Assembly (NCBI GenBank): GCA_021604525.1
Contig: BQJD01000009.1
Location: 62,001-126,000 of the forward strand
Reading direction: 5' to 3'
DNA length: 64,000 bases
From: a marine bacterium B5-7
GTDB taxonomy: Bacteria; Pseudomonadota; Gammaproteobacteria; Arenicellales; CAJQKF01
Shown: positions 1-64,000 of the stretch, piece by piece
Numbering within the stretch: the stretch's first letter is position 1
Layout of the letters: every line of letters starts with the position of its first letter
Position numbers and translations under genes: made by a program
The notes under the pieces: model-generated
What the model was told of the DNA's origin: nothing
The model's database searches: none
What the model saw: the letters and a program-made list of their open reading frames with translations, nothing else

Positions 1-370
1 CCAGACGGCCCAATATGCGCTCTTCACCAAAAGACACGACTTGCGCTGCCTCGATACCGATTTTACGAAACGCTTCCAGGCCAAACCATTCACCAGCCGC
101 CTTGCTAGGTCTTAAAAAATAGCGCCAGGTTTTGTGTGAAGGTAATCGGTATCGTTTGAAATAAAAACATCCACCATCAAACGGTACACGATATATCTGG
201 GTGGTCTTACTCTCCTGGACAAGTTTTCCAGGTTGGATATTGCGCCAATCGGAGTGGGGATCGAGTCCGGCCTCATTCAACATCGACTCCATGCCAGCAG
301 CCACATAGCGAACCTGGCCATGGAATGTCTGGATTTTATGACGGTGTGGTATCCGGGATATACGTCTCAA
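1..370 (-). CDS. LPS kinase-family protein (KdkA/RfaP/InaA-like), truncated by window edge
   Basis: The frame is open from the window edge and shows the N-terminal lobe of a small lipopolysaccharide-kinase-type fold. A strand with FYFKRYRLP carries the likely ATP-binding lysine, followed by RPSKAAGEWFGLEAFRKIGI, as in Kdo/heptose kinases that phosphorylate LPS core at the inner membrane. The catalytic HGD loop lies outside the window. The start is uncertain: a TTG at 370 overlaps the stop of the upstream methyltransferase (TTGA, translational coupling) and the first in-frame ATG is at 292. A protein kinase of similar fold is the alternative. Together with the methyltransferase it looks like an envelope or glycan pair. 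Confidence 0.6.
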   Translation of the reverse strand, partial: MRRISRIPHRHKIQTFHGQVRYVAAGMESMLNEAGLDPHSDWRNIQPGKLVQESKTTQIYRVPFDGGCFYFKRYRLPSHKTWRYFLRPSKAAGEWFGLEAFRKIGIEAAQVVSFGEERILGRL

Positions 371-1203
371 TTCTTGACCAGTAGTGCGTAACGGTGTCGA
401 GGGCCCAGATTGGATACGGTCAGGCACTGATCGAGACGGGCACCGTAACGACTGGCAATCGCCGCGATCTCTTCAGGCAGCATGGCTGCTGATTTTAGCG
501 CGCGACCTCTTATGCGTCTAGAAATTGATTGTATGGATCGTCGGTCTGTGAATGAGAAAATTACAAAATTTTTCGATACTCGCAAAAGTTCACCAAGAAG
601 AGTCTCCCGTTCTTTTGCATCCGGTAAATGATGGGATAAACGTGCGCAAATGACGCCATCGATCGATTCATCGGGAAGTGGCAACTCCAAAGCGGATACC
701 ACCATGCCGACAGGGCAAGTAACGGAATAATTTCGCGTTAGTGCCAGATCAAGCTGTGCCGGAGAAATATCCGCTTCCAGTAACGCATGTGTTCGAGCGG
801 CCATGGGTGCACTCAGGCGGCCGCCTCCACAAGGTATGTCCAGAAGAGTTTTACTCGTTGGTTGGTCCGATAATAAACGTTCAAGAATCCAAAGTTCACG
901 CCGGGTTCGTTGACGCTTTCGTCTGCTTTCACTAAATGAGCGGTCGTATTGTGCAGCACCGGCATCACGTTGGTATGTCCACTCATAACGTTTCCTGTCA
1001 GGGCCGTTCGTAGTGTCTTGCAATGCCTCCGGCTCAGGCTGGGCAAATTGTGGAATGTCATGCTGTGGTCCAAGCAACGGATAATCCATGTTGCATGAAT
1101 TACAGCGGATTACTTGTTCATGGAAAGCAAGCTTTTCATGACAGGCAGGACAGATTAGCAAATCGCTAAAATCGATTACGTGGGGAGAGATTGAAACTGT
1201 CAA
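367..1203 (-). CDS. SAM-dependent methyltransferase with N-terminal zinc ribbon
   Basis: The protein has 278 aa. Residues about 17-45 form a Trm112-like zinc ribbon (CPAC then CNSC), followed by a class I SAM-binding domain with motif LLDIPCGGGRLS near residue 120 and an acidic residue (EADIS) at the end of the next strand. The substrate cannot be told. The start is a TTG at 1203, supported by AAGGA about nine bases upstream; no ATG lies near the expected N-terminus. The stop overlaps the putative start of the LPS-kinase-like gene, so the two are probably co-transcribed. Confidence 0.7.
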   Translation of the reverse strand: MTVSISPHVIDFSDLLICPACHEKLAFHEQVIRCNSCNMDYPLLGPQHDIPQFAQPEPEALQDTTNGPDRKRYEWTYQRDAGAAQYDRSFSESRRKRQRTRRELWILERLLSDQPTSKTLLDIPCGGGRLSAPMAARTHALLEADISPAQLDLALTRNYSVTCPVGMVVSALELPLPDESIDGVICARLSHHLPDAKERETLLGELLRVSKNFVIFSFTDRRSIQSISRRIRGRALKSAAMLPEEIAAIASRYGARLDQCLTVSNLGPRHRYALLVKN

Positions 1204-1421
1204 CAGGTTGATCCTTGGAGGAGCTCACTCAGTGTGATCTTTTTTATATTCTGGCTTAAAGTCACCACCACTATGAAAGACAGAATATAAGATCAGCCTT
1301 AAGTCATCCTTAAGAATACCCGGTAACTAAGTTCGTGGGTTCAGGTATTGTCTTTCGAAACTGATCAATCGGACGTGTTCACTTATTGCAGTGTTTTGAT
1401 GCAACTTGAGTACATTATTGC

Positions 1422-2066
1422 CTACTTGCCATCGAAGGTGGAGTTTTCGTTTGTTCTGAACGAGTTGATGAAGAGTTCCTGTAGTTGAAGCCATTCACCG
1501 GGTTCAGCGCAAGTAAAAGTTACGTTTGCACCGTATCTTTGGCCATTGAAGCCAACATGGAAACGTAAACCGCCAGACAATCCACCCGGATCGGAACCTG
1601 GAAGGCTGAAGAATGTGACTGCGGCTCCACCACAGTTTGCGCTTCCGGCTATTCGCATTACGTTCGGCCAGATCTGCTCCATGGTATCGGCGTTGGTATT
1701 GTGCTTCCTGGCCACGCTGAATGCCATGCCGGGGGAGATGGGGCATGCTGCTCCGCATTCAGCACCAGCGACGGCATTCACTGTCGCGCCATCATCGCCT
1801 GCAAGAGTTTTCCAATGGGAGGGCAAGTCGAAATCGCAGGGCATGATTTCACTGGCATCGAAAGTCTTGAATTGCGCCGTGCGGCAGCTACAACAGTCAA
1901 CGTCAGTTACAAGAACCATGTTGGGTTCTGATGCACCCGGCGATGTGAATATCGCATGTGATGCTTCTTGGCCGTGTGAGTTTGCAACCAACAGGAATAC
2001 GATACTCAATCCGATTATCGTTTGTGCGAACAATCCAATTGAGAGACTTTTCAAAATTTCAGACAT
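1422..2066 (-). CDS. Secreted cysteine-rich protein of unknown function
   Basis: I do not recognise this 214-aa protein. It begins with a signal peptide (hydrophobic run IIGLSIVFLLVANSHG), so it is probably exported to the periplasm. The mature part has several cysteines, including CCSC near residue 58 and two further pairs, which suggests disulfides. I chose the ATG at 2066 because it starts directly before the signal peptide; an upstream ATG at 2126 would add 20 residues. It stands alone between two intergenic stretches. Confidence 0.5.
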   Translation of the reverse strand: MSEILKSLSIGLFAQTIIGLSIVFLLVANSHGQEASHAIFTSPGASEPNMVLVTDVDCCSCRTAQFKTFDASEIMPCDFDLPSHWKTLAGDDGATVNAVAGAECGAACPISPGMAFSVARKHNTNADTMEQIWPNVMRIAGSANCGGAAVTFFSLPGSDPGGLSGGLRFHVGFNGQRYGANVTFTCAEPGEWLQLQELFINSFRTNENSTFDGK

Positions 2067-2178
2067 TATAAGAAGCTCAATGATTCTGGGTGCGTCCAGT
2101 CGGGCTACGTGTCGCGAGAAGATCACTAATCTATTAAGATGAATTGACGGATCTGTAGGGTATCGGGTAAAACTAAAT

Positions 2179-2589
2179 TTATGTGTAGGTATAGAAGGTT
2201 TTATTCACTATTTGCCAACGATCATCAAGTTTAATCATGGATAACCTGTCGGTAATCCATGCGCCATAACAGTATCCAGTGACGGTGACTAACGCAGTAT
2301 CACCGACTTGGCTGAATTCATCTACGCGATAGACGAAAGGCTCGTTACCAGTTTTGGCATCTACGGTGCTGCCAATAAATTCATCGAGCTCAGAAAATTC
2401 CAGAGTTCCGTCAAAGTGGCCGATTATGTAGGCCCTTGGATGGAAGATTCGTCTAAGTTCTGCTTCATTTGCCTCCATCATGGCGGTGAAATAATCACCC
2501 GCTAAGGAAAGCACGGTATCGGCTTCATCATTACGGTGGATCATAATTACTCCTGACATGGGGATGTTGGATTCATAATTATTACTCAA
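2179..2589 (-). CDS. SnoaL/NTF2-like protein (lumazine-binding-like family)
   Basis: This 136-aa protein has the pattern of the cone-shaped NTF2/SnoaL fold of the putative lumazine-binding group: an N-terminal helix (DYFTAMMEANEAELRRIFHP) followed by alternating strands ending in VTVTGYCYGAWITDRLSMIK and a final WQIVNKTFY strand. Members are small ligand-binding or enzymatic domains of diverse function and no activity can be assigned. In-frame ATGs also occur 10 and 15 codons further in, so the N-terminus is uncertain. Confidence 0.6.
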   Translation of the reverse strand: MSNNYESNIPMSGVIMIHRNDEADTVLSLAGDYFTAMMEANEAELRRIFHPRAYIIGHFDGTLEFSELDEFIGSTVDAKTGNEPFVYRVDEFSQVGDTALVTVTGYCYGAWITDRLSMIKLDDRWQIVNKTFYTYT

Positions 2590-2841
2590 GATAGATCAGG
2601 CACGGGATAAATTGTAAAAGTATAAAATGTAAAGAAATGGTCTAGAACAGGGTTTATTGCTTGCTGATACAGAATTGCAATCGCGAAGTATAATGTCGTT
2701 GGAATTCAAAGAACAATGTTTGAATCGACATGTCGATAGTTGAATCACATGGCAAATATTCAGACAGAACTGTGTAACTCGTGCTAACGTTTGATCCTCA
2801 CGGTGGTCGTTTTGAGACCACTTCAACCGGAGGATATAACC

Positions 2842-3129
2842 ATGTATTCCAAAGTCTACCGAATTACCTGCAGTCCTGGTCAGGCAGATGCGTTGCTGGG
2901 GCATTATGATGCTCATGTGGTGCCGGCGATCAAGGCAAGTGAACATCACGTGGGACATCACATGATTCAGACCGGAGCGGATGAATGGTTACTGGTGAGT
3001 AACTATGTAAGTGAGGATGCCGCTACTATTTCAGCGCCGATGGTTCAGGAGATCGTAAAACCGATGGCTGAGCAGTTTGGGATGCAGCTTGAACCGGTGA
3101 CACAGGGCGATGTTAATCGAAGTTTCTAA
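2842..3129 (+). CDS. Small ferredoxin-fold (ABM-like) protein
   Basis: This 95-aa protein resembles small dimeric alpha-beta barrel (antibiotic monooxygenase-like) domains: a first strand VYRITCSPGQ, a helix with ALLGHYDAHVVPAIKAS, then VGHHMIQTG and EWLLVSNYVSE strands. The start at 2842 has a strong GGAGG at 2829-2833. No function can be assigned. An intrinsic terminator follows at 3258. Confidence 0.6.
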   Translation: MYSKVYRITCSPGQADALLGHYDAHVVPAIKASEHHVGHHMIQTGADEWLLVSNYVSEDAATISAPMVQEIVKPMAEQFGMQLEPVTQGDVNRSF

Positions 3130-3432
3130 CTACTCGTGAATATCCTGTCAAACATTTGCATAACTTCAGTCGACTTATTGACGTGATGGGCAGGATGCGC
3201 AGATTCGCTACAAAAACTATTCCTGTTTCTTCAGTATGTAAGCAAACAGAATTCAAGCCCCGTCGAGTTATAAAACTGTCGGGGTATTTTTTTGCCTGAT
3301 ATGAACAAGTCGTCCGATTTATTGATACATGAGTGTTTCAAGCAGGCCGCTGTAGAGCCGGGTGGGAAATGTCAATTTTGATCAGGACAGACTTGATTCG
3401 GATTTATAGTGAACGATAGAGGCTTACGCGTT
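3130..3432. other. Intergenic stretch without a gene
   Basis: Apart from the terminator at 3258-3293 I see no gene or clear site in this stretch. It separates two convergent genes. Confidence 0.6.
3258..3293 (+). terminator. Rho-independent terminator
   Basis: CCCCG at 3258-3262 pairs with CGGGG at 3280-3284, an inner AGTT/AACT pair extends the hairpin, and a T-rich run follows at 3285-3293. It lies about 130 bases after the small ABM-like gene and probably ends its transcript. Confidence 0.7.
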
Positions 3433-4776
3433 TTAGTTCAGTATTGTCTTGTATAAATCAAACTCACCCGGAATCCCCTTTAGCGAGCAGGCACCAAGCG
3501 GGTCGAATTGGAACAGGCTTGATCCAGCCACCAAATCTGTCACCAGCTTTGACATCACAACCTCATCATTTCCGGTATGACTCAAAATACGCGCAGCCAC
3601 ATGGATTGCGAGCCCGGATACGTCACTATTGTTATGTTCAATTTCGCCTGTATGCAGCGCAGCACGAATGGAAACGCCGAGCTTTCTGATTTCCAGAACT
3701 AACGCAGTAGCGCACTGGATGGCACGCCCGGGACCATCAAATATAGCAAGTAATCCGTCGCCCGTTGATTTGATCAAGGTTCCCTGAAATCTGTTGACAA
3801 GTAAACCAGCCAACCGGTCATGTTGCCCTAGCAGACTGGTCCATTCCTCGTCTCCGAGTCGGGTCAAATGTCCCGTTGAATCGACAATGTCTGTAAACAA
3901 TACAGTTGCGAGGGTGCGTTGATTTACGGTGTAACTATTGGTTTCACTTGCGCAAGCGTTCCTGATTTCGTCTATGCATTGACTGAAATCTCCGGCCCAG
4001 ATGACATGGTCATCGCCTTCGATGGTGACTAGTTTTGCGTTTTGTAAATAGTCCGCCAGATGTTGACCAGCCTCGTATGGAACCTGACGATCACCGCGAG
4101 CATGAAACACGATGGTTGGTGCTGTTACAAACTCAAGTATCGGTCTTACATCAGCCTTAATATTTAATTCGAAAAAATGCTTCATTCCAGAGGGTGTACA
4201 TGAATAGCGTTCAGCCTGCCCAAAAGACTTGTGCATGCCAGGCTGTCGGGCAAGGCTCGGGGCGATGAAATCCAGGGCAATACCTTTCCCCCAATTACTT
4301 CGCCACAACTCGACTTTGGCATATCTTTCCTGAAGGCTATGACGGAATGGGTAGTCATCCGTGCCATGGCCTTTCGCATATCCGCCGCAAATAAAAAGAT
4401 GGGATACTTTCTCCGGATAAGTTGCTGCAAACAGCAAGCTCAGTGCACCCCCTTCAGAGATGGTGACGAATGCGGCGCGGTTACTGCCGGTCGCTGCCAT
4501 AACGGTCGTAATATCATCCATGCGTTCTTCCATGGACGGTGCGCCGGATATGCGCTCTGAAAGTCCTTGTCCGCGTTTGTCGAACGTAATGACCCGGCCG
4601 AGCGATGCGAGTTCTCTAAGGAACTTCGTATATCCTGGAAGATTGTGGAAATACTCGACGTGTGATACGACTCCGGGAACCACTATAAAGTCGATAGGCC
4701 CTGTCCCCATAATCTGGTAGGCGATACAAATATCACCCGCTTCAGCATACTGGGTTTCCGGGAGTTCGTGGGACAT
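3433..4776 (-). CDS. Alpha/beta-hydrolase fused to class III adenylate/guanylate cyclase domain
   Basis: The 447-aa protein has two domains. Residues about 10-270 form an alpha/beta hydrolase with a nucleophile elbow around TISEGG and a late acid/His region (GDDHVIW). Residues about 285-445 form a class III nucleotide cyclase: the metal-binding aspartate sits in VLFTDIVDST, the second in STGDGLLAIF, and the GLAIHVAARI helix carries the transition-state arginine. Such fusions are known; the hydrolase part is thought to sense or process a ligand while the cyclase makes cAMP. No membrane segment is visible, so it is cytoplasmic. Nearby genes give no hint of the ligand. Confidence 0.8.
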   Translation of the reverse strand: MSHELPETQYAEAGDICIAYQIMGTGPIDFIVVPGVVSHVEYFHNLPGYTKFLRELASLGRVITFDKRGQGLSERISGAPSMEERMDDITTVMAATGSNRAAFVTISEGGALSLLFAATYPEKVSHLFICGGYAKGHGTDDYPFRHSLQERYAKVELWRSNWGKGIALDFIAPSLARQPGMHKSFGQAERYSCTPSGMKHFFELNIKADVRPILEFVTAPTIVFHARGDRQVPYEAGQHLADYLQNAKLVTIEGDDHVIWAGDFSQCIDEIRNACASETNSYTVNQRTLATVLFTDIVDSTGHLTRLGDEEWTSLLGQHDRLAGLLVNRFQGTLIKSTGDGLLAIFDGPGRAIQCATALVLEIRKLGVSIRAALHTGEIEHNNSDVSGLAIHVAARILSHTGNDEVVMSKLVTDLVAGSSLFQFDPLGACSLKGIPGEFDLYKTILN

Positions 4777-4910
4777 GACGGGTTATCCTAGGTGTCGAGA
4801 CGACACCCGTCAATCTGTTCATGATTATCCCGAATCCACCAAATGCCGATCAGGATGTATGTGCTTGACAGGTTCGAGGTAGATTTCAATCACTACCCAT
4901 GAATGCCAGA

Positions 4911-6368
4911 TTAACTGGCCCGACGTAGCCACTGCTCCTGCATAGCCTTGACTAATGCCGGCTTAAGGTACTCAAGCCCGCATAACCTGAGATGTTGGCA
5001 AACTCGTTTTGCATCTTCGATTGATTGATGGCGTGCTGCGGCAGGCAATACGTCATCGCATCCGAGTGCCATTTTTATTATGTCAGGGAACTTTGCAGGA
5101 TGTGCCGTGGCCAGACACACGACCCTGACGTTTTCAGGTAAGTCCGCTTTCAACGATTCAATGGCAGCCACAGCAACGGCGGTATGCGGATCGAGTAAAT
5201 AGTGTCCTTCAGATTCGTAAACATTCCGGATGGTATCAAACGTCGTTTGATCAGATACGGATGCGGACATGAAGCCATCCTGGATCACGTGTAGTGTCTC
5301 TGCATCCAGTTGGGCTTCACGCTTGTTGGCGAAATCATCCATCCATTGCCGGATCTGGTTGCTATTCCTGTTGGTTGAGAAATATAGAAATCTCCAGAAA
5401 TTATAGGGTGCGACGATATCGATCGCGGATGAAGGTGTCTGTACCAGATCCTTGCGAGGAAAAACACCGGTCGAGAAGACGGAATGTAATGCCTGGTTTA
5501 CATTGTTGGCACACACGAAGCGATTCACCGGTAGCCCCATGGAACGCGCCAGGTAACCTCCGAACAGGTTTCCAAATGCGCCGGTCGGTACTGAAAAAAC
5601 GATCGGTTCACCCACCTTATCGACCGTTCGATAGTAGGCGTAGAAATAGTGGACCGTCTGCAGCATGACCCGACACCAGTTGATCGAATTTACGCTCGAC
5701 AAGCCGAGTGACTTTTTCAATTCAGTATCGGTGAATAACTCGGCGACAACCAGGTCAAGATCGTCACCGCCATCGGCACAATTTTCTACTCCTACAGGGT
5801 GTACGTTAACAGCGTTAAGGGTCGTCATCTGACGCTCCTGTTCTTCTGAAATCATTCCCCGAGGATAAAGCGGCCAGCAATCTATTTGCTTCTTACCCGC
5901 TGCTGCCCAGGCAGCGGCGGGACCGGTATCGCCGGTTGTCGCAAGGACAATATTCAACCGTTGTTGTCGCTGTTCAAGGAAATAGTCAACAACGTTCATC
6001 AGGAAGCCCATCGCCATATCCTTGAAAGACAGGGTGGGGCCATGGAACAGTTCAAGTATCCTTATGTCGGGCTGATTGCTGATCGATATGAGGTTTACGA
6101 CATCGGGATGACTGAAAGAACGAAAACTGTCATCGAGTAATTCTTTGAGTACCTGTGCAGGCACAATGGAGCGGTCGACGTACAAGGAAACCAGTTCGAA
6201 TGCAAGTTCGGAAAAGGAGAGGTCAGCGAATTGTTGAAGCTGATCTGCTGTTAAAACCGGAATTGAATCCGGAACAAATAATCCACCATCGGCGGCGAAT
6301 CCCTGCAATACGGCTTCGTCAAAATTAACTGGCTGGATACTGCCGCGGGTACTGACAAATTTTATCAT
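4911..6368 (-). CDS. Threonine synthase-like PLP enzyme (divergent)
   Basis: This 485-aa protein has the length and layout of bacterial threonine synthase (O-phosphohomoserine to threonine, fold-type II PLP). The PLP lysine is in HGPTLSFKDMAMG near residue 118 and the phosphate loop is ATTGDTGPAA. The region that is normally TFDDCQ is replaced by ENCADGGDDLD, so the substrate pocket may differ. It follows the ornithine-cyclodeaminase-like gene by about 70 bases and has a good RBS (GAGGAGA). Context within an amino-acid uptake operon suggests a catabolic or special biosynthetic paralog rather than housekeeping ThrC, but an ordinary threonine synthase cannot be excluded. Confidence 0.75.
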   Translation of the reverse strand: MIKFVSTRGSIQPVNFDEAVLQGFAADGGLFVPDSIPVLTADQLQQFADLSFSELAFELVSLYVDRSIVPAQVLKELLDDSFRSFSHPDVVNLISISNQPDIRILELFHGPTLSFKDMAMGFLMNVVDYFLEQRQQRLNIVLATTGDTGPAAAWAAAGKKQIDCWPLYPRGMISEEQERQMTTLNAVNVHPVGVENCADGGDDLDLVVAELFTDTELKKSLGLSSVNSINWCRVMLQTVHYFYAYYRTVDKVGEPIVFSVPTGAFGNLFGGYLARSMGLPVNRFVCANNVNQALHSVFSTGVFPRKDLVQTPSSAIDIVAPYNFWRFLYFSTNRNSNQIRQWMDDFANKREAQLDAETLHVIQDGFMSASVSDQTTFDTIRNVYESEGHYLLDPHTAVAVAAIESLKADLPENVRVVCLATAHPAKFPDIIKMALGCDDVLPAAARHQSIEDAKRVCQHLRLCGLEYLKPALVKAMQEQWLRRAS

Positions 6369-6440
6369 CTATGTTTCTCCTCGAACTTCATGAGCCGTCA
6401 GTAAAGGATTCTCGTTGGACAAAATGTGTTCGTCGAATAA

Positions 6441-7391
6441 TCAGTGGGAAAGGCGTTCCTGGACTGCCTTGGCTATCTGAATGTCCTGTACTGCAATGCC
6501 AGTTAAATCCGCGACCGTAATCTGGTTGTTGGATTGGCGAGCACGTGAACCGTTTCTGATAATGTCACCAAGCTCCCGTACCTTTTCGAACTTGATATCG
6601 TTGTTTGTGAGTGCCTTGAAAATCTCACCTCGCTCCTGACATTGCACAAGGCTGTCAGTAATCACGAGATCAGCCAGTCCCAGAATTCGACTATCAAGTT
6701 CCTGCTTCTCGGCCGTATCGGATCCTATTGCGGTGATATGCGTACCCGGTCGAACCTGGTCAGCAAGTATTAACGGTGATACCGCTGGAGTAGTTGTTAC
6801 GATCAGGTTACAGGCGGCGGTAACTTCATCAGATACTCGTGTCGTCGTAACGTTATAGCCCAGGCTTTGCATGTCATGGCGATAACGTTGCAGACCGTCA
6901 TCATTGCGTCCCCAGACTACAACCTCGCGACAACCGGTTTCGCTTGCAAGATAACTCACCTGCATTCGCGCCATCGTGCCGGTCCCATAGACACCAATTG
7001 CGGTAACCGTTTCAGGAGCCAGATATCGTGCGGCAATTCGTCCGGCCAGTGCGGTACGTACATTGGTTAGATAACCTTCATCGAGCAGTACGGAACTTAA
7101 CTGTCCGGTCTGTTGCGAAAACACCAGCATAAGACCGGAGCTTGACGGTAGTCCAAGGTTGACGTTGCCGTAAAATCCAGAGGCGATCTTGATGACAAAG
7201 ACACTATCGTTGCGGATGTAGCCATACTTTATGTGGGTATCACCCGGTGGATCGTCGAATATCAATTCACCAACAGGTGGAATGACAGCATCACCGTTGG
7301 AGTACGCGATAAAGCCTTCCTCTATCGCCGATGTAAAATCCATATTTTCAGTGACGGCCTGTATTTCTTCAAGTGTATGGACCTTCGTCAT
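6441..7391 (-). CDS. Ornithine cyclodeaminase/mu-crystallin family protein
   Basis: This 316-aa protein has a Rossmann fold of the OCD family. The NAD(P) motif GVYGTGTMARMQ is near residue 133, an acidic GRN/D segment follows the next strand, and the N-terminal part carries the family's substrate-binding K and R (HIKYGYI, SSVLLDEGYLTNVRTA). Family members are ornithine cyclodeaminase, alanine or arginine dehydrogenases, EutC and SbnB. Its ATG overlaps the stop of the small upstream ORF (ATGA), and it sits between an amino-acid ABC importer and a threonine-synthase-like gene, so it most likely acts on a basic or diamino acid. Confidence 0.75.
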   Translation of the reverse strand: MTKVHTLEEIQAVTENMDFTSAIEEGFIAYSNGDAVIPPVGELIFDDPPGDTHIKYGYIRNDSVFVIKIASGFYGNVNLGLPSSSGLMLVFSQQTGQLSSVLLDEGYLTNVRTALAGRIAARYLAPETVTAIGVYGTGTMARMQVSYLASETGCREVVVWGRNDDGLQRYRHDMQSLGYNVTTTRVSDEVTAACNLIVTTTPAVSPLILADQVRPGTHITAIGSDTAEKQELDSRILGLADLVITDSLVQCQERGEIFKALTNNDIKFEKVRELGDIIRNGSRARQSNNQITVADLTGIAVQDIQIAKAVQERLSH

Positions 7392-7597
7392 CTCACAGCC
7401 TCAGTTGTAGATGATTCAATATCCGGCTTGCCTGCCATGTTTCTTTCAGCCGTCAATACATTGCGCTTAAAGTTCATGATGTGCGCTTGCAGATGATATG
7501 CGAACACATCGTCAAATTTATTGCTCATATCAGTTAAAAAGAGAATCGGTTGTGCGATCAAACCCAGCGACAATTCATTGGTATTTGGAATTATCAT
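7388..7597 (-). CDS. Small ORF coupled to the OCD-like gene
   Basis: I do not recognise this 69-aa product. It is listed because its stop codon overlaps the start of the ornithine-cyclodeaminase-like gene by four bases (ATGA), the pattern seen for true coupled genes. A shorter version could begin at the ATG at 7528 (46 aa). No signal peptide, membrane segment or known motif is visible. Confidence 0.35.
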   Translation of the reverse strand: MIIPNTNELSLGLIAQPILFLTDMSNKFDDVFAYHLQAHIMNFKRNVLTAERNMAGKPDIESSTTEAVR

Positions 7598-7634
7598 TGG
7601 AGTTTAGATTCGTTTTAAACTGCAAAAGGATTCG

Positions 7635-8384
7635 CTAGTGCCTTAAGATCTGACGAAGGAAAAGTGCAGTTCGCTCATGTTGCGGATGATTGAAAAATGT
7701 CTCCGGTTCCGCTTGTTCAATCAATTGGCCATGGTCCATGAAAATAACCCGATCAGCTACCGAGCGGGCAAATCCCATTTCGTGTGTCACACAAAGCATC
7801 GTCATCCCGTCACTCGCCAGATCTACCATTACATCCAGGACTTCTGAAATCATTTCTGGATCAAGCGCAGAAGTCGGTTCGTCGAACAGCATGATCTGTG
7901 GCTTCATGCATAGTGCCCGGGCGATGGCTACACGTTGTTGTTGTCCCCCGGATAACTGGATAGGGTATTTGTTCGCCTGCTCTGGAATCTTTACCCGTCC
8001 AAGATAGTGCATGGCCGTATCTCTAGCTTCGGCTTTGGGTGTCTTGCGTACCAGTCGTTGTGCAATGGTCAGGTTCTTGAGAATGGTCATATGCGGAAAG
8101 AGATTGAAACTCTGGAAAACCATGCCAATCTCGCTGCGCACTGCATCGATATCTTTGGTTTTGTCGGTGAGTTCATGCCCATTGATGATAATTTGTCCGC
8201 TGGTGTGTTCCTCCATCCGGTTAATGCAGCGAATCAACGTCGACTTACCAGAGCCGGATGGTCCGCAAACGACAATTCTCTCACCCTTGCGAACGTCGAG
8301 ATCAATCTCTTTTAGCGCCTCGAATTTACCGTAGCGTTTACTGACTTCGATCAAACGGATGATTGGATCATTGGTATTGTTCAT
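7635..8384 (-). CDS. Polar amino acid ABC transporter ATP-binding protein (GlnQ/HisP/OccP type)
   Basis: This 249-aa ATPase carries Walker [10 protein letters not shown] (about residue 37), a Q-loop in [12 protein letters not shown], the signature [15 protein letters not shown], Walker [16 protein letters not shown], and the H-loop in VTHEMGFAR. It powers the HisQ/HisM-like permeases encoded directly upstream. The length and the PHMTILKNL segment are typical of the polar amino acid family. Confidence 0.9.
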
Positions 8385-8414
8385 GGCGTACTCGTGCGAT
8401 ATGCAATAGATACC

Positions 8415-9098
8415 CTAACGAATGGTAAATCGACCGAGATAACCCTCGGTCCACCTGATAGTCCGTTGAATAATCCAGGTGAAGGTCACATAGATAAGCG
8501 CCAGTGATATAAAAATCTGATATGGCGCAAATGTTTCAGCGACGATAGTACGTGCGATACCGGTCATATCGGCTAATGTAATCGTACTTGCAAGCGCAGT
8601 GGACTTGAGCAAACTGATGATTTCGTTTCCATAAGCGGGCAGGGAAATCCTGATTGCAAGCGGTGCCGTAATATAGATGAAGCGCTGTGGAGTGGATATA
8701 CCAAGTGCTGCGCCGGCCTCCAGTAATCCCTTGTCGACAGAAAGCACACCACCGCGAAAAATTTCCGAGACATAGGCTCCAACGTTAAGAGACAGAGCCA
8801 CGATCGCGCATCCGAATGGATCTCTTAAGACAGACCAGAACATACTGTCACGAATCCAATCAAACTGGGGAAGGCCGTAGTAAATGATGAAAATCTGTAC
8901 CAGTATCGGTGTGCCGCGGAATATATAAAAGTAGAGTTGTGCCGGCCATGAAAGCCACCAGCGACCGCTAATACGCATCAATAACAATAAGACGGCAATA
9001 ATTGAACCGATCGCCAGTGAGAGGCCCAGTAAACCAAACGTGATGCCAATTCCATGCAGCATCCGCAGGATTGCGTCCATGATAATGCCGACACTCAT
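8415..9098 (-). CDS. Polar amino acid ABC transporter permease, HisM-like
   Basis: This 227-aa integral membrane protein has about five hydrophobic segments and the permease motif region (GLLEAGAALGISTPQRF), which is the EAA loop contacting the ATPase. I chose the ATG at 9098: it follows AAGGAGAG and overlaps the stop of the HisQ-like gene (ATGA). It forms a heterodimeric channel with the HisQ-like subunit. Confidence 0.88.
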   Translation of the reverse strand: MSVGIIMDAILRMLHGIGITFGLLGLSLAIGSIIAVLLLLMRISGRWWLSWPAQLYFYIFRGTPILVQIFIIYYGLPQFDWIRDSMFWSVLRDPFGCAIVALSLNVGAYVSEIFRGGVLSVDKGLLEAGAALGISTPQRFIYITAPLAIRISLPAYGNEIISLLKSTALASTITLADMTGIARTIVAETFAPYQIFISLALIYVTFTWIIQRTIRWTEGYLGRFTIR

Positions 9099-9790
9099 GG
9101 CGCTCTCCTTACATGCCGATTTGCAAATCGTTCGAGCAACATGGTCGCAAGAGTGATAATCGTCGAGAAACCCAGATAGATCACGCCGACAACGATATAC
9201 ATAGTGAAAGGTTTGCCCGTGGTGCTGGTCGCTTGCTTGGCAACGAAAAGCATCTCGTTCAGACCGATGATCGAGATCAGTGCGGTATCCTTGATTAACG
9301 AGAGCATGTGATTGCCGAAGGGCGGCAGAGCGAGGCGCCACATTTCGGGTATACGCACATAGAATAATGTCTGAGTGTTTGACATTCCGAGTGCGCGGGC
9401 AGCCTCAATGCTACCGGGATTGACGCCGCTGAAGGCCCCCCTGAAGGTTTCGGTCGCGTACGATCCTACAACCAGCGCAATGGCGATTGTTCCCGCCCAA
9501 AAAGGTGGTATGTCCACAAAGCGTATGGAGGAGTCGAAAAGTTGGGCAATGGCGGTCAGAGTGACTGCCGATCCGAAATACATCAGTAGAACCACCAGAA
9601 TCTCTGGTGTCCCACGGAAAAACACCGTGTAAGTGTTCGCCAGTGATCGTGCGACGGCGTTGGAGGAGAGCTTTGCTGATGCCCCCAGTAAACCGAAGAT
9701 CACCATGAAAAACAATGAACAGACAAATACTTCAGCGACAGTTATAGACGCCCAGAAGTAGTCATCCCACCAACCGGTCATCGCGTCCAA
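9095..9790 (-). CDS. Polar amino acid ABC transporter permease, HisQ-like
   Basis: This 231-aa membrane protein has the His/Glu/Gln/Arg permease pattern: FFRGTPEILVVLLMYFG, a central GSYATETFRGAF segment, and the ATPase-contacting EAA loop SIEAARALGMSNTQ. The start is probably a TTG at 9790, eight bases after GGAGG; an ATG three codons further (9781) is too far from that RBS. It is stop/start-coupled to the HisM-like gene. Confidence 0.88.
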   Translation of the reverse strand: MDAMTGWWDDYFWASITVAEVFVCSLFFMVIFGLLGASAKLSSNAVARSLANTYTVFFRGTPEILVVLLMYFGSAVTLTAIAQLFDSSIRFVDIPPFWAGTIAIALVVGSYATETFRGAFSGVNPGSIEAARALGMSNTQTLFYVRIPEMWRLALPPFGNHMLSLIKDTALISIIGLNEMLFVAKQATSTTGKPFTMYIVVGVIYLGFSTIITLATMLLERFANRHVRRAP

Positions 9791-9878
9791 TTCGGTTGCC
9801 TCCGTTTTATCCGATCAGCATCCATTCTGTGGGGCGGACAGACATATAACTGCGCCCGTCCGCCCGTGTACAGGATTT

Positions 9879-10688
9879 TTATTCCTGGGCCCACGCGTCA
9901 TCATGAATCGGGAAGGGGAAAATCTTGAGGGCGTATTCCTCAAGTTTCCCTTCACGGTTCAATTGGCGTAATGCGGCACTGATCTTGTCACGCAATTCAT
10001 CATTACCTTTGCGTAGTCCTACGCCTACACCAGGACCAAAGTATTTAGGTTCGTTGATTGCCGGGCTGACGAACTCGTACTTGCCTTTACCGTCGCCACT
10101 CAAAAAGCTCAGGTGGGCTTTCATGGGATTCGTCATGATCATGTCCACACGACCATTTTTAAGATCGAGGTACATGGGTTCATTGCCATCGTACAGAGCA
10201 AGTTCCACATCTGGAAGATTGGCTTTAAACCATTCAAAGTACGTAGAAGCCCGCTCGACTCCAACTCTCAATCCTTTGAAATTCCCGGCTATCGGGTGAT
10301 CATCGGCATCGAACAGGTTCCAGTTCTTTCCAACGGGTCCGACCAGGCGGCCAATGGATACTCGGTAAGGCGATGAGAAGTCGATTTGTTCCATTCGTTT
10401 CTCAGTGATCGACATGGATGCGATAATCAGATCGAACTTGTTAGCCAAAAGAGCGGGAATCATGCCGTCCCATTCCTGACATACATATTCAAAATCCACG
10501 CCAATAATCTCTGAAACTCCCTTGGCTACATCCACGTCATAACCCGCAAGTTCACCTTCTGAAGTCTTGTAATTGAACGGAGCGTAAGTACATTCCATAC
10601 CAACGCGAAGGGTCTCGGCAACTGCCACATTCATGCCAAGGAGTGCTGTGGCCACTAACCCAAGCACTGAAACTTTCCAATTTTTCAT
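9879..10688 (-). CDS. Periplasmic amino acid-binding protein (LAO/octopine type)
   Basis: This 269-aa type-3 solute-binding protein begins with a signal peptide (MKNWKVSVLGLVATALLG to AVA). The mature part shows LRVGMECTYAPFNYKTSEGE, DVDVAKGVSEIIGV, WDGMIPALLANKFDLIIASM and RMEQIDFSSPY, the usual ligand-contacting regions of the lysine/arginine/ornithine, octopine and nopaline group. The start at 10688 directly precedes the signal peptide and follows GAGGTG. It is the first gene of the importer operon and faces the DauR-like regulator. Confidence 0.88.
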   Translation of the reverse strand: MKNWKVSVLGLVATALLGMNVAVAETLRVGMECTYAPFNYKTSEGELAGYDVDVAKGVSEIIGVDFEYVCQEWDGMIPALLANKFDLIIASMSITEKRMEQIDFSSPYRVSIGRLVGPVGKNWNLFDADDHPIAGNFKGLRVGVERASTYFEWFKANLPDVELALYDGNEPMYLDLKNGRVDMIMTNPMKAHLSFLSGDGKGKYEFVSPAINEPKYFGPGVGVGLRKGNDELRDKISAALRQLNREGKLEEYALKIFPFPIHDDAWAQE

Positions 10689-11063
10689 AGCCTTACACCT
10701 CATAATTTGTTTCGGTCTACTACATAACTGTGGGACTTGTGTGTGCAATCTACATGAAAATTCTTGCTCATTTGTACAGCCCAAATATAGACTACATTAT
10801 CCATATTAGACATGCTAGTCTTAATTTTGTGATCGAATTATCGGCCTGAATTCCATCGATAGTCATTGAACATTCGTGAACAGATGGGCAGGAATCCATT
10901 TTCTCAAGAATTTCTGGTAAGCAATGCGACTTATCCCGGGGTTCTGCTAAGGTGATCTGTATGGATGGCGAGATGCGGAACATGCGGTAGATCTTCCGTT
11001 TTATTCTCGCGACCACTAATCACAGCGCGGCATGTCATGCGCCGCATCAAAAGGAGATGACTT
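10689..11063. promoter_or_regulatory. Divergent control region between importer operon and DauR-like regulator
   Basis: This 375-base stretch without a gene separates two divergent transcription units and should hold both promoters. It contains an interrupted inverted repeat, AGACTA at 10789-10794 and TAGTCT at 10816-10821, 21 bases apart. This is a candidate operator for the adjacent regulator, but only the repeat is seen; the binding is inferred. Confidence 0.4.
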
Positions 11064-11774
11064 TTGACACGAAGTGCAAAAAAATCCTCTATCGTCAACA
11101 GGGTAAGCCTTGGGACTAACAACGACAGGACAGGTGTCCGGGAGGAGCTTTTACCGTTTGTTCCGCTATGCGATGCCATAGCAAAGTTGTTTGCCCCGTT
11201 TGCAGAAGTTGTTTTGCATGACCTCTCAAGTTCCACGGTGGTGCATATTTCCGGTAATTTTTCCAAACGGGAACTTGGAGATCCGTCCAATCTTTACGAG
11301 ATCGACTTCAAGCCATCGGATGTAGTTATCGGACCCTATGAGAAAACAAACTGGGACGGTCGACGGATCAAGTCCATAAGCGCGGTTCAAAGGACCGCGC
11401 AAGGTAACGCAATCGCCGTGATCTGCATCAATGTCGATAAGACAGATTTTGAAAGCATCATATTGACCCTACAAAATTTTGCGTCGATTCCAGCGGGTGC
11501 AGGCAAGCCGGAAAGTCTTTTTCGTGATGATTGGCACGAGCGCATAAATAACTACATCCAGCATTGGACCGGTTCGCGCGGATTGAATGTTTCTGACCTG
11601 ACACGTACACAGAAGAAAGAACTAATACGCGCATTGGCAGATAATGGTGCATTCAGTGGACGCAATGCGGCTAGCTACATCTCACGTCTGCTTGGCATGG
11701 GCAGGGCAACGGTATACAACTATCTGAATACGGGAGTGGTAATACAACCGGATCCAGATAAGAAGTCGCAATAA
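11064..11774 (+). CDS. YheO/DauR-type transcriptional regulator
   Basis: This 236-aa protein has an N-terminal YheO-like PAS domain (LFAPFAEVVLHDLSSSTVVH) and a C-terminal HTH of the DauR family (LTRTQKKELIRALADNGAF then ISRLLGMGRATVYNYL). DauR controls D-arginine utilisation in Pseudomonas, together with an OCD-family enzyme, which matches the OCD-like gene here. The start is a TTG at 11064 placed seven bases after AAGGAG. It probably controls the divergent amino-acid importer/OCD operon. Confidence 0.8.
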   Translation: MTRSAKKSSIVNRVSLGTNNDRTGVREELLPFVPLCDAIAKLFAPFAEVVLHDLSSSTVVHISGNFSKRELGDPSNLYEIDFKPSDVVIGPYEKTNWDGRRIKSISAVQRTAQGNAIAVICINVDKTDFESIILTLQNFASIPAGAGKPESLFRDDWHERINNYIQHWTGSRGLNVSDLTRTQKKELIRALADNGAFSGRNAASYISRLLGMGRATVYNYLNTGVVIQPDPDKKSQ

Positions 11775-11794
11775 GAATTACGTAATAAGAATTA
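11770..11794 (+). repeat. Tandem 14-base repeat at regulator stop
   Basis: The 11-mer AATAAGAATTA occurs twice, at 11770-11780 and 11784-11794, separated by cgt. It covers the stop codon of the DauR-like gene. It looks like a simple local duplication. Confidence 0.6.
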
Positions 11795-11811
11795 ATGGTT
11801 ACTTTAGTTGA

Positions 11812-12609
11812 ATGAGAGTTTTAGGTATGCCGTCAGCTTCCCGCCTTCCGAATGATGTCCGCAGTGTCGTCAGTTCAGTTATCGCCAATGCATCGCGTGT
11901 CGTACGTGATGAACTGAATCGAGTGAAGGTTATGATCAAGGAAGACGGATCACCCGTGACTTCCGTTGATCTTGCCGTAGAACTTTCCATACGTTCGCAG
12001 CTTGAGAAGGCTTTTCCTGACCATGGCATTTGTGGTGAGGAATGCGATCCACATAATCCTGATGCTCAATGGGTGTGGTTGATAGACCCGATTGACGGCA
12101 CACGGCAATTCGCTGCGGGTCTGCCTAATTACGGCATTCTCCTAACCCTGTGTGAGGACATAACACCGAGACTTGGAGTGATCTGTCAGCCGATTCTAGG
12201 TGATATATATCTCGGAATATCGGGAGAGGGCGCGTGGCTGAACGAGGTTCCAATCCGCACAGCAATCACGGAAAATATCGGCGACGCTATTGTCTGCTAC
12301 TCCGACCCCGATGCCTTTGACGAATCGACCCGGCCGGGTTTTGAGTCCTTGCGCCCGCTGTCGCGATGGAATGTATATGATGGCGGTTGCTTGAGCTTTG
12401 CTTCACTTGCCGCTGGCCAGATCGGTGTCAGCGTATGTGGTCCGAATCTCGACAATTACGATTTTTGCGCTCTGGTCCCGGTGGTAGAGGGAGCTGGCGG
12501 GATGATCACCAACTGGAATGGCAGACCGCTTGATCGTGAATCAAAAGGGCCGATTATCGCAAGCTGTTCCAGCACCCTTCATGCACGTGTGCTCGAGATA
12601 CTGCAGTAA
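11812..12609 (+). CDS. Inositol monophosphatase-family phosphatase, HisN-like
   Basis: This 265-aa protein has the metal-binding signature WLIDPIDGTRQF near residue 90, preceded by the GEE motif (HGICGEECD). The late region DNYDFCALVPVVEGAGG has the form of the HisN branch (histidinol-phosphate phosphatase) rather than CysQ or SuhB. It lies 37 bases behind the DauR-like gene on the same strand. It may supply histidinol phosphatase activity or dephosphorylate an intermediate of the neighbouring amino-acid pathway; the sequence does not decide. Confidence 0.75.
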   Translation: MRVLGMPSASRLPNDVRSVVSSVIANASRVVRDELNRVKVMIKEDGSPVTSVDLAVELSIRSQLEKAFPDHGICGEECDPHNPDAQWVWLIDPIDGTRQFAAGLPNYGILLTLCEDITPRLGVICQPILGDIYLGISGEGAWLNEVPIRTAITENIGDAIVCYSDPDAFDESTRPGFESLRPLSRWNVYDGGCLSFASLAAGQIGVSVCGPNLDNYDFCALVPVVEGAGGMITNWNGRPLDRESKGPIIASCSSTLHARVLEILQ

Positions 12610-12689
12610 CTTCTTTGACCCTCGCTTGATTGGTTTATTTTTATCTCATGGATTAAAGGACAACATGTATTCTGATCGATGCGATGTCA

Positions 12690-13943
12690 TTATTGCTTTG
12701 ATGCTGCTGCAACTGCCTCTACATCGGCCCAGACCCGAAGCAGGTTGCCGCTCCATATTTTTGCAATATCAGCTTCAGTATAACCGCGCCGTACCAATTC
12801 AAGCGTGATATTGAATGTCTGGCTGGCATCTTCCCATCCATCGACACCGCCACCGCCACCAAAGTCTGAACTGATTCCAACGTGATCAATGCCGATTTTG
12901 TTAACAACATAGTCCACGTGATCGATCAGGTCGCTGATATCGGCGTGAGGTGATGTACGAGTAATCTCCTTCCATTTGCTGAAGTAGGCACCGATGTTTT
13001 CTTTGGGCTGTGCGAAGAGGGCGCTGAAAATCCGATCGCCTTCGCTCCATATGTCGCCCTTGGGTAAGTTGAATTCCTCTGCCAATTCATTCAGGCGCTG
13101 CATTTTTTCATGAGGTGTTTCCTTCAGGTAGCTTCTGAACGCGACGATATGAACGACACCATTATTACTCTTAAGAGCCTTTAAAACTTCATCGTCGAGG
13201 TTGCGTGAATGAGGAAGCAGGTTATCGACAGCGGAATGGGATGCGATAACTGGAGCGCTGGAGTAGTTGATAATATCGAGTGCTGATTTCTTCGATGCAT
13301 GGGAGATATCAAGCATAATGCCAAGTTTATTGGCTTCACTAATCAGGTTGCGACCCGCATCACTGACACCGTTATGTATGGAAGCCGGTTCACCAGCTTT
13401 AGGATAATTGGAGTCAGCGAACAGGTTGTGCTTGTTATGGGTCAGTGAGATGTAACGTGCGCCCAGGTCATGGAAATCCTTCAGATATGCCTGGTCGTAC
13501 TCGAGCGGGTAGGCATTCTCAACTCCAATCATGGCAACTTTTTTGCCCGACCGCCAAATTCGTGTTACGTCAGCGGAGGACAGGGCGAGCTGAATTGTAT
13601 CGGGATTGATCTCCTCGGTCATCCGGTGAATCGCCCTGAATTTCTCAAGAGCTTTTTCATGGGCAGCTTTGCGTGCTTTGAGTGTGGCGTCACCCTGGCC
13701 GACATAGACAATGAAGAATCCCGCATCCAGTCCACCCTCATTCATCTTTGGCAGATCAACGGCAACTCCGTCAAGCCGCATTCCAGGATTTCGTTCTGTG
13801 GTGAAGTCCTTGGGATTGATATCTATGTGGGTATCGAGTGTAAGCGTTCGGGTATGAATCCCGCGCGCCGTATCCTCGATTGAATCAGCGAACGCCGAAC
13901 CAAAAGACGCGGCAAGAAGTATGGCGTAGAGTAAATTATTCAT
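12690..13943 (-). CDS. Secreted M19 (renal-type) dipeptidase
   Basis: This 417-aa zinc dipeptidase starts with a signal peptide (MNNLLYAILLAASFGSAFA). Metal ligands are visible in TLDTHIDIN, in the glutamate region IGVENAYPL, and in LDISHASKKS and VIASHSAVDNL. M19 enzymes cleave dipeptides, some with D-residues at the C-terminus, in the periplasm. The ATG at 13943 starts the signal peptide; one at 13961 would add six residues. Its presence next to an amino-acid importer and a D-arginine-type regulator suggests peptide-derived amino-acid supply. Confidence 0.85.
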   Translation of the reverse strand: MNNLLYAILLAASFGSAFADSIEDTARGIHTRTLTLDTHIDINPKDFTTERNPGMRLDGVAVDLPKMNEGGLDAGFFIVYVGQGDATLKARKAAHEKALEKFRAIHRMTEEINPDTIQLALSSADVTRIWRSGKKVAMIGVENAYPLEYDQAYLKDFHDLGARYISLTHNKHNLFADSNYPKAGEPASIHNGVSDAGRNLISEANKLGIMLDISHASKKSALDIINYSSAPVIASHSAVDNLLPHSRNLDDEVLKALKSNNGVVHIVAFRSYLKETPHEKMQRLNELAEEFNLPKGDIWSEGDRIFSALFAQPKENIGAYFSKWKEITRTSPHADISDLIDHVDYVVNKIGIDHVGISSDFGGGGGVDGWEDASQTFNITLELVRRGYTEADIAKIWSGNLLRVWADVEAVAAASKQ

Positions 13944-14156
13944 AGGCCCGATGTGTTGCATGGAATCCGCGTCGTCCAGAATTTGTAGTGCTTAACCATC
14001 TGACAATATCGAGGCGTTGATGTAACGCCCCTCGCAGGCTGGTAAAGCGGAACATGAGATCAAGCCACTTGGTATGCTTACCAGTGGTTTAAAATCATTC
14101 GGGCAGAATCAAATTGTTATACGTGTGATCAACTACACGTGGAAATAGCTAGCGCA

Positions 14157-14951
14157 TCAGCCTACGCCCAATGCGCTATGCAGGTTATCAACCACGCTGT
14201 CATCCAGTCTCAGGGCAGTGGCAAGATTACTCAGGTAACGGCGTTCTACATCTGTGTCGACTTCTATCGCAAGCAGGGAAGCGGCATACACTTGCGCGGC
14301 CACCTGTTTATTGGATACCGCGCGTACGATGTCGGCGGTCTCCATGGGTTGTCTAATCTGATCCGAGATGAATGCCTGTTCCTCGGGTGTCAAGCCGTCT
14401 TCCGACGCTTTGCCGATAATCCGACGAATCTCCTCTCTATCTCCTTGTCCATCAGCCTTGGCTGCATTGATCATTGCACGTACTGTTAATTCAGCGGCAG
14501 TTTGAACTTCATGCATTTCCTGATCATCCTGTGGTTGTCGTAACCCGGCCACCACCTGCTCGCTGTTGCTGAGTGAGTCTTTCCTGGCAGATAAAGCTTT
14601 CATGGCCAATCCGCCAAGCAGCGCCAATGCCGAGCCACCGACAGCTCCCTTGACTGAACCGCTACCGCCACCCAGCAGGGCACCGGCCAGTGCGCCCAAA
14701 CCGCCGGTAACCATGGGATTGTTAGTATTACCCGGGCCGCTTTGCATTGCTGAACCAGCCATCTTGCCAAGACTTCCGACAATATCGCCGATTGATCCTG
14801 AGAGATTGCCACCGCCTGGAACACCAAGAGATTCAAGTATTCCGCCGATACCGACCCCACCCTCCTGATTCAAGGAGTTTTCAATTCGCTTTCCACTTGA
14901 TGGGGTCATTCCTTGATTCAATACAGAGCCAAGTACATCTACAAAATTCAT
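14157..14951 (-). CDS. DUF533 family protein (TerB-like)
   Basis: This 264-aa protein combines a glycine-rich, low-complexity N-terminal half (GALAGALLGGGSGSVKGAVG, possibly membrane-associated) with a C-terminal TerB-like helical domain (AAELTVRAMINAAKADGQGD, MSAQ-like ETADIVRAV, YAASLLAIEVDTDVERRYL). DUF533 proteins such as E. coli YebE are of unknown function, some induced by envelope stress. The start at 14951 has GGAGAA upstream. It ends a minus-strand run and is not clearly linked to its neighbours. Confidence 0.8.
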   Translation of the reverse strand: MNFVDVLGSVLNQGMTPSSGKRIENSLNQEGGVGIGGILESLGVPGGGNLSGSIGDIVGSLGKMAGSAMQSGPGNTNNPMVTGGLGALAGALLGGGSGSVKGAVGGSALALLGGLAMKALSARKDSLSNSEQVVAGLRQPQDDQEMHEVQTAAELTVRAMINAAKADGQGDREEIRRIIGKASEDGLTPEEQAFISDQIRQPMETADIVRAVSNKQVAAQVYAASLLAIEVDTDVERRYLSNLATALRLDDSVVDNLHSALGVG

Positions 14952-15077
14952 GCTGGTTTCTCCACTTAATAATATGGGTAGTTGGCCCAAATAAATTTGG
15001 GTCGCAATACGGTGTATCGTCGTTGCCGGTGGTGAGAAAATCGACGCAGGATTTTTGTATATGATCCAGACTTTTCC

Positions 15078-15629
15078 TCAAGGATACAAGGACTGGCGTG
15101 TGAGGACGAAGTTCATCTGATCAGAGGTTTCTATTGTGTGGGCTCGGGCATCTCGAACCTGTTTAACTGCATCTACGGGTTTCATGCCAGATTCGATCAA
15201 CAGCCACGCAGCGACAAGCCCGGTACGACCCAACCCACCACGACAGTGCAGAACCATACTTTCGCCGCGATCAAGACGCTCGATGATGTTATTTCGATGA
15301 GCAGGCCACGACGATATAAACGAAGCGCTGGGTATGGATACATCGACGATAGGCAGATGCAGCCATTCGATACCGTAAGACCGGGTTCTATCACCCAGGT
15401 CCGGAACCTTGAGATATTGCAATTCATGGTCTTCGACCAACGTCACCAAGAGACACGCACCCCAGTTTTTAATTGCCTCAAGATCTGTATCGAGATGACG
15501 CTTCCACCTGCCGGTCCGGGCATTCGGGTCGCACTTGCCGGGACAGAAAGTCATACCAATCTGGCCACCCGACGGTAATGTTACTGAATCGATCTTAATT
15601 GGATGTGTCTGGCTGGTTCGAACAGACAT
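15078..15629 (-). CDS. Dual-specificity/tyrosine phosphatase (CDKN3-like)
   Basis: This 183-aa protein has the cysteine phosphatase loop VLHCRGGLGRTG (CX5R, around residue 132) and an upstream general-acid region with aspartates (LPIVDVSIPS). It resembles KAP/CDKN3-type phosphatases that occur in bacteria. It starts only nine bases behind the ADP-ribosylglycohydrolase stop, so both are in one transcript. The substrate is unknown; a role in removing phosphate from a (phospho)ADP-ribose-type modification is only a guess from context. Confidence 0.8.
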   Translation of the reverse strand: MSVRTSQTHPIKIDSVTLPSGGQIGMTFCPGKCDPNARTGRWKRHLDTDLEAIKNWGACLLVTLVEDHELQYLKVPDLGDRTRSYGIEWLHLPIVDVSIPSASFISSWPAHRNNIIERLDRGESMVLHCRGGLGRTGLVAAWLLIESGMKPVDAVKQVRDARAHTIETSDQMNFVLTRQSLYP

Positions 15630-15638
15630 ATTATTATC

Positions 15639-16580
15639 TCACTTCGAATATGACACGCTGATCGAGAACTGATGCAGATTCTCCGCCATCAATTGAATCT
15701 CCTCTGTCATGTGCAACGTAGAAAGCCACTCGTTGGGGATAGCCTCTTTGCCGTAATAGGCGCCAGCCAATTGTCCAAAGATCGCACCGGTGGTGTCCGC
15801 ATCGTCGCCAAGATTAACAGCGGCAAGTGCCCCGGATTTAAAATCATCCGTGGATGCAAATGCCCACAGTGATGCTTCGAGTGCGTCAACGACATATCCA
15901 CTGCCGCGAATATCCGGCGGTTGCTTGTCATGAAATGACCCGTTGGCAATAGACTCGATTGCAGGCGAAAGAGAATTTTTCATCCATCGGCCCTTGACAG
16001 GATGGAAGAGGGTGCTCAGCAGGTCTTGCTTCTCAACGCCTGCCAGCGCACCAAGTATAAGCCCTGAATAATATCGACAGGCATCGATGGCTTCCGCTGC
16101 AGCATGAGTCGTGCAAGACATCGAACCGGCGTATTCAATGGCTTGTTCAGGGACGGTTGCGAAGGCGAGCGGTATGGGTGCAAGCCGCATCAACGATCCG
16201 TTACCGCCCGTATGAGGATCGCTGGAGCCCGCGAAAGGATTATTGTTTTGCAAGTATTTATCAAGGGCATTTCGAACTGTAGTACCGATATCGAAGCAGC
16301 GGCCAGTACTACTGAGATATCCTTGTTTATACCAGCGCACGTAGCGGTCCATCTGATCTTTCGCATCAAAGTTTTCTTTTTCCAATAGGGATTCAACAAG
16401 GCACAATGCCATGGAGGTGTCATCGGTCCACTCTCCGGGTCGGAGCCCGAAAGGACCACCACCGATCATGTTATCGATCGGTACAAATGATCCAGGTTGT
16501 TTGAACTCAAGTGTCGTGCCAAGCGCATCGCCCACAGCCAGACCCAACAAGGCGCCTTGGTAACGACTGACAAGATCCAT
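15639..16580 (-). CDS. ADP-ribosylglycohydrolase family protein (DraG-like)
   Basis: This 313-aa protein carries the DraG fold: RYQGALLGLAVGDALG at the start, the first metal motif EWTDDTSMAL near residue 55, a HAAAEA segment, and the second metal motif NLGDDADTTGAIFGQLAG near residue 265. Such enzymes remove ADP-ribose from proteins or small molecules. I chose the ATG at 16580 because an upstream start at 16619 would run into the FecR-domain gene. No nitrogenase genes are near, so this is not DraG in the nitrogen-fixation sense. Confidence 0.85.
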   Translation of the reverse strand: MDLVSRYQGALLGLAVGDALGTTLEFKQPGSFVPIDNMIGGGPFGLRPGEWTDDTSMALCLVESLLEKENFDAKDQMDRYVRWYKQGYLSSTGRCFDIGTTVRNALDKYLQNNNPFAGSSDPHTGGNGSLMRLAPIPLAFATVPEQAIEYAGSMSCTTHAAAEAIDACRYYSGLILGALAGVEKQDLLSTLFHPVKGRWMKNSLSPAIESIANGSFHDKQPPDIRGSGYVVDALEASLWAFASTDDFKSGALAAVNLGDDADTTGAIFGQLAGAYYGKEAIPNEWLSTLHMTEEIQLMAENLHQFSISVSYSK

Positions 16581-16593
16581 TTTGAAACAGGTT

Positions 16594-17307
16594 CTAATAG
16601 CTATTACCCAACCCATCACTAACGAAAGGCGGTTTACGTCCTGTCAATGATTCGAGAAGAATCAGTTCATCATCCGTGTGATTAATAACCGGTGCCTGTT
16701 CCATATGCTTCGTTGCGCTATCAGGATAGAGGTAACGCGGAGATTCATGATGCCGGGTTTTAACCGTTTCCAGTTTCTCACCATTGACTGTGAAAAGATC
16801 GGCTGTGCCATAACAGATACACGCATAAGTACGCGTATCCTGAACATCAACATACAGCCCTGTGCCACGAATGCCGATACTGCCGTTGGCAGTTTCTACT
16901 GTTAGTTTGCCGCGTGCATGCACGGACAATAGTTTTCCTGTCAGGATACGCAGTATATGAATGACAGGGTTGGGGCTATCAACAGTGGACTTGTCTTCTG
17001 GCGCGTCAAGCTCAACACGACTTTCACTCCGCTGTAAAAATGCGCTACGACCAACGACATAAATTGCCCGTGCATCCGGCCCGGTCTCTATAGTGTCACC
17101 CAAAGATACGGAATCCCCTGCCGTTACAGGCTGGCCATTTACACGGACTACCCCATCCGCCTGGTGAATACCCTGAATGACAGGTGATTGAGCCATGGCG
17201 AAAAGTCGTTCCATTGGTGTCGCTGCAGAAACCAGACCTGCTGCAACCCGGGTCATGAAACGGCGTCGAGTGCTTGAGTATGGGAACTCATGAATAGTAC
17301 TGTGCAT
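16594..17307 (-). CDS. Tat-exported FecR-domain protein
   Basis: This 237-aa protein starts with a twin-arginine signal (STRRRFMTRVAAGLVSA), then a FecR-type beta domain (ADGVVRVNGQPVTAGDSVSLGD, GRSAFLQRSESRVEL, LLSVHARGKLTVETANGSIG IRGTG). FecR domains occur in sigma/anti-sigma signalling and in surface proteins with LysM or other repeats; here there is no membrane anchor and no ECF sigma factor nearby, so a periplasmic structural or sensory role is more likely. It ends 13 bases before the DraG-like start and probably heads that transcript. Confidence 0.75.
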   Translation of the reverse strand: MHSTIHEFPYSSTRRRFMTRVAAGLVSAATPMERLFAMAQSPVIQGIHQADGVVRVNGQPVTAGDSVSLGDTIETGPDARAIYVVGRSAFLQRSESRVELDAPEDKSTVDSPNPVIHILRILTGKLLSVHARGKLTVETANGSIGIRGTGLYVDVQDTRTYACICYGTADLFTVNGEKLETVKTRHHESPRYLYPDSATKHMEQAPVINHTDDELILLESLTGRKPPFVSDGLGNSY

Positions 17308-17423
17308 GAATAAATAATTCCTCTGGCATGTTGCCGGGATCATTGTCGACCAAAGATTTATGTATGGCAACCAATCCTTATCATTAAAGGACGATTGTCA
17401 GCCGACTATTGAATTGCATATTG

Positions 17424-17455
17424 GAAAAAATAGAGCCGCCCGCAGGCGGCTCTAT
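17424..17455 (-). terminator. Strong rho-independent terminator
   Basis: An 11-bp perfect stem (17430-17440 with 17445-17455, loop of four) is followed on the minus strand by a run of T (the A-run at 17425-17430 on the plus strand). It lies 27 bases behind the S74-domain gene and separates it from the FecR-domain gene. Confidence 0.85.
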
Positions 17456-17481
17456 GGACCGATAAGTTGTATTACCGGATA

Positions 17482-18453
17482 TCAGGATAATCCGAGTGCC
17501 TTCTTGATTTCTTGTAAATCTTGTTCAAGTGAGGCGATCTTCTCATCCTTCTCCTGAATATGTTTGTAAAGCGCTTTAATCGAGGCAAGGTTAATACCGT
17601 TGGCATCAACCATATGAATATACCGGTCACTATCACCAACATTGAACGCTGCCTGAAAATCCTGAGCCATGGGTCCAATGTGTCGAATACCGACATCTCG
17701 ATCTGTATAGTTCCAGTATTCAACAGGCAGTGCTGCGACTTTTTCCAAAATTGAATTTTCGTCAACTTCAACAAAATTATCCTTGATATTACGGTCACTG
17801 CCCAGTAGCTCCGGTAACTCCAGTTCACCGCAGCTCAATCCACAGCTAAAGTCGTTCCATTCAAGAAATCCCGTCCATCGTGAGGTATTAATTTCGACCT
17901 CCACATCCGTTCCGGTATCGGACACATTAAACACACGAATTTGTACACCCAGTCCGTTGGCATAAGCCGGTGTATAGAGTTTGTCGGTGATGAAGGAGGC
18001 GTCCCCGCAATCGCCATCAAATGTGAGATCGGAATCTGTTTCATTTGCCGGATCACTCGGCAACGCCGTACCACGATAAGAGGGGAAGTTCCCTTCATCA
18101 TTTACGATAACGAAGGCATCGTACAACCCTAATACGCGATTCAATCGGATACAAACACTAAATGGGAAACTTTCCTCAGGTTCAGGAAGGGGAATACCCG
18201 CATAAGCTGGTCGTGCCAGGGTATCCAGCAGATCCGGTGTATTAAAGCTCATGATCGGGTCGGTAATTCGAACCGTTCCGGTACTCACAATGTTTGGTAA
18301 TTCCGAATCCGTGCTGGGTGTGGTTTGCGCGTGTGCCGGAAGGGTAACACTCTCCACAGCTGGTTTGCTCCAGTGCGTCTGTAATCTGGCTGCGGTAACA
18401 GCACCACCGCCTATGGTAACGGCCTTGATTAGTCTTCTGCGGTTTTCTTTCAA
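17482..18453 (-). CDS. Exported protein with self-cleaving peptidase S74 (intramolecular chaperone) domain
   Basis: This 323-aa protein starts with a Tat-like signal (ENRRRLIKAVTIGGGAV). Residues about 40-220 are unrecognised and contain a few cysteines. Residues about 228-323 form the S74 chaperone domain of phage tail spikes: LGSDRNIKDNF with the Ser and Lys of the autocleavage site, IRHIGPMAQDFQAAF, and VDANGINLASIKALYKHI, ending in a coiled coil. This domain trimerises a fibre and then cuts itself off. I chose the TTG at 18453 because GGAGG lies eight bases upstream; an ATG at 18501 would lack an RBS and bury the signal. No other phage genes are nearby. Confidence 0.75.
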   Translation of the reverse strand: MKENRRRLIKAVTIGGGAVTAARLQTHWSKPAVESVTLPAHAQTTPSTDSELPNIVSTGTVRITDPIMSFNTPDLLDTLARPAYAGIPLPEPEESFPFSVCIRLNRVLGLYDAFVIVNDEGNFPSYRGTALPSDPANETDSDLTFDGDCGDASFITDKLYTPAYANGLGVQIRVFNVSDTGTDVEVEINTSRWTGFLEWNDFSCGLSCGELELPELLGSDRNIKDNFVEVDENSILEKVAALPVEYWNYTDRDVGIRHIGPMAQDFQAAFNVGDSDRYIHMVDANGINLASIKALYKHIQEKDEKIASLEQDLQEIKKALGLS

Positions 18454-18880
18454 CTCGTCAACCTCCGGAGGTGGTTTTGCCAGATGGTAACAGTCTAACA
18501 AGTGTACAGATGCCGTACAAATCCCCGACTTCTCGAGCTAAAACGCATTCAGTCGTCACAGTGGTATCAACAAAATGTCCTTGATGTGAACTCGTTCACA
18601 AACGATGTTCGCCTTGTGTTGAAGACTTCACAGATTATGAAATCAATCTCGAAGACAATGTACCCCATGATGTATCAACTAATCGGGACTTTAATATGAA
18701 TCACTCAACCGACCATACCAATCGTAATACCTGCAATTCATGCGATGTATGGGGTGCATTCATTGTTGCCGCAGTCGCATTTGCCATCCTTTTCTTGCTT
18801 TAAACAAAACAAACAACCATCTTGAAATATGATGGGGATGATTTACCAATTACGGTGCATTGTCTGACCACACGTATTCG
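18454..18880. other. Intergenic stretch with one possible micro-ORF
   Basis: Apart from the 35-codon ORF at 18696 and the upstream signals of the S74 gene (12-bp palindrome ACCTCCGGAGGT at 18461-18472 containing its RBS), I see no gene here. Confidence 0.5.
18696..18803 (+). CDS. Possible 35-aa single-pass membrane peptide
   Basis: A short frame starts with ATG at 18696: a polar N-terminus with CNSC, then a hydrophobic helix (WGAFIVAAVAFAILFLL). This is a plausible small membrane protein, but the RBS is weak and composition alone could produce it by chance. Confidence 0.25.
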   Translation: MNHSTDHTNRNTCNSCDVWGAFIVAAVAFAILFLL

Positions 18881-19621
18881 TCATACTCCCAGATAGGCAG
18901 TCTGCACTTCCTTGTTATCCAGTAACGTGGAACCACGGTCCGTGAGTACAATACGACCAGTTTCGATAACATAGCCGCGATCTGCAATTGATAATGCCTT
19001 TTGCGCATTCTGTTCAACCAGCAGTATTGTCATCTGCTGATCCTTAAGCATTGTTATAGTATTGAAAACTTCAGCAACCAGCAGCGGTGCCAGTCCCATG
19101 CTGGGTTCATCGAGCAGTAGTAGTTTCGGTTTTGCCATGAGTGCTCGGGCAATGGCAAGCATCTGTTGTTGTCCCCCCGATAACGTTCCGGCTGCAAGAC
19201 TTCGCATCTCTCTTAAGGCGGGAAACATGTCAAACATCTGCTCGAGGCTATCGCGCAGTTCTTCGGGCGGCCGGGTGTACGCACCAAGACGAAGGTTGTC
19301 TTCCACTGACATTGGGCCGAACACCTGACGTCCTTCCGGTACCTGGGATATTCCCAGTCGCACTCGCTGTTCCGCCGGAACAGAGCCAATGTCATCGCCC
19401 CGATAGTGAATCGATCCGCTACTCACCCGTTGCAGTCCCGAGATCGTTCGGAGCAATGTCGTCTTACCTGCACCATTAGCACCAACCAGTGCAACGAGTT
19501 CACCCTCGAATACTTCAATGTCGACATCGAAAAGCGCCTGGATGCGTCCGTAGTGACTGGCGAGCGACGTTATCTTTAGTATCGGTCTGCCTTGATTCAT
19601 GTCAACAATATTCGTATCCAT
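18881..19621 (-). CDS. livF: Liv-type ABC transporter ATP-binding protein LivF
   Basis: This 246-aa ATPase has Walker A GANGAGKTT, a Q-loop in GISQVPEGRQVFGPMSVEDN (the typical LivF pattern), signature LSGGQQQMLAIARAL and Walker B LLLLDEPSMGLAP. I chose the ATG at 19621, five bases after the LivG stop; a longer frame would overlap livG by 83 bases. It is the last gene of the importer operon of the aromatic locus, so the substrate is likely benzoate, phenylacetate or another aromatic acid rather than leucine. The gene symbol marks the family, not the substrate. Confidence 0.85.
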   Translation of the reverse strand: MDTNIVDMNQGRPILKITSLASHYGRIQALFDVDIEVFEGELVALVGANGAGKTTLLRTISGLQRVSSGSIHYRGDDIGSVPAEQRVRLGISQVPEGRQVFGPMSVEDNLRLGAYTRPPEELRDSLEQMFDMFPALREMRSLAAGTLSGGQQQMLAIARALMAKPKLLLLDEPSMGLAPLLVAEVFNTITMLKDQQMTILLVEQNAQKALSIADRGYVIETGRIVLTDRGSTLLDNKEVQTAYLGV

Positions 19622-19625
19622 TCCA

Positions 19626-20384
19626 TCAATTCGTGCCAAGGTACGCGGCAATAACTTCGGGACTGTGACGTACTTCATCGGCGTCTCCCTCGACAAGTTT
19701 TTTGCCATAGTTAAGTACCAGAATCTGATCGGATACCTGCATGACGAGCTTCATGTCGTGTTCGACGAGTATCACAGTCATACCGCTATGATTGATCTTG
19801 CGAATCAGATCGTCTATTTCTGCGGTTTCCGTCGGGTTAAGTCCTGCCGCGGGCTCGTCCAGTAACAGCAGGGAAGGCATCGCCGCCAGGGCACGGGCGA
19901 TTTCCAGCCGTTTTAACGCGCCGTAAGGCATCGATGCGGGTTGTGAGTCGACATACTTACCGACACCGACGAATTCCATTAATTCACGTGCCTGATCATG
20001 TGCTTCGATTTCTTTCCGAGGGACGGATGGTGAGCGCAGCATCAAAGCGAGGAGATTGCGGTTCTCGTGTAAATGGCGGCCAACCATGACATTCTCCAGA
20101 GCCGACATGTTGAAAAAAATCTGCAGGTTCTGGAACGTTCGTGACATACCCATCGATGCCAGCATATGGGGAGCCGCTCCGGTTATGTCGCGAGCACGAA
20201 AACGGATGCGCCCACTACTGGGTTCGTAAAGTCCCGTAATCATATTGAACAAGGTCGTCTTGCCGGCACCGTTCGGGCCTATGATGGAATGTATCTGCCC
20301 GTCGTTTACACTGAAACTCAAGTTGTCTATGGCGTTGAGTCCACCGAATGACTTGGTCAGCCCGCCAATCTCGAGCAGCTTCAC
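19626..20384 (-). CDS. livG: Liv-type ABC transporter ATP-binding protein LivG
   Basis: This 252-aa ATPase has Walker A GPNGAGKTTLFNMITG, the LivG-specific MGMSRTFQNLQIFFNMS Q-loop region, a short signature region (PYGALKRLEIARALA, where the usual LSGG is degenerate to PYGA as in many LivG proteins), and Walker B LLLLDEPAAGLNPTE. It overlaps livM by four bases and pairs with LivF to drive the LivH/LivM channel. Confidence 0.85.
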   Translation of the reverse strand: MKLLEIGGLTKSFGGLNAIDNLSFSVNDGQIHSIIGPNGAGKTTLFNMITGLYEPSSGRIRFRARDITGAAPHMLASMGMSRTFQNLQIFFNMSALENVMVGRHLHENRNLLALMLRSPSVPRKEIEAHDQARELMEFVGVGKYVDSQPASMPYGALKRLEIARALAAMPSLLLLDEPAAGLNPTETAEIDDLIRKINHSGMTVILVEHDMKLVMQVSDQILVLNYGKKLVEGDADEVRHSPEVIAAYLGTN

Positions 20385-21328
20385 GATGATCTCCGTCGTC
20401 GCAACAGATCAATGATGCTTGGAACGATTCCCTTGGGCATGAATATCATGGTGCCCATCAACACGGCACCGAACACCACCATCTCATAGTCATGCAGCAC
20501 TGCCAGGAATTGCGGCAGTGCAGTGAGTATGACAGCGCCGACCAATGCGCCATAAGTCGAGGCCATACCACCCAGGACCACCATGGTGATGAGTTCGACG
20601 GAGTGCAGGAAGCCTGCTTCGCTGGGCGTGATGAAGCCTGAGTAATGTGTAAACAGACTGCCGGCGACGCTGGCGATAACTGCCGAAATAACGAAAACCA
20701 TTGCCTTGTAGCGCGCTACGTTGATGCCTAATACCGAAGCAGCCGGTTCGGACCCATGTATTGCACGCAGTGCGCGACCGATGGGTGAACCAACCAGATT
20801 GAGTGCCAGCCAGACGTTCAGTAACAATACGCCGGCAATAATCCAATACCACGTTTTCTCATCGTATACATCGATCCCGGCAATACTCAAGGGTGGCACT
20901 GGCATACCGTCGGGGCCACCAGTCAAAGACGTTTCATGGGTGATCACAAGGAATATGATGACCCCCATACCCAATGTGCCCATGGCGAGATAATGGCCTT
21001 TGAGTCGCAGGATCGGCCTCGCTACAACGAAGGCCAGGACTCCGACAACGAGTGCGGAAACCGGTAGTGCGACCAGCGATGGCCAGGAATATTGACTGGT
21101 GAGTATGGCCGAGCCGTAGGCGCCCAGAGCAAAAAAGCCTGCATGCCCGAGACTGATCTGGCCAGCATAACCGACAAACAGGTTGAGGCCGACACAGACA
21201 ATGGCATTGATGCCGATGCGGATGACGATGTCGTAGCGATAGGGATTATCGAGCAGCAGTGGTAGCAACACCATCACCAGGGCGAGGACCAGCAGACTCC
21301 CCGTGCGTGCATGGGCAAGACGTTTCAT
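20381..21328 (-). CDS. livM: Liv-type ABC transporter permease LivM
   Basis: This 315-aa membrane protein has about nine hydrophobic segments and the LivM hallmarks VGLNLFVGYAGQISLGHAGFFALGAYGSA and GLALNLVGSPIGRALRAI-type loop (LVGSPIGRALRAIHGSEPAA), the ATPase-contact region. It overlaps livH and livG by four bases each, showing a tight operon. Confidence 0.85.
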   Translation of the reverse strand: MKRLAHARTGSLLVLALVMVLLPLLLDNPYRYDIVIRIGINAIVCVGLNLFVGYAGQISLGHAGFFALGAYGSAILTSQYSWPSLVALPVSALVVGVLAFVVARPILRLKGHYLAMGTLGMGVIIFLVITHETSLTGGPDGMPVPPLSIAGIDVYDEKTWYWIIAGVLLLNVWLALNLVGSPIGRALRAIHGSEPAASVLGINVARYKAMVFVISAVIASVAGSLFTHYSGFITPSEAGFLHSVELITMVVLGGMASTYGALVGAVILTALPQFLAVLHDYEMVVFGAVLMGTMIFMPKGIVPSIIDLLRRRRSS

Positions 21329-22200
21329 ACGCGCTCTGAAATCTTGCGGCCAAACAATCCTTGCGGCCTTAAAAACAACACCAGCAAGATGATTATGAAG
21401 GCTACGGCATCCTTATAGTCAGATGAGATATAGCCGGCGGTCATCGACTCGGCGATGCCGACCACGAAGCCGCCCGCAATCGCACCCATGGGATTACCCA
21501 GGCCGCCGACAATTGCGGCACTGAATCCTTTCAGGCCCAGCAGCACGCCTACCTGGTAGGAGGTCAGGATGATCGGTGTAATAAGAATGCCGGCGATAGC
21601 GCCCAGCATGGCCGCGAGGGCGAAACTGAACAGCAGCACGAAGCGAACATTGATCCCCATGAGTCGTGCAACATCACTATTGAAAGAGGTTGCCAGAATC
21701 GCCTTGCCGAATCGTGTGCGGTGAAAAAAGATCCACAGGGCAATGACGATGACAACCGTGGAACCCAGCACCCACAGGCTTTGCGGTACGATGCTGGCCC
21801 CGCCGATATTGATCGGCTTGTCGCCGCTAAACGACGACATAGGATGAAAGTTGCGATCCCAGACGATCTGCGCCAGACCGCGCAGGAAAATCGACGCACC
21901 GATGGTAATGATGATAAGGGTGACGATCGAAGCGCTTCGTGCTGGTTCGATGGCCAGTTTTTCGAGCGCCATGCCTACCACGATGGTTGCCAGTATCGCC
22001 AGCACGATGGCCACCGGCATGGGGAGACCAGCCGCCAGCAGCGATACGGTGGCCATGCCGCCAATCATGACAAATTCGCCCTGGGCGAAATTGATCACTT
22101 GGCTGGCGTTATAAATGATCGAGAAGCCAAGACCCACAAGGGCGTAGATTGCACCAACGGTGATGCCTGAAAAAATGAATTGAAGCAACTCCGCAGACAT
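21325..22200 (-). CDS. livH: Liv-type ABC transporter permease LivH
   Basis: This 291-aa membrane protein shows the LivH pattern: FIFSGITVGAIYALVGLGF, INFAQGEFVMIGGMA, and the late GFSAAIVGGLGNPMGAIAGG segment. It forms the channel with LivM. It starts about 60 bases behind the binding-protein gene. Confidence 0.85.
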   Translation of the reverse strand: MSAELLQFIFSGITVGAIYALVGLGFSIIYNASQVINFAQGEFVMIGGMATVSLLAAGLPMPVAIVLAILATIVVGMALEKLAIEPARSASIVTLIIITIGASIFLRGLAQIVWDRNFHPMSSFSGDKPINIGGASIVPQSLWVLGSTVVIVIALWIFFHRTRFGKAILATSFNSDVARLMGINVRFVLLFSFALAAMLGAIAGILITPIILTSYQVGVLLGLKGFSAAIVGGLGNPMGAIAGGFVVGIAESMTAGYISSDYKDAVAFIIILLVLFLRPQGLFGRKISERV

Positions 22201-22262
22201 TCACCACCCCCGTGAAGCGCCTTCGACGAATGATCCCCGGAGGCGCTTTGACCGACTACTGA

Positions 22263-23414
22263 TTATTGCAGTAACTGCCAGTCGCCGTTCTTGATTTCAA
22301 CCATCTGAAACGACGCCGAATCCAGTCCCAGATGATCGGTTGCCGTCATGTTGAATATACCATCCACACCAACGAAGCTTTTTGTGCTCTCGAGCGCAGC
22401 GAGGACTTTTTCAGGGTCGGTGGAACCAGCACGCTTGATCGCATCGACGGCAAGAAAGAGTCCGTCGTAAGCATGGCCGCCGAACGTCGATATCGGTTCG
22501 TTATAAGCCTTTTTGTATTCTTCGCGATAGGCAAGACCGATGGCTTTCTGGGGATTATCGTCAGGTAATTGTCCAGCTACCAGTACCGCCGCAGCAGGTA
22601 GCCGAACGTTCTCGGCTGCGCCACCAGCACCTGTAATATAGCTGGAAGAGGCGACTCCATGGCTGGCATACAACGGCACTTCGATACCGAGCTGAGCAAA
22701 ATTCTTGGCTACCAGAACTTCGTCAGAACCAAAGCCGCAGGTCAGTACCGCTTGTAGGCCTTCGGCGTTTTTGATTTTCGTTAGTTGCGGTGTCATATCT
22801 GTGTCACCCTTACCGTGAGTCTCATCGGCAACGATGGTGATACCCGCAGCGGCGCTTAAATCGATGGCGTTTTTGCGACAGGATTTATCGAAACCACCGC
22901 TACCTGATATCAAGCCAATCTTGCTGATACCTCGTGTCTTCATGTCCTCGTAGACTTTACTCACTGCGAGGCGATCGGTGTGCGGTGTTTTAAAGACCCA
23001 CTTTTTTACCGGATCGATAATAACGCTGGCACCGCCAAGGGAGATGAACGGAATACCCGCGCGTTCGACCTCCTGGATCACGGCCATAGTGTTGCCGGTG
23101 GTGGTACCGCCAACGATGATATCGACTTTATCTTCGTGAATCAGACGCTTGACGAAGCTAACCGCGTTTTTGGGATCAGTCGCGTCATCATAAGCGATCA
23201 ATTCGATCTGTTTGCCGAGCACGCCACCCGCCTTGTTGATCCGGTCTACGTACAACTCAAGAGTTTTCATCTCGGGATCGCCGAGAAAGGAAGCCGGGCC
23301 TGTAACCGATAGGAATGTACCGATTTTTATCGTGTCTGCAGCGTATGCGTTACTTATAAACATTGCCACCAAAGCGATGGCAACCAAGCTGGTTTTAAAG
23401 AATGTCCTGAACAT
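22263..23414 (-). CDS. livK: Liv-type ABC transporter substrate-binding protein
   Basis: This 383-aa protein has a signal peptide (FKTSLVAIALVAMFISNAYA) and then the type-1 periplasmic binding fold: TIKIGTFLSVTGPASFLGDP, LIAYDDATDPKNAVSFVKRL, GGTTTGNTMAVIQEVERAGI, and FGGHAYDGLFLAVDAI. The start at 23414 has GGAGGAG upstream. In this locus the ligand is probably an aromatic carboxylate. It is the first gene of the livKHMGF unit, downstream of the BzdR-like regulator. Confidence 0.85.
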   Translation of the reverse strand: MFRTFFKTSLVAIALVAMFISNAYAADTIKIGTFLSVTGPASFLGDPEMKTLELYVDRINKAGGVLGKQIELIAYDDATDPKNAVSFVKRLIHEDKVDIIVGGTTTGNTMAVIQEVERAGIPFISLGGASVIIDPVKKWVFKTPHTDRLAVSKVYEDMKTRGISKIGLISGSGGFDKSCRKNAIDLSAAAGITIVADETHGKGDTDMTPQLTKIKNAEGLQAVLTCGFGSDEVLVAKNFAQLGIEVPLYASHGVASSSYITGAGGAAENVRLPAAAVLVAGQLPDDNPQKAIGLAYREEYKKAYNEPISTFGGHAYDGLFLAVDAIKRAGSTDPEKVLAALESTKSFVGVDGIFNMTATDHLGLDSASFQMVEIKNGDWQLLQ

Positions 23415-23767
23415 GTTCACTCCTCCGGTTGTAAGTGAACCATCCGGTCCACTCACCGATAACGGTTGCTGAATAAAGCTATCGATCAATAGTTCATCAA
23501 TGACCCCGAAAGTTTATTCTCCGCGGTCTGGCCGGTTTCGATTACGTTTTTGTCACTTGAATTCCGGTCACCATTTTCGAAAGCGAATATCTAAATTGAT
23601 CGAACCTGAAATTGTTCGATCTATCGTCACTCCATGACCTCATGCCAAGATAGTTACAAAAGAAACTATTGTCAATATCCAATGTTCAATCATGTTTCAA
23701 GATGTCATATTCATATCTGATACAAGTCAAATATGGTCATCAAAAAATACTCCTTAATAATTTAGCG
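23415..23767 (-). promoter_or_regulatory. Control region upstream of the importer operon with two inverted repeats
   Basis: This 353-base gap has no gene. It holds a perfect 8-bp inverted repeat, GATCGAAC at 23598-23605 and GTTCGATC at 23614-23621 with an 8-base spacer, and a second one, ATAGTT at 23650-23655 and AACTAT at 23664-23669, also with an 8-base spacer. Neither is followed by a T-run, so they look like operators rather than terminators. The BzdR-like protein encoded next to them is the obvious candidate to bind; that is inference. Confidence 0.5.
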
Positions 23768-24661
23768 TCACAGATAAGGAGCAACGACATCAGCCAGTTC
23801 TGCCACGCACTCATCGACACTTCTTTTTGATGTGGTCAGGTGATAATCCGCCAGTCGATAGTCCGCCGAACGATCCTCCAGAATGAGTTTCAGGTCTTCC
23901 AGAGGCCGTTTGCTACTCTTCATGGGACGAATGTCACCCTGGCCGCGAACACGTTCCAGATGTTCTTCCGGTGATGCCTGTATCCAGACGGTGAAGTAGT
24001 TCGAACGTAGCAGGTTATAAGTTTCTTCCTCCGACACCAGACTGCCACCCGACTCGATGACAATCTGGCGATAATCTTCAAGCGTGCTTTTCAATGCTTC
24101 GTATTCATAGCGGCGATATTCTTTTTGACCGACCAGGGAAATTAACTCTCCAAGTTCCAGTCCGGAGATGTCCGTGATAACTTCGTCAAGGCGCACGAAG
24201 GGTACTTTGAATTGATTCGCAAGTCGCATACCGATAGTCGATTTGCCGGCGCCGCGCAGACCCACCAAGGCAACACCTATTCGTTCCGGTCTGGCTGCGT
24301 TGAATTCTTTTCTGAGTATCTTGAAGGCGTGTTCTTTCTCCGTTTCGCTCAGGGTGCCAAGCAGCTTGTCGAGTGGCGCGTAGTTTGTGGCTTCCTGTAC
24401 TTCACCTGGTAACAGAGAGAGCATTGGAACATCCAGTGCCCGCGCAATCTGCGACAGCAACACCACCGATATATTGGCTTCGCCCGATTCGACCCGTGCC
24501 AGGTATCTTTCAGAAACACTCGAATGATAGGCAAGGTTCTTGCGAGTCAGTCCTCGCCGCGAGCGGGCGGTACGAACCTGTACGCCGACACTACGCATGA
24601 GCGCTACGGCGTAATCGTCCGTTTCATTCTCATTGGCAACTAATTCTACGCGCTTGGTCAT
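23768..24661 (-). CDS. BzdR/BoxR-type regulator (HTH plus shikimate-kinase-like domain)
   Basis: This protein of about 297 aa joins an XRE-type HTH (VRTARSRRGLTRKNLAYHSS, YLARVESGEANIS) to a C-terminal shikimate-kinase-like domain with P-loop VGLRGAGKSTIG. This is the architecture of BzdR (anaerobic) and BoxR (aerobic), repressors that release DNA when the kinase-like domain binds benzoyl-CoA. I chose the ATG at 24661 because it gives the usual BzdR length; ATGs at 24697 and 24763 are possible, the last overlapping the upstream gene. It likely controls the bcr, kor/pad, ligase and importer promoters of this locus. Confidence 0.85.
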   Translation of the reverse strand: MTKRVELVANENETDDYAVALMRSVGVQVRTARSRRGLTRKNLAYHSSVSERYLARVESGEANISVVLLSQIARALDVPMLSLLPGEVQEATNYAPLDKLLGTLSETEKEHAFKILRKEFNAARPERIGVALVGLRGAGKSTIGMRLANQFKVPFVRLDEVITDISGLELGELISLVGQKEYRRYEYEALKSTLEDYRQIVIESGGSLVSEEETYNLLRSNYFTVWIQASPEEHLERVRGQGDIRPMKSSKRPLEDLKLILEDRSADYRLADYHLTTSKRSVDECVAELADVVAPYL

Positions 24662-24725
24662 CAGGTCCAGTCCGGGTTCAAGGGTCTCGGTAAACATAAC
24701 GTTGGACTGCCTGGAAAGCAATCTG

Positions 24726-27059
24726 TCAGCCGCCCGATATTGCCGGCACAAGCGTAATATCATCGCCGTTGTTGATGACGATATCGCGCTCTCCGATCAT
24801 CACCATCTCACCATTTACAGCGAATGTGAGATTTGCATCCTCAAGTCCCTCGGCATAATCAGGGAACTGTCTTTTAATCTCATCTTTTAGTTCAGCAAGA
24901 TCCGTTACAGGACGATCGACCACGAATTGATTTTCACCGAGTGATGGTGGTAGTGATACGGAAACAGCGAAACTACTAGTGGAGTTCAACAACTCTTTTC
25001 TCCAGCTCAATGCCGGTAAGCCGTTTTCATTGAGACCCGACACGCGGTAGAAGCGTAACTTCATTGCTTCGAATTGTTTCCGATCAATCTTTTCTCCTGC
25101 AAAAGGACCTGTTTGACTTGCTTCATCGAACCAACGATCGGGGAGGGTGTCGTCATCTGCGCCTAGACCGATACGAGCGTTTATCATTCGTTCGAGGCCG
25201 GTGATGTTTCGACCTATTTCGAGCAGACTGTCAGCGGTCCATTCAATACCTGTCAGTGCGCTCAAGTTCTCCGCAAAGTCGCTGCAGCCGGGCAGTGTGG
25301 GTGAGTTGAATAACTTGGTGTCGAACCGGCACATGCCGATCGCATCGCCCACCGCGAAGGTGTCTTCACAACGCCGTACCGCAATCTCCTTGCCTTCATA
25401 GGAATTGGGCAATGCCGATACCTTGCCGCCATACAGTTCTGTTTTGAATGCCTCGTCGTCGTTGATGCGTGCATTGATCTCGAGCGTCACGCGGTTGCGC
25501 AGATGATCCATGCCGCGTGTGGCCACAGCAAGTCCGAGCGCGAACGCCTTGAGGATGCGGCTGTCATGGGGGTCGGATTGAAACAGGCCCTTGACCGTCA
25601 TGCGATAGATGAGTGCCTCCTCGGGATAGTGGCCGCGTTCAACAGCGCGCGCTGAATCGGCGATTACATTTCCGAAGCCCTCGCGGCGAGCGGTCATGAA
25701 CAGCAGCTTCTCGACGGTACGAAAATCTCCCCAATTTAATTCCATGCCGCCGGTGTGACTGGTATCGATGATGCCTCGCTGATACAACTCCATGGCCCAG
25801 GCGATGGCGCCGCCGGTGCTGGAAGAATCAAGCCCAAGATCGTTGAGAATATTGTTCAGGCGCAGCACATGTTCGGGGCGCTCAACGCCAATGGCGGGTC
25901 CAAACTTGCCCAGGGTCACATATTCCGGGCCATCACCACGATCATAGCGATCAAATTCATTATTATCGTTGATGCCGCGGTAAAGGGAATCGTCAGAATG
26001 TTCGACGTCGGCTTGCGCAACATCGTAACTGGCGTTGCCCTTGAGCCCCTTGAGGGCACTGGCGCCCCAGCCGCCCTTGGCCTCAGGCGTCATGTCGTTC
26101 AGTGGTCGACAATGCACCGGACATTTGAAACAGCCGTCCATGCCGACTCTGTAGACATCGAAATTATCGGCGTCGAGAGATTCCTTCCACGTAGTTTCCT
26201 GATTGTTTAATGCGCCGATCGCACCGAGCACCCGACTCGGCTTGTAGAGAAATGGTGTGCCGACGGTTTTCAAGGCATTGCGAATAACGCTCGAGCCAGT
26301 AATTTTCTTGCCCAGTGCCTTGTTGGATTGTCTGAATGCTTCCGGAGGCGATGTCTTCGCCGGCTTGCCTAGAATCATGATGGCCTTGAGTCGATGAGCG
26401 CCCATTTTCGCGCCAGCGCCACCGCGTGCCCAGATTGCCTTGGGTCCACCCATAATACCGGAACACAGCACCTGGTTTTCACCGGCCGAGGTGATTCGCG
26501 CCATTGCCATATCGCGTCGCTCGGTACATTGAAAAGCTTCCTCGATGGCTTCGGTAAGCGCCATGTTATCCAGGCCAAGCCATGGCGAGGCATCATGGAA
26601 TCGCACCTTCTCACGGTTGATCTCAAGCAGTGTCCAGTCCTCATGTCGGCCGTACAGAACGATGTGATCGATACTACCTAGGCGCATGTAGGCAGGGAAG
26701 TAATCGCCACCGTTACTGTCCAGTATTGCGTTGCTGTCCGGTGAAAGGCTGGTTACATTGGCGCGTGCCGCGGATGAGGTATAGCCGGTCAGAATACCGG
26801 CGCCGAATATCAGCGGATTGGCGGGATCGAGTGGCTCACGCGTTTCATCCATCAGGTTATAAAGCAGATACATATTGGTACCACGCCCGCCAAGGAAGGT
26901 GTTCACAGCTTCCATCGGCAACCAGGCGCGACGTACCTGACGGGCGCTGAGGTCGACAAACAACACACAGCCCTGGGTATCATATTGCGGTCCTTCGCAC
27001 ATGCGCCTTATCAATGAGTCGACACGTTCTTCTATTGTGTTCACTTCTATTAAGGTCAT
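24726..27059 (-). CDS. Tungsten-type aldehyde:ferredoxin oxidoreductase with C-terminal MoaD/ThiS-like domain
   Basis: This 777-aa protein is longer than the usual AOR (about 610 aa). Residues about 25-620 are the AOR catalytic part: the GGRGTNMYLL cofactor region, FGAGILTGYTSSAARA, GGAGAKMG, and the [4Fe-4S] cysteines in GCFKCPVHC (near 310-317) plus GMCRFDTK (near 576). Residues about 695-777 look like a beta-grasp sulfur carrier ending in exactly Gly-Gly (DITLVPAISGG), the adenylation/thiocarboxylation site of MoaD and ThiS. Family members oxidise aldehydes to acids and reduce ferredoxin; in phenylacetate degraders one oxidises phenylacetaldehyde. It follows padD by 74 bases and precedes the BzdR-like gene. 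Confidence 0.85.
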   Translation of the reverse strand: MTLIEVNTIEERVDSLIRRMCEGPQYDTQGCVLFVDLSARQVRRAWLPMEAVNTFLGGRGTNMYLLYNLMDETREPLDPANPLIFGAGILTGYTSSAARANVTSLSPDSNAILDSNGGDYFPAYMRLGSIDHIVLYGRHEDWTLLEINREKVRFHDASPWLGLDNMALTEAIEEAFQCTERRDMAMARITSAGENQVLCSGIMGGPKAIWARGGAGAKMGAHRLKAIMILGKPAKTSPPEAFRQSNKALGKKITGSSVIRNALKTVGTPFLYKPSRVLGAIGALNNQETTWKESLDADNFDVYRVGMDGCFKCPVHCRPLNDMTPEAKGGWGASALKGLKGNASYDVAQADVEHSDDSLYRGINDNNEFDRYDRGDGPEYVTLGKFGPAIGVERPEHVLRLNNILNDLGLDSSSTGGAIAWAMELYQRGIIDTSHTGGMELNWGDFRTVEKLLFMTARREGFGNVIADSARAVERGHYPEEALIYRMTVKGLFQSDPHDSRILKAFALGLAVATRGMDHLRNRVTLEINARINDDEAFKTELYGGKVSALPNSYEGKEIAVRRCEDTFAVGDAIGMCRFDTKLFNSPTLPGCSDFAENLSALTGIEWTADSLLEIGRNITGLERMINARIGLGADDDTLPDRWFDEASQTGPFAGEKIDRKQFEAMKLRFYRVSGLNENGLPALSWRKELLNSTSSFAVSVSLPPSLGENQFVVDRPVTDLAELKDEIKRQFPDYAEGLEDANLTFAVNGEMVMIGERDIVINNGDDITLVPAISGG

Positions 27060-27133
27060 GGCTTGTCTCCCGGCGGTGTATGCTGTTTACCGCCCTGGTT
27101 GCGTAAATTCACTATCCGTTCCGAAAACCACAA

Positions 27134-28009
27134 TCAACTCCAGCCGGGTTTCACGCCCGGTCCGGATCGGCCGCCACCGCGCGCCGGTGTATGCTCGATG
27201 GCAAAGCCTTGAATATGGCTTGCGGATAGAATTAGTCGCGTCTTAAATGTCCAGCCCGATAACAGTACGAGCACACCACTGACCGCGAGCACGATATCGC
27301 TGATTGCTGGAATCAACCATGCGACAACAATGAGAACGATGGGCAACAGATGACCAACGACAATGAACTGTTTGGCGAAAGTCCGCATTACAGAAAGCGA
27401 TTCGGTTGGTGCGTTACCCTGAAGCTCATGGAGCCATGATCGCCATGTGGCATAGCGGCCGCCGATGAACAATACTGCCGTAATCAATAGAGGGATCGGT
27501 AATGACAAGACGTCAATTAACCCTGTGGCGTAAAGCAGAAGATAAAGTCCCGCACCTTCAGTGAGCCCGGTAGTCACGATCAACGCCATGGTTCCGCGTT
27601 GTCGCCAGGTTGGTACACCGGCTGATGCGCGCAATATCCGCGCCTGGCAGTAAAGAAACAGCAGAGCGACAAATGCCGCCGGGATGACGAGTCCCCGGGT
27701 TGGTAAAGCAAATGCCGCCAGTGTCAGCGGCAGCAGGACAATAGCTGTCCACGCCTCGCGCGACATCCACGAAGTGTATGGATTTCGCAGCACATTGATG
27801 AATCGCAGTGGCCGGCCAATCTCGAACCAGACCAGCAATAAACCCAATGCAATAAGACATGCACCGATCAGTAGTGCAGCAGACATGCTGGCCGTATTGA
27901 ATGGTGTTGCAATAGCCGTACTAATGATCAATCCGCTGCCGGCGCCGCCGAAGACAAAATTACCAGCCGCCCGACCATCCCAGTATTTTTGTAATGACGG
28001 TGCAATCAT
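27134..28009 (-). CDS. padD: NrfD-like quinone-interacting membrane subunit (PadD-like)
   Basis: This 291-aa protein has eight to nine hydrophobic segments, typical of NrfD/PsrC membrane anchors (SGLIISTAIATPFN, IALGLLLVWFEIGRPLRFINVL, NPYTSWMSREAW). It should anchor the PadB/PadC pair and pass electrons to quinone. The ATG at 28009 overlaps the stop of the iron-sulfur gene (ATGA) and has GGGAGGG upstream, so I prefer it over the ATG at 28024. Confidence 0.75.
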   Translation of the reverse strand: MIAPSLQKYWDGRAAGNFVFGGAGSGLIISTAIATPFNTASMSAALLIGACLIALGLLLVWFEIGRPLRFINVLRNPYTSWMSREAWTAIVLLPLTLAAFALPTRGLVIPAAFVALLFLYCQARILRASAGVPTWRQRGTMALIVTTGLTEGAGLYLLLYATGLIDVLSLPIPLLITAVLFIGGRYATWRSWLHELQGNAPTESLSVMRTFAKQFIVVGHLLPIVLIVVAWLIPAISDIVLAVSGVLVLLSGWTFKTRLILSASHIQGFAIEHTPARGGGRSGPGVKPGWS

Positions 28010-28656
28010 GATGCACCCTCCCATAGATAGTAAAAACCAGGCTCGGTGCCGAGTTCTTCATGCATTCGGAAGCTGCGTTGTTCGCGCAATAACTGCGATA
28101 CATGGCTGTCGGAATCCTCGATATCACCAAAGGTAAGCGCGTCGGCGATGCAGGAATTAACACAGGCCGGGGTTGCATCGACGTCTTCACCGGGGGTCAG
28201 ACCTGCCGCCAGACCAGCATCGATACGATCTATGCAAAATGTACATTTCTGCGCTACGTTGAGGCGTTCGCGATGCTCTCGTGACTGCTCGTGACTCATG
28301 TGGCCGTTTTTGTAAGCCTTGCCTATCGATGTGACTTTGAATCTCGCCTGATAGGGGCAGGCCACCATACAGTAGCCGCAGCCAATGCACAGATCGTAGT
28401 CAATAGTGACCAGGCCGTCGTCACGTTGGCGTGTGGCAGTTGATGGACATACTTCCATGCACGGTGGCTCACTGCAATGCATGCAACCCACCGGAACAAA
28501 AGTGCGCCGAACATCAGGATACTCACCCGACTCGATGTCAAGCACGCGTCGCCACTGTACACCTGGCGTGGTTGCATTGGCATGCTTGCAGGCGGCGGTA
28601 CAAGTCTGACAACCGACGCAGCGATTGAGGTCGGCGACCATCACGTAACGAGTCAT
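28006..28656 (-). CDS. padC: Four-cluster iron-sulfur subunit (PadC-like)
   Basis: This 216-aa DmsB/PhsB-type protein has four cysteine motifs for [4Fe-4S] clusters: CVGCQTCTAACK near residue 13, CMHCSEPPCMEVCP near 58, CIGCGYCMVACP near 90, and KCTFCIDR with CVNSC near 135-170. It carries electrons from the molybdopterin subunit to the membrane subunit. It overlaps both neighbours by four bases, so the three subunits are one translational unit. Confidence 0.85.
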   Translation of the reverse strand: MTRYVMVADLNRCVGCQTCTAACKHANATTPGVQWRRVLDIESGEYPDVRRTFVPVGCMHCSEPPCMEVCPSTATRQRDDGLVTIDYDLCIGCGYCMVACPYQARFKVTSIGKAYKNGHMSHEQSREHRERLNVAQKCTFCIDRIDAGLAAGLTPGEDVDATPACVNSCIADALTFGDIEDSDSHVSQLLREQRSFRMHEELGTEPGFYYLWEGAS

Positions 28657-31385
28657 CGGTTGTTCTCCAGCCGAGTGATAGCGACTCGCGCCAGATCGGC
28701 ACCGGAACCGCTCGAGTCGGTAAGATCCAGCAACATGGGAACCAGGGCATTCATGCTGGGCATGTCGAAATCACGCGCCAGCGGCGTGGCCCAGTGATCG
28801 AACTGGCCGACGAGCAGACAAGTATCGGGGCGCATTCCCTGGCTGGTGATCACCAGGCCGTGGGTCTCGGCCAGCGGCGAGCGGATACTCACGCGATCTC
28901 CGTCCTTCAACCCAAGCTCACGCGCGCGCGACGTATTCATGACCAGTCCGCCGTGTCCTTTAATGTTGCTTGCGACCTCGCGGATCATCTGTATGGCAAC
29001 ATTACTGCCCCAGCTATATTGCATGCTGCGCGTGGTGACCAGCCAGAGGGGGTAGTCATTGATATCGACATTGAAATGATGCGCAAGCGCTTCCTCCCAC
29101 ATACCGGGGAAGTTCTTCCAACTCGGAAAGGCCTCGTATTCATCGAGCTGTGCATCCCACCAGCTTATGCCCTGTGCATGCAATCGCCGACCCAACTCGG
29201 TGCCGATGCGCAGCAGGCGTTCCTGGTACGGCAGTTCGTAACGCAATCCCTGATCTTCCATCTCTGCAGTGAGGTACCAGCGGATACGCGGAAATGGCTT
29301 AAACCGATACCCGTGCTCGCGGTAGTAATCGAGACCGTGCTTATCCTGCCCGTCACTGATCTCGGCACTGGCGGCACGGCAAACGGCATCCCATATATTC
29401 TCGACCGAATGCGCTTCATGGGCATCGAGACTGAAATCATGGTCATTTACTTTCAATGCGACACCGGCCGCGCCACGATTGATGGCGTTGTTGTATTTTT
29501 CGAGTACGCCGCTGCGCCGCGCCAATTCTGTTGCGATCCAGGTCATGTCCTTCGATTCACCCTGCGCCTCAACTACCGGTTGTCGTAAAGCGAAGCCCTG
29601 ATGATCCCAGAACTGTTCGACGAATTTGGTACCACCGACACGGATCAGTTGCAGGCCTTCAAGATCAGTTCGGTCGGGCAGCAGGATGTCTGCCATATGA
29701 TTGGTTTCATCGTGGGTGTAGGCAAAACACACGGTGAAGGGGAAGCGCGACACGGTTTCCGTTATCTGGTTGGTATCCCAGAAAGACACTACCGGATTGG
29801 TGCGATAGACGAACCATAGATCGGGCTGTGTCGGTTTTGGCCAGTTATCGAACGGCTGATGTTGTTGCATCCAGGCGAGGTGAGTGGGCCCGAGTGCGAC
29901 GCTCCACGGTGAGTTGGATACCAGCGGTACCAGGGTACGGTTAGCGTTGCGAACTGCCGGATTCCCCACCCAGTTTTCAGCATCTGTCGGGTTCATCGGA
30001 TAGTCCATGAAACCGTCCGGCCCGGGCTTGACACTCAGGTTACGGTCGTTGGCCGGACGGTTTAAACGTACCGTGGTGCCGAGCGTGCCACCCGGTACTT
30101 CCAGTGCTCCAACCAGGCACGACAGCAGGGTTCTCCCCCAGCAGCAGTCATAGCCGCCCCAGCCGTTGTTGACGGTCTTGCCCAGTACCACCGCGACCGG
30201 ACGATAGGGCATGGTTCGACCGTCGATATCGATAGTCTCACCGATCCGGGCATGGTCGAGAAACTCGAATGCGATGCGTCGAATGTCCTCCGGCTTAACA
30301 TCGCAGATCTCGCCGGCCCACTGCGGCGTATAGGTTGCCACGTGCTCGATAAGTCGTGTCAGCGCAGGACTTGTTTCGATGTCCTGGTGAGTCCAGTGAT
30401 CGTCATCGGCACCACGCTCAATACCGCTTGCGATGAAACAGCCTTCAAGCGCCGGATCGATATTCGGTGTGTCGTGGGGAACAACTTGTTCAGAGCGAAG
30501 GTCGTATACCAGTGGTTTGCCGCTTTGCGAATCGCGCAGATAAAACCCGTTCGGCGCTATGAGATAGGGAGAGTTGGTGCGCTCTTTAAGGAAAGGCAAG
30601 TCAAGGTGGTCGAGTCGTTCGTTGAGCAAAACATGAATCAGTGCATACAGGAATGCAGCGTCGGTTTTGGGCCGTATCGGCACCCACTCGGCCGAACATG
30701 CGCCAGTGATCGACAGGTGCGGTTCGATCTGCACCCGTTTGATGCCGCGTGCCCTTGCATCGGCATGGCGTTTAACGCCACATACGCCACCCGATGCCTC
30801 GACGTTGAAGCCAAACGACAGGATGTAATCGCAGTTCGGTGTATCGGGTGCGACGGTGAATGCACGATGCCAGAATTCTCCATACAGATGCTCTGAGTGA
30901 TAACACTTGACCCCTTGACCGCTGCCAAAGCTGAAGTCGATGGGCCCTATCGCCGAGAGGAACGCGGGGAATGTGCCCATGTAGTAGGTGGGCGTGCCGC
31001 CGCCGCCGAAGCTCGCGGCAACTCGCGGATAACCGGATTCATCGACACCGCCGGCTTCATTGATGGTTCGAAGGCGGCTGGCGATTTCATCAAGCGCCTC
31101 GTCCCAGGTGATTGCTACAAAACCGGGATCCTCGTCCCGCCCCTTGTTGGGGTTGGTGCGCTTCATTGGCGTAAGCACACGGTTGGGATTATATATTTTC
31201 TGTATCAAGCCGAAGGCCTTGACGCAGACCTTGCCAGCAGATGGTGTGCAGTTAGCCGCATCGAAATTTCCCTCGACGCCCACGGCAACACCGTCTTCAA
31301 CCTGAACCCGCATCAAGTCAGGGCCGGCGACGCACTGGTAGCAGTAGGTCGGTACGGTATGCATCTTATGTGCTTTGCCCATCAT
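28653..31385 (-). CDS. padB: Molybdopterin oxidoreductase, phenylacetyl-CoA:acceptor oxidoreductase-like (PadB)
   Basis: This 910-aa protein is a DMSO-reductase-family catalytic subunit without a Tat signal, so it acts in the cytoplasm. The N-terminal cluster region reads YCYQCVAGPD then NCTPSAGKVCVKAFG; the middle has FGGGGTPTYYMGTFPAFL, GQGVKCYHSEHLYGEFWHR and FGFNVEASGG; the C-terminal molybdopterin domain starts at WLVTTRSMQYSWGSN. The pattern matches my memory of PadB of Thauera/Azoarcus, which oxidises phenylacetyl-CoA by four electrons to phenylglyoxylate with a quinone. Another arylacetyl or aryl-CoA substrate is possible. The third cysteine of the usual CX2CX3C motif is absent (CVAGPD). 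Confidence 0.75.
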   Translation of the reverse strand: MMGKAHKMHTVPTYCYQCVAGPDLMRVQVEDGVAVGVEGNFDAANCTPSAGKVCVKAFGLIQKIYNPNRVLTPMKRTNPNKGRDEDPGFVAITWDEALDEIASRLRTINEAGGVDESGYPRVAASFGGGGTPTYYMGTFPAFLSAIGPIDFSFGSGQGVKCYHSEHLYGEFWHRAFTVAPDTPNCDYILSFGFNVEASGGVCGVKRHADARARGIKRVQIEPHLSITGACSAEWVPIRPKTDAAFLYALIHVLLNERLDHLDLPFLKERTNSPYLIAPNGFYLRDSQSGKPLVYDLRSEQVVPHDTPNIDPALEGCFIASGIERGADDDHWTHQDIETSPALTRLIEHVATYTPQWAGEICDVKPEDIRRIAFEFLDHARIGETIDIDGRTMPYRPVAVVLGKTVNNGWGGYDCCWGRTLLSCLVGALEVPGGTLGTTVRLNRPANDRNLSVKPGPDGFMDYPMNPTDAENWVGNPAVRNANRTLVPLVSNSPWSVALGPTHLAWMQQHQPFDNWPKPTQPDLWFVYRTNPVVSFWDTNQITETVSRFPFTVCFAYTHDETNHMADILLPDRTDLEGLQLIRVGGTKFVEQFWDHQGFALRQPVVEAQGESKDMTWIATELARRSGVLEKYNNAINRGAAGVALKVNDHDFSLDAHEAHSVENIWDAVCRAASAEISDGQDKHGLDYYREHGYRFKPFPRIRWYLTAEMEDQGLRYELPYQERLLRIGTELGRRLHAQGISWWDAQLDEYEAFPSWKNFPGMWEEALAHHFNVDINDYPLWLVTTRSMQYSWGSNVAIQMIREVASNIKGHGGLVMNTSRARELGLKDGDRVSIRSPLAETHGLVITSQGMRPDTCLLVGQFDHWATPLARDFDMPSMNALVPMLLDLTDSSGSGADLARVAITRLENNR

Positions 31386-31390
31386 CGTAT

Positions 31391-31792
31391 CTAACCGACC
31401 TTGGCGCGTTTCTCGGCAAGACGTTTGGCGGTACTTTCAATGCCGACAATGACCCGGTTGTGAACGCCGCTGGCAACTCGTTCCAACGGGTCGTGGCATT
31501 CCACCTCGAACGATACCAGCCGGTCGTGGGTTTTTTTCACCTTGACGGTGATGTCCACCCACATGCCGATCAATGTCGCGGCAAGATGATCCAGTTCCAC
31601 TCTCACGCCCACCGAATCCTTGCCCGGACCGATATGTTCGAGCAATAAATCGCGGCAGGTCACTTCGATATCGCGTACCAGTTCGGGCGTTGCATAGACT
31701 CGAACTTCCTCGCCCATAAAATCAATGGTACGAGCTGCATCTACCTCGATTCTGCGGGTTGTCGATAACCCTTCATGTAGCCCATCGTTCAT
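31391..31792 (-). CDS. FlK-type hotdog acyl-CoA thioesterase
   Basis: This 133-aa protein has the layout of the fluoroacetyl-CoA thioesterase group: RRIEVDAARTIDFMGEEVRVYATPELV, DSVGVRVELDHLAATLIGM and VSFEVECHD. These single-hotdog enzymes hydrolyse CoA thioesters. Between the rubrerythrin-like and padB genes it may free CoA from dead-end or stalled arylacyl-CoA. The start has GGAGAAG upstream. Confidence 0.7.
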   Translation of the reverse strand: MNDGLHEGLSTTRRIEVDAARTIDFMGEEVRVYATPELVRDIEVTCRDLLLEHIGPGKDSVGVRVELDHLAATLIGMWVDITVKVKKTHDRLVSFEVECHDPLERVASGVHNRVIVGIESTAKRLAEKRAKVG

Positions 31793-31841
31793 TTTTTCTT
31801 CTCCACGTCGTTATTACCGTTAGCGTCTTTATATTCGACTG

Positions 31842-32354
31842 CTACTCGAGTTCGTTGGGGGGGTCGGGATCGTCATCCCAGTTGTCGTCAGGAGGTGGAT
31901 AACGGTTTCGCCACTTGGCGACCTTTTCCACATGCTCACGTTCTTCTGCTGCATACTCTGCGGCCAGTTGTTTCATGTCGTCATTGCCATTACCCTCGGC
32001 CACGCGCTGGAAGAAGTCGACCGCGCGCTGTTCGGCTTTCAATACCAGAGTTAACGCCTGGTAGGGCGTCATCAGGTAGTGGGTGGCGGAATAATCGACC
32101 GCCTCTGGTGGGTCTTCGTCGCCGAAGTCTAATTCCCACGGGTCGATTGCGGGCAATGATTCGCCCTCGGCCGCCACTTCAAGACGATGGGCATGCTCGC
32201 TTTCCAGCCGGGCCATTTCTCGGAACAGGGCTGCCACTTCGGGGTTGTTGGTGGTTTCCATCTGCTCAGCGAACACGGTGTAGCGCTCGGTTGCTTCTTC
32301 TTCGATAGCGAGGGCGTAGGCAAGAAACTCTGCACAGGTGTTAATCGTTTTCAT
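31842..32354 (-). CDS. Rubrerythrin/ferritin-like diiron protein
   Basis: This 170-aa four-helix protein has two EXXH-type diiron motifs: EEEATERYTVFAEQME and ARLESEHAHRLEV in the first half, LKAEQRAVDFFQ and AAEEREHVEKVAKW in the second, and an acidic proline-rich tail. It lacks the rubredoxin domain. Its ATG overlaps the korB stop (ATGA), so it is co-translated with an oxygen-sensitive ferredoxin oxidoreductase. A protective role against peroxide or oxygen is a reasonable inference. Confidence 0.75.
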   Translation of the reverse strand: MKTINTCAEFLAYALAIEEEATERYTVFAEQMETTNNPEVAALFREMARLESEHAHRLEVAAEGESLPAIDPWELDFGDEDPPEAVDYSATHYLMTPYQALTLVLKAEQRAVDFFQRVAEGNGNDDMKQLAAEYAAEEREHVEKVAKWRNRYPPPDDNWDDDPDPPNELE

Positions 32355-33199
32355 GCTGACATCCTGAATGCCGTCTCCAACTCATGTGCGGATTCGGCGC
32401 GGGGTTCGAACTCGGGCGTAAACGGCACGCGTTCACCCTTGAACAATGTGCCGATAAAAAAATTGTCGTCGGTCATCAGGCGGCGAGCGGCAACTGCGGG
32501 GTCGGCGGTAGCGACCACGGGTGCCGGATGGACGATTTTCTTCCAGTCACGCTGCTCAGGACGGAAGGTGATGCATGGACTTAAAATCTGTACAAACGAA
32601 AACCCTGGGTGCTGAACCGCCTCGGTGATAACACGGGCTGCGCCGTTCGGGTCGTTGCTTGAGGCGCGGGCGATGAAGTTGGCACCGGAAGCCAGGGCAA
32701 TAACCAGTGGATAGAACGGATTAATGCGGGTGCCATGAGGTGTCAGCTTGCCACGCTCCCAATCGGGTTCAGTGGTAGGCGATGCCTGTCCCTTGGTCAT
32801 GCCGTAAACCTGGTTATCCATAACCACGTAGGTCATATCGACATTGCGTCGACAGGCCTGCATAAAATGATTTCCGCCGATGGAGAACCCATCGCCGTCG
32901 CCGCCGGCAACCATAACAGTCAGATCGGGACGAGTGATCTTCAGACCAATGCCCACCGGTAGCGCGCGTCCGTGGACTGCGTGGAAACCATAAACATTGA
33001 GGTAGGCGGGAATGCGTGACGAGCAGCCGATCCCCGATATCACCACGACGCGTTCGGGGTCGAGCTGCATCGCCGCCATGGCTTTGGTGAATGCCGACAA
33101 TACGCTGAAGTCCCCACAGCCAGGACACCACACCGGTTTGGTATCGGACTTATAATCCTTCGGCTTCAGAGCAGCCGTGCTGGTTGATGTCTGGTCCAC
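32351..33199 (-). CDS. korB: 2-oxoacid:ferredoxin oxidoreductase beta subunit (KorB-like)
   Basis: This 282-aa subunit binds thiamine diphosphate: GGDGDGFSIGG followed by VVMDNQVYGMT, and has WCPGCGDFSVL at the N-terminus. The start is a GTG at 33199 that overlaps the korA stop by one base. In Thauera-type benzoate degraders KorAB oxidises 2-oxoglutarate and reduces the ferredoxin that feeds benzoyl-CoA reductase. Because padBCD is in the same operon here, phenylglyoxylate is an alternative substrate. Confidence 0.85.
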   Translation of the reverse strand: MDQTSTSTAALKPKDYKSDTKPVWCPGCGDFSVLSAFTKAMAAMQLDPERVVVISGIGCSSRIPAYLNVYGFHAVHGRALPVGIGLKITRPDLTVMVAGGDGDGFSIGGNHFMQACRRNVDMTYVVMDNQVYGMTKGQASPTTEPDWERGKLTPHGTRINPFYPLVIALASGANFIARASSNDPNGAARVITEAVQHPGFSFVQILSPCITFRPEQRDWKKIVHPAPVVATADPAVAARRLMTDDNFFIGTLFKGERVPFTPEFEPRAESAHELETAFRMSA

Positions 33200-34935
33200 T
33201 AGTATTTCCCCCTTGTCTTGATATCGGCCACAACCTGTTCTGGACGGATCGGCAACGGCCCAGGCTGGGCCATCGACATGAATTCGAACTTCTGCGGATA
33301 AAAGGCCTGCAGATAATGAAAGAACTGGGCGCCATGACTCTGCTCGACCACCAGCGCGCCGGTGACGCCGGCAAGTGCTTGTTGCATGCGTTCGGGTTGC
33401 ACTGGCAATAAAAGTCGCGGCGCTATGATGCGTATATCGATACCATCACTTAGCAACATCGCACGCGCTTCACGTACCGGTGCAAGGCTCGAACCCCAAG
33501 TGATCACTGCGAATTCGCCTTCACCTTCGATCAACGCCCAGTGATCGCCATAATCGTGATTGACCAGTTTGTCGCGGCGCTTGTCGAGTTGCTGGCGGTG
33601 ATCTTCAGCGCGGCTCGATGGAATGCCGCTTGGAGCATGTTCGAGGCCGTCGGCAGTGTACTGGCAACCCGCCGTGCCGGGTAATGCCATCGGCGAGACG
33701 CCGTTACCACCAACGGCATAGCGCTGATAACCTTCCATCGGTGTTTCTTGTATCGACCGACCCGATACAAATGCGACGTCGGCGGGTCGTTCGATGATGG
33801 CACGTGTTTGACCAAGATTTTGGTCGGATAACACGATCGCGGCAGTTTGTAATTTCTCCGCCAGATGAATCGCCCACTGAGTAGTGAACAAGCAGTCCGC
33901 TACCGACATCGGCGCCAGGACCAGATGGGGTGCATCACCGTGCAGACCGTAGATGGCGATATTCAGATCGCTCTGTTCGGACTTAGTCGGAATGCCGGTG
34001 GATGGTCCGCCGCGCATGACATCGACAACTACTATGGGCGTTTCCGATGCCACCGCAAGGCCGATGGACTCGGTCATCAAGGCAAGTCCCGGACCCGAGG
34101 TAGCAGTCAACGACGGCGTGCCGCCGAACGATGCACCGATCAATTGATTTACTGAGGCAAGCTCGTCCTCGGCCTGTACCAGGATGCCGCCCACTTGCTC
34201 AAGGGCTGGCGCCATCCATTCAAGTAATTCGGTGGCTGGGGTAATCGGGTAGGCGGCGACAAAACGCACACCACCGCGAATCGCGCCGAGTCCTGCCGCT
34301 TCATTACCACTGATGTTCCACAAGTCGCATTGCTTCTCACTGGATAATGAGAGTTGATATGAACCCTGATGCTTACCCGTATGCGCGGCGCCGGAGTCGA
34401 CACAGGCAACGCTTGAATCGATGGCTGCCTGACCTTTGCGCTTCAACAATGATTCGAGAACCTGGTGCAGAGGCTCAAGAGGTAATCCGATGAGCGAGCA
34501 GACGACACCGAGGACGACCATATTCTCCCGTCCGCCATCTGTTTCGCGAGCAATCTGCTTAAGCGGTAATTCAAGAGTACGTGCACCGGAGTCAGTAAAT
34601 GCCTGCGGTGGTTCAGCGTCGGTCTCACCAATGATGAGACTTTGTGTGCCGAGTGGAATCTCGGCTCTGAAACGATCTGCGTTGAGCCAGTCTATAGCCA
34701 GCAGAATATCAAACTCATTGTCGTGGCTCTCGACTGGGAAGGTTGCCAGACGCAGCATGGCTGCTGCCTCGCCACCACGTATCTGCGGCCCGGCTGAACG
34801 CGTCATGATACCGAACAGTCCAGCTCTTCCGGCTGCCTCCAGCAACATGCTACCGGCGGTCATCACGCCCGCACCGCCGCTGCCGATCAAGGCGATGGAA
34901 ATACTCGATGACGCTCGATCCTTATGTTCTTCCAC
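33199..34935 (-). CDS. korA: 2-oxoacid:ferredoxin oxidoreductase, fused gamma-alpha subunit (KorA-like)
   Basis: This 578-aa protein joins a gamma domain (residues about 10-190, GSGGAGVMTAGSMLLEAAGR, SAGPQIRGGEAAAMLR) to an alpha domain (about 210-578, YPITPATELLEWM, ATSGPGLALMTESIG, RGGPSTGIPTKSEQSDL). This gamma-alpha fusion is the form of KorA in denitrifying aromatic degraders. The start is a GTG at 34935 with GAGG upstream. It begins the minus-strand operon and faces the bcr operon across a 126-base divergent promoter region, so the supplier and consumer of reduced ferredoxin share one control region. Confidence 0.87.
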   Translation of the reverse strand: MEEHKDRASSSISIALIGSGGAGVMTAGSMLLEAAGRAGLFGIMTRSAGPQIRGGEAAAMLRLATFPVESHDNEFDILLAIDWLNADRFRAEIPLGTQSLIIGETDAEPPQAFTDSGARTLELPLKQIARETDGGRENMVVLGVVCSLIGLPLEPLHQVLESLLKRKGQAAIDSSVACVDSGAAHTGKHQGSYQLSLSSEKQCDLWNISGNEAAGLGAIRGGVRFVAAYPITPATELLEWMAPALEQVGGILVQAEDELASVNQLIGASFGGTPSLTATSGPGLALMTESIGLAVASETPIVVVDVMRGGPSTGIPTKSEQSDLNIAIYGLHGDAPHLVLAPMSVADCLFTTQWAIHLAEKLQTAAIVLSDQNLGQTRAIIERPADVAFVSGRSIQETPMEGYQRYAVGGNGVSPMALPGTAGCQYTADGLEHAPSGIPSSRAEDHRQQLDKRRDKLVNHDYGDHWALIEGEGEFAVITWGSSLAPVREARAMLLSDGIDIRIIAPRLLLPVQPERMQQALAGVTGALVVEQSHGAQFFHYLQAFYPQKFEFMSMAQPGPLPIRPEQVVADIKTRGKY

Positions 34936-35061
34936 TTCAGGTACCTCGCCGTGTTAGGTAATTTGCTTGTCCGTAAACTGTAATATAAAACATGTTGACT
35001 GTAAAATAAAATGGCGTATAGTACATTTCACTGATTTTGGTAGTGGAATAGGAGGCAACGA
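34936..35061. promoter_or_regulatory. Divergent promoter region korA / had-bcr with direct repeats
   Basis: Within 126 bases, a sigma70-like promoter for the bcr side is visible: TTGACT at 34995-35000 and TATAGT at 35017-35022, spacing 16. Two near-identical 14-mers, ACTGTAATATAAAA at 34977-34990 and ACTGTAAAATAAAA at 34998-35011, lie exactly 21 bases (two helical turns) apart and cover the -35 region. TATAGTACATTT at 35017-35028 recurs in the ligase-operon control region as TATAGTACGTTT (49508-49519). These are candidate BzdR-type operators. Confidence 0.55.
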
Positions 35062-36132
35062 GTGAAAACGGGTAAAAGATGGCTTATGACGGCTGTCAAT
35101 ACGGCATTTACTCCAGAGTCGTTCACACCCGGTGAACCGGAAGATGACGAGGTCCTTGTGGAAATCGCCGGTTGTGGTGTCTGTCATACCGACCTCGGCT
35201 ATCTCTACGACGGAGTCCGCACCAATCTTCCCCTGCCTTTGACCCTTGGTCACGAAATCAGCGGACACGTAATTGCCACCGGCGATAACTGTCGTGACTG
35301 GGATAGAGCAGCAGTAGTCATTCCAGCAGTTATTCCCTGTGGAGTTTGTGATCTATGTCAACGCGGACTCGGAACGATCTGCCGTGCACAGAAAATGCCC
35401 GGCAACGATATTGAAGGTGGCTTCGCAACTCACATCACGGTTCCGGCTCATGGGCTATGCAAGGTCGATGAGCAACGTCTCGATAAATCCGGTCTCGGAT
35501 TGGCCGACGTTTCAGTGCTGGCCGATGCGGTCACCACGCCTTATCAGGCAGCCATACTCGCCGACATCAAACCGGGAGATTTTGCCGTGGTGGTTGGAAT
35601 TGGCGGCGTAGGCGGTTATGCGGTGCAGATTGCCCATGCCATGGGCGCCACGGTGGCGGCTATTGATGTAGACGATGGCAAACTCGAACAGATGTCGAAG
35701 TACGGTGCCGCGTTAACCATTAATCCTTTGACAACCGATAGTCGTGGTCTGAAAAAAACGCTTCGCGACTTCGCCGTCGAGCAAGGATTACGCGTTAGCG
35801 AATGGAAGTTGTTCGAATGTTCCGGAACCACTGCCGGACAGGATACCGCTTATTCACTGCTGACCTTCGGTGCACACATGGCGGTAGTTGGTTTTACCAT
35901 GGACAAGACCGAAGTACGTCTGTCCAACCTCATGGCGTTCAGTGCCCGTTTGCAGGGCAACTGGGGCTGTCTGCCCGAACATTATCCCGCCGCACTCGAC
36001 CTGGTGATGTCCGGCAAGGTGCAGATGAAACCATTTGTGAAGCAATACCCGCTGGATGAGATCAACGCGGTATTTGAAGCGGCACATCGTCATGAATTAA
36101 CCGAACGGGCAATCATGGTGCCCGGATCTTGA
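35062..36132 (+). CDS. had: 6-hydroxycyclohex-1-ene-1-carbonyl-CoA dehydrogenase
   Basis: This 356-aa zinc-type medium-chain dehydrogenase has the catalytic zinc region [14 protein letters not shown] and GHEISGHV, the structural zinc cysteines in [15 protein letters not shown], and the NAD motif [14 protein letters not shown]. Its position before oah, dch and bcr is that of Had, which oxidises 6-hydroxycyclohex-1-ene-1-carbonyl-CoA to the 6-oxo compound. The start is a GTG at 35062, six bases after GGAGG. It is the first gene of the plus-strand operon. Confidence 0.9.
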
Positions 36133-36160
36133 GCTTAGCCAACGACATTAATCAAGGGGT

Positions 36161-37303
36161 ATGAACATGACAGAGATGACCGCTCGAATTATCGACCACA
36201 CCGCACCGACACACCTGATCGATCACAATCTGGTGCCAGAAACGATATGCGAAGGCATTCTGTTCGAAAAACGGCCAGCGAAAGATACCAAGGGTAATAC
36301 GGTCGCAGGGTTGTATAACGCCTGGATCACCCTCGATAACCCTAAACAGTTCAACTCCTATACTACCGAGATGGTCAAAGGAGCGATTCTGGCGTTTCGC
36401 GCGGCCAGCAACTGTCGTGACGTTAACGCGATCGTGTTCACCGGTACGGGCGACAAGGCTTTTTGTACCGGAGGAAACACCAAGGAATACGCCGAGTATT
36501 ATGCTGGCAACCCGCAGGAGTATCGACAGTACATGCGGTTGTTCAATGACATGGTGACATCGATACTGATCTGCGACAAGCCGGTGGTCTGTCGGGTTAA
36601 CGGCATGCGCATTGGCGGTGGTCAGGAGATCGGCATGGCCTGCGATTTCACCGTTACCCAGGATCTCGCCAACTTCGGCCAAGCCGGACCCAAGCACGGT
36701 TCGGCGGCAATCGGTGGCTCAACCGACTTTCTACCGGTCATGATCGGCGCCGAACAGGCGATGGTATCGGGCACACTGTGCGAGCCGTTTTCCGCGCACA
36801 AGGCCTACCGGCTCGGCATCTGTAGCGAGATCGTACCGGCACTGAAGATCGATGGAAAATTTATACCCAATCCAACTGTGATTACCGACCGCATGTTGGA
36901 TGAATTCGGTCGTATCGTTCACGGCGAATTCAAAACGGGCGATGATTTCAAGCAGGGTCGCGAGCTGGTCAAAAGCGGGGAAGTTGATCTTTCGCTGCTG
37001 GATGAAAAAGTCGATGCGCTATGCGCCAAACTGCTCATGACATTTCCCGAATGCATGACCAAGAGCGTTGAGGAATTACGCAAACCTAAACTCGATGCGT
37101 GGAATCGTAATCACGAGAACTCTCGCGCCTGGCTGGCCCTGAACATGATGAACGAAGCACGCGCGGGCTTTCGCGCATTCAATGAAGGTAATCGGGAAGC
37201 CGGTCGCGAGATCGACTTCGTGGCGTTACGCCGGGCGCTGGCTCGTGGCGTGCCGTGGACACCGGAACTGATCGATAGCCTGATGCCTGGAGGTAAGGGC
37301 TGA
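36161..37303 (+). CDS. oah: 6-oxocyclohex-1-ene-1-carbonyl-CoA hydrolase
   Basis: This 380-aa crotonase-fold enzyme has the oxyanion regions FCTGGNTKEYAEYYAGNP and RVNGMRIGGGQEIGMACDF and the typical QAGPKHGSAAIGGSTDFLP. It is longer than ordinary crotonases, as Oah/BamA proteins are. It adds water twice and opens the ring of 6-oxocyclohex-1-ene-1-carbonyl-CoA to 3-hydroxypimelyl-CoA, the last ring-bound step. This gene is the common marker for anaerobic aromatic degradation. Confidence 0.93.
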   Translation: MNMTEMTARIIDHTAPTHLIDHNLVPETICEGILFEKRPAKDTKGNTVAGLYNAWITLDNPKQFNSYTTEMVKGAILAFRAASNCRDVNAIVFTGTGDKAFCTGGNTKEYAEYYAGNPQEYRQYMRLFNDMVTSILICDKPVVCRVNGMRIGGGQEIGMACDFTVTQDLANFGQAGPKHGSAAIGGSTDFLPVMIGAEQAMVSGTLCEPFSAHKAYRLGICSEIVPALKIDGKFIPNPTVITDRMLDEFGRIVHGEFKTGDDFKQGRELVKSGEVDLSLLDEKVDALCAKLLMTFPECMTKSVEELRKPKLDAWNRNHENSRAWLALNMMNEARAGFRAFNEGNREAGREIDFVALRRALARGVPWTPELIDSLMPGGKG

Positions 37304-37304
37304 C

Positions 37305-38075
37305 ATGATTGCGCAGGTCCTCAAGGTTTCGGTAGAGCGCGACGATCGTTTGCTGCGTCTTACATTGTCTCGTCCCAAGGCCAACATCGTCGATGCCGAA
37401 ATGATCGATCTGATGCAATCCGCGCTGGATGAACACGTAATGCGAACCGATCTGTTGGCAATCTTGATCGATGCCGACGGCCCACACTTCAGCTTTGGCG
37501 CGAGTGTCGAAGAGCATCTACCTGATCGCTGTGCCGCGATGCTGTCGAAGATCCACAAACTGGTCATGAGCCTGATCGATTCGCCCGTACCGGTGCTGGC
37601 GGCAGTACAGGGTATGTGCCTTGGTGGTGGGATGGAAGTGGTACTCGGCGCCAACCGTATTTTCGCATCCGACACCGCCAGCTTCGGCCAGCCGGAAATA
37701 AAGCTCGGCGTGTTCGCGCCAGCAGCCTCGTGCCTGCTTCCCGAGCTTATCGGTCAAGCACGCGCCGAAGACCTGTTGTTCACTGGCCGTACGATCGATG
37801 CAGCAACTGCTCATGAATACGGTCTCGTTGATGTGATTGCCAAGTCGCCCGCCGATGCAGCAATCGAATACTTCGATAAGCATTTATCGACGCTAAGCGG
37901 ATTCTCGCTACGCCAGGCAGTCCAAGCGGCACGCGCCGACTTCTCCGCCTCTATGCGTGACAAGCTAATGCGCGTCGAGCGGCAATACCTTGAACAGCTC
38001 ATGGCCGGTCGTGATCCGGTCGAAGGGCTGCATGGTTTTCTTGAAAAACGTACCCCGAACTGGGAGCACTGCTGA
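37305..38075 (+). CDS. dch: Cyclohexa-1,5-diene-1-carbonyl-CoA hydratase
   Basis: This 256-aa crotonase-family hydratase has FSFGASVEEHLPD and VQGMCLGGGMEVVLGANRIF, with ASFGQPEIKLGVFAPAAS. It hydrates the dienoyl-CoA made by benzoyl-CoA reductase to 6-hydroxycyclohex-1-ene-1-carbonyl-CoA. It begins one base behind oah and overlaps bcrC by one base. Confidence 0.92.
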   Translation: MIAQVLKVSVERDDRLLRLTLSRPKANIVDAEMIDLMQSALDEHVMRTDLLAILIDADGPHFSFGASVEEHLPDRCAAMLSKIHKLVMSLIDSPVPVLAAVQGMCLGGGMEVVLGANRIFASDTASFGQPEIKLGVFAPAASCLLPELIGQARAEDLLFTGRTIDAATAHEYGLVDVIAKSPADAAIEYFDKHLSTLSGFSLRQAVQAARADFSASMRDKLMRVERQYLEQLMAGRDPVEGLHGFLEKRTPNWEHC

Positions 38076-39235
38076 TGAGTACAAGCACTATCATCGAACG
38101 TTGTAACGAGCTTTTCGAAGATCTCGATTTCACAGCCGCACGGGAATGGAAGGCCGCCGAAGCCGGTCGCAAGGTGATCGGTTTCATGCCGGTCTATATC
38201 CCGGAGGAAATCATTCATGCTGCCGGCATGTTGCCGCTTGGGGTTGTCGGCGGCGGCGACCAGCTCGAAGTTATTCATGGCGATGCCTATTATCAGAGCT
38301 ATATCTGCCGCATCCCCCGCTCAACTATCGAACTTGGTGTAACCAAGCGCCTGGACTTTGTCGATGGCATGTTGTTTCCGAGTATTTGTGATGTTATCCG
38401 TAACCTGTCGGGCATGTGGAAGATGCTTTATCCGGATGTCTATGTTCGTTACTTCGATGTTCCGCAGAACTACCTAAACGATATTGGTGGCGAATATTAC
38501 CGTCATGAACTCGAGGAGCTGCGCGACGGCCTTGCGGAACTCAACGGTAATGAAATTACTGATGAAGCGCTCAACGCGTCAATCAAAATATATAACGAAA
38601 GACGCGCATTGGTGCGTGAGATTTATGCATTTCGTAGTGAAACTCCATGGCGGGCGCCGGCTGCAGAAGTCTATCTCTTGATGCGAGCTGGACTGGTATT
38701 ACCGGTGGAAGAACATATCGTGATGATGCGTGACTACTTGGAGGCTGCCATTGCAGAAGATCGTCCCATGCGTGACAGTTGCCGAGTCGTCATCAGTGGA
38801 TCATTCTGCGAACAACCGCCGCTTAACCTGATCAAGTCAATCGAAATGTCCGGTTGTTACATCGTCGATGACGACTATCTGCTGGTCAACCGCTGGCTTC
38901 TCGAAGATGTTGATGCCGACGGTGACCCGTTGTTGAACCTCGCACTGGCCTTCATCCACAAGAGCGCCGATACAGCCGCCAAGTATTGCACCAGTAAGGA
39001 GGATGTCGGGCAGTTTCTGCTGGAATCGGTTCGCAACTCGAATGCTGAGGGTGTGATCTTCGCGGCACCGAGTTTCTGTGATCCGGCGCTACTCGAACGT
39101 CCGATGCTCGCTGATCGCATGAGCGAGCACAACATCCCACACATTTCTTTCAAGTACGCAGAAAACTCGGGTCAAATGCAGCCCATCAGGGAACAGGCGG
39201 GGACCTTCGCCGATTCCATCAAACTCTGGAGCTAG
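38075..39235 (+). CDS. bcrC: Benzoyl-CoA reductase subunit C (class I)
   Basis: This 386-aa protein belongs to the 2-hydroxyacyl-CoA dehydratase D-component family. Cysteines in SYICRIPRS, PSICDVIRN and APSFCDPALLERP are the likely cluster ligands. With BcrB it forms the substrate-reducing half of the enzyme, which transfers two electrons to the benzoyl-CoA ring. The gene order C-B-A-D is the Thauera order. Confidence 0.93.
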   Translation: MSTSTIIERCNELFEDLDFTAAREWKAAEAGRKVIGFMPVYIPEEIIHAAGMLPLGVVGGGDQLEVIHGDAYYQSYICRIPRSTIELGVTKRLDFVDGMLFPSICDVIRNLSGMWKMLYPDVYVRYFDVPQNYLNDIGGEYYRHELEELRDGLAELNGNEITDEALNASIKIYNERRALVREIYAFRSETPWRAPAAEVYLLMRAGLVLPVEEHIVMMRDYLEAAIAEDRPMRDSCRVVISGSFCEQPPLNLIKSIEMSGCYIVDDDYLLVNRWLLEDVDADGDPLLNLALAFIHKSADTAAKYCTSKEDVGQFLLESVRNSNAEGVIFAAPSFCDPALLERPMLADRMSEHNIPHISFKYAENSGQMQPIREQAGTFADSIKLWS

Positions 39236-39237
39236 CC

Positions 39238-40527
39238 ATGAATACAGCAGCGAAAACTGAAGTTGTCAAAGAATCTTCAATGGTGCGACAGAAGGAGATG
39301 ATCGCGCGAAACTATGATGCGCTGACCAGTACTGCCGAGACAGGCAAGAAGGTTGCTTCAACCTTTGTGCCGGGAAATCTCAATGAGTTGATTATGTCAT
39401 TCGGCATGCTCAATAACCTACCCGAGATCAATGCAATAAACAACGGCATGCGCCGCAAGAGTGGCATGATGATCATGGATGCCGAACGCCGTGGCCACTC
39501 CGAGGATGTTTGTACCTACGTCAAGGCAGACATCGGTCAAATGTCTAAAGGCAACATTGCACCCAACGGCAAACCCATGCCGCCGCCGGATCTGCTACTG
39601 CTGTCGTACACCGGTTGTTTCACATTCATGAAGTGGTTCGAGTTGCTGCGACATGAGTACGGCTGCGAAACAGCCATGCTGCACGTACCGTATACCGGCG
39701 ATGGTGTCATTACCGACAACATGCGCAACTATGTCGTCAAACAACTCAAGGAGGAGGTAATTCCCAAACTAGAGCGCGTTAGTGGCGTCAAGTTCGACAT
39801 TGATCGCTTACGCGAGAACCTGCGTCTGTCTGCGCAGGCAGAAGACGATCTGGTATGGGTTTTGCAAAGCGCACGCAACGTTCGATCACCCATTGATGCT
39901 TACTTCGGCGGCGTGTATTACATCGGTCCAATATTCAGCGCTTTCCGAGGCACGCAGGAGGCGGTCGACTATTACCGCGTGTTGCGTGGCGAGATCGAGG
40001 AACGCATCAAAAAAGGACTGGGTCCAATTACACCTGAAGGCGACATGCCCGAGGAGAAGTACCGGTTGGTTGTCGAAGGCCCACCGAACTGGACCAGTTT
40101 CCGTGAGTTCTGGAAGATGTTTTACGATGAAGGCGCCGTGGTGGTGTCGAGTACATACACTAAAGTGGGTGGCGTCTACGACCTCGGTTTCCGTCACGAT
40201 CCAGACAACCCAATCGAATCCCTGGCTGATTACTGTCTTGGTTGTTACACCAATCGCAACCTGCCAACGCGGGTGGAGATGCTGGAAAACTACATCGAGG
40301 AATACCAGGCCGACGGTCTGTTGATCAACTCGATAAAAAGCTGTAACAGCTTCTCCGCCGGACAGCTTCTGATGATGCAGGAAGTGGAAAAGCGCACCGG
40401 CAAGCCGGCGGCGTTCATCGAAACCGATCTGGTCGATCCGCGTTATTTCTCTGCAGCCAATGTCAAGAATCGTCTGGAAAGCTATTTTCAGATGGTCGAC
40501 CAAAAACGCAGCGCGAAAGCCGCATAG
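39238..40527 (+). CDS. bcrB: Benzoyl-CoA reductase subunit B (class I)
   Basis: This 429-aa partner of BcrC has cysteines in LLSYTGCFTFMKW, YCLGCYTNRNLP and SIKSCNSFSAGQ. BcrB and BcrC carry the benzoyl-CoA site and cluster(s) on the acceptor side. It begins two bases behind bcrC. Confidence 0.93.
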   Translation: MNTAAKTEVVKESSMVRQKEMIARNYDALTSTAETGKKVASTFVPGNLNELIMSFGMLNNLPEINAINNGMRRKSGMMIMDAERRGHSEDVCTYVKADIGQMSKGNIAPNGKPMPPPDLLLLSYTGCFTFMKWFELLRHEYGCETAMLHVPYTGDGVITDNMRNYVVKQLKEEVIPKLERVSGVKFDIDRLRENLRLSAQAEDDLVWVLQSARNVRSPIDAYFGGVYYIGPIFSAFRGTQEAVDYYRVLRGEIEERIKKGLGPITPEGDMPEEKYRLVVEGPPNWTSFREFWKMFYDEGAVVVSSTYTKVGGVYDLGFRHDPDNPIESLADYCLGCYTNRNLPTRVEMLENYIEEYQADGLLINSIKSCNSFSAGQLLMMQEVEKRTGKPAAFIETDLVDPRYFSAANVKNRLESYFQMVDQKRSAKAA

Positions 40528-40536
40528 GAGTTTGAC

Positions 40537-41862
40537 ATGAAATGTTTCGTTGGAATCGATCTGGGTTCGACTACTACCAAGGCGGTTGTTATGGATGACA
40601 ACGGTCAATCGCTAGGACATGGCATTACCAACTCACGCTCTAACTACGATACCGCCAGCAAAGTGGCGAAGATGGAAGCATTGGTCAGTGCGCGGCTCAC
40701 GATGTTTCGGCGCGCGCTGAAAAGTATCGATGAGCTCAATGGCATGGTCGACGATGTAATCGACGGGCTGGAACGCAACTTTCGGCTGGAGCTGTTTCTT
40801 GAACAGCTTGGCGACCTTCGTCAGACCTGTATTAAACAAGTTCGCCAGCCGGGTTATACCGGCCAATGGGATCAGCTAAGCGAAGCGCTCGACGAGATTT
40901 TCAACCGTCTCGAACAATCATTGTTGGCGCTGTTCGCACCAGGTGCAGAACGCAAGTCGGATTTTTTCCGGGATCTGGCCGGCGCCGAATATATGAACGT
41001 CGGTGAAAAGGTCGCGGCCGAGAGTGGTCTTGCCTTCGACAATCTGCTGAACGTCTACGATAAATCGATTATCGAGGTGGAAAATCGTCCACCGGAAACG
41101 GCATTGGCTGAAAAGTTTCTAATCGCCCTCGATCGGGTATTCACCGAGAGAAAAATTCCCGCCGACACACAGATTGTACGCAGTCGAATCGAGGAAGCGC
41201 TCGGCATCGATTTCGAAGAAACCTACACTGTGGGTACCGGCTACGGTCGTGTTCGACTGCCATTCCCGAAGGAGCATATCCGCTCGGAAATTCTCTGCCA
41301 CGGGCTCGGTGCTCATCTCATGTATCCCAAGACGCGTACTGTACTCGATATCGGTGGCCAGGATACCAAGGGCATCCAGGTTGACGGTAACGGCATCGTC
41401 GCCAACTTCCAGATGAACGATCGATGTGCCGCCGGCTGTGGTCGCTATCTCGGCTATATTGCCGATGAGATGAACATGGGTCTGCATGAGCTTGGGCCGA
41501 TGGCGATGAAGGCGACACGCACTGTTCGAATCAATTCCACCTGCACGGTATTCGCCGGTGCCGAACTGCGCGACCGACTGTCGTTGGGGGAGAAGCGTGA
41601 GGACATCATCGCCGGTCTGCATCGTGCGATCATCCTGCGCGCCATGTCGATCATCTCGCGCTCGGGTGGTATCACCGACGAATTTACTTTCACCGGTGGG
41701 GTGGCCAAGAACGAAGCTGCGGTCAAGGAGCTTCGTCTCCTCGTTAATGAAAACTATGGCGATGTCACCATCAACATCGACCCCGATTCGATTTACACAG
41801 GCGCTCTTGGCGCCGCGGAGTTTGCGCGACGCGCCGGCACCGGCGTACCGCAATCGCACTGA
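40537..41862 (+). CDS. bcrA: Benzoyl-CoA reductase subunit A (ATPase, class I)
   Basis: This 441-aa protein is an ASKHA-type ATPase activator. Nucleotide motifs are [16 protein letters not shown] at the N-terminus and [15 protein letters not shown] near residue 270; cluster ligands are in [11 protein letters not shown] and [12 protein letters not shown]. An insertion of about 150 residues lies between the two nucleotide motifs, as in Thauera BcrA. With BcrD it couples hydrolysis of two ATP to electron transfer from ferredoxin. AGGAG precedes the start. Confidence 0.92.
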
Positions 41863-41880
41863 TTTACGGAGCACACGGTC

Positions 41881-42723
41881 ATGACTATTACAGCAGGTAT
41901 CGATGTCGGCACCGGGGCAATCAAGGCAGCCCTTTTTGAAGTCGATGACAAGGGCAACCACTGGCTTGCCAGGCGTAATCTGAAAATTCGTCAACGGGAT
42001 CCGTTGCAACTGGCCACCCAGGCCTACGAGGAGACACTTGCCGAGGCTGGCTTCGAACCTGAACAGGTGCACTATGTCGCCACCACTGGTGAAGGCGAAA
42101 ACGTATCGTTCGCCACCGGCCACTTTTATTCGATGACCACTCACGGTCGGGGAGCGTTGTATCTCGAACCGGAATCCCGTTCGGTACTCGATATCGGCGC
42201 CTTACACGGCCGCGCCATCAAAGTGGATGAGCGAGGTAAGGTGTTGACCTATCGAATGACCAGTCAATGTGCATCGGGTTCGGGACAATTTCTTGAAAAC
42301 ATTTCCCGCTACCTTGGTATTGCACAGAACGAGATTGGTGAGCTTTCAAAGCAAGCAGATGATCCCGAAACAGTGTCCAGCATCTGCGCCGTGCTTGCCG
42401 AAACCGATGTGATCAACATGGTATCGCGCGGCATTAGTGCACCAAACATACTTCGCGGAATTCACTTGTCGATGGCCGATCGGTTGGCCAAGCTGTTGAG
42501 GGTGATCAAGGCGGATGACGGCATCACCTTCTTAAGCGGTGGACTTGCGCTTGACGAAGGTCTGCTCGACGCCCTGAATCATTCATTAGGAAAAATGAAG
42601 CTGAAAATTACTGCCAGGAATCATCCCGATTCGCCCTTCGCTGGTGCGATCGGAGCTGCTATCTGGGGCGCCTTCCGGTATGAAAAGCTGTTGCAGTCCG
42701 GCATGTTGGCCAAAGCATCCTGA
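41881..42723 (+). CDS. bcrD: Benzoyl-CoA reductase subunit D (ATPase, class I)
   Basis: This 280-aa ATPase partner of BcrA has GIDVGTGAIKAALFEVD, SVLDIGALHGRAIKVDE, and cluster cysteines in TSQCASGSGQFLENISR and SICAVLAETDVIN. BcrA and BcrD share one bridging [4Fe-4S] cluster. The motif GALHGRAI replaces the GGQDTK of BcrA, the usual asymmetry of class I enzymes. Confidence 0.92.
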   Translation: MTITAGIDVGTGAIKAALFEVDDKGNHWLARRNLKIRQRDPLQLATQAYEETLAEAGFEPEQVHYVATTGEGENVSFATGHFYSMTTHGRGALYLEPESRSVLDIGALHGRAIKVDERGKVLTYRMTSQCASGSGQFLENISRYLGIAQNEIGELSKQADDPETVSSICAVLAETDVINMVSRGISAPNILRGIHLSMADRLAKLLRVIKADDGITFLSGGLALDEGLLDALNHSLGKMKLKITARNHPDSPFAGAIGAAIWGAFRYEKLLQSGMLAKAS

Positions 42724-42765
42724 CGATACTCCGTTAACTTCGATAACTCATATGGAGGTAACACC

Positions 42766-43008
42766 ATGGCCCTGTTAATTAATGCCGATTGCACACTGTG
42801 TGACGCGTGTGTGACCGAATGTCCGAACGAGGCGATCAGCCCCGGAGACGACATGTACGTCATTGATCCGTTGCGATGCACTGAATGTGTTGGGCACTTC
42901 GATGAACCGCAATGCAAGCTGGTGTGTGATCCACAAAGTATTGTTCCCAACCCGGACTTCGTGGAATCCCCCGATGATCTGCAAGCTAAATACGAGATGT
43001 TGCAGTGA
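42766..43008 (+). CDS. fdx: 2[4Fe-4S] ferredoxin of the benzoyl-CoA reductase system
   Basis: This 80-aa ferredoxin has cluster motif CTLCDACVTECP near residue 9 and a second motif with an eight-residue loop, CTECVGHFDEPQCKLVC, the form known from the low-potential ferredoxin of Thauera. It passes electrons from the Kor-type oxidoreductase to BcrAD. A strong GGAGG lies upstream. Confidence 0.92.
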   Translation: MALLINADCTLCDACVTECPNEAISPGDDMYVIDPLRCTECVGHFDEPQCKLVCDPQSIVPNPDFVESPDDLQAKYEMLQ

Positions 43009-43475
43009 TGGACGATCACGACAATGTTGCCGGAAAAAATCTGAATATCAGAACGGCAATCGATGAGAACATCGAGCGAATCGTCGAACTGGACGCTGAA
43101 GCAGGTGGCATGCGACGCGAAGATTTTTTTCGCAAGCGATGGCAGGCGATGCACTCCGATCTGGATGCCTACATTGCGTTCGCCGCATTTTATGGTGAGT
43201 CCGTGACCGGCTTTGCGATTGCGCATATCCTTTCAGGTGAATTCGGTACGGATGACCGCTATGCCATTGTTGACGGATTCGCGGTTGATGCGTCTCATCG
43301 ACGTAGCGGAATCGGCGGTGAACTCATCGAGGCACTTAAGGACGAGGCACGCCTTCGCGGTTGCACGGATGTGCGTACGCAGGTTGAATGGCAACGTCAG
43401 GACTTGCTGACATTTCTTGCCGGCCTCGATTTCACACCGGCCCCGGTTATCGCACTGGAGCGTGAACTTGGATAA
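43008..43475 (+). CDS. GNAT family N-acetyltransferase in the bcr operon
   Basis: This 155-aa protein has the GNAT acetyl-CoA loop VDASHRRSGIGGELIEALKD after the strand IVDGFAV. Its ATG overlaps the ferredoxin stop (ATGA). Such enzymes acetylate proteins or small amines. Within a benzoate operon, possible roles are control of the CoA ligase by lysine acetylation (as known for Rhodopseudomonas BadA) or acetylation of an amino-aromatic; neither is shown here. Confidence 0.8.
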   Translation: MDDHDNVAGKNLNIRTAIDENIERIVELDAEAGGMRREDFFRKRWQAMHSDLDAYIAFAAFYGESVTGFAIAHILSGEFGTDDRYAIVDGFAVDASHRRSGIGGELIEALKDEARLRGCTDVRTQVEWQRQDLLTFLAGLDFTPAPVIALERELG

Positions 43476-44023
43476 TGACTGACATGAATAATCTATCAGA
43501 CGAACCTCTTTTTTCATCGCGGCGTAATCCGGAGTCACAGGAAGCGGACTTCAGTGATTCATTTGGCGGCGATCCCGAAGCCCTGGAGAATAGTCAGTTG
43601 AACATCCGTTCGCTGTCATTGGGCGATCTTGCTGCGATCGTGCGAATCGACCGGCACGCCACCGGCCGCGACCGTAGTGCTTACCTTGCGCAGAAGACTG
43701 CCGAGGTGCTCGAGCAAAGCGGGGTACGCATCTCTCTGGTAGCCGAGGACAAGGACATGGCCGTAGGCTTTATCATGGCGCGCCTTGACTACGGTGAGTT
43801 CGGGCGAACATTTCCGATGGCGGTTATCGATACTATCGGCGTTGATTCCGGTTATCACGGCGTAGGCCAGGCATTGTTGCAACAACTTACTGGCAATCTG
43901 CGCACACTTCGTGTTGATGGCATGAGGACTATCGTGCGCTGGGATGATCATGAACTCATACATTTCCTTTCAAACAATGCATTCGCGCCTGCGCAGCGTA
44001 TTGCGTTGCGTTGCCCACTATGA
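43475..44023 (+). CDS. Second GNAT family N-acetyltransferase in the bcr operon
   Basis: This 182-aa protein has an unusual polar N-terminal extension of about 40 residues (rich in Glu, Asp and Ser) and then a GNAT domain with VIDTIGVDSGYHGVGQALLQQL. Both acetyltransferases share the IVRIDRHA/IVELDAEA-type first helix, so they may be paralogs. The start overlaps the stop of the first one by one base. Confidence 0.8.
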   Translation: MTDMNNLSDEPLFSSRRNPESQEADFSDSFGGDPEALENSQLNIRSLSLGDLAAIVRIDRHATGRDRSAYLAQKTAEVLEQSGVRISLVAEDKDMAVGFIMARLDYGEFGRTFPMAVIDTIGVDSGYHGVGQALLQQLTGNLRTLRVDGMRTIVRWDDHELIHFLSNNAFAPAQRIALRCPL

Positions 44024-44056
44024 GCAAGTGTGTATCCATGTCTGAGCGGTAGATTC

Positions 44057-44758
44057 ATGATGAGATTTACCGGCAAAAGAGCGGTAGTCACCGGTGGTAG
44101 CCGAGGTATTGGGCAATGCATAGCCAGGCAATTGATCGAGCAGGGCGCACACGTGCATATCTTCGACAGGACACCTGGTAACGATACCGATTTTGAATTT
44201 CATAAGGTCGATATCGGTGATCCCGCGAGTGTCAGAGAGGCCGTCGATACGTTACCGGACGACATTGACCTGTTGGTTAACAATGCAGGCATCACACGCG
44301 ATCGTTCATTGCTGAAAATGGGCGACACGGAATGGAGCGCTGTACTTGATACTAATCTGAGCGGATCTTTTTACATGATTCGCGAACTGGCACCTCGCTT
44401 GGTTATTCGCGGTGGTGGACGCATCGTCAACATCACATCGATTAACGCTTTGCGAGGTAAATTCGGCCAGGCGAATTACACGGCGGCGAAGGCGGGCCTC
44501 ATTGGTCTTACCATGACAGCAGCCCGTGAGCTTGGCCCCAAAGGTATAACCGTTAATGCAGTGGCACCTGGTATGGTACTGACTGATATGGCTAAAGAGC
44601 TGCCTGAAGAAATCCTTGAGCGAGCCCTGCAAGAAAGTGTTCTTGGTGCGCTCGCGACCCCGCTTGATGTCGCACGAACCGTACTGTTTCTACTGTCGGA
44701 TGACGCCGCTGCAATTACCGGACAGATTATAAAGGTCGACGCCGGCCAATATATCTGA
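44057..44758 (+). CDS. Short-chain dehydrogenase/reductase (FabG-like)
   Basis: This 233-aa SDR has the cofactor motif TGGSRGIGQCIA, NNAGITRDRSLLKM, and the catalytic Ser-Tyr-Lys region ITSINALRGKFGQANYTAAKAG. Within the bcr operon it could oxidise 3-hydroxypimelyl-CoA or a related 3-hydroxyacyl-CoA, a step otherwise missing from this locus. An acetoacetyl-CoA or 3-oxoacyl reductase is equally compatible. I chose the first ATG of a pair at 44057; the upstream GTG at 44030 gives no family sequence. Confidence 0.82.
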   Translation: MMRFTGKRAVVTGGSRGIGQCIARQLIEQGAHVHIFDRTPGNDTDFEFHKVDIGDPASVREAVDTLPDDIDLLVNNAGITRDRSLLKMGDTEWSAVLDTNLSGSFYMIRELAPRLVIRGGGRIVNITSINALRGKFGQANYTAAKAGLIGLTMTAARELGPKGITVNAVAPGMVLTDMAKELPEEILERALQESVLGALATPLDVARTVLFLLSDDAAAITGQIIKVDAGQYI

Positions 44759-44810
44759 TTCGCAGCAGGTTGCTACGCATCAGCCAAAAGCGTTTACAGC
44801 CGATACTGAA

Positions 44811-44852
44811 TTGACTCATATCAATGCGCAATAATTACGAGTAGCCAATACT
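44811..44852 (+). promoter_or_regulatory. FNR/DNR-type box and promoter of the hemerythrin module
   Basis: TTGACTCATATCAA at 44811-44824 matches the FNR/Crp-family anaerobic box TTGAT-N4-ATCAA with one difference. AATACT at 44847-44852 sits where the -10 element of a class II FNR promoter should be (box centre at about -41.5). The first gene starts at 44886. Expression on low oxygen or nitric oxide is the expected consequence. Confidence 0.65.
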
Positions 44853-44885
44853 TATCTACAGCTTACCGGTGTGTGAGGTGAGTGG

Positions 44886-45380
44886 ATGTCGTTGGATTCT
44901 GGTTCACTTCCGCATGTATCCAACATTGATAAAGCAGAGGTTTATATGGAAACTATTAAAGATAAGATGACCGATGATCATCGGCACTGTGATGAAATGT
45001 TTGCCGAGGCCGAGGATCTTGTCACGCGAGATGATTGGACCAATGCCATCAAGCGCTTCGACGAGTTCGCCAAGGCAATGGATCATCACTTCAATATGGA
45101 AGAAGAAGTCTTGTTCCCGCAATTCGAGCAGGCGACCGGAATTACCGCTGGTCCGACCGAGGTCATGCGCTCGGAGCACAGCCAGATGCGGCTCCTCATC
45201 GAAGCCATGGATGATGCGGTCCATCGCAGCGACAGCGATGAGTATCTTGGACAGTCAGAAACTCTGCTTATCATCATGCAGCAACACAATACCAAGGAAG
45301 AAGGAATGCTTTATCCCATGGTCGATGAATCCATCGGCGACAATGTTGAACAACTGTTGTCGAGCCTGAACGATATCTGA
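44886..45380 (+). CDS. Hemerythrin-like HHE domain protein
   Basis: This 164-aa protein has the diiron histidines of a hemerythrin fold: DDHRHCDEMF, MDHHFNMEEEVLFP, RSEHSQMRLL and QQHNTKEEGMLYP. Such proteins bind oxygen or nitric oxide or repair Fe-S clusters. GAGGTGAG precedes the ATG; an internal ATG at 44946 is an alternative. It starts a module with DUF2249 and a polytopic membrane protein, a set usual near denitrification genes. Confidence 0.85.
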   Translation: MSLDSGSLPHVSNIDKAEVYMETIKDKMTDDHRHCDEMFAEAEDLVTRDDWTNAIKRFDEFAKAMDHHFNMEEEVLFPQFEQATGITAGPTEVMRSEHSQMRLLIEAMDDAVHRSDSDEYLGQSETLLIIMQQHNTKEEGMLYPMVDESIGDNVEQLLSSLNDI

Positions 45381-45389
45381 CGTGGGTGA

Positions 45390-45662
45390 ATGGAACGTTA
45401 TCTGGATGTCAGCGAGCTGGAAGCGCCCGAGCCGCTGGAACGCATACTGACGACAATTGAATCGCTGCAGCAAGGCGAATTCCTGCATGTATATCACCGG
45501 CGGGATCCGCTGCCACTTTATCCGTTGCTTCAGGATCGGGGTTGCCGCTGGCAAAGCGGACGCGATAACAAAGACATGATCCATGTCTTTATCTGGTATG
45601 CCGATGACTCTGCTGCTGAAAATCAGGCAGACGAGGGAGTGGCCAGATGCATCCGGATCTGA
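45390..45662 (+). CDS. DUF2249 domain protein
   Basis: This 90-aa protein has the DUF2249 pattern: LDVSELEAPEPLERILTTIE, GEFLHVYHRRDPLPLYPLL, and a final IHVFIWY strand. The family (TusA-like fold) accompanies hemerythrins and NO-related genes; its function is unknown. It overlaps the next gene by 16 bases. Confidence 0.8.
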   Translation: MERYLDVSELEAPEPLERILTTIESLQQGEFLHVYHRRDPLPLYPLLQDRGCRWQSGRDNKDMIHVFIWYADDSAAENQADEGVARCIRI

Positions 45663-47014
45663 ACTTTCAGCAGGCACCGCCGATCTCCGTGCCATTCCGT
45701 TTTTTCCTTACCGCACCGTTATTCGGTGTCGCTGCCGGATTACTGATCCTGTATCTTGGACCCGCGGTATTTACATCGCGCTGGGTCCCTTCGACACTGG
45801 CGCTTACACACTTGCTGACACTCGGATTCATCAGTCTCATCATGTGCGGCGCCATGATGCAAATGATGCCGGTACTGGCGGGCGCGGTCATTCCACGACC
45901 AATTATGGTTAGCACATTGGTTCATTTATTACTGGTGTCAGGGACATTGCTAATGGGTATCGGATTTTTCCGGTTCTCACCGATGCTTCTCAAAACTTCG
46001 GCATTATTATTGGTTATTGGCTTTGCTGTTTTCATCGTCGCCGTCAGTATGGCCCTGGTTCGCAGTGGACCCGTTAGCGGCAGCATTACTGCAATGCGCG
46101 GGTCCATCTTGGCATTGCTTATTACGGCTACACTCGGCGTACTGTTGGTTTTTTCGTTGATTTCAAGTGAAGGCAGTGCAAACCTGGTCGTGCTTGCCAA
46201 TGTGCACCTGACCTGGGGGTTGCTCGGCTGGGTGGGTCTGCTGGTGATTGGTGTGGGTTATCAGGTAGTGCCGATGTTTCAGATCACTGCACGTTATCCT
46301 GAAGGGCTGGCCCGGTACCTTGCACCGATGCTGTTCACCGGGTTACTGATATGGTCGATACTATATTTCTCTGGCGGCGGCGTGCTCTTTCGCATCGCAC
46401 CAGTCTGGTTGGCTCTTTGTATGCTGGGATTTGTAGCGTTCACTGTGATAACACTACGATTGCAGATCAATCGTAAACGCCGTACCGAGGATGTCACGCG
46501 CAATTTCTGGTATCTCGGCATGGCCTCGGTTCTTGTCTCAATCACACTCTGGTTTGCTGCACAAATGCCCGAATTAGCGAGCCTCGTGTCAAACCGTTTG
46601 CCATTTATTCTTGGCGTTTGTTTACTGATCGGCTTTGCTGTTTCCGTAATTAACGGCATGCTTTATAAAATTGTCCCGTTTCTCATCTGGCTTCATCTGC
46701 AACGATTGAATCCTCAAGTCCAGACTGGATTAAGCACGCCAATACCCAACGTCAAGAAGATCATTCCTGTTAAATATCTCCGCTGGCAGTTTTATTTGCA
46801 TCTTGCTTCGTGTGGAGCATTGATAATGGCTGCTGTTTGGCCGCATTGGCTGGCCTCTCCAGCCGGGTTAGTGCTGGCGGCTTCATTCGCTTTATTGTGG
46901 GTCAACCTGCTGGCAGCAGTTGCTGTTTATCGGCGTTATTTGAAGTTGCTTGAAGAAACAACTGTGCTTGAGGGTGGGGTTACATCAGGACGTTTTTTGA
47001 GGTGGATTCGTTAA
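45647..47014 (+). CDS. Polytopic membrane protein, NnrS/heme-copper oxidase subunit I-like
   Basis: This 455-aa protein has about twelve hydrophobic segments and histidines in membrane positions (LALTHLLTLGFISLIM, LANVHLTWGLLGWVGLL, VPFLIWLHLQRL) that could bind heme. It resembles NnrS and subunit-I-like proteins of denitrifiers. The genes before it (hemerythrin, DUF2249) and the FNR-like box support a role in NO or low-oxygen physiology. The exact family could not be settled by eye. Confidence 0.65.
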   Translation: MHPDLNFQQAPPISVPFRFFLTAPLFGVAAGLLILYLGPAVFTSRWVPSTLALTHLLTLGFISLIMCGAMMQMMPVLAGAVIPRPIMVSTLVHLLLVSGTLLMGIGFFRFSPMLLKTSALLLVIGFAVFIVAVSMALVRSGPVSGSITAMRGSILALLITATLGVLLVFSLISSEGSANLVVLANVHLTWGLLGWVGLLVIGVGYQVVPMFQITARYPEGLARYLAPMLFTGLLIWSILYFSGGGVLFRIAPVWLALCMLGFVAFTVITLRLQINRKRRTEDVTRNFWYLGMASVLVSITLWFAAQMPELASLVSNRLPFILGVCLLIGFAVSVINGMLYKIVPFLIWLHLQRLNPQVQTGLSTPIPNVKKIIPVKYLRWQFYLHLASCGALIMAAVWPHWLASPAGLVLAASFALLWVNLLAAVAVYRRYLKLLEETTVLEGGVTSGRFLRWIR

Positions 47015-47044
47015 CAGCATTATCTCAAGTCAGGAGAAAATTTA

Positions 47045-48598
47045 TTACCTTATCCAGTCACGCAGCACATACCGCTGCACTTTCCCTGTGATGGTGCGTG
47101 GTAGTTTCTCCACAAGGCGAATGTCGCGGGGGCACTTGTAGATCGCCAGACCAGCCTGCAGGTGGTTCATAAGGTGATCTCGAAATTGGCCTTCGTTGCA
47201 GGGTTGGTTTTTCGGTACGACAAACATAGTCGCGCGTACCAGGCCGTGTTCATTGGTTTTGCCGACCACAGCCACATCAGCCACGCCTTCGGCAGTGCAG
47301 GCACGTTCCTCGATCTCTACCGGACTCACCCACTGACCGGATATCTTCAGCATACTGTCGGCACGACCGTGATGTCGCCACCAGCCATCATTGTCAAAGC
47401 TGAACATATCGCCGGTGGCATACCAATCGCCAACGAAGGTGCTTCTGGAAAGCTGTTGGCGATTCCAGTATCGATCTGCTACCGATGAAGATTTAATCCA
47501 CAACATGCCCACGCCATCGACATCGTTGATGGTTTGTTGGTCATCGTCAAGCAGTTTGGCGCCAACCCACGGTTGCGGACGGCCAGTGCATCCCGGCTTC
47601 CAGGCATGGGGGTGATTGGCGATTACCAGGAACAATGTTTCGCTGGTTCCGATCCCTTCATAAATTGGTTGTCCGGTTACCTCGTGCCAGTTCTCGAGTA
47701 GACAGGAGGGTAAGTTTTCGCCCGCCGAGATGCACCCACGCAGCCTGTGAAAAGCGGGTCGTTCGGCGATACCTTCAGTGAGCAGACTACGATAGAAGGT
47801 TGGCACCGTGAAAAAATAATCGGGTTGGTATCTTTCGATTACATCGACGACACGATCGGCATCCGGCCAACCGCGATTGAGAATCAATGTCGCGCCTGCG
47901 CGCAGGCCGCCAAATAATATGTTGCCGAGTGCATACGCGAAGAAAAGTTTTGATGAACAGAACAGGCGATCGCGTGGTTTGATACTAAGATTTTCAGTCA
48001 GGTGGCGTTCTGCTTCAAGCACATCGTGATGCAGGTGAACAACGGCTTTCGGGGCACCTGTTGTACCTGAGGAATAAACCCAGCACGCCATATCGTCGGG
48101 GGACAACTGGATTGATTTTAATTGGTCGCAATGATCGTTGAGAAAATCGACTAGTGATGGTGTATTTTGCTCACGCGGCTGATTCACGAAGACCTTGGGT
48201 TTGTGTTCAAGCCGGTTTTCGATCCCAGCAAAAACATCGAGCAAGTCTGCCTCTATCAACAGTAACGGCGCACGCGTCTCATCAATGACATGACGCAAGT
48301 CATTGCTGCTTGCACGCAAATTGAATGCAACCGCGACTGCGCCAATACGGATGGCGGCAAGATACGCAGCGATGAAATCGCTACTGTCGTCGAGCATGAA
48401 CAGGACTCGATCTTCAGCCGAAATGCCCGCTGCGAGCATGGCATTACCATACCGATTAACAAGCAGATCCAGTTGTTTGTAGGTGAGTGTGCGCTCGGCT
48501 TCGATCAACGCGGGCGCGTCGTCACCGGCAAGCAGGCGACCTTTACCGACAATCTCGTCGGCTGCGTTCATAAATTGCAATACAGCCGGAGTAGCCAT
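47045..48598 (-). CDS. bclA: Benzoate-CoA ligase
   Basis: This 517-aa acyl-adenylate enzyme has the AMP loop WVYSSGTTGAPKAVVHLH, the benzoate-ligase-type segment SSKLFFAYALGNILFGGL, YEGIGTSETLFL, YATGDMF, and the C-terminal catalytic lysine in LPRTITGKVQRYVLR. It turns benzoate (or a near relative) with ATP and CoA into benzoyl-CoA, the substrate of the bcr enzymes. It ends the RidA-thioesterase-ligase operon, two bases behind the thioesterase. Confidence 0.88.
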   Translation of the reverse strand: MATPAVLQFMNAADEIVGKGRLLAGDDAPALIEAERTLTYKQLDLLVNRYGNAMLAAGISAEDRVLFMLDDSSDFIAAYLAAIRIGAVAVAFNLRASSNDLRHVIDETRAPLLLIEADLLDVFAGIENRLEHKPKVFVNQPREQNTPSLVDFLNDHCDQLKSIQLSPDDMACWVYSSGTTGAPKAVVHLHHDVLEAERHLTENLSIKPRDRLFCSSKLFFAYALGNILFGGLRAGATLILNRGWPDADRVVDVIERYQPDYFFTVPTFYRSLLTEGIAERPAFHRLRGCISAGENLPSCLLENWHEVTGQPIYEGIGTSETLFLVIANHPHAWKPGCTGRPQPWVGAKLLDDDQQTINDVDGVGMLWIKSSSVADRYWNRQQLSRSTFVGDWYATGDMFSFDNDGWWRHHGRADSMLKISGQWVSPVEIEERACTAEGVADVAVVGKTNEHGLVRATMFVVPKNQPCNEGQFRDHLMNHLQAGLAIYKCPRDIRLVEKLPRTITGKVQRYVLRDWIR

Positions 48599-48599
48599 G

Positions 48600-49040
48600 T
48601 CAGGCAGTTTCGATATTGCTCTGGGTTTGAAGGTAATCGAGCATTCGCTCGCGAATATCGAGTGGTATGGGCACGGGTTTTAATTCATCAAGGGATGCAC
48701 AGACCAGTCGATGAACTGCACGCAGACGTTGTTCCGATCCGTGGGTAACACGGTGCTCGAGTACAAATGCACTGTTGCGCAGTTCAAGAAGTGACAGATT
48801 GAAACGAATGGTTTCTTCAAGACGACTTGGTGCTGTAAAGCCGATGTCGATATGCGCAGTTGGAATACCAAGCCTGCGTTTAAAGTGCAATTCGTTGTAA
48901 CTGCAGCCAAGAGCTTGTGCAAACCATTCCTCGATAGTCAGGTTCATCATCTCGAAGTAGCGGGGGTAGAAAACGATACCGGCAGCATCCACGTGGTGAA
49001 AACGGATCGGTATGTCATGTGTAAATATGCGTTCAGCCAT
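48600..49040 (-). CDS. 4-hydroxybenzoyl-CoA thioesterase/YbgC-type hotdog enzyme
   Basis: This 146-aa thioesterase has IPIRFHHVDAAGIVFYPRYFEM with the family aspartate near residue 18, and NLTIEEWF. Members hydrolyse aroyl- or acyl-CoA. Next to a benzoate-CoA ligase it may free CoA when benzoyl-CoA builds up. It overlaps the RidA-like gene by one base. Confidence 0.82.
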   Translation of the reverse strand: MAERIFTHDIPIRFHHVDAAGIVFYPRYFEMMNLTIEEWFAQALGCSYNELHFKRRLGIPTAHIDIGFTAPSRLEETIRFNLSLLELRNSAFVLEHRVTHGSEQRLRAVHRLVCASLDELKPVPIPLDIRERMLDYLQTQSNIETA

Positions 49041-49432
49041 CAGTCGGGCACCACTGCAATGGCTTCGATCTCGAGATTTGCGCCGTCTTCGATAAAACCC
49101 TTGACCTCAATGACCGACATGGCCGGAAAATGTGCGCCGATAACTTTTCTGTAAACCGCGCCAAGCGCTTTCTGGTTGGTGAGATATTCTTGTGCATCGC
49201 TGATGTACCACGTCAGTCGAACCAGATGCTCTGGTCGCGCCTTGGCCTGTTCGAGAATCTGCACGATGTTTTTCAGAGCCTGCCCAGCCTGTTCAACGAG
49301 GCCCTCGTGTTCGAATCTCTCTTCACCATTCCAGCCGACCTGGCCCGCCACATAAATGGTTTCGCCACGAGCCGCAATGCCGTTACTGTACCCCTTGGGT
49401 CGAACCCAGTCCGGTGGCTGCAATATGCGCAT
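49040..49432 (-). CDS. RidA family protein (enamine/imine deaminase-like)
   Basis: This 130-aa protein has the RidA fold pattern: PKGYSNGIAARGETIYVAGQ, EHEGLVEQAGQALKNI, and the ending VIEVKGFIEDGANLEIEAIA. The arginine that RidA uses for the imine substrate is not in its usual place (the GA-LIEIE motif is present), so the activity is unclear; some relatives act in aromatic pathways. I chose the ATG at 49432; one at 49456 adds eight residues. Confidence 0.8.
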   Translation of the reverse strand: MRILQPPDWVRPKGYSNGIAARGETIYVAGQVGWNGEERFEHEGLVEQAGQALKNIVQILEQAKARPEHLVRLTWYISDAQEYLTNQKALGAVYRKVIGAHFPAMSVIEVKGFIEDGANLEIEAIAVVPD

Positions 49433-49673
49433 ATTCGTTTCCCAATAACCCGCCATTTGGTGTTAATGATGTGAAAAAAGCATAAAACAGTTTGATGAAA
49501 AATGCAATATAGTACGTTTTCTGGCCAATAAAACAGAAATATGATGCACTTAATCAATAAGCGTTTATTTATCTGATAGCCAGGATATGTAGGAGGGCGA
49601 AGATAAAGGCGTTTGCTGACAGCATGAACCGAAGGGGTAGCAGATCTACCAGCTTGATTTTGCCGGTATTTTC
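49433..49673 (-). promoter_or_regulatory. Control region of the RidA-thioesterase-ligase operon
   Basis: This AT-rich 240-base gap contains TATAGTACGTTT at 49508-49519 (plus strand), which matches TATAGTACATTT at the bcr promoter in 11 of 12 positions. I see no clear -35 element on the minus strand, so the promoter may need an activator. No gene lies here. Confidence 0.4.
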
Positions 49674-50360
49674 TTACGTTAAATGGTCTCTCAGTGCCTG
49701 GCGAAGGAAAATTCGCTTTCCTGTTTGTATTGCTTCACGCGCAGCAATACCAATAACTGCCGGTTCTCCGAGCCGTTGGTAAGTTGAATCTCCACCGCCG
49801 GTGCGTGCAGCCTCATATGCACGATGACATTGTCCGGAATCCATGGAAAATTGTGTGCGACAGGCAATAGGTCGAGCCGGATAGATCAAGCATCGGTCGT
49901 TTTCAAGAAGCGGGCAGGGCGATACCGGCATCCTGGCCCCTTCCGTTTCTATATATGCCTCATCAGTCCTGTTTTTGAGTTTGTCACGTATGATTTGTGT
50001 GAGGTTGGCATTATCAATAGCATCACGAATCGTTGCAAACTCGAACGGGGCAATCAGAACATCCTGCTGACAACACCACGCACATCCACTGGCACATGCA
50101 GGTTGTAAGCTCTCTATCTTCGCATCACACAGGCGATCGATTAACTCGAATAACCCCTCTGGTGCATTCTCGCTTTGTGATTTCATGCACAGTTTTCGCG
50201 TGCTTATATAGGCATTCTTGAACAGGGAACGGAAGCTTTCGGGAATTTGCTCCAATCGGGATTCCAGTCTGGCCACGTTGTAGAGTGTTTTATTTTTAGT
50301 CCGACTCTTTTCGCCGTGATCACGCCGTCGGGATTTATTTTTTTGTGGTGTCATGCGCAT
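49674..50360 (-). CDS. YkgJ family Fe/Zn cluster-binding protein
   Basis: This 228-aa protein has the cysteine pattern of the YkgJ family: CASGCAWCCQQDV near residue 87, then CPLLENDRCLIYPARPIACR with the later cysteine in SGQCHRAYE. The N-terminus is rich in lysine and arginine. Function is unknown. It lies between two unrelated genes. Confidence 0.8.
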   Translation of the reverse strand: MRMTPQKNKSRRRDHGEKSRTKNKTLYNVARLESRLEQIPESFRSLFKNAYISTRKLCMKSQSENAPEGLFELIDRLCDAKIESLQPACASGCAWCCQQDVLIAPFEFATIRDAIDNANLTQIIRDKLKNRTDEAYIETEGARMPVSPCPLLENDRCLIYPARPIACRTQFSMDSGQCHRAYEAARTGGGDSTYQRLGEPAVIGIAAREAIQTGKRIFLRQALRDHLT

Positions 50361-50482
50361 AGTATAAGGCGTACTGTCTGCGGCTGATTTACACTCGATC
50401 GTATTGTATCTGTCAGGCCTGGTTGGTTAGAGTGTGGAGAATCGACTTTTATCTGTCCACTGACCAAAGAGAGATTGATCCC

Positions 50483-51877
50483 ATGTCCGAACTCTGGCGT
50501 CTGTCCGCTACAGAATTGACCAACCTCATCAAAAAACGTGAAACATGTGCTGTCGAGATCACGCAAAGCGCACTTGACAGACTATCGAGCGTCAATAGTT
50601 CTATCAATGCTGTTGTTCAGGAAATGCCCGAAGAGGCGATGGCTGTCGCTGCCGAGATTGACAGGAAGCTTGCAAAGGGGGAGGACTGCGGTGAGCTTGC
50701 GGGCGTCCCTGTAACCACCAAGGAAAATGTTGATCAGGCCGGTTACGCCACCACAAACGGCCTTCGCATCCAGAGAGACCTGGTGGCAAGTGAAGATAAT
50801 CCCGTAGTCGCCAATTTGCGCACGGCAGGATCGGTGATCATCGGCCGTACCAATACACCAGCATTCTCGCTGCGCTGGTTTACTCGTAATTCCCTGCACG
50901 GCCATACATTGAATCCACGTAACTCAAACATTACTCCGGGCGGTTCGTCCGGTGGCGCTGCAGCTGCGGTCGTGAGTGGCATCGGTGCTATCGCTCATGG
51001 CACGGATATTGGCGGCTCCGTACGTTACCCGGCTTATGCTTGCGGCATACACGGACTACGTCCCAGCCTCGGTCGAATACCCGCTGCAAATTTCACTACA
51101 CCGGATCGTCACATCGGCGCGCAGCTAATGGCCGTGTCGGGGCCACTTGCACGCACCGTGGCCGATTTGCGACTCGCGCTGAGTGCCATGGCCGCATACG
51201 ATGCTCGCGATCCGTGGTGGATACCGGCACCCTTGCACACACCGTCCAGGTTACAACGCGCTGCATTGACTGTCGCCCCTGATGGTATGTCGGTTGATCC
51301 AAAAGTCGAGCGGGCGCTACGCGATGCCGCACGACGTCTTCAAGATAATGGTTGGGTAGTGGACGAAGTGGACTGCCCGACCCTTCGTGAACCGGCACGT
51401 TTGCAGTTAACTCTGTGGCTAACTGAATTTCGTCGTTCGGCTGCTGCGATGGTTGAAAAGGAAAACGATCCGGACGCAAGTTTTGTCTATCGACAACTGG
51501 AGTCCTTGTGTCCCAAGGTCGAATTAAACGATCTGCTTGATACACTACAACAACGTGTCGATCTTGTTCGGCAATGGCAGGTTTTCCTTGAACGATATCC
51601 CATAGTCATCTGCCCGGTATCCGGTGAACTGCCATTTCCTGACCTGCTGGATGTCGAATCAGAAGACTCTTTCAAGCGTGTGTTCGATGCGCAGCTTACC
51701 CAATTGGGATTGCCCCTGCTAGGGTTGCCGGGATTGACTGTGAGTACCGCGATGGAAGGCGATGTACCGGTGGGTGTTCAGCTTATAGCTGGTCGGTTTG
51801 AAGAGGATCATCTGCTGAAAGCGGGAGAAATTATCGAAGCAGGTGGCGCTCCGGTATCGCCGATCGACCCGGCATAA
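50483..51877 (+). CDS. Amidase signature family enzyme
   Basis: This 464-aa amidase has the Lys-cisSer-Ser triad: the lysine in PVTTKENVDQAG (near residue 80), the serines in TPGGSSGGAAAAV and GTDIGGSVRYPA. The substrate cannot be told; members act on indoleacetamide, aliphatic or aromatic amides. An aromatic amide would fit the neighbouring ligase but it is outside that operon. I chose the ATG at 50483. Confidence 0.87.
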   Translation: MSELWRLSATELTNLIKKRETCAVEITQSALDRLSSVNSSINAVVQEMPEEAMAVAAEIDRKLAKGEDCGELAGVPVTTKENVDQAGYATTNGLRIQRDLVASEDNPVVANLRTAGSVIIGRTNTPAFSLRWFTRNSLHGHTLNPRNSNITPGGSSGGAAAAVVSGIGAIAHGTDIGGSVRYPAYACGIHGLRPSLGRIPAANFTTPDRHIGAQLMAVSGPLARTVADLRLALSAMAAYDARDPWWIPAPLHTPSRLQRAALTVAPDGMSVDPKVERALRDAARRLQDNGWVVDEVDCPTLREPARLQLTLWLTEFRRSAAAMVEKENDPDASFVYRQLESLCPKVELNDLLDTLQQRVDLVRQWQVFLERYPIVICPVSGELPFPDLLDVESEDSFKRVFDAQLTQLGLPLLGLPGLTVSTAMEGDVPVGVQLIAGRFEEDHLLKAGEIIEAGGAPVSPIDPA

Positions 51878-51927
51878 CGGATACCACGGCATAACCTAAA
51901 CAGCGATGTGCACTGTGAAGTAACTGG

Positions 51928-52380
51928 ATGAAACATAAACGTGCCACATTGGGTACCAGCCGTGTTCGCGGTGGAATCGAGCTGATTGTCTGGATAGCAG
52001 TTGCAGCGATAGTGGTAATGGCGGTGTGGATTGAAGGAACTTTTAGTATCACCAGCTGGGTACTTGTTGCTGTCCTGCTAATTGCATTGTCACCTTATAT
52101 TTTCAAGGCAGTACGCGCCTTGAGTGGCAGAGGATGCCTCAGCGCGGATACAGGTCAAAGAGGATTTCTCCGAAATGGTCGGCTGGTAGTATCATTTGCC
52201 GATGTTGTCGCACTACATACACGTATGGTCAATGCGACTTGCGAGGAGTATGAACTACTCGCCGAGTGTGGTGACGATCGCCAGATCGTTCTTTATGAGG
52301 GTGAGCCCAACAACACAGACTTTAGAACCATCGAGAAGATGGCGTACATTGCGGGAGTACCGCTTCACTCTCGAATATAA
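51928..52380 (+). CDS. Two-pass membrane protein of unknown function
   Basis: I do not recognise this 150-aa protein. It has two adjacent hydrophobic helices (LIVWIAVAAIVVMAVWI and WVLVAVLLIALSPYIF) and a soluble C-terminal domain of about 80 residues with four strands (GRLVVSFADVVALHT, YELLAECGDDRQIVLYEG). No partner is evident. Confidence 0.6.
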   Translation: MKHKRATLGTSRVRGGIELIVWIAVAAIVVMAVWIEGTFSITSWVLVAVLLIALSPYIFKAVRALSGRGCLSADTGQRGFLRNGRLVVSFADVVALHTRMVNATCEEYELLAECGDDRQIVLYEGEPNNTDFRTIEKMAYIAGVPLHSRI

Positions 52381-52410
52381 CTTGGATACTAACAACACAT
52401 AGAGTTAAAG

Positions 52411-53253
52411 ATGCTCAAAACAAGAACCATGACTCGCGAAGATATCTCATTCGCCGTCGACCGGGCGGGTGCCGAAGGCTGGAATCCGGGGTTGCATGAT
52501 GGCCAGGTATTTTATTCAACAGATGAAAACGGGTTTCTGATCGGCGAAATTGATGGGCGCCCTGTCGGCTGCATATCAGCGGTCTCCTACGAAGGCAGCT
52601 TCGGATTCGTGGGATTTTATATCGTGATCCCTGAAATGCGTGGCCGCGGTATTGGACTTCAGATATGGAATGCTGCCATGTCTCGGCTCGATGGGCACAA
52701 CATCGGACTCGATGGTGTAGTGGATCAGCAGGATAATTACGGTAAATCCGGTTTCAAGCTTTGTTACCGCAACATCCGTTTTGAGTATACGTCGGCTGGA
52801 TCAGAGCAGATGATGCCGAAGCAGTTAATTGCTATAGACACGTCGATGCGAAATGCGATTTATGACTATGATCGCCAATGCTTTCCGCTGGCACGAAAGC
52901 GATTTCTTGATGGATGGCTGGCAATGCCCGATTCCACCGCACTGGCGTTTGTTGAAGGCGGCGAATTGCATGGTTATGGCGTGATACGTAAATGTCGCAA
53001 CGGATTCAAGATTGGACCGCTATTCGCAAACGATGCGAATATTGCCCAGGCACTGTTTGATGGTTTATGTCTCGGTGTAAACAAGGGTGAGTCGGTGTAT
53101 CTCGATGTCCCTGAGATTAATCGTGCAGCACTTGAATTGGCTGAACGCTATGACATGAAGATGGTTTTCGAAACCGCACGTATGTATACAGGCGTACCAC
53201 CCACTGTCGATATCGACAAAGTCTTCGGGGTCACGACTTTCGAGTTGGGTTAA
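52411..53253 (+). CDS. GNAT family N-acetyltransferase (YitH-like)
   Basis: This 280-aa protein has an N-terminal GNAT domain with VIPEMRGRGIGLQIWNAAM near residue 75 and a C-terminal extension of the YitH type (VRKCRNGFKIGPLFANDANIA-like segment: IRKCRNGFKIGPLFA). The substrate is unknown. It stands alone. Confidence 0.8.
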   Translation: MLKTRTMTREDISFAVDRAGAEGWNPGLHDGQVFYSTDENGFLIGEIDGRPVGCISAVSYEGSFGFVGFYIVIPEMRGRGIGLQIWNAAMSRLDGHNIGLDGVVDQQDNYGKSGFKLCYRNIRFEYTSAGSEQMMPKQLIAIDTSMRNAIYDYDRQCFPLARKRFLDGWLAMPDSTALAFVEGGELHGYGVIRKCRNGFKIGPLFANDANIAQALFDGLCLGVNKGESVYLDVPEINRAALELAERYDMKMVFETARMYTGVPPTVDIDKVFGVTTFELG

Positions 53254-53274
53254 GTCACCGGTGTTGAGTAAATT

Positions 53275-53296
53275 GCGTGTAGGCGTGTAGGCGTGT
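53275..53296 (+). repeat. Short tandem repeat
   Basis: The 8-mer GCGTGTAG is repeated about 2.75 times in the gap behind the YitH-like gene. This is a candidate variable-number site but very short. Confidence 0.6.
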
Positions 53297-53454
53297 TGTA
53301 CATGTGGCCAACAAAGCCAATCAATGAATACTCTCCCGAACGTTTTATCGGGCAGGTATTTATTTTCAGATTCAAAAAACTTGTCCAAGTAAGCACTGGT
53401 AAGTCATTCCTGCCTGCCTGATAATCCGCCGACCTTAAAAAAACGAGTATACGC

Positions 53455-54414
53455 ATGGCCGGTTCATCGAAGAAAGTCATCTATGCCGCATTGGTCGGAA
53501 ATTCATTAATCGCGATCACCAAGTTCGCGGCGGCGGCCTATACAGGCAGTTCAGCGATGTTATCCGAGGGTATCCATTCGGTAGTCGATACCGGCAACCA
53601 GGTGCTTTTACTCCACGGGTTGAATCGCGCCAGTCAGCCACCGAGCAGGAATTTTCCGTTTGGTCATGGCAAGGAAGTCTATTTCTGGAGCTTCGTGGTG
53701 GCCATTCTCATATTTGCAGTGGGAGCCGGTGTATCTACCTATGAAGGCTTCAAGCACATATTCCACCCGGAGACGATGCAGAATCCGTTCGTGAACTATA
53801 TTGTGCTGGGGTTGGCGATGCTTTTCGAAGGCGGTGCCTGGTTCGTAGCATTGCGGGAGTTCAATAAAACCAAGGGTGATCTTGGTTACCTGAAGGCGAT
53901 TCGTCGCGGTAAGGATCCGACCATGTTTGTTGTTTTGTTCGAAGATTCAGCCGCGATGCTGGGATTGATAGTTGCTTTTATCGGCATCCTGTTGAGTCAG
54001 ATCACAGGAAATCCGATTTTCGATGGTATCGCGTCGGTTGTTATCGGCCTGATTCTGGGCGGCACAGCAGTGTGGTTGGCTATTGAGACCAAAGGACTTC
54101 TCATCGGTGAGGCGGCGGATCAGGATGTGGTCAGGGGTATACGAGAAATCGCAGCCGACTCTCCCAGCGTAGAAAAGGTCAACGAAGTGCTTACCATGCA
54201 CATGGGACCTGACTTTATACTCGTTAACATCAGTGTGGAATTTCGCGACGGGCTGGAAACCGGTGAGGTGGAGCGAGCCATTGCGCAGCTCGATCGAAAG
54301 ATAAAAGTGGAGTATGACATCGTTAAACGCATTTTCATTGAGGCAGAATCGGCTGCGTCGTTGCGTGGATCTTCCAATACAAGTACCGTGCAATCGTCTC
54401 CGCAAACGCAGTGA
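53455..54414 (+). CDS. Cation diffusion facilitator (CDF) transporter
   Basis: This 319-aa protein has six membrane segments and CDF metal sites: AMLSEGIHSVVDTGNQ (TM2) and VLFEDSAAMLGLI (TM5), where the usual HXXXD is EDSAAMLG. A cytoplasmic C-terminal domain (MHMGPDFILVNISVEF) follows. Members export Zn, Mn or Fe against protons; the metal cannot be read from the sequence. Confidence 0.85.
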   Translation: MAGSSKKVIYAALVGNSLIAITKFAAAAYTGSSAMLSEGIHSVVDTGNQVLLLHGLNRASQPPSRNFPFGHGKEVYFWSFVVAILIFAVGAGVSTYEGFKHIFHPETMQNPFVNYIVLGLAMLFEGGAWFVALREFNKTKGDLGYLKAIRRGKDPTMFVVLFEDSAAMLGLIVAFIGILLSQITGNPIFDGIASVVIGLILGGTAVWLAIETKGLLIGEAADQDVVRGIREIAADSPSVEKVNEVLTMHMGPDFILVNISVEFRDGLETGEVERAIAQLDRKIKVEYDIVKRIFIEAESAASLRGSSNTSTVQSSPQTQ

Positions 54415-54435
54415 CATAACCTGAGAGAAGAGAAT

Positions 54436-55334
54436 ATGTCCACGCGTGACTGGTTGTTGGTGACCTTGATTGGAACGATTTGGGGCAGTTCATTTTATTT
54501 AATGGTATCTTGATCCGCAAAATCGGCCCGCTTTGGGTCTCTGCCGGTCGAGTAGGTATCGGCGCAGTGGGTTGTTGGGCATTTTTCTTCGCCTTCGGGA
54601 AAAAACTGCCCATGAACAAGCGCCTGTATAAACATTTTCTGGTGCTTGGCATTCTTGGCTACACGATTCCATTTGCCCTTTTCCCCTTAAGCCAGGAATA
54701 TCTCGCCGCTGGCGTGGCAGCTATCGTCAACGCCATGACGCCGATTATGACGGTGTTGGTCTCGCATTACTGGCCGGGCGGTGAGAAAGCAAACTGGAGT
54801 AAATTCCTTGGTGTCATTGCAGGGTTTTTGGGGGTGGTCGTTTTGGCCGCGCCGGCACTTTCCGCTGACGGCACATCGCAAATCTGGGCCATTGGTGCCT
54901 GTCTGACTGCCACGCTTTGTTATGCAGTCTCGCTGAACTACACACGCTCACTGGGTGAGATTGACCCATCGGCTTTCGCAGCCTGTGCTTTGACCGGTGC
55001 AACGCTGGGTGCCGTACCGCTGGCCTTTTATGCCCACGGTGTACCCGTGCTTGTGACTGCTGAAGGCTGGTTCTCGATTATTGCTATTGGGCTGGTAGCC
55101 ACTGCGTTTGCATTTCAGATCATGTATCGCATCCTGCCGCGGATCGGCGCCACCAATTTTTCAGTGGTTACTTTTATCGCGCCCGTTTCGGCGATCATTT
55201 TAGGAATTGCATTTCTTGAAGAAACCATTCTGCCTTCGCACATACTCGGTATGCTTGGTATCTTTATCGGTTTGTTGCTGATTGACGGACGGATTGTGCA
55301 GCGGTTTATGCCAACATTTATTCAGGGATCTTAA
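54436..55334 (+). pseudogene. EamA/DMT family transporter, apparent one-base frameshift
   Basis: The natural start is ATG at 54436, giving MSTRDWLLVTLIGTIWGSSF and then a stop at 54511-54513. The remaining nine or so membrane segments continue in another frame from about 54495 (LFNGILIRKIGPLWV) to 55334. Adding one T to the T-run at 54493-54496 would join both parts as GSSFLFNGILIRK, exactly the family pattern. So this is either a recent pseudogene, a sequencing error, or a phase-variable run; the rest is intact. Confidence 0.75.
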
Positions 55335-55399
55335 ATGGCTTTTGGGGGATAACTGAAACAACTCAGATATCTGTCTCAAAATAAATTCACATCAATGGC

Positions 55400-56365
55400 T
55401 CAACTATTATCTATGTGATCGCGGATAACCTTATCGAACGATTCATTGATAGGAAATCCGAGTGCCTGTGCACGGTTGATGTCCCATGCTCCCGGCCAGC
55501 CGCCGACAATGTTCTGGATCATGATATCCGGCTCGAATCGTACCAATTGATAAGCCTTATCACCCGCAATCTGGCGTAACGAAGCCAGCATGTCGGCGAC
55601 GGTAATCGACATACCGCTTAAATTTATCGCTCGATTATCGCCAAGTGCTACAGAGTTGACTTCACTGCCGTGTATCAGAGAGTCAATTGCACATCGAGGC
55701 GACATCAACCACAGACGGGTTGTCGCTGGTACCGGACAGACGGCTTCCTCACCGTTGAGTGGCTCCCGAATGATGCTGCTTGCGAATGAAGATGCGGCAA
55801 GATTCGGACGACCTGGTCGTATGCTTACCGTTGGCAGCCTCAACACACGGCCGTCGACGAACTGCCGACGGGCATATTCGCCAAGCAGCATCTCCGCCAT
55901 GGCCTTGGCGACACCATACGATGAAAGTGGATTGAGAGGAGTTGTGTCAACAACAAGTTCAGGTAATTCACCGCCGTATACAGCAATGGAGCTGGTAAAA
56001 ATAATTCGTGGGCAATGACCCAGCCGACGGCAAACCTCAAGCAGATGTCTTGAGGCGTCGAGATTAATTGACATGCCGAGATCAAATTCCGTTTCAGCCT
56101 GTCCGCTGACCACTGCAGCCAGATGGAAAATAACCTTGGTGTCTTTGTCGATTACATCATCAATGACTCCAGGTTGTGAGATGTCGCCTTTAACTTGCCT
56201 GATGCGTGGATCGTTGATTCGTGGGCCATCGACATGATCGAGAAGCACCAGCTCGTTAATAGTTTCGCCATGTTCATCATCGAAACGCAGGGTGTTTTTT
56301 TCAAGAAGCTTCAAGGCCAGTCGATGGCCGAGGAATCCGGCGCCACCGGTAATAAGTATTTTCAT
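55400..56365 (-). CDS. NAD-dependent epimerase/dehydrogenase, D-erythronate dehydrogenase (DenD)-like
   Basis: This 321-aa extended SDR has the cofactor motif ITGGAGFLGHRLALKLL, IFHLAAVVSG, the catalytic YGVAK (SSYGVAKAMAEMLL) and the DenD-type central segment VDGRVLRLPTVSIRPGRPN. DenD oxidises D-erythronate to 2-oxo-D-erythronate. No DenR or kinase partners are nearby, so the substrate is not certain. It follows the enolase-superfamily gene on the same strand by about 66 bases. Confidence 0.78.
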   Translation of the reverse strand: MKILITGGAGFLGHRLALKLLEKNTLRFDDEHGETINELVLLDHVDGPRINDPRIRQVKGDISQPGVIDDVIDKDTKVIFHLAAVVSGQAETEFDLGMSINLDASRHLLEVCRRLGHCPRIIFTSSIAVYGGELPELVVDTTPLNPLSSYGVAKAMAEMLLGEYARRQFVDGRVLRLPTVSIRPGRPNLAASSFASSIIREPLNGEEAVCPVPATTRLWLMSPRCAIDSLIHGSEVNSVALGDNRAINLSGMSITVADMLASLRQIAGDKAYQLVRFEPDIMIQNIVGGWPGAWDINRAQALGFPINESFDKVIRDHIDNS

Positions 56366-56431
56366 CGTTTTATGTGAGCCAACAGATTATTGTTATTTTG
56401 CCTGGTGCTGTTTTAAAGCTTGACGAAAATA

Positions 56432-57514
56432 TCATACAGTATACTTTTTGATAGCCTTGCTATTGAAGACAATGCCGTTGCCGGGTATTTCGGAGGGTGT
56501 TGCCATGCCATTCCCGGGTGGAACTGAAGAATCGAGGATGGGCTCGGCCCAGTCAACATATTCAAGCCAGTGTGCCGTCGGTGTTGCTGATAGCAAGTGC
56601 GCACTGATTTCCGGGTAAAGATGACTGGACAAACGTATTCCATAATTTTCCCCCAATGTTGCCGCCTGCAACCAGCCGCTGACACCGCCAATCTTGGCCA
56701 CATCGGCCATGAAGTAATCACAAGCACCTGCGTCCAGCGCACGCTTCATATCACCCGGACCCCAACAATTCTCACCAATCTGCACAGCCGTTTTACAATG
56801 TTGTCGAATCTGGTGATGACCTGAATAATCTTCTGCCAAGGTGGGCTCTTCCAGCCAATAGATGCCGGTGTCGTCGAGTAGTCGCATGCGTTGTTTGGCA
56901 TCCGTCACCGACAGACACTGGTTGTAGTCAATCATCAACAAAATATCGTTACCGACCGATTCGTGTACCGCTTTAACTACTGCAAGGTCTTCACTCGCAG
57001 ATGGGTAACCAAGACGTAATTTGATCGCGCCAAAACCACTGTGTAAAAGCTCTCTCGCCTCGTTGGATGCAGCGGCCGGACCAATAATACCCAGTCCATT
57101 ACTGTTATAGGCGGGAAGACTTTTTGACTCTGCGCCGAGTAACCGGCAAAGCGGCAATCCGGCATTCTTCGCCGCGATATCCCAAAGTGCCATATCGATA
57201 CCCGCACAGGCCATGGCAACGAGTCCTTGGTTGCCTAGAAGACGGAAGCGCTTGCGCAGAGCATAAAAAACCTCATTTGGCAGGGCGGCTTGGCTTTTCA
57301 ATGATTCAGCAATGTGCTGGACAAGTTCGCTCATGGCCGATAGAGCAGCCGGCGAGTAGCAAAAAATGTAGCTTGAGCCTTCGATTCCGCCGGCTTCCAT
57401 GTTGATCAATACGAGTGGTGCACTGGTTACAGATCCTCCACCGGTCACGAGAGGGCGCGCCATTGGCACATTAACTGATTTCACGTTGATGGATTCGATT
57501 TTGAGTTCGGTCAT
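56432..57514 (-). CDS. Mandelate racemase/muconate lactonizing enzyme family protein
   Basis: This 360-aa enolase-superfamily protein has a catalytic KXR (AIKLRLGY) near residue 160, metal ligands in LLMIDYNQ, WLEEPTL and VQIGENCW, and the base pair Asp (DVAKIGG) and His (RLSSHLYPE) of the mandelate racemase subgroup. It abstracts a proton alpha to a carboxylate. Together with the DenD-like neighbour, sugar-acid dehydration or epimerisation is likely; an aromatic hydroxy acid such as mandelate would suit the locus but is unproven. I chose the ATG at 57514. Confidence 0.8.
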   Translation of the reverse strand: MTELKIESINVKSVNVPMARPLVTGGGSVTSAPLVLINMEAGGIEGSSYIFCYSPAALSAMSELVQHIAESLKSQAALPNEVFYALRKRFRLLGNQGLVAMACAGIDMALWDIAAKNAGLPLCRLLGAESKSLPAYNSNGLGIIGPAAASNEARELLHSGFGAIKLRLGYPSASEDLAVVKAVHESVGNDILLMIDYNQCLSVTDAKQRMRLLDDTGIYWLEEPTLAEDYSGHHQIRQHCKTAVQIGENCWGPGDMKRALDAGACDYFMADVAKIGGVSGWLQAATLGENYGIRLSSHLYPEISAHLLSATPTAHWLEYVDWAEPILDSSVPPGNGMATPSEIPGNGIVFNSKAIKKYTV

Positions 57515-57683
57515 GTATGTACACCCGGGTATGTGTTGACGATTTTGGTTGATCACATACCGAATCATAAGTCCATAAGTGATAACTGGCGATATCGAGG
57601 TTATCCAAATTACCTCATTTTCTTTAACCTTAAGCGAAGCTTCAGACTAAACGAGTACAAGTCACTTCACCAATCGGAGCGAA

Positions 57684-58358
57684 TTGTGCCTTGTGAAAAA
57701 TATTCAATTGGATAGCAACAGATCGTATGTGACAGGAGATCATCGTTTATCGACAAATGAACGAGATAAAAAAGCACTGGTAGCGACACTATACGAACCC
57801 CCCGCCGATGATGGTAGAGTCGATTATTCACAACGCAATCGGTGGAAAGCGACGATTACCATTAATGATGACTGTTTTCTAAAGGATTATTCTGGACTTG
57901 GCAGACTGGCAAGATTTATTGGGGCGATACAGGTACGCACGGAGCGTAAGGCGCTGACTGTGCTACAAGACATACGAGGCATTCCTCACTTGGTCAGTCA
58001 ACAAGAGCCATATTCGATTCGATTATCGAAAATGCATGGTACGCCGCTAAAAAAGCTAACGGAAATTACAAGAGAGTTTTTCTGGAATCTTAAGAAGACG
58101 GTGCATCATATGCACGAACGTGGCGTAGCCCATGGGGATTTACATCGTCGTAATATTCTGGCGGATGGTGATGACGTGGCAATCGTCGACTTTGCTACAG
58201 CGCGAATAGATCAACGTCCACGCAAAGGAATATTATTTCGGTGGTGGTGCCAACTGGATGAGCATTGGTTGTATAAAATCGAGCAATACTACTTTGGGAC
58301 CGGGGTGGAACCCAAAATGTTCTGGCTGTATCGCCTTGTCAAAATTCGAAAACATTAA
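57684..58358 (+). CDS. Small kinase-fold protein (LPS-kinase/RIO-like)
   Basis: This protein of about 224 aa has a catalytic loop ERGVAHGDLHRRNIL and a metal loop VAIVDFATAR, with a lysine strand TINDDCFLKDYSGL. It is short and resembles lipopolysaccharide-core or lipid kinases. The start is uncertain: TTG at 57684 or GTG at 57693, both near GGAG at 57676. It is followed 29 bases later by a membrane methyltransferase gene, so an envelope lipid role is plausible. Confidence 0.65.
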   Translation: MCLVKNIQLDSNRSYVTGDHRLSTNERDKKALVATLYEPPADDGRVDYSQRNRWKATITINDDCFLKDYSGLGRLARFIGAIQVRTERKALTVLQDIRGIPHLVSQQEPYSIRLSKMHGTPLKKLTEITREFFWNLKKTVHHMHERGVAHGDLHRRNILADGDDVAIVDFATARIDQRPRKGILFRWWCQLDEHWLYKIEQYYFGTGVEPKMFWLYRLVKIRKH

Positions 58359-58386
58359 ACACTTCACAAATTTCTAAATCCAGACT

Positions 58387-58947
58387 ATGAAAAATGCTGC
58401 TCTGAATAATTTTCTCCTGGCTCTATCCATGGTTTTAATTGTAGTTCTGGCTTCACCAACATCGCTGTCGCTGGCTGTTGGGGGTGTATTTCTTGGGGTC
58501 GGGGTCATATTTCGTATTTGGGCGGCTGGACATTTGGCCCGTAACAATGAAATAACCACATCTGGACCCTACGCATACGTGCGAGATCCGTTATATCTTG
58601 GCCGTTTGTTGATTATGTTGGGCCTGTTCATTTCAGCCTGGGGCTATGCGATATATGTTTTACCCGTCGCTGTTCTGGTCTTTTTTACCGGTTATATGCC
58701 ACGCAAACACAGTCAGGAAATGTCCCGCCTCGAACAACTCTTTGGTGATGAATATACCCGTTATGCCGAATATGCCCGCAGCCTCCTGCCCAAGTTGAAA
58801 CCTTATCCCGAGGCACGCGTTCGCTCATGGGGCTTTGATCTGTTCTGGAGCAATAACCGTGAACAATACTTTTTACTGCTTGTCGCCATAGTCTATGGTC
58901 TTGTGCTTACACAGCGGACGATGCCGATACTGGATCGCATCACGTAG
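58387..58947 (+). CDS. Isoprenylcysteine/phospholipid methyltransferase family membrane protein
   Basis: This 186-aa protein has four to five membrane helices and the ICMT/PEMT motif TSGPYAYVRDPLYLGRLLIMLG followed by the late EEFGDEYTRYAEY-type segment (LFGDEYTRYAEYARSLLP). Members methylate lipids or small thiols with SAM in the membrane. Confidence 0.8.
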   Translation: MKNAALNNFLLALSMVLIVVLASPTSLSLAVGGVFLGVGVIFRIWAAGHLARNNEITTSGPYAYVRDPLYLGRLLIMLGLFISAWGYAIYVLPVAVLVFFTGYMPRKHSQEMSRLEQLFGDEYTRYAEYARSLLPKLKPYPEARVRSWGFDLFWSNNREQYFLLLVAIVYGLVLTQRTMPILDRIT

Positions 58948-59145
58948 ACGGGTTAGAGATTGAATACCAGATACTGGATATCATCTCTACATCGGTCATG
59001 AAGAAAATAATTGACCAATGGGTTGATCGATCAGGCACAACGCTTACATGAAACTTTATGTCGTAAGTATTTACACATGTAACTTAAAGCTCACTAATTC
59101 TTAACAATTGTCATGTAGTGTTCCGAGGGAATTCCACCCCTGTAC

Positions 59146-60153
59146 ATGACAATACTTTTGCGATATTTACGATTAACAATACTTCTGTTGATGTCAGTGC
59201 TGACGACGTACGTTGCCGTCGTTGCTGTGAAGTATTTCATTAATGGTCTTAATGCACCGGAAAATCGATCGGCGCCCATAAGAGCCGATGTGGAGACAGA
59301 CGACAGGTTACGTCTGTTTCTGCTCGGAGATACCGGTACCGGTGAGAAGATGCAGCTAAAAGTCGCTTCTGCCATGGAAGCACGCTGTAGAACTCATGGT
59401 GTTGATGCAATTGTCATGTTGGGCGATAACTTCTATCCGAAAGGGGTCGTCTCTGTAGTTGATAGCCAATGGCAGGAAAAAATATTCGATATCTACAATG
59501 GACCCTGCCTTGGCGCAGTGCCGATCTACGCGGTGCTTGGCAACCACGATTATCTATCTTCACCCAGTGCGCAAATCAATGCGGGTAGTCGATATCCACG
59601 TTGGAACATGCCCGCACGTTATTACACCAGAACCTTCGGAAACGTCCTTAGTCTTGTAGCAATAGATACTGAATATGTTGATTTGTGTTCGAACACAGGT
59701 TCATGCATGACTCGTTTTCTTCGTTCCGAACTTATATCGAACAAGCATTTATGGCGTGTTGTTATTGGGCATAAGCCTTTGAAATCAGCTAACTTCAAAA
59801 AATCTTTCAGTGTTTCGAGTTGGCTGCTATCTAAATTCATTTGTGGGAGTGCAGATTTTTATATATCCGGCCACTCTCATCATCTTGAGCATCGAATAGG
59901 TGGTGGCTGTAAAACCGGGATATTCGTCTCTGGCGGCGGCGGTAACGGTTCATACGAGATAAATACGAAGGACAAAAATGTGAAATTCGTTAAATCGGAA
60001 AACGGATTCCTGGAACTTGAAGCGACATCGTTAACTATCGCATTTCGTTTTTTTCGTTTCGATGGAAAAAAGTTGTATGTCACGAAAAGCACCAAGCCCC
60101 CCGAATCAGCGATTGTCGATACCAGATCTGATTTACCCATATTGATACAATAG
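59146..60153 (+). CDS. Purple-acid-phosphatase-like metallophosphoesterase
   Basis: This 335-aa protein has an N-terminal membrane anchor or signal (LTILLLMSVLTTYVAVVAV) and the metallophosphatase motifs GDTGTGEK, VMLGDNFYPKG, VLGNHDYL, VIGHKPL and ISGHSHHLEH. The tyrosine of GDNFY is the iron-ligand of tartrate-resistant acid phosphatases. It probably acts outside the inner membrane on phosphate esters. Confidence 0.85.
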   Translation: MTILLRYLRLTILLLMSVLTTYVAVVAVKYFINGLNAPENRSAPIRADVETDDRLRLFLLGDTGTGEKMQLKVASAMEARCRTHGVDAIVMLGDNFYPKGVVSVVDSQWQEKIFDIYNGPCLGAVPIYAVLGNHDYLSSPSAQINAGSRYPRWNMPARYYTRTFGNVLSLVAIDTEYVDLCSNTGSCMTRFLRSELISNKHLWRVVIGHKPLKSANFKKSFSVSSWLLSKFICGSADFYISGHSHHLEHRIGGGCKTGIFVSGGGGNGSYEINTKDKNVKFVKSENGFLELEATSLTIAFRFFRFDGKKLYVTKSTKPPESAIVDTRSDLPILIQ

Positions 60154-60438
60154 CTTCTCGATTCAAAGCGAACATCGGGAACTTATGGATACTCATCAAT
60201 AGTATTCGCTTTTTGGACTGTCGAGTTGTTCCAAGAACCTGGCGGTCAAGACTCGATACGAAATCCGTGACGCAAATTGAACAGATAAAGAATAAATCGT
60301 TGCGCGATAATATCAGCATCCCAAGTGAAGAGTTTTGCGGCTGTACGTCGGTAACAAATCCATGTATTGCGAGTCCGCTATGAGTAAAGCCAAGACAGTC
60401 CGCGCTACCTATCTGTTCAATCTCTCGGCGTCATTGCG

Positions 60439-61404
60439 TTGCAAACTATCAGACAACCGACACTCCTCGACATCTGCAAGCTGGTTACGCTGGGTGCCGT
60501 ATGGGCGTCGGCATTTCTGTGTATCGAGATTGCGCTGGTAGATTTTTCACCATTAGCAATTGCCTGTTGGCGCATCACTATAGGAACCCTCGCATTAACA
60601 CCACTGGTAATTTTCAGCGCACGAGGGGTATCAGGGTCATGGCCAGATAACCCACGTATATGGGTTTTCATAACCTTATCCGGTCTCCTTTATAATGCAA
60701 TTCCGTTTACCCTGATTAGCTGGGGTCAGCAATATATCTCCAGCGGAGTCGCGGCCATTCTGATGTCTTGTGGACCATTTATTGCGCTAGGCCTGTCCCA
60801 CTTTCTGACCAACGACGACCGATTTACGATACCAAAACTGATTGGTGTATCACTGGGGTTCTCTGGCGTACTGGTTCTAATCGGAGCCCAGGCAATGGGT
60901 GGCAGTACTCAGGCAATTCTGGGGCAACTGGCAATGGTTGCTGCGGTTACATGTTATGTGTTGTCATCGTTACTGATTCGGCGAATCGTTGGCTTGTCAC
61001 CATTGATGATCTCTCTGGCCGTTCTCGCAACCTCAAGCGTCTATATGATTCCGATGTTGTTTGCATTCGGTGAACCTTTTCCAGTCATCGAACATCGTTC
61101 CTCGCTAATCGCGTTGATATTTCTTGGATTGGTGCCCACCGCCGCTGCCTATATATTGCGGGTACAAATTGCCCAGCAGGTTGGCGCCACCTTTCTCGCC
61201 CAGGTGAGTTATATCATCCCGGTGTTCGGGCTTTTCTGGAGTTGGCTCTTTCTTGATCAGATTCCTGGTTCAACGAGCTGGATTGCGCTTTTATTTATTC
61301 TATCGGGGCTTGGGATCAGCCGTCTATTTCCGCAGAAATATAGTCGCCGCAAGACGGCTCGGGTGAGCGCGAAATCCAATGGGACAATGGACTCCAACCC
61401 ATGA
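60439..61404 (+). CDS. EamA/DMT family transporter
   Basis: This 321-aa protein has ten membrane segments in two EamA repeats (LLDICKLVTLGAVWASAFLC; LGQLAMVAAVTCYVLSSLLI). The start is a TTG at 60439; no ATG occurs in frame after the preceding stop at 60385, and the EamA pattern begins eight residues later. It exports small metabolites or amino acids. No partner is clear. Confidence 0.75.
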   Translation: MQTIRQPTLLDICKLVTLGAVWASAFLCIEIALVDFSPLAIACWRITIGTLALTPLVIFSARGVSGSWPDNPRIWVFITLSGLLYNAIPFTLISWGQQYISSGVAAILMSCGPFIALGLSHFLTNDDRFTIPKLIGVSLGFSGVLVLIGAQAMGGSTQAILGQLAMVAAVTCYVLSSLLIRRIVGLSPLMISLAVLATSSVYMIPMLFAFGEPFPVIEHRSSLIALIFLGLVPTAAAYILRVQIAQQVGATFLAQVSYIIPVFGLFWSWLFLDQIPGSTSWIALLFILSGLGISRLFPQKYSRRKTARVSAKSNGTMDSNP

Positions 61405-61509
61405 TTTCTGATGTAAATTCGATGGGATTAGGCTGTGCAGATTTACAGCCTGCAAGGACTTGTCATTCAGAAAAACTCGTGTATCCTTGCCGCCTCGAAG
61501 AGCAGTTAC

Positions 61510-61586
61510 GCGCCCGTAGCTCAGTTGGATAGAGTACCTGGCTACGAACCAGGTGGTCGGAGGTTCGAATCCTTCCGGGCGCGCCA
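61510..61586 (+). tRNA. tRNA-Arg (anticodon ACG)
   Basis: The cloverleaf can be drawn in full: acceptor GCGCCCG with CGGGCGC, anticodon stem CCTGG/CCAGG with loop CTACGAA (anticodon ACG), T-arm with GGTTCGAATCC, and an encoded CCA end. A34 is expected to be edited to inosine. Confidence 0.96.
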
Positions 61587-61649
61587 GTAAAAACAATAAT
61601 TTATCGAATCTCAGCTTTTCACTCTCCACGCGTGAGTCACCAATAAGTC

Positions 61650-61712
61650 ACCATGCCGTAATGGTAGCGAAGACTAGAAAATTGTCACTATAGGCCTTAC
61701 CATTATGGTAAG
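61650..61712 (+). promoter_or_regulatory. Operator of the MqsR-MqsA module
   Basis: A perfect 17-base palindrome, CTTACCATTATGGTAAG, occupies 61696-61712 and overlaps the toxin start codon at 61705. A second ACCAT...ATGGT pair with a wider spacer lies at 61650-61665. MqsA-type antitoxins repress their own promoter through such palindromes. Confidence 0.7.
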
Positions 61713-62094
61713 TTACAGTTCTTCTGGAAATGGAACATCGAAATCCAACGATCGTCAGCTTGATGGGCCTCTCTATTCGCTTGAGCGTTTAATCGCTGTG
61801 GCAAACAACAAGAAGGCTTATATCGTAAATGATCGAGCGATTCAGGATATTGAGAATCTCGGTTGGGACAATAGCGATGTTTGTAGATTGGTCTGTCATT
61901 TAGAGGACAAGCATTACCACGGCTCTGAGAGATGTCAGACAAGTAATCAAATGTCTGTGGACTGTGATGCCTACGTAATCGAGCGAATTGAGACCACTGA
62001 ATTCGGAAATAGCATATGCGCCCGCTACTACCTGAAACTCGCGTTAACTAAATCTGGCAATCTTCTTCTCATTGTTAGTTGTCATCTTTCTTAG
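61705..62094 (+). CDS. mqsR: MqsR-like toxin (RNA interferase)
   Basis: This 129-aa protein matches the MqsR family: YSLERLIAVANNKKAYIVND, the conserved GWDNSDVCRLVCHLEDKHYHG helix and strands, and a late YYLKLALTKSG segment with the catalytic-site lysine/tyrosine region. MqsR cleaves mRNA at GCU-type sites. It is eight to nine bases in front of the antitoxin gene. Confidence 0.8.
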   Translation: MVSYSSSGNGTSKSNDRQLDGPLYSLERLIAVANNKKAYIVNDRAIQDIENLGWDNSDVCRLVCHLEDKHYHGSERCQTSNQMSVDCDAYVIERIETTEFGNSICARYYLKLALTKSGNLLLIVSCHLS

Positions 62095-62103
62095 GTTTTA
62101 ATC

Positions 62104-62718
62104 ATGTCCCGAAATAGAATCTGCCCGGTTTGCGATGCGAAGGGTCTTATTCAGAAGACAGTTTCTAGATCGCTTACTCATTCAGATGTTACAGAGGACG
62201 TTAGCGGCTTCCTTCGTTCTGTTTGCGAGAGTTGTGGGACTGTCTCAGTTGACCCCACGCAATCGCGACACAATAAGCGGCTGGTTCAAAAATTTAGAAA
62301 GAAAGCAGATGGTCTCCTTTTGGGGGAGCAGATATTAGCCATTCGGGAAAAATATCAAATAACTCAATTACAAGCCTCCAAGATGTTTGGGGGTGGGCCC
62401 GTCGCGTTCTCTAAGTATGAATCAGATGAAATTTCCCACAATAGATCGATGGACCTGTTATTAAGAATTGCTTCTGAATCACGGTTAGTATTTTGGCGTC
62501 TAGCCGAAATTGCAGGTATTAGCTGGTCAAAGGACTCGATGTCTTATGCTACCGGCCGATTTAAACCTGTAGAGAATAAAACACACAACACCAGGGTGTC
62601 GTTAATATCTGCAAATTCAGAGAGATATACATTCGCAGAGCTAAATACTGACATTGCCGCCAATTCTGATCAATATAGTAACTTGAGTCGCGATGAAACC
62701 CAGTCTGCTACAGCTTAG
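62104..62718 (+). CDS. mqsA: MqsA-like antitoxin with long C-terminal extension
   Basis: This 204-aa protein has an N-terminal zinc domain (CPVCDAKG and CESCGTVS), and an XRE-type HTH (EKYQITQLQASKMFGGGPVAF, SKYESDE). The typical MqsA ends near residue 135; here about 65 extra residues follow, ending hydrophilic. In toxin-antitoxin-chaperone systems such tails are the chaperone addiction (ChAD) segment. It overlaps the SecB-like gene by 26 bases. Confidence 0.82.
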   Translation: MSRNRICPVCDAKGLIQKTVSRSLTHSDVTEDVSGFLRSVCESCGTVSVDPTQSRHNKRLVQKFRKKADGLLLGEQILAIREKYQITQLQASKMFGGGPVAFSKYESDEISHNRSMDLLLRIASESRLVFWRLAEIAGISWSKDSMSYATGRFKPVENKTHNTRVSLISANSERYTFAELNTDIAANSDQYSNLSRDETQSATA

Positions 62719-63217
62719 GCACTATAAATTAGAACTGCTTAATATCGAGCCGAGTAGCAAATTCGCATCTGATTCAGAGGACGTTTATCCTGACTTCGAG
62801 CATGCGGATTTCGTTGCAAGTATCGGATTCGGAAAACGGGCTGACGAGGAGAACGAAACCGACTTTGCGGTTCGGCTCGAATTGTCCTGCTCCCCTGCGG
62901 TAGGAAAGATATTCCCATATTCGTTCTCAATCGCTGCTTTAGGCTTTGTATCGCTAGCAAGGACGGAGGGACTCAACAATGACCCAGCCAAGCTTGCTGC
63001 CGTAAACGGTCTTGGTCTGTTATATGGTGCGATGAGAGAACTGATGTTACTTATTACTGGACGGTTTGAGAACGGCCCCATCATGTTGCCCAGCGTCAAC
63101 TTCATCGACGCTGGGGAAGAAGTTGTAATGCAGTACGAGAAGGATAAGGAAGCTGCGGAATTAGATCGAAAAATAAGGCCGAAGAAAAAGCTATCCAGAA
63201 AAAAGAGCCGTAACTAA
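62693..63217 (+). CDS. SecB-like chaperone of a toxin-antitoxin-chaperone module
   Basis: This 174-aa protein resembles SecB-like TAC chaperones: a strand-rich first half and the conserved VNGLGLLYGAMRELMLLITG then IMLPSVNF. The end is lysine- and arginine-rich. It probably folds the antitoxin and protects it; the general SecB is usually encoded elsewhere, so this is unlikely to be the export chaperone. Confidence 0.72.
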   Translation: MKPSLLQLRHYKLELLNIEPSSKFASDSEDVYPDFEHADFVASIGFGKRADEENETDFAVRLELSCSPAVGKIFPYSFSIAALGFVSLARTEGLNNDPAKLAAVNGLGLLYGAMRELMLLITGRFENGPIMLPSVNFIDAGEEVVMQYEKDKEAAELDRKIRPKKKLSRKKSRN

Positions 63218-63319
63218 ACTTTTGCAACTGCCTACTATTAAGGAGTACAGGAAGGATTGACATATCTCGACTGGAACACTCCAACAGCATAACTGTTGTA
63301 TTGATTCATTTCATTCTTC

Positions 63320-63670
63320 TCACCAGTGCAACATCCCCTGGTAGTCCTGTGTACCATGCTCAGATAATAGCTGCGCATCGGCTTCCAGCTTCTTGGCTAT
63401 CGGTATCATACTGAACAGGCGATATTTCACCGCCTCTGAGGCTTTGGAAGGCTCAAGTGCATTGATATCCTCTAGATAGTCGTTAATCGCCCCTAAGGAC
63501 TCTCTAGCCATCGACACGAGGTCTCTGGCATCTTGTTTCGTGAGCGGTCGCAACCTTGTTTTTTCATCGTCTTCATAAAGACAGTCACACGCAATCAGGG
63601 CTGACTCAACATAGAGCATACCTGGTTGCTTCTGAACGGGAACGATTACGGCCCTTGGGTCTTCATTCAT
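63320..63670 (-). CDS. Unrecognised 116-aa protein
   Basis: I do not recognise this protein. It is mostly helical, has a pair of cysteines (ALIACDCLYEDD), and is not membrane-bound. Convergent with the TAC module, it may belong to an island behind the tRNA. Confidence 0.5.
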   Translation of the reverse strand: MNEDPRAVIVPVQKQPGMLYVESALIACDCLYEDDEKTRLRPLTKQDARDLVSMARESLGAINDYLEDINALEPSKASEAVKYRLFSMIPIAKKLEADAQLLSEHGTQDYQGMLHW

Positions 63671-63766
63671 ACGCTGATTTTACAGCAGATGTATGCATTC
63701 AGCCTCCATAAGAAACGGCGGCCAACCGAAGTCAGCCGCCGTCAAAGCATCTAATCGTGGTCTCGA

Positions 63767-64000
63767 TTAAAATGATGTCGATAGAGTTCCATCTTTGTGT
63801 TTCTTTCCTCGCTCCAAGGTCTGCTTGGCCGTTTGCTCGTAGGTCTGGGCTACGTTAACCAACTCAACCAATATCTGTATAGCTGTACCCAGATCATCAG
63901 CATAAAGGTCTGTTGCAGGTTCCTCCGCCGCACGCCCCCAGGATAATGCAGAGCCAATACCATGCAGTCCCTGTAACGACCAATCGACGATTTCCCCGGC
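63767..64000 (-). CDS. Unrecognised protein, C-terminal part at window edge
   Basis: An open frame of 77 residues runs from the edge to a TAA at 63769-63767. It is a helix-rich fragment with ADDLGTAIQILVELVNVAQT and a basic end. Its N-terminal part lies outside the window. Confidence 0.4.
   Translation of the reverse strand, partial: AGEIVDWSLQGLHGIGSALSWGRAAEEPATDLYADDLGTAIQILVELVNVAQTYEQTAKQTLERGKKHKDGTLSTSF

Follow-up and report, generated by a model that had tools for sequence, protein, structure and literature searches.

Why should an enzyme of the aldehyde oxidoreductase (AOR) family end in a domain that resembles the sulfur carrier MoaD, and does this domain serve the enzyme that bears it? 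The question is raised by a gene in a 64,000-nucleotide stretch of DNA (the window) from the marine gammaproteobacterium B5-7, for which an initial annotation, made from the sequence alone, had described an AOR fused to a MoaD/ThiS-like carrier. MoaD, whose usual partner is MoaE, is adenylated and thiocarboxylated and then transfers its sulfur together with MoaE.

The fusion is already known, and the gene described here is a further member. Iyer, Burroughs and Aravind reported in 2006 a MoaD domain fused to the C-terminus of an AOR in Azoarcus and suggested that AOR-linked MoaD serves synthesis of the tungsten cofactor, mentioning no other genus and giving the fusion one sentence and a table, without tests (PMC1779556). 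All eight Aromatoleum/Azoarcus genomes that we analysed (G372-G379) carry a fused AOR of about 784-820 amino acids together with at least one unfused AOR, so the clade described below is very probably theirs. In comparison with the Azoarcus fusion, the present gene is gammaproteobacterial, and the family to which it belongs extends over several classes, with an invariant Gly-Gly end and an altered active site. A search of the open-access literature, in which few subscription papers were covered, returned no experiment on an AOR-MoaD fusion.

Results

Gene and domain architecture

The interval given by the initial annotation proved right, the frame lying on the minus strand (Table 1); the plus strand of the same interval contains many stops. 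The fusion itself is confirmed: AFOR_N, AFOR_C and ThiS all score above their Pfam cut-offs within one frame, the ThiS match (PF02597) covering residues 713-777 (E-value 3.3e-7; 31.2 bits, cut-off 22.5). The C-terminus reads ...VPAISGG, and inspection of the codons gave GGC GGC as the final two. The AOR part, which had been placed as ending near residue 620, in fact extends to about 690, where AFOR_C finishes and shortly before the first strand of the tail (residues 699-703). The full-length model (pLDDT 87.6, pTM 0.92) matches 1AOR, 9MQX and 8C0Z in a fold search, with TM-scores of about 0.9 by target length (0.91 for 1AOR), and separately it also matches MoaD; BamB ranks below the AORs. Both the domains (AFOR_N and AFOR_C) and the fold of the AOR/WOR family are therefore present in the fused protein.

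Table 1. Features of the fused gene and its surroundings, in positions of the window.
Feature	Position	Strand	Basis or remark
AOR-MoaD fusion gene	24726..27059	minus	777 aa + stop, single open frame
AFOR_N, residues 32-231, pterin-binding	26367..26966	minus	Pfam PF02730, E 2.1e-47
AFOR_C domains 2 and 3, residues 247-690	24990..26321	minus	Pfam PF01314, E 5e-87
MoaD-like beta-grasp tail, about residues 697-777	24729..24971	minus	ThiS PF02597, predicted fold, dN/dS
C-terminal Gly776-Gly777	24729..24734	minus	GG in 97/97 complete fused ORFs, 93 distinct
Cys310, Cys313, Cys317, [4Fe-4S] ligands by alignment (PfAOR C288/C291/C295)	26109..26132	minus	alignment
Cys577, fourth [4Fe-4S] ligand by alignment	25329-25331	minus	alignment
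Val381, aligned with PfAOR Glu313	25917..25919	minus	V/I/T in 50/50 fused, E in 5/5 classical AORs
His498, at the place of PfAOR Tyr427	25566..25568	minus	H in 50/50 fused, Y in 5/5 classical AORs
His519, PfAOR His448, kept	25503..25505	minus	alignment
Thr268, PfAOR Thr243, kept	26256-26258	minus	alignment
BzdR-like regulator (anaerobic benzoate catabolism), immediately following the AOR gene	23768..24763	minus	NF006015 over cut-off
Putative membrane subunit	27134-28024	minus	no family model matched; NrfD-like nature read from sequence
FeS subunit	28006-28656	minus	Pfam/NCBIfam
Molybdopterin oxidoreductase (DMSO reductase family), catalytic	28653..31385	minus	Pfam/NCBIfam
FlK-type (fluoroacetyl-CoA-specific) thioesterase family member	31391-31792		family match
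Rubrerythrin/ferritin-like protein	31842-32354		beside 2-oxoacid oxidoreductase genes
2-oxoacid:acceptor oxidoreductase beta + alpha	32351..34935	minus	TIGR02177, TIGR03710 over cut-off
Benzoyl-CoA pathway: had, then oah, dch, bcrCBAD-like	35062..42723	plus	had by TIGR03201 over cut-off

The tail as a MoaD-type domain

The initial annotation had read the tail as a beta-grasp domain of about 80 residues ending exactly in Gly-Gly, and the Pfam match, the predicted fold and the terminal glycines all agree with this. Modelled alone from an alignment of 38 sequences, the tail adopts a beta-grasp (pLDDT 82), and in the comparison with MoaD and ThiS that had been suggested the solved structures closest to it are E. 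coli MoaD chains, 1NVI_D and 1FM0_D (E 8e-6 and 5e-5 in Foldseek; TM 0.73-0.80). Among the top five is also 1JWB_D, from the MoeB-MoaD complex, the 1NVI, 1FM0 and 1JWB matches all being MoaD from MoaD-MoaE or MoeB-MoaD complexes; SAMP1 appears among the fold matches as well. A search of the PDB with a profile made from nothing but fused tails retrieves E. coli MoaD at 3.5e-5. The nearest NCBIfam models are those of MoaD, yet the tail stays under their cut-offs, scoring 24.6 bits against 66.15 for the MoaD-specific TIGR01682, and we therefore regard it as a divergent MoaD-like domain rather than an orthologous MoaD.

Across 35 aligned tails, whose identity to the query tail is 33-55%, no column is invariant except those of the two terminal glycines. 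Gly-Gly closes every one of the 97 complete fused ORFs, which comprise 93 distinct sequences, a set that leans to the nearer relatives because selection stopped at the best 80; homologs without this end, which would have spoken against a carrier, are absent from it. Median dN/dS over 384 pairs is about 0.19 for the tail, which is thus under purifying selection, and 0.15 for the body. Since Gly-Gly is kept in all 93 sequences and forms the only invariant part of the tail, the domain is best read as a working sulfur carrier. Sequence and model data together support a carrier of MoaD type whose Gly-Gly end is strictly conserved, placed on the very polypeptide that requires the pterin.

Distribution and origin of the fusion

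The annotation had recommended looking for the same fusion in other AORs, and it was readily found. A second species of the genus carries it at 76% identity, and a protein search of 369 genomes of the class recovered full-length fusions in seven further genomes (61-69% identity) and one more that a contig end truncates. Among named genomes, a scan located 151 encoding stretches; the 78 best loci, retained for analysis, nearly all align up to residue 777 and belong to Aromatoleum, Azoarcus, Sulfuritalea and other Rhodocyclales, Sedimenticola, Motiliproteus, Amphritea, Geothermobacter and Geobacteraceae. Judged by these searches, the fusion spans beta- and gammaproteobacteria and Desulfobacterota. 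Sulfuritalea-type genomes hold two fused AOR genes a few kb apart, tandem paralogs that both end in Gly-Gly (L049, L051, L057, L065, L068, L070).

In a maximum-likelihood tree the fused proteins form one group with 100/100 support, on a long branch (2.04) and with the root not known, which makes a single fusion event the simplest reading. No near unfused sister was detected at E < 1e-70 in the phylum of the window. The nearest unfused relative, L118, comes from another phylum, has a histidine at the place of Tyr427 and ends without a tail, its contig starting inside the gene; because it shares this histidine with the fused clade, the change in the active site probably preceded the tail. Several unfused relatives that share about 36-47% identity with L118 and belong to the same phylum as the Geobacteraceae members have a small gene for a Gly-Gly-ending carrier at most about 1 kb downstream (L130-L132, L134-L136, L139, L147). 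HMM scores of the candidate parents of the tail (MoaD, ThiS and the downstream carrier of related AORs) are all low and close together.

An altered active site

Residues were mapped by alignment to PfAOR together with 50 fused and five classical AORs from this and related genomes. The four cysteines aligned with the [4Fe-4S] ligands are invariant across the 50 fused and five unfused proteins. Two of the four second-shell residues are replaced throughout the fused clade, a change that the initial annotation had missed: the place of Glu313 is taken by Val in 39, Ile in seven and Thr in four of the 50 sequences, and that of Tyr427 by His in all. According to the passages of a 2025 review on which we draw here, Thr243, Glu313, Tyr427 and His448 mark the aldehyde-oxidizing AORs and have a role in the acid-base catalysis of aldehyde oxidation, Tyr-to-His is reported for two enzymes of the AOR/WOR family, and the second-shell residues are absent from BamB and YdhV, which have a Cys ligand to the metal instead (PMC12096430). 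The fused clade thus departs from the residue set of aldehyde-oxidizing AORs sensu stricto, and loss of the Glu with Thr and His kept fits none of the types described in those passages. No Cys stands in the fused protein at the active-site positions compared, which were set by PfAOR rather than by BamB and its Cys322. As Glu313 and Tyr427 are replaced clade-wide, the function implied by the name aldehyde oxidoreductase is not assured; from the residues present, the enzyme may oxidize aldehydes in a different way or catalyse another reaction.

Genomic setting

Upstream of the fused gene lie, in order, genes for the membrane, FeS and catalytic subunits of a DMSO-reductase-type enzyme, a thioesterase, a rubrerythrin-like protein and the beta and alpha subunits of a 2-oxoacid oxidoreductase; divergent from this operon runs a block that begins with had (6-hydroxycyclohex-1-ene-1-carbonyl-CoA dehydrogenase), followed by oah-, dch- and bcrCBAD-like genes, assigned by gene order and sequence resemblance. 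By these gene assignments the fused AOR lies in an anaerobic benzoyl-CoA/arylacetate cluster, and a role of the enzyme in this catabolism may be inferred. If the regulator is read from its first ATG, its frame and the end of the AOR gene overlap; a later Met codon is probably the true start.

The catalytic/FeS/membrane trio is found near the fused AOR in several relatives. Among the best 78 of the 151 stretches, a phenylacetate-CoA ligase-like gene occurs nearby in 20 and korA/korB homologs in 34-36. Phenylacetyl-CoA:acceptor oxidoreductase is an established membrane-bound Mo-FeS enzyme (cited in PMC9765128). Given the ligase-like gene and korA/korB in the relatives, we infer that the trio is probably phenylacetyl-CoA:acceptor oxidoreductase-like. 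Other relatives, mostly Geobacteraceae, have TRAP-transporter genes near the fused AOR instead of the aromatic genes, so one substrate for all members is not assured. A gene for an FlK-type thioesterase is near the fused AOR in several relatives too, and in about 20 relatives a rubrerythrin-like homolog (mostly 34-44% identity) stands between the 2-oxoacid oxidoreductase genes and the fused AOR.

Partner proteins and other carriers

This genome has a single MoaE, whose gene adjoins a canonical moaD, and a MoeB-type adenylyltransferase encoded on another contig; no E1 gene is present in the cluster of the fused AOR. Its two other AORs are followed, at 70 bp and at about 1.4 kb, by separate genes for Gly-Gly-ending ThiS-domain proteins, and all three AORs consequently have a carrier fused or nearby. 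A private carrier for every AOR is not the rule, since counts of ThiS domains and AORs were uncorrelated over 35 genomes (rho -0.24, p 0.16). We also rejected the idea that the fused tail is the only MoaD of the cell: every genome examined has at least one further ThiS/MoaD-domain match beside the fused tail, so the tail may be redundant.

MoaE gave no match in six of 35 fusion genomes (G387, G090, G392, G393, G396, G397), some of which are possibly incomplete assemblies; one of the six is an isolate of Geothermobacter hydrogeniphilus (G393). The same gap was noted in 2009 for Geobacter metallireducens, where the working of an apparently incomplete molybdopterin synthase was a stated question (PMC2700814). 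In the Geothermobacter isolate, genes for a MoaD-like and a ThiF/MoeB-like protein follow an AOR of a different type (L151). Stop-to-stop frames of about 550-640 amino acids that contain full-length ThiS-domain matches (G373-G378, G064, G372, G380; for example L149) possibly represent another ThiS fusion, or mere long open frames in GC-rich DNA.

Discussion

Proposed mechanism

We propose, with a probability of roughly 0.6 for the reading as a whole, that the fused protein is a tungstopterin enzyme from a non-classical clade of the AOR/WOR family, tungsten being the presumed metal, and that its C-terminal domain is a MoaD-type carrier activated and used in cis. MoeB would adenylate the terminal Gly777, and a sulfur derived from cysteine would convert it into a thiocarboxylate. 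The tail would then act as the small subunit of molybdopterin synthase and, paired with the general MoaE or, in genomes that have none, with another partner, add the dithiolene sulfurs to cyclic pyranopterin monophosphate. As the tail is tethered to the apo-enzyme, the pterin would be made beside the same enzyme and preferentially used by it. A tungsten-bis-pterin needs four sulfurs, so a single tail would have to be recharged repeatedly. Activation and sulfur transfer would follow established MoaD chemistry, and self-supply in cis is plausible. A precedent exists in Thermococcus kodakarensis, where UblB, of the MoaD family, is involved in forming the tungsten cofactor of the WOR enzyme GOR (PMC11323500). 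Against the proposal stand the further ThiS/MoaD domains of every genome examined, the six fusion genomes in which MoaE was not detected, the uncorrelated counts of carriers and AORs, and the position of moeB outside this cluster.

Alternative explanations

A shared pool of carriers is the alternative that deserves most attention, although we consider it rather doubtful: the fusion would be a device for co-expression, and the tail would count as part of the cell's MoaD pool and deliver sulfur to any pterin enzyme, including the neighbouring one of DMSO-reductase type. Such an arrangement would suit the single common MoaE of most genomes and the presence of that second Mo/W enzyme in the cluster, and carriers are partly redundant in Thermococcus (PMC11323500). 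Against it, the fused tail is never made apart from its enzyme, and the fusion persists across distant lineages despite separate carriers in the same genomes, which suggests that tethering matters. A bolder version of the tethered carrier, in which the enzyme performs a step of anaerobic arylacetate/benzoyl-CoA metabolism other than the oxidation of simple aldehydes, the tail builds the dithiolene at the apo-enzyme and lineages lacking MoaE use a new synthase partner, seems to us unlikely in this complete form.

Carriers of this type can also modify proteins (PMC11323500), and with SAMP1 among the fold matches the tail could be imagined as a modifier of the SAMP kind, activated by an E1 and joined through its Gly-Gly by an isopeptide bond, or as a docking regulator; its sequence and fold are nearest to MoaD and the annotated neighbours show neither a JAB/JAMM peptidase nor a dedicated E1, which leaves this very improbable. 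The initial annotation had also considered a tail cut off after translation. Release by a protease as a free MoaD would have a parallel in MoaX, a MoaD-MoaE fusion of the same pathway whose cleavage in vivo is a precondition of its activity; there, however, MoaD is N-terminal and the cut frees its Gly-Gly (PMC4326299), whereas in the fused AOR Gly-Gly is already the C-terminus and cleavage is unnecessary. Nothing that we found supports cleavage, the junction is modelled with confidence in the full-length prediction (mean pLDDT 80-97 over blocks 661-710), and we hold release to be, if anything, slightly more improbable than conjugation. Most of the tail varies in sequence, as might be expected if it were purely structural, a means of oligomer assembly or of docking an electron partner with Gly-Gly as a relic; yet Gly-Gly is conserved better than anything else in the tail, contrary to what one expects of a relic, and we take a purely structural role to be the least probable reading of all.

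Relation to known systems

That MoaD is a separate gene in known aromatic AOR clusters, as initially stated, holds for AorABC with aorD/aorE and fails for its paralog, the Azoarcus MoaD-AOR fusion. AorABC of Aromatoleum aromaticum resembles the present system in its AOR family membership, in the MoaD-like maturation factors of its operon and in its link to aromatic metabolism; it differs in that aorD and aorE are separate, in having three subunits and in belonging to a type that keeps all four second-shell residues. The passages of the 2025 review used here describe a clade AOR1 as a putative second tungsten protein of A. aromaticum and related bacteria and make no mention of a fused carrier on it (PMC12096430); compared by description, AOR1 is probably the same clade, the fused protein being the only second AOR in most of the Aromatoleum genomes covered by our search. 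Class I WOR likewise pairs an AOR-type large subunit, WorL, with a nearby ThiS-like protein, WorX, predicted to act in pterin biosynthesis, but WorX is a separate gene, and in the portion of this 2026 WOR classification on which we rely a MoaD fusion is not mentioned (PMC13328260).

Conclusions

The fusion genomes without detected MoaE bear on the question, raised for G. metallireducens, of an incomplete molybdopterin synthase (PMC2700814). Loss of the Glu/Tyr pair sets apart a not yet characterised branch of presumed tungsten enzymes among aromatic degraders. Should the tail act in the way suggested here, a metalloenzyme would carry part of its own cofactor factory, and the client-specific delivery of tungsten- versus molybdenum-pterin would become addressable in one polypeptide.

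What the first reader, a model, noticed from the sequence alone, without database searches (positions are those of the whole stretch)
61650..63217. Tripartite MqsR-MqsA-SecB-like toxin-antitoxin-chaperone module
The toxin and antitoxin resemble MqsRA, but the antitoxin has about 65 extra C-terminal residues and overlaps a SecB-like chaperone gene. This is the form of TAC systems, in which the tail makes the antitoxin dependent on the chaperone. Such MqsRA-SecB examples are few, and many TAC systems defend against phages. The palindromic operator covers the toxin start codon.
Basis: partly seen in the sequence, partly recalled or inferred. Interest (0 to 1): 0.6.

Follow-up and report, generated by a model that had tools for sequence, protein, structure and literature searches.

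The report
MqsR–MqsA–SecB toxin-antitoxin-chaperone operon
This is a three-gene bacterial self-poisoning switch (toxin, antidote and the antidote's helper chaperone) of a kind already known to stop viruses of bacteria; the one fresh detail is that its probable control site sits on the toxin's start codon, and the same site sits there in most of its distant relatives.

Summary
Toxin (61705-62094): PF15723 MqsR over its cut-off, predicted fold closest to E. coli MqsR (Z 13.2). Antitoxin (62104-62718): MqsA zinc finger plus HTH, 204 aa against 131 in K-12, with a ~66-residue tail. Third gene (62693-63217): overlaps the antitoxin by 26 nt; its model matches SecB and the TAC chaperone Rv1957; 11 of 12 aligned relatives hit Pfam SecB. 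The genome has a separate true SecB. Such systems are not few: 25 of 37 MqsA-type loci from viral contigs carry a SecB-like third gene; one version is in 18 of 5,426 complete E. coli genomes. MqsRAC from E. coli C496_10 is published as a T2-defence TAC. So: new member of a known kind.

New here: the palindrome TTACC-N5-GGTAA lies in one fixed register on the toxin start codon in 26 of 39 non-redundant loci (0 of 4 two-gene MqsRA controls); a GTG-start version keeps its symmetry by a paired change, and site type goes with an antitoxin recognition-helix residue. The toxins lack the essential Lys56 of K-12 MqsR and carry an invariant His in place of its Lys96. Phage defence by this copy is inferred, not shown.

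The parts
61650..61665 (.). Second, weaker palindrome ACCAT-N6-ATGGT, candidate upstream operator
   Evidence: Perfect 5-bp arms, spacer 6; shares the ACCAT/ATGGT half-sites of the start-codon site, the only two such matches in the window.
61696..61712 (.). Palindromic operator candidate CTTACCATTATGGTAAG covering the toxin start codon; core TTACC-N5-GGTAA (61697-61711)
   Evidence: 8-bp perfect arms; same core in the same start-codon register in 26 of 39 non-redundant toxin loci, 0 of 4 two-gene MqsRA controls.
61705..62094 (+). mqsR-like toxin, 129 aa, BECR/RelE-superfamily RNase-like
   Evidence: PF15723 E 2.8e-6; AF2 model pLDDT 87.6, MqsR 3hi2 Z 13.2, 91 aligned, 2.4 A; hhalign to canonical MqsR E 1.8e-10.
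62104..62718 (+). mqsA-like antitoxin, 204 aa
   Evidence: PF15731 E 6.5e-17, TIGR03830 E 1.5e-29; PDB MqsA E 3.1e-7.
62122..62244 (+). Antitoxin zinc finger, Cys 7, 10, 41, 44
   Evidence: The four Cys are invariant in alignments A2 (6 sequences) and A7 (12 sequences).
62317..62478 (+). Antitoxin helix-turn-helix with recognition motif FGGGPVAFSKYE
   Evidence: Match to MqsA HTH chains; motif survey.
62518..62715 (+). C-terminal extension, about 66 residues, candidate chaperone-addiction (ChAD) region
   Evidence: Beyond the end of the MqsA models; K-12 MqsA is 131 aa; the aligned relatives carry variable tails too.
62693..63217 (+). SecB-like TAC chaperone, 174 aa, overlapping the antitoxin gene by 26 nt
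   Evidence: AF2 model pLDDT 82.9; best PDB hits SecB 1fx3 E 1.5e-7 and Rv1957-ChAD 5mtw E 1.7e-6; 11 of 12 aligned relatives hit PF02556; alignment profile hits SecB chains E 6.3e-4.

Best explanation
A tripartite toxin-antitoxin-chaperone (TAC) operon of the MqsRAC kind. The toxin is an MqsR-type RNase that would cut mRNA. The antitoxin neutralises it only while the SecB-like chaperone holds its C-terminal tail, and as a dimer represses the operon through a palindrome centred on the base before the toxin start codon. Newly made phage protein would draw the chaperone away, the antitoxin would be lost and the toxin freed, stopping phage growth. Shown here by computation: the gene families and folds, gene order, tail, and the conserved start-codon site. 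Inferred from published relatives: chaperone dependence, RNase activity, the phage trigger. Inferred from sequence: that the antitoxin binds the site.
For: Families and order. Toxin fold: MqsR at Z 13.2, next entry 5.9. Chaperone fold and family: SecB and Rv1957. Same order toxin, MqsA, SecB-like in plasmids of Thiodictyon, Cupriavidus, Acinetobacter, Shewanella, with an unnamed third gene in Shinella and Polaromonas, and in viral contigs. Separate housekeeping SecB, PF02556 157.5 bits. Published: MqsRAC of E. coli C496_10 blocks T2; MqsR toxicity rescued only with MqsA plus MqsC (PMC9519451, passages; PMC10783111, passages); V. cholerae RC385 MqsRA-SecB TAC with ChAD at MqsA 136-176 (PMC5105189, passages). 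Several relatives sit beside other defence genes: next to drmA, after hsdM/hsdS, after brxL. Start-codon site in 26 of 39 loci.
Against: The window chaperone alone misses Pfam and NCBIfam SecB. Toxin identity to K-12 MqsR is low and the essential Lys56 is absent (essentiality from PMC9636575), so RNase activity is not assured. The locus itself shows no known defence neighbour, and the contig ends 2 kb downstream. 0 of 59 other related genomes carry the antitoxin, so there is no conservation evidence within the lineage. No experiment.
Confidence: 0.87

Rival explanations
1. It is a TAC, but serves addiction or stress response (stabilising a mobile element) rather than phage defence.
For: Many relatives sit on plasmids and viral contigs; the first TACs were studied as stress modules (PMC5105189); no defence neighbour in the window.
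Against: An MqsRAC relative protects against T2; some relatives are next to DISARM, type I R-M or BREX genes.
Confidence: 0.3
2. A decayed or inactive locus: toxin without catalysis, kept as a repressor system.
For: Essential Lys56 of K-12 MqsR is Gly73 here (with PMC9636575).
Against: D88, Y90, K111 and H127 are invariant in 22 of 22 aligned toxins; all three frames are intact.
Confidence: 0.06
3. The conserved start-codon palindrome acts as an mRNA hairpin that hides the start codon, not as a DNA operator.
For: The arms could pair with a short loop (sequence reading only, not computed; the site itself).
Against: Near-perfect dyad with a one-base centre suits a dimeric HTH; site type goes with an antitoxin recognition-helix residue; the K-12 MqsRA operator has a similar half-site.
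Confidence: 0.1

Closest known systems
MqsRAC of E. coli C496_10
   Same: Three genes in the same order; MqsR, MqsA, SecB-like MqsC; published as chaperone-dependent and T2-defensive (PMC9519451, PMC10783111, passages).
   Different: That locus was not fetched under its name; the window chaperone belongs to another SecB-like branch (VNGASLLYGA type) than those of the L042/L043-type loci, of which L043 is in E. coli genomes.
Vcho-TAC of V. cholerae RC385 (MqsRA-SecB)
   Same: MqsRA with a tailed antitoxin and SecB-like chaperone (PMC5105189, passages).
   Different: Not compared by sequence here.
M. tuberculosis Rv1955-1957 (HigBA1-SecB-TA)
   Same: Chaperone fold: Rv1957 5mtw is among the best structural hits.
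   Different: Toxin and antitoxin are HigBA, not MqsRA.
CmdTAC (PD-T4-9)
   Same: SecB-like third gene, weak profile match to CmdC.
   Different: Toxin is an ADP-ribosyltransferase (PMC11618068, passages); not found here.
E. coli K-12 MqsRA
   Same: Toxin and antitoxin families.
   Different: Two genes, no tail; operator AACCTTTTAGGTT at -42 before a strong ribosome site, not on the start codon.

Membership tests
TAC system | Operon of toxin, antitoxin and SecB-like chaperone | tested here: met
TAC system | Antitoxin with C-terminal extension absent from two-gene homologues | tested here: met
   204 aa against 131 aa in K-12; tail beyond the MqsA models.
TAC system | Antitoxin needs the chaperone to neutralise the toxin; tail binds chaperone | not testable with these tools
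   Needs expression assays.
MqsRA | Toxin in PF15723, MqsR fold | tested here: met
   E 2.8e-6, over cut-off; Z 13.2 to MqsR.
MqsRA | Catalytic Lys56 and Tyr81 of K-12 MqsR | tested here: not met
   Lys56 aligns to Gly73; Tyr81 to Tyr109, which is Phe in some relatives; Lys96 to invariant His127 (residues from PMC9636575). So fold and family hold, K-12 chemistry does not.
MqsRA | Antitoxin with Cys4 zinc finger and HTH | tested here: met
SecB (PF02556) | Match to the SecB model by sequence | tested here: inconclusive
   Window protein alone: none; 11 of 12 aligned relatives match, E up to 1, best 2.6e-8.
SecB (PF02556) | SecB fold | tested here: met
SecB (PF02556) | Export function with SecA | not testable with these tools
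   The genome has a separate full SecB.
CmdTAC (PD-T4-9) | ADP-ribosyltransferase toxin CmdT | tested here: not met
   The toxin is MqsR-like; no PADLOC toxin hit.
Anti-phage defence system | Protection against phage | not testable with these tools
   Only by analogy to MqsRAC of E. coli C496_10.

The most novel reading that the evidence does not exclude
The MqsRAC lineage has its own, so far undescribed control: the antitoxin's operator is fixed on the toxin start codon, displacing the ribosome-binding site, so that one bound antitoxin (kept in shape by the chaperone) shuts the very start of the toxin gene; and its toxins use a histidine-based active site in place of the lysine/tyrosine chemistry of K-12 MqsR. 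The window is one clear case of both.
Probability: 0.5. Interest if true: 0.42.

Novelty: new member of a known kind. Interest (0 to 1): 0.3.

Why it matters
It adds a diverged MqsRAC from a genome with its own SecB, and shows that these TACs are common in viral contigs and plasmids rather than rare. The start-codon site gives a simple, testable handle on how a chaperone-dependent antitoxin regulates its own operon: does the antitoxin bind it, and does losing the chaperone both free the toxin and switch the operon on? The toxin's changed active site says that K-12 MqsR may be a poor guide to how TAC MqsR toxins cut RNA.

Tried and rejected
Rejected: that the third gene is not SecB-like. Rejected: CmdTAC membership. 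Considered and left open: an integrative element at the tRNA-Arg (61510-61586). No second copy of any 16-base stretch of the tRNA was found in the window, L021, L038 or L039, but the contig ends 2 kb downstream. Orthologue neighbourhoods of the upstream EamA gene in G001 and G003 have no tRNA there, so they give no empty site. G+C across the operon (0.445-0.456) does not stand out from its flanks. A conserved promoter upstream of the site: in 23 aligned loci no column from -75 to -11 passes 0.7 bit, so leaderless or near-leaderless transcription is only an idea. Non-SecB third genes were compared with the chaperone profile: no relation found (probability 0.3%). A toxin-profile scan of viral contigs could not be run.

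Rows dropped and choices made: four loci were left out of the profile (L003, L060, L070, L075) and the starts of L073, L074, L076 were moved by 3 bases from those to the in-frame start that lies in the site's register; one search repeats the count by a fixed rule without hand-picked starts. In one search, of the 13 non-redundant loci without the strict site, 4 are two-gene controls (L199, L203, L204, L205), 2 are cut at a contig or record end (L005, L056), L014 has a broken toxin frame, and L003, L060, L070, L072, L075, L202 lack it in that register (L072 has AACCAT-N-ATGGTT there; L075 and L070 have such a site upstream). L057 and L068 had no toxin in the held DNA and are outside the 39. One search lists 25 of the 26 site-bearing antitoxins; L200 did not fit the motif used.

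Full report
Observation. The toxin matches PF15723 MqsR (E 2.8e-6, over cut-off), the antitoxin PF15731 (E 6.5e-17) and TIGR03830 (E 1.5e-29). The third gene matches nothing in Pfam or NCBIfam by itself; PADLOC gives the CmdC model PD-T4-9_C at E 0.0023. A tRNA-Arg lies just upstream, 61510-61586.

The third gene is SecB-like. Of twelve aligned sequences, the window's included, 11 match PF02556 at E up to 1, best 2.6e-8 (the window's own is the one that does not), and 10 match NF004392 SecB; the profile finds SecB chains in the PDB at E 6.3e-4. The AlphaFold2 model (mean pLDDT 82.9; four strands, two helices) has SecB or Rv1957 chains as its 19 best PDB hits, E 1.5e-7 to 1.2e-5. The genome has one PF02556 match, elsewhere, at 157.5 bits, so this copy is not the cell's export SecB.

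The toxin is MqsR-like with a changed active site. The model (pLDDT 87.6) finds E. coli MqsR as its only clear match: Foldseek E 1.3e-4, Z 13.2 over 91 residues at 2.4 A, the next entry 5.9. Profile comparison with four two-gene MqsR gives E 1.8e-10. In K-12 MqsR, Lys56 and Tyr81 are essential (PMC9636575, passages seen). Here Lys56 aligns with Gly73, Tyr81 with Tyr109, which is Phe in some relatives, and Lys96 with His127; Asp88, Tyr90, Lys111 and His127 are invariant in 22 of 22 aligned toxins. That the histidine takes part in catalysis is inference.

The antitoxin has the four zinc-binding Cys and the HTH, then about 66 residues beyond the MqsA models; K-12 MqsA is 131 aa. Tails of relatives vary in length and sequence, as described for TAC antitoxins (PMC5105189, passages).

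Relatives are many. Plasmids: toxin, MqsA and annotated SecB in Thiodictyon, Cupriavidus, Acinetobacter, Shewanella; Shinella and Polaromonas have the same order with an unnamed third gene. Viral contigs: 37 loci with an MqsA relative; 23 of 37 have an adjacent ORF that scores as SecB-like with my profile at E up to 1 (22 at 0.01), and two more, L063 and L067, match PF02556. One of these versions is in 18 of 5,426 complete E. coli genomes at 99% identity or more. In the window's own lineage it is sporadic: 1 of 60 genomes, the window's own. The chaperone branch also occurs with Gp49/HigB-type pairs (L008, L019, L020), so chaperone and TA pair have probably been exchanged.

The start-codon palindrome. 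CTTACCATTATGGTAAG (61696-61712) covers the ATG at 61705; only 4 perfect palindromes with arms of 8 or more and spacer up to 3 occur in the window. By a fixed rule, TTACC-N5-GGTAA with the toxin's in-frame start codon at base 9 of the site occurs in 26 of 39 non-redundant toxin loci. Of the 13 others, 4 are two-gene MqsRA (0 of 4 have it), 2 are cut at an end, 1 has a broken toxin frame, 6 lack it there. Of four TAC-type plasmid loci fetched after the pattern was seen, L197, L200 and L201 fit it and L202 does not. The 21 other toxins aligned are 20-35% identical to the window's. In 23 loci aligned on the start, conserved columns (over 0.7 bit) are -10 to +7 without the centre, and +10; none from -75 to -11 (see Tried and rejected for dropped rows and moved starts). 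Symmetry is kept through paired changes: a GTG start with ACCAC opposite in Cupriavidus, GGTT with AACC in L072. In K-12 the operator AACCTTTTAGGTT is at -42, before a strong ribosome site; MqsA binding to its operator there is published (PMC4803016, passages). The residue pair after FGGG in the recognition helix is never xN in the 25 site-bearing antitoxins that could be read, and is xN in 8 of 10 without the site. This fits the antitoxin being the binder, but two clades would give the same pattern, so it is not proof. That K-12 Asn97 contacts DNA is recalled, from no call.

Known or new. TACs with MqsRA are published: V. cholerae RC385 (PMC5105189), and MqsRAC of E. coli C496_10, which blocks T2 and whose toxin needs MqsA plus MqsC for rescue (PMC9519451, passages) and which works with restriction systems (PMC10783111, passages). 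CmdTAC shows a phage capsid protein drawing off the chaperone (PMC11618068, passages); a higBAC case with lambda tail protein is cited in PMC11980606 (passages). [quoted passage not shown] I found no description of a start-codon operator in TACs in the searches; these cover open-licence papers only, and I saw their listings and the passages named above, not full texts.

Verdict. The family-wide start-codon site and the histidine-type toxin are modest additions that can be tested at once.

Noticed in passing
L062 4608-5120, L065 4581-4895, L069 4581-4877, L076 4582-4935: MqsR-type toxin plus tailed MqsA followed by a third gene without a SecB match at E 0.1 (L065 and L069 40% identical; L062 with a zinc-ribbon-like end): perhaps another kind of helper in place of the chaperone.
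   Followed up: partly
L003 3319-8423; L006 1-3980; L018 3695-7630; L201 1-3013: TACs lying inside or beside other defence operons: DISARM drmA, type I R-M methyltransferase and S subunit, an hsdS-like ORF (named by eye), BREX brxL. Published MqsRAC works together with restriction.
   Followed up: partly
window 63320-63670 (-) and L021 1768-2121, 2118-2474, 2471-2779 (-): A run of four small minus-strand ORFs (102-118 aa) right after the TAC, up to near the contig end; the first has no Pfam match and a weak relative elsewhere in the same genome.
   Followed up: no
L008 5016-6525, L009-L012, L019, L020: Chaperones of the window's branch paired with Gp49/HigB-type toxin and HTH antitoxin in Burkholderiales and others: chaperone exchange between TA families.
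   Followed up: partly
window 61510-61586: tRNA-Arg(acg) directly before the operon, a usual integration target; no repeat of its end was found in the held DNA.
   Followed up: partly
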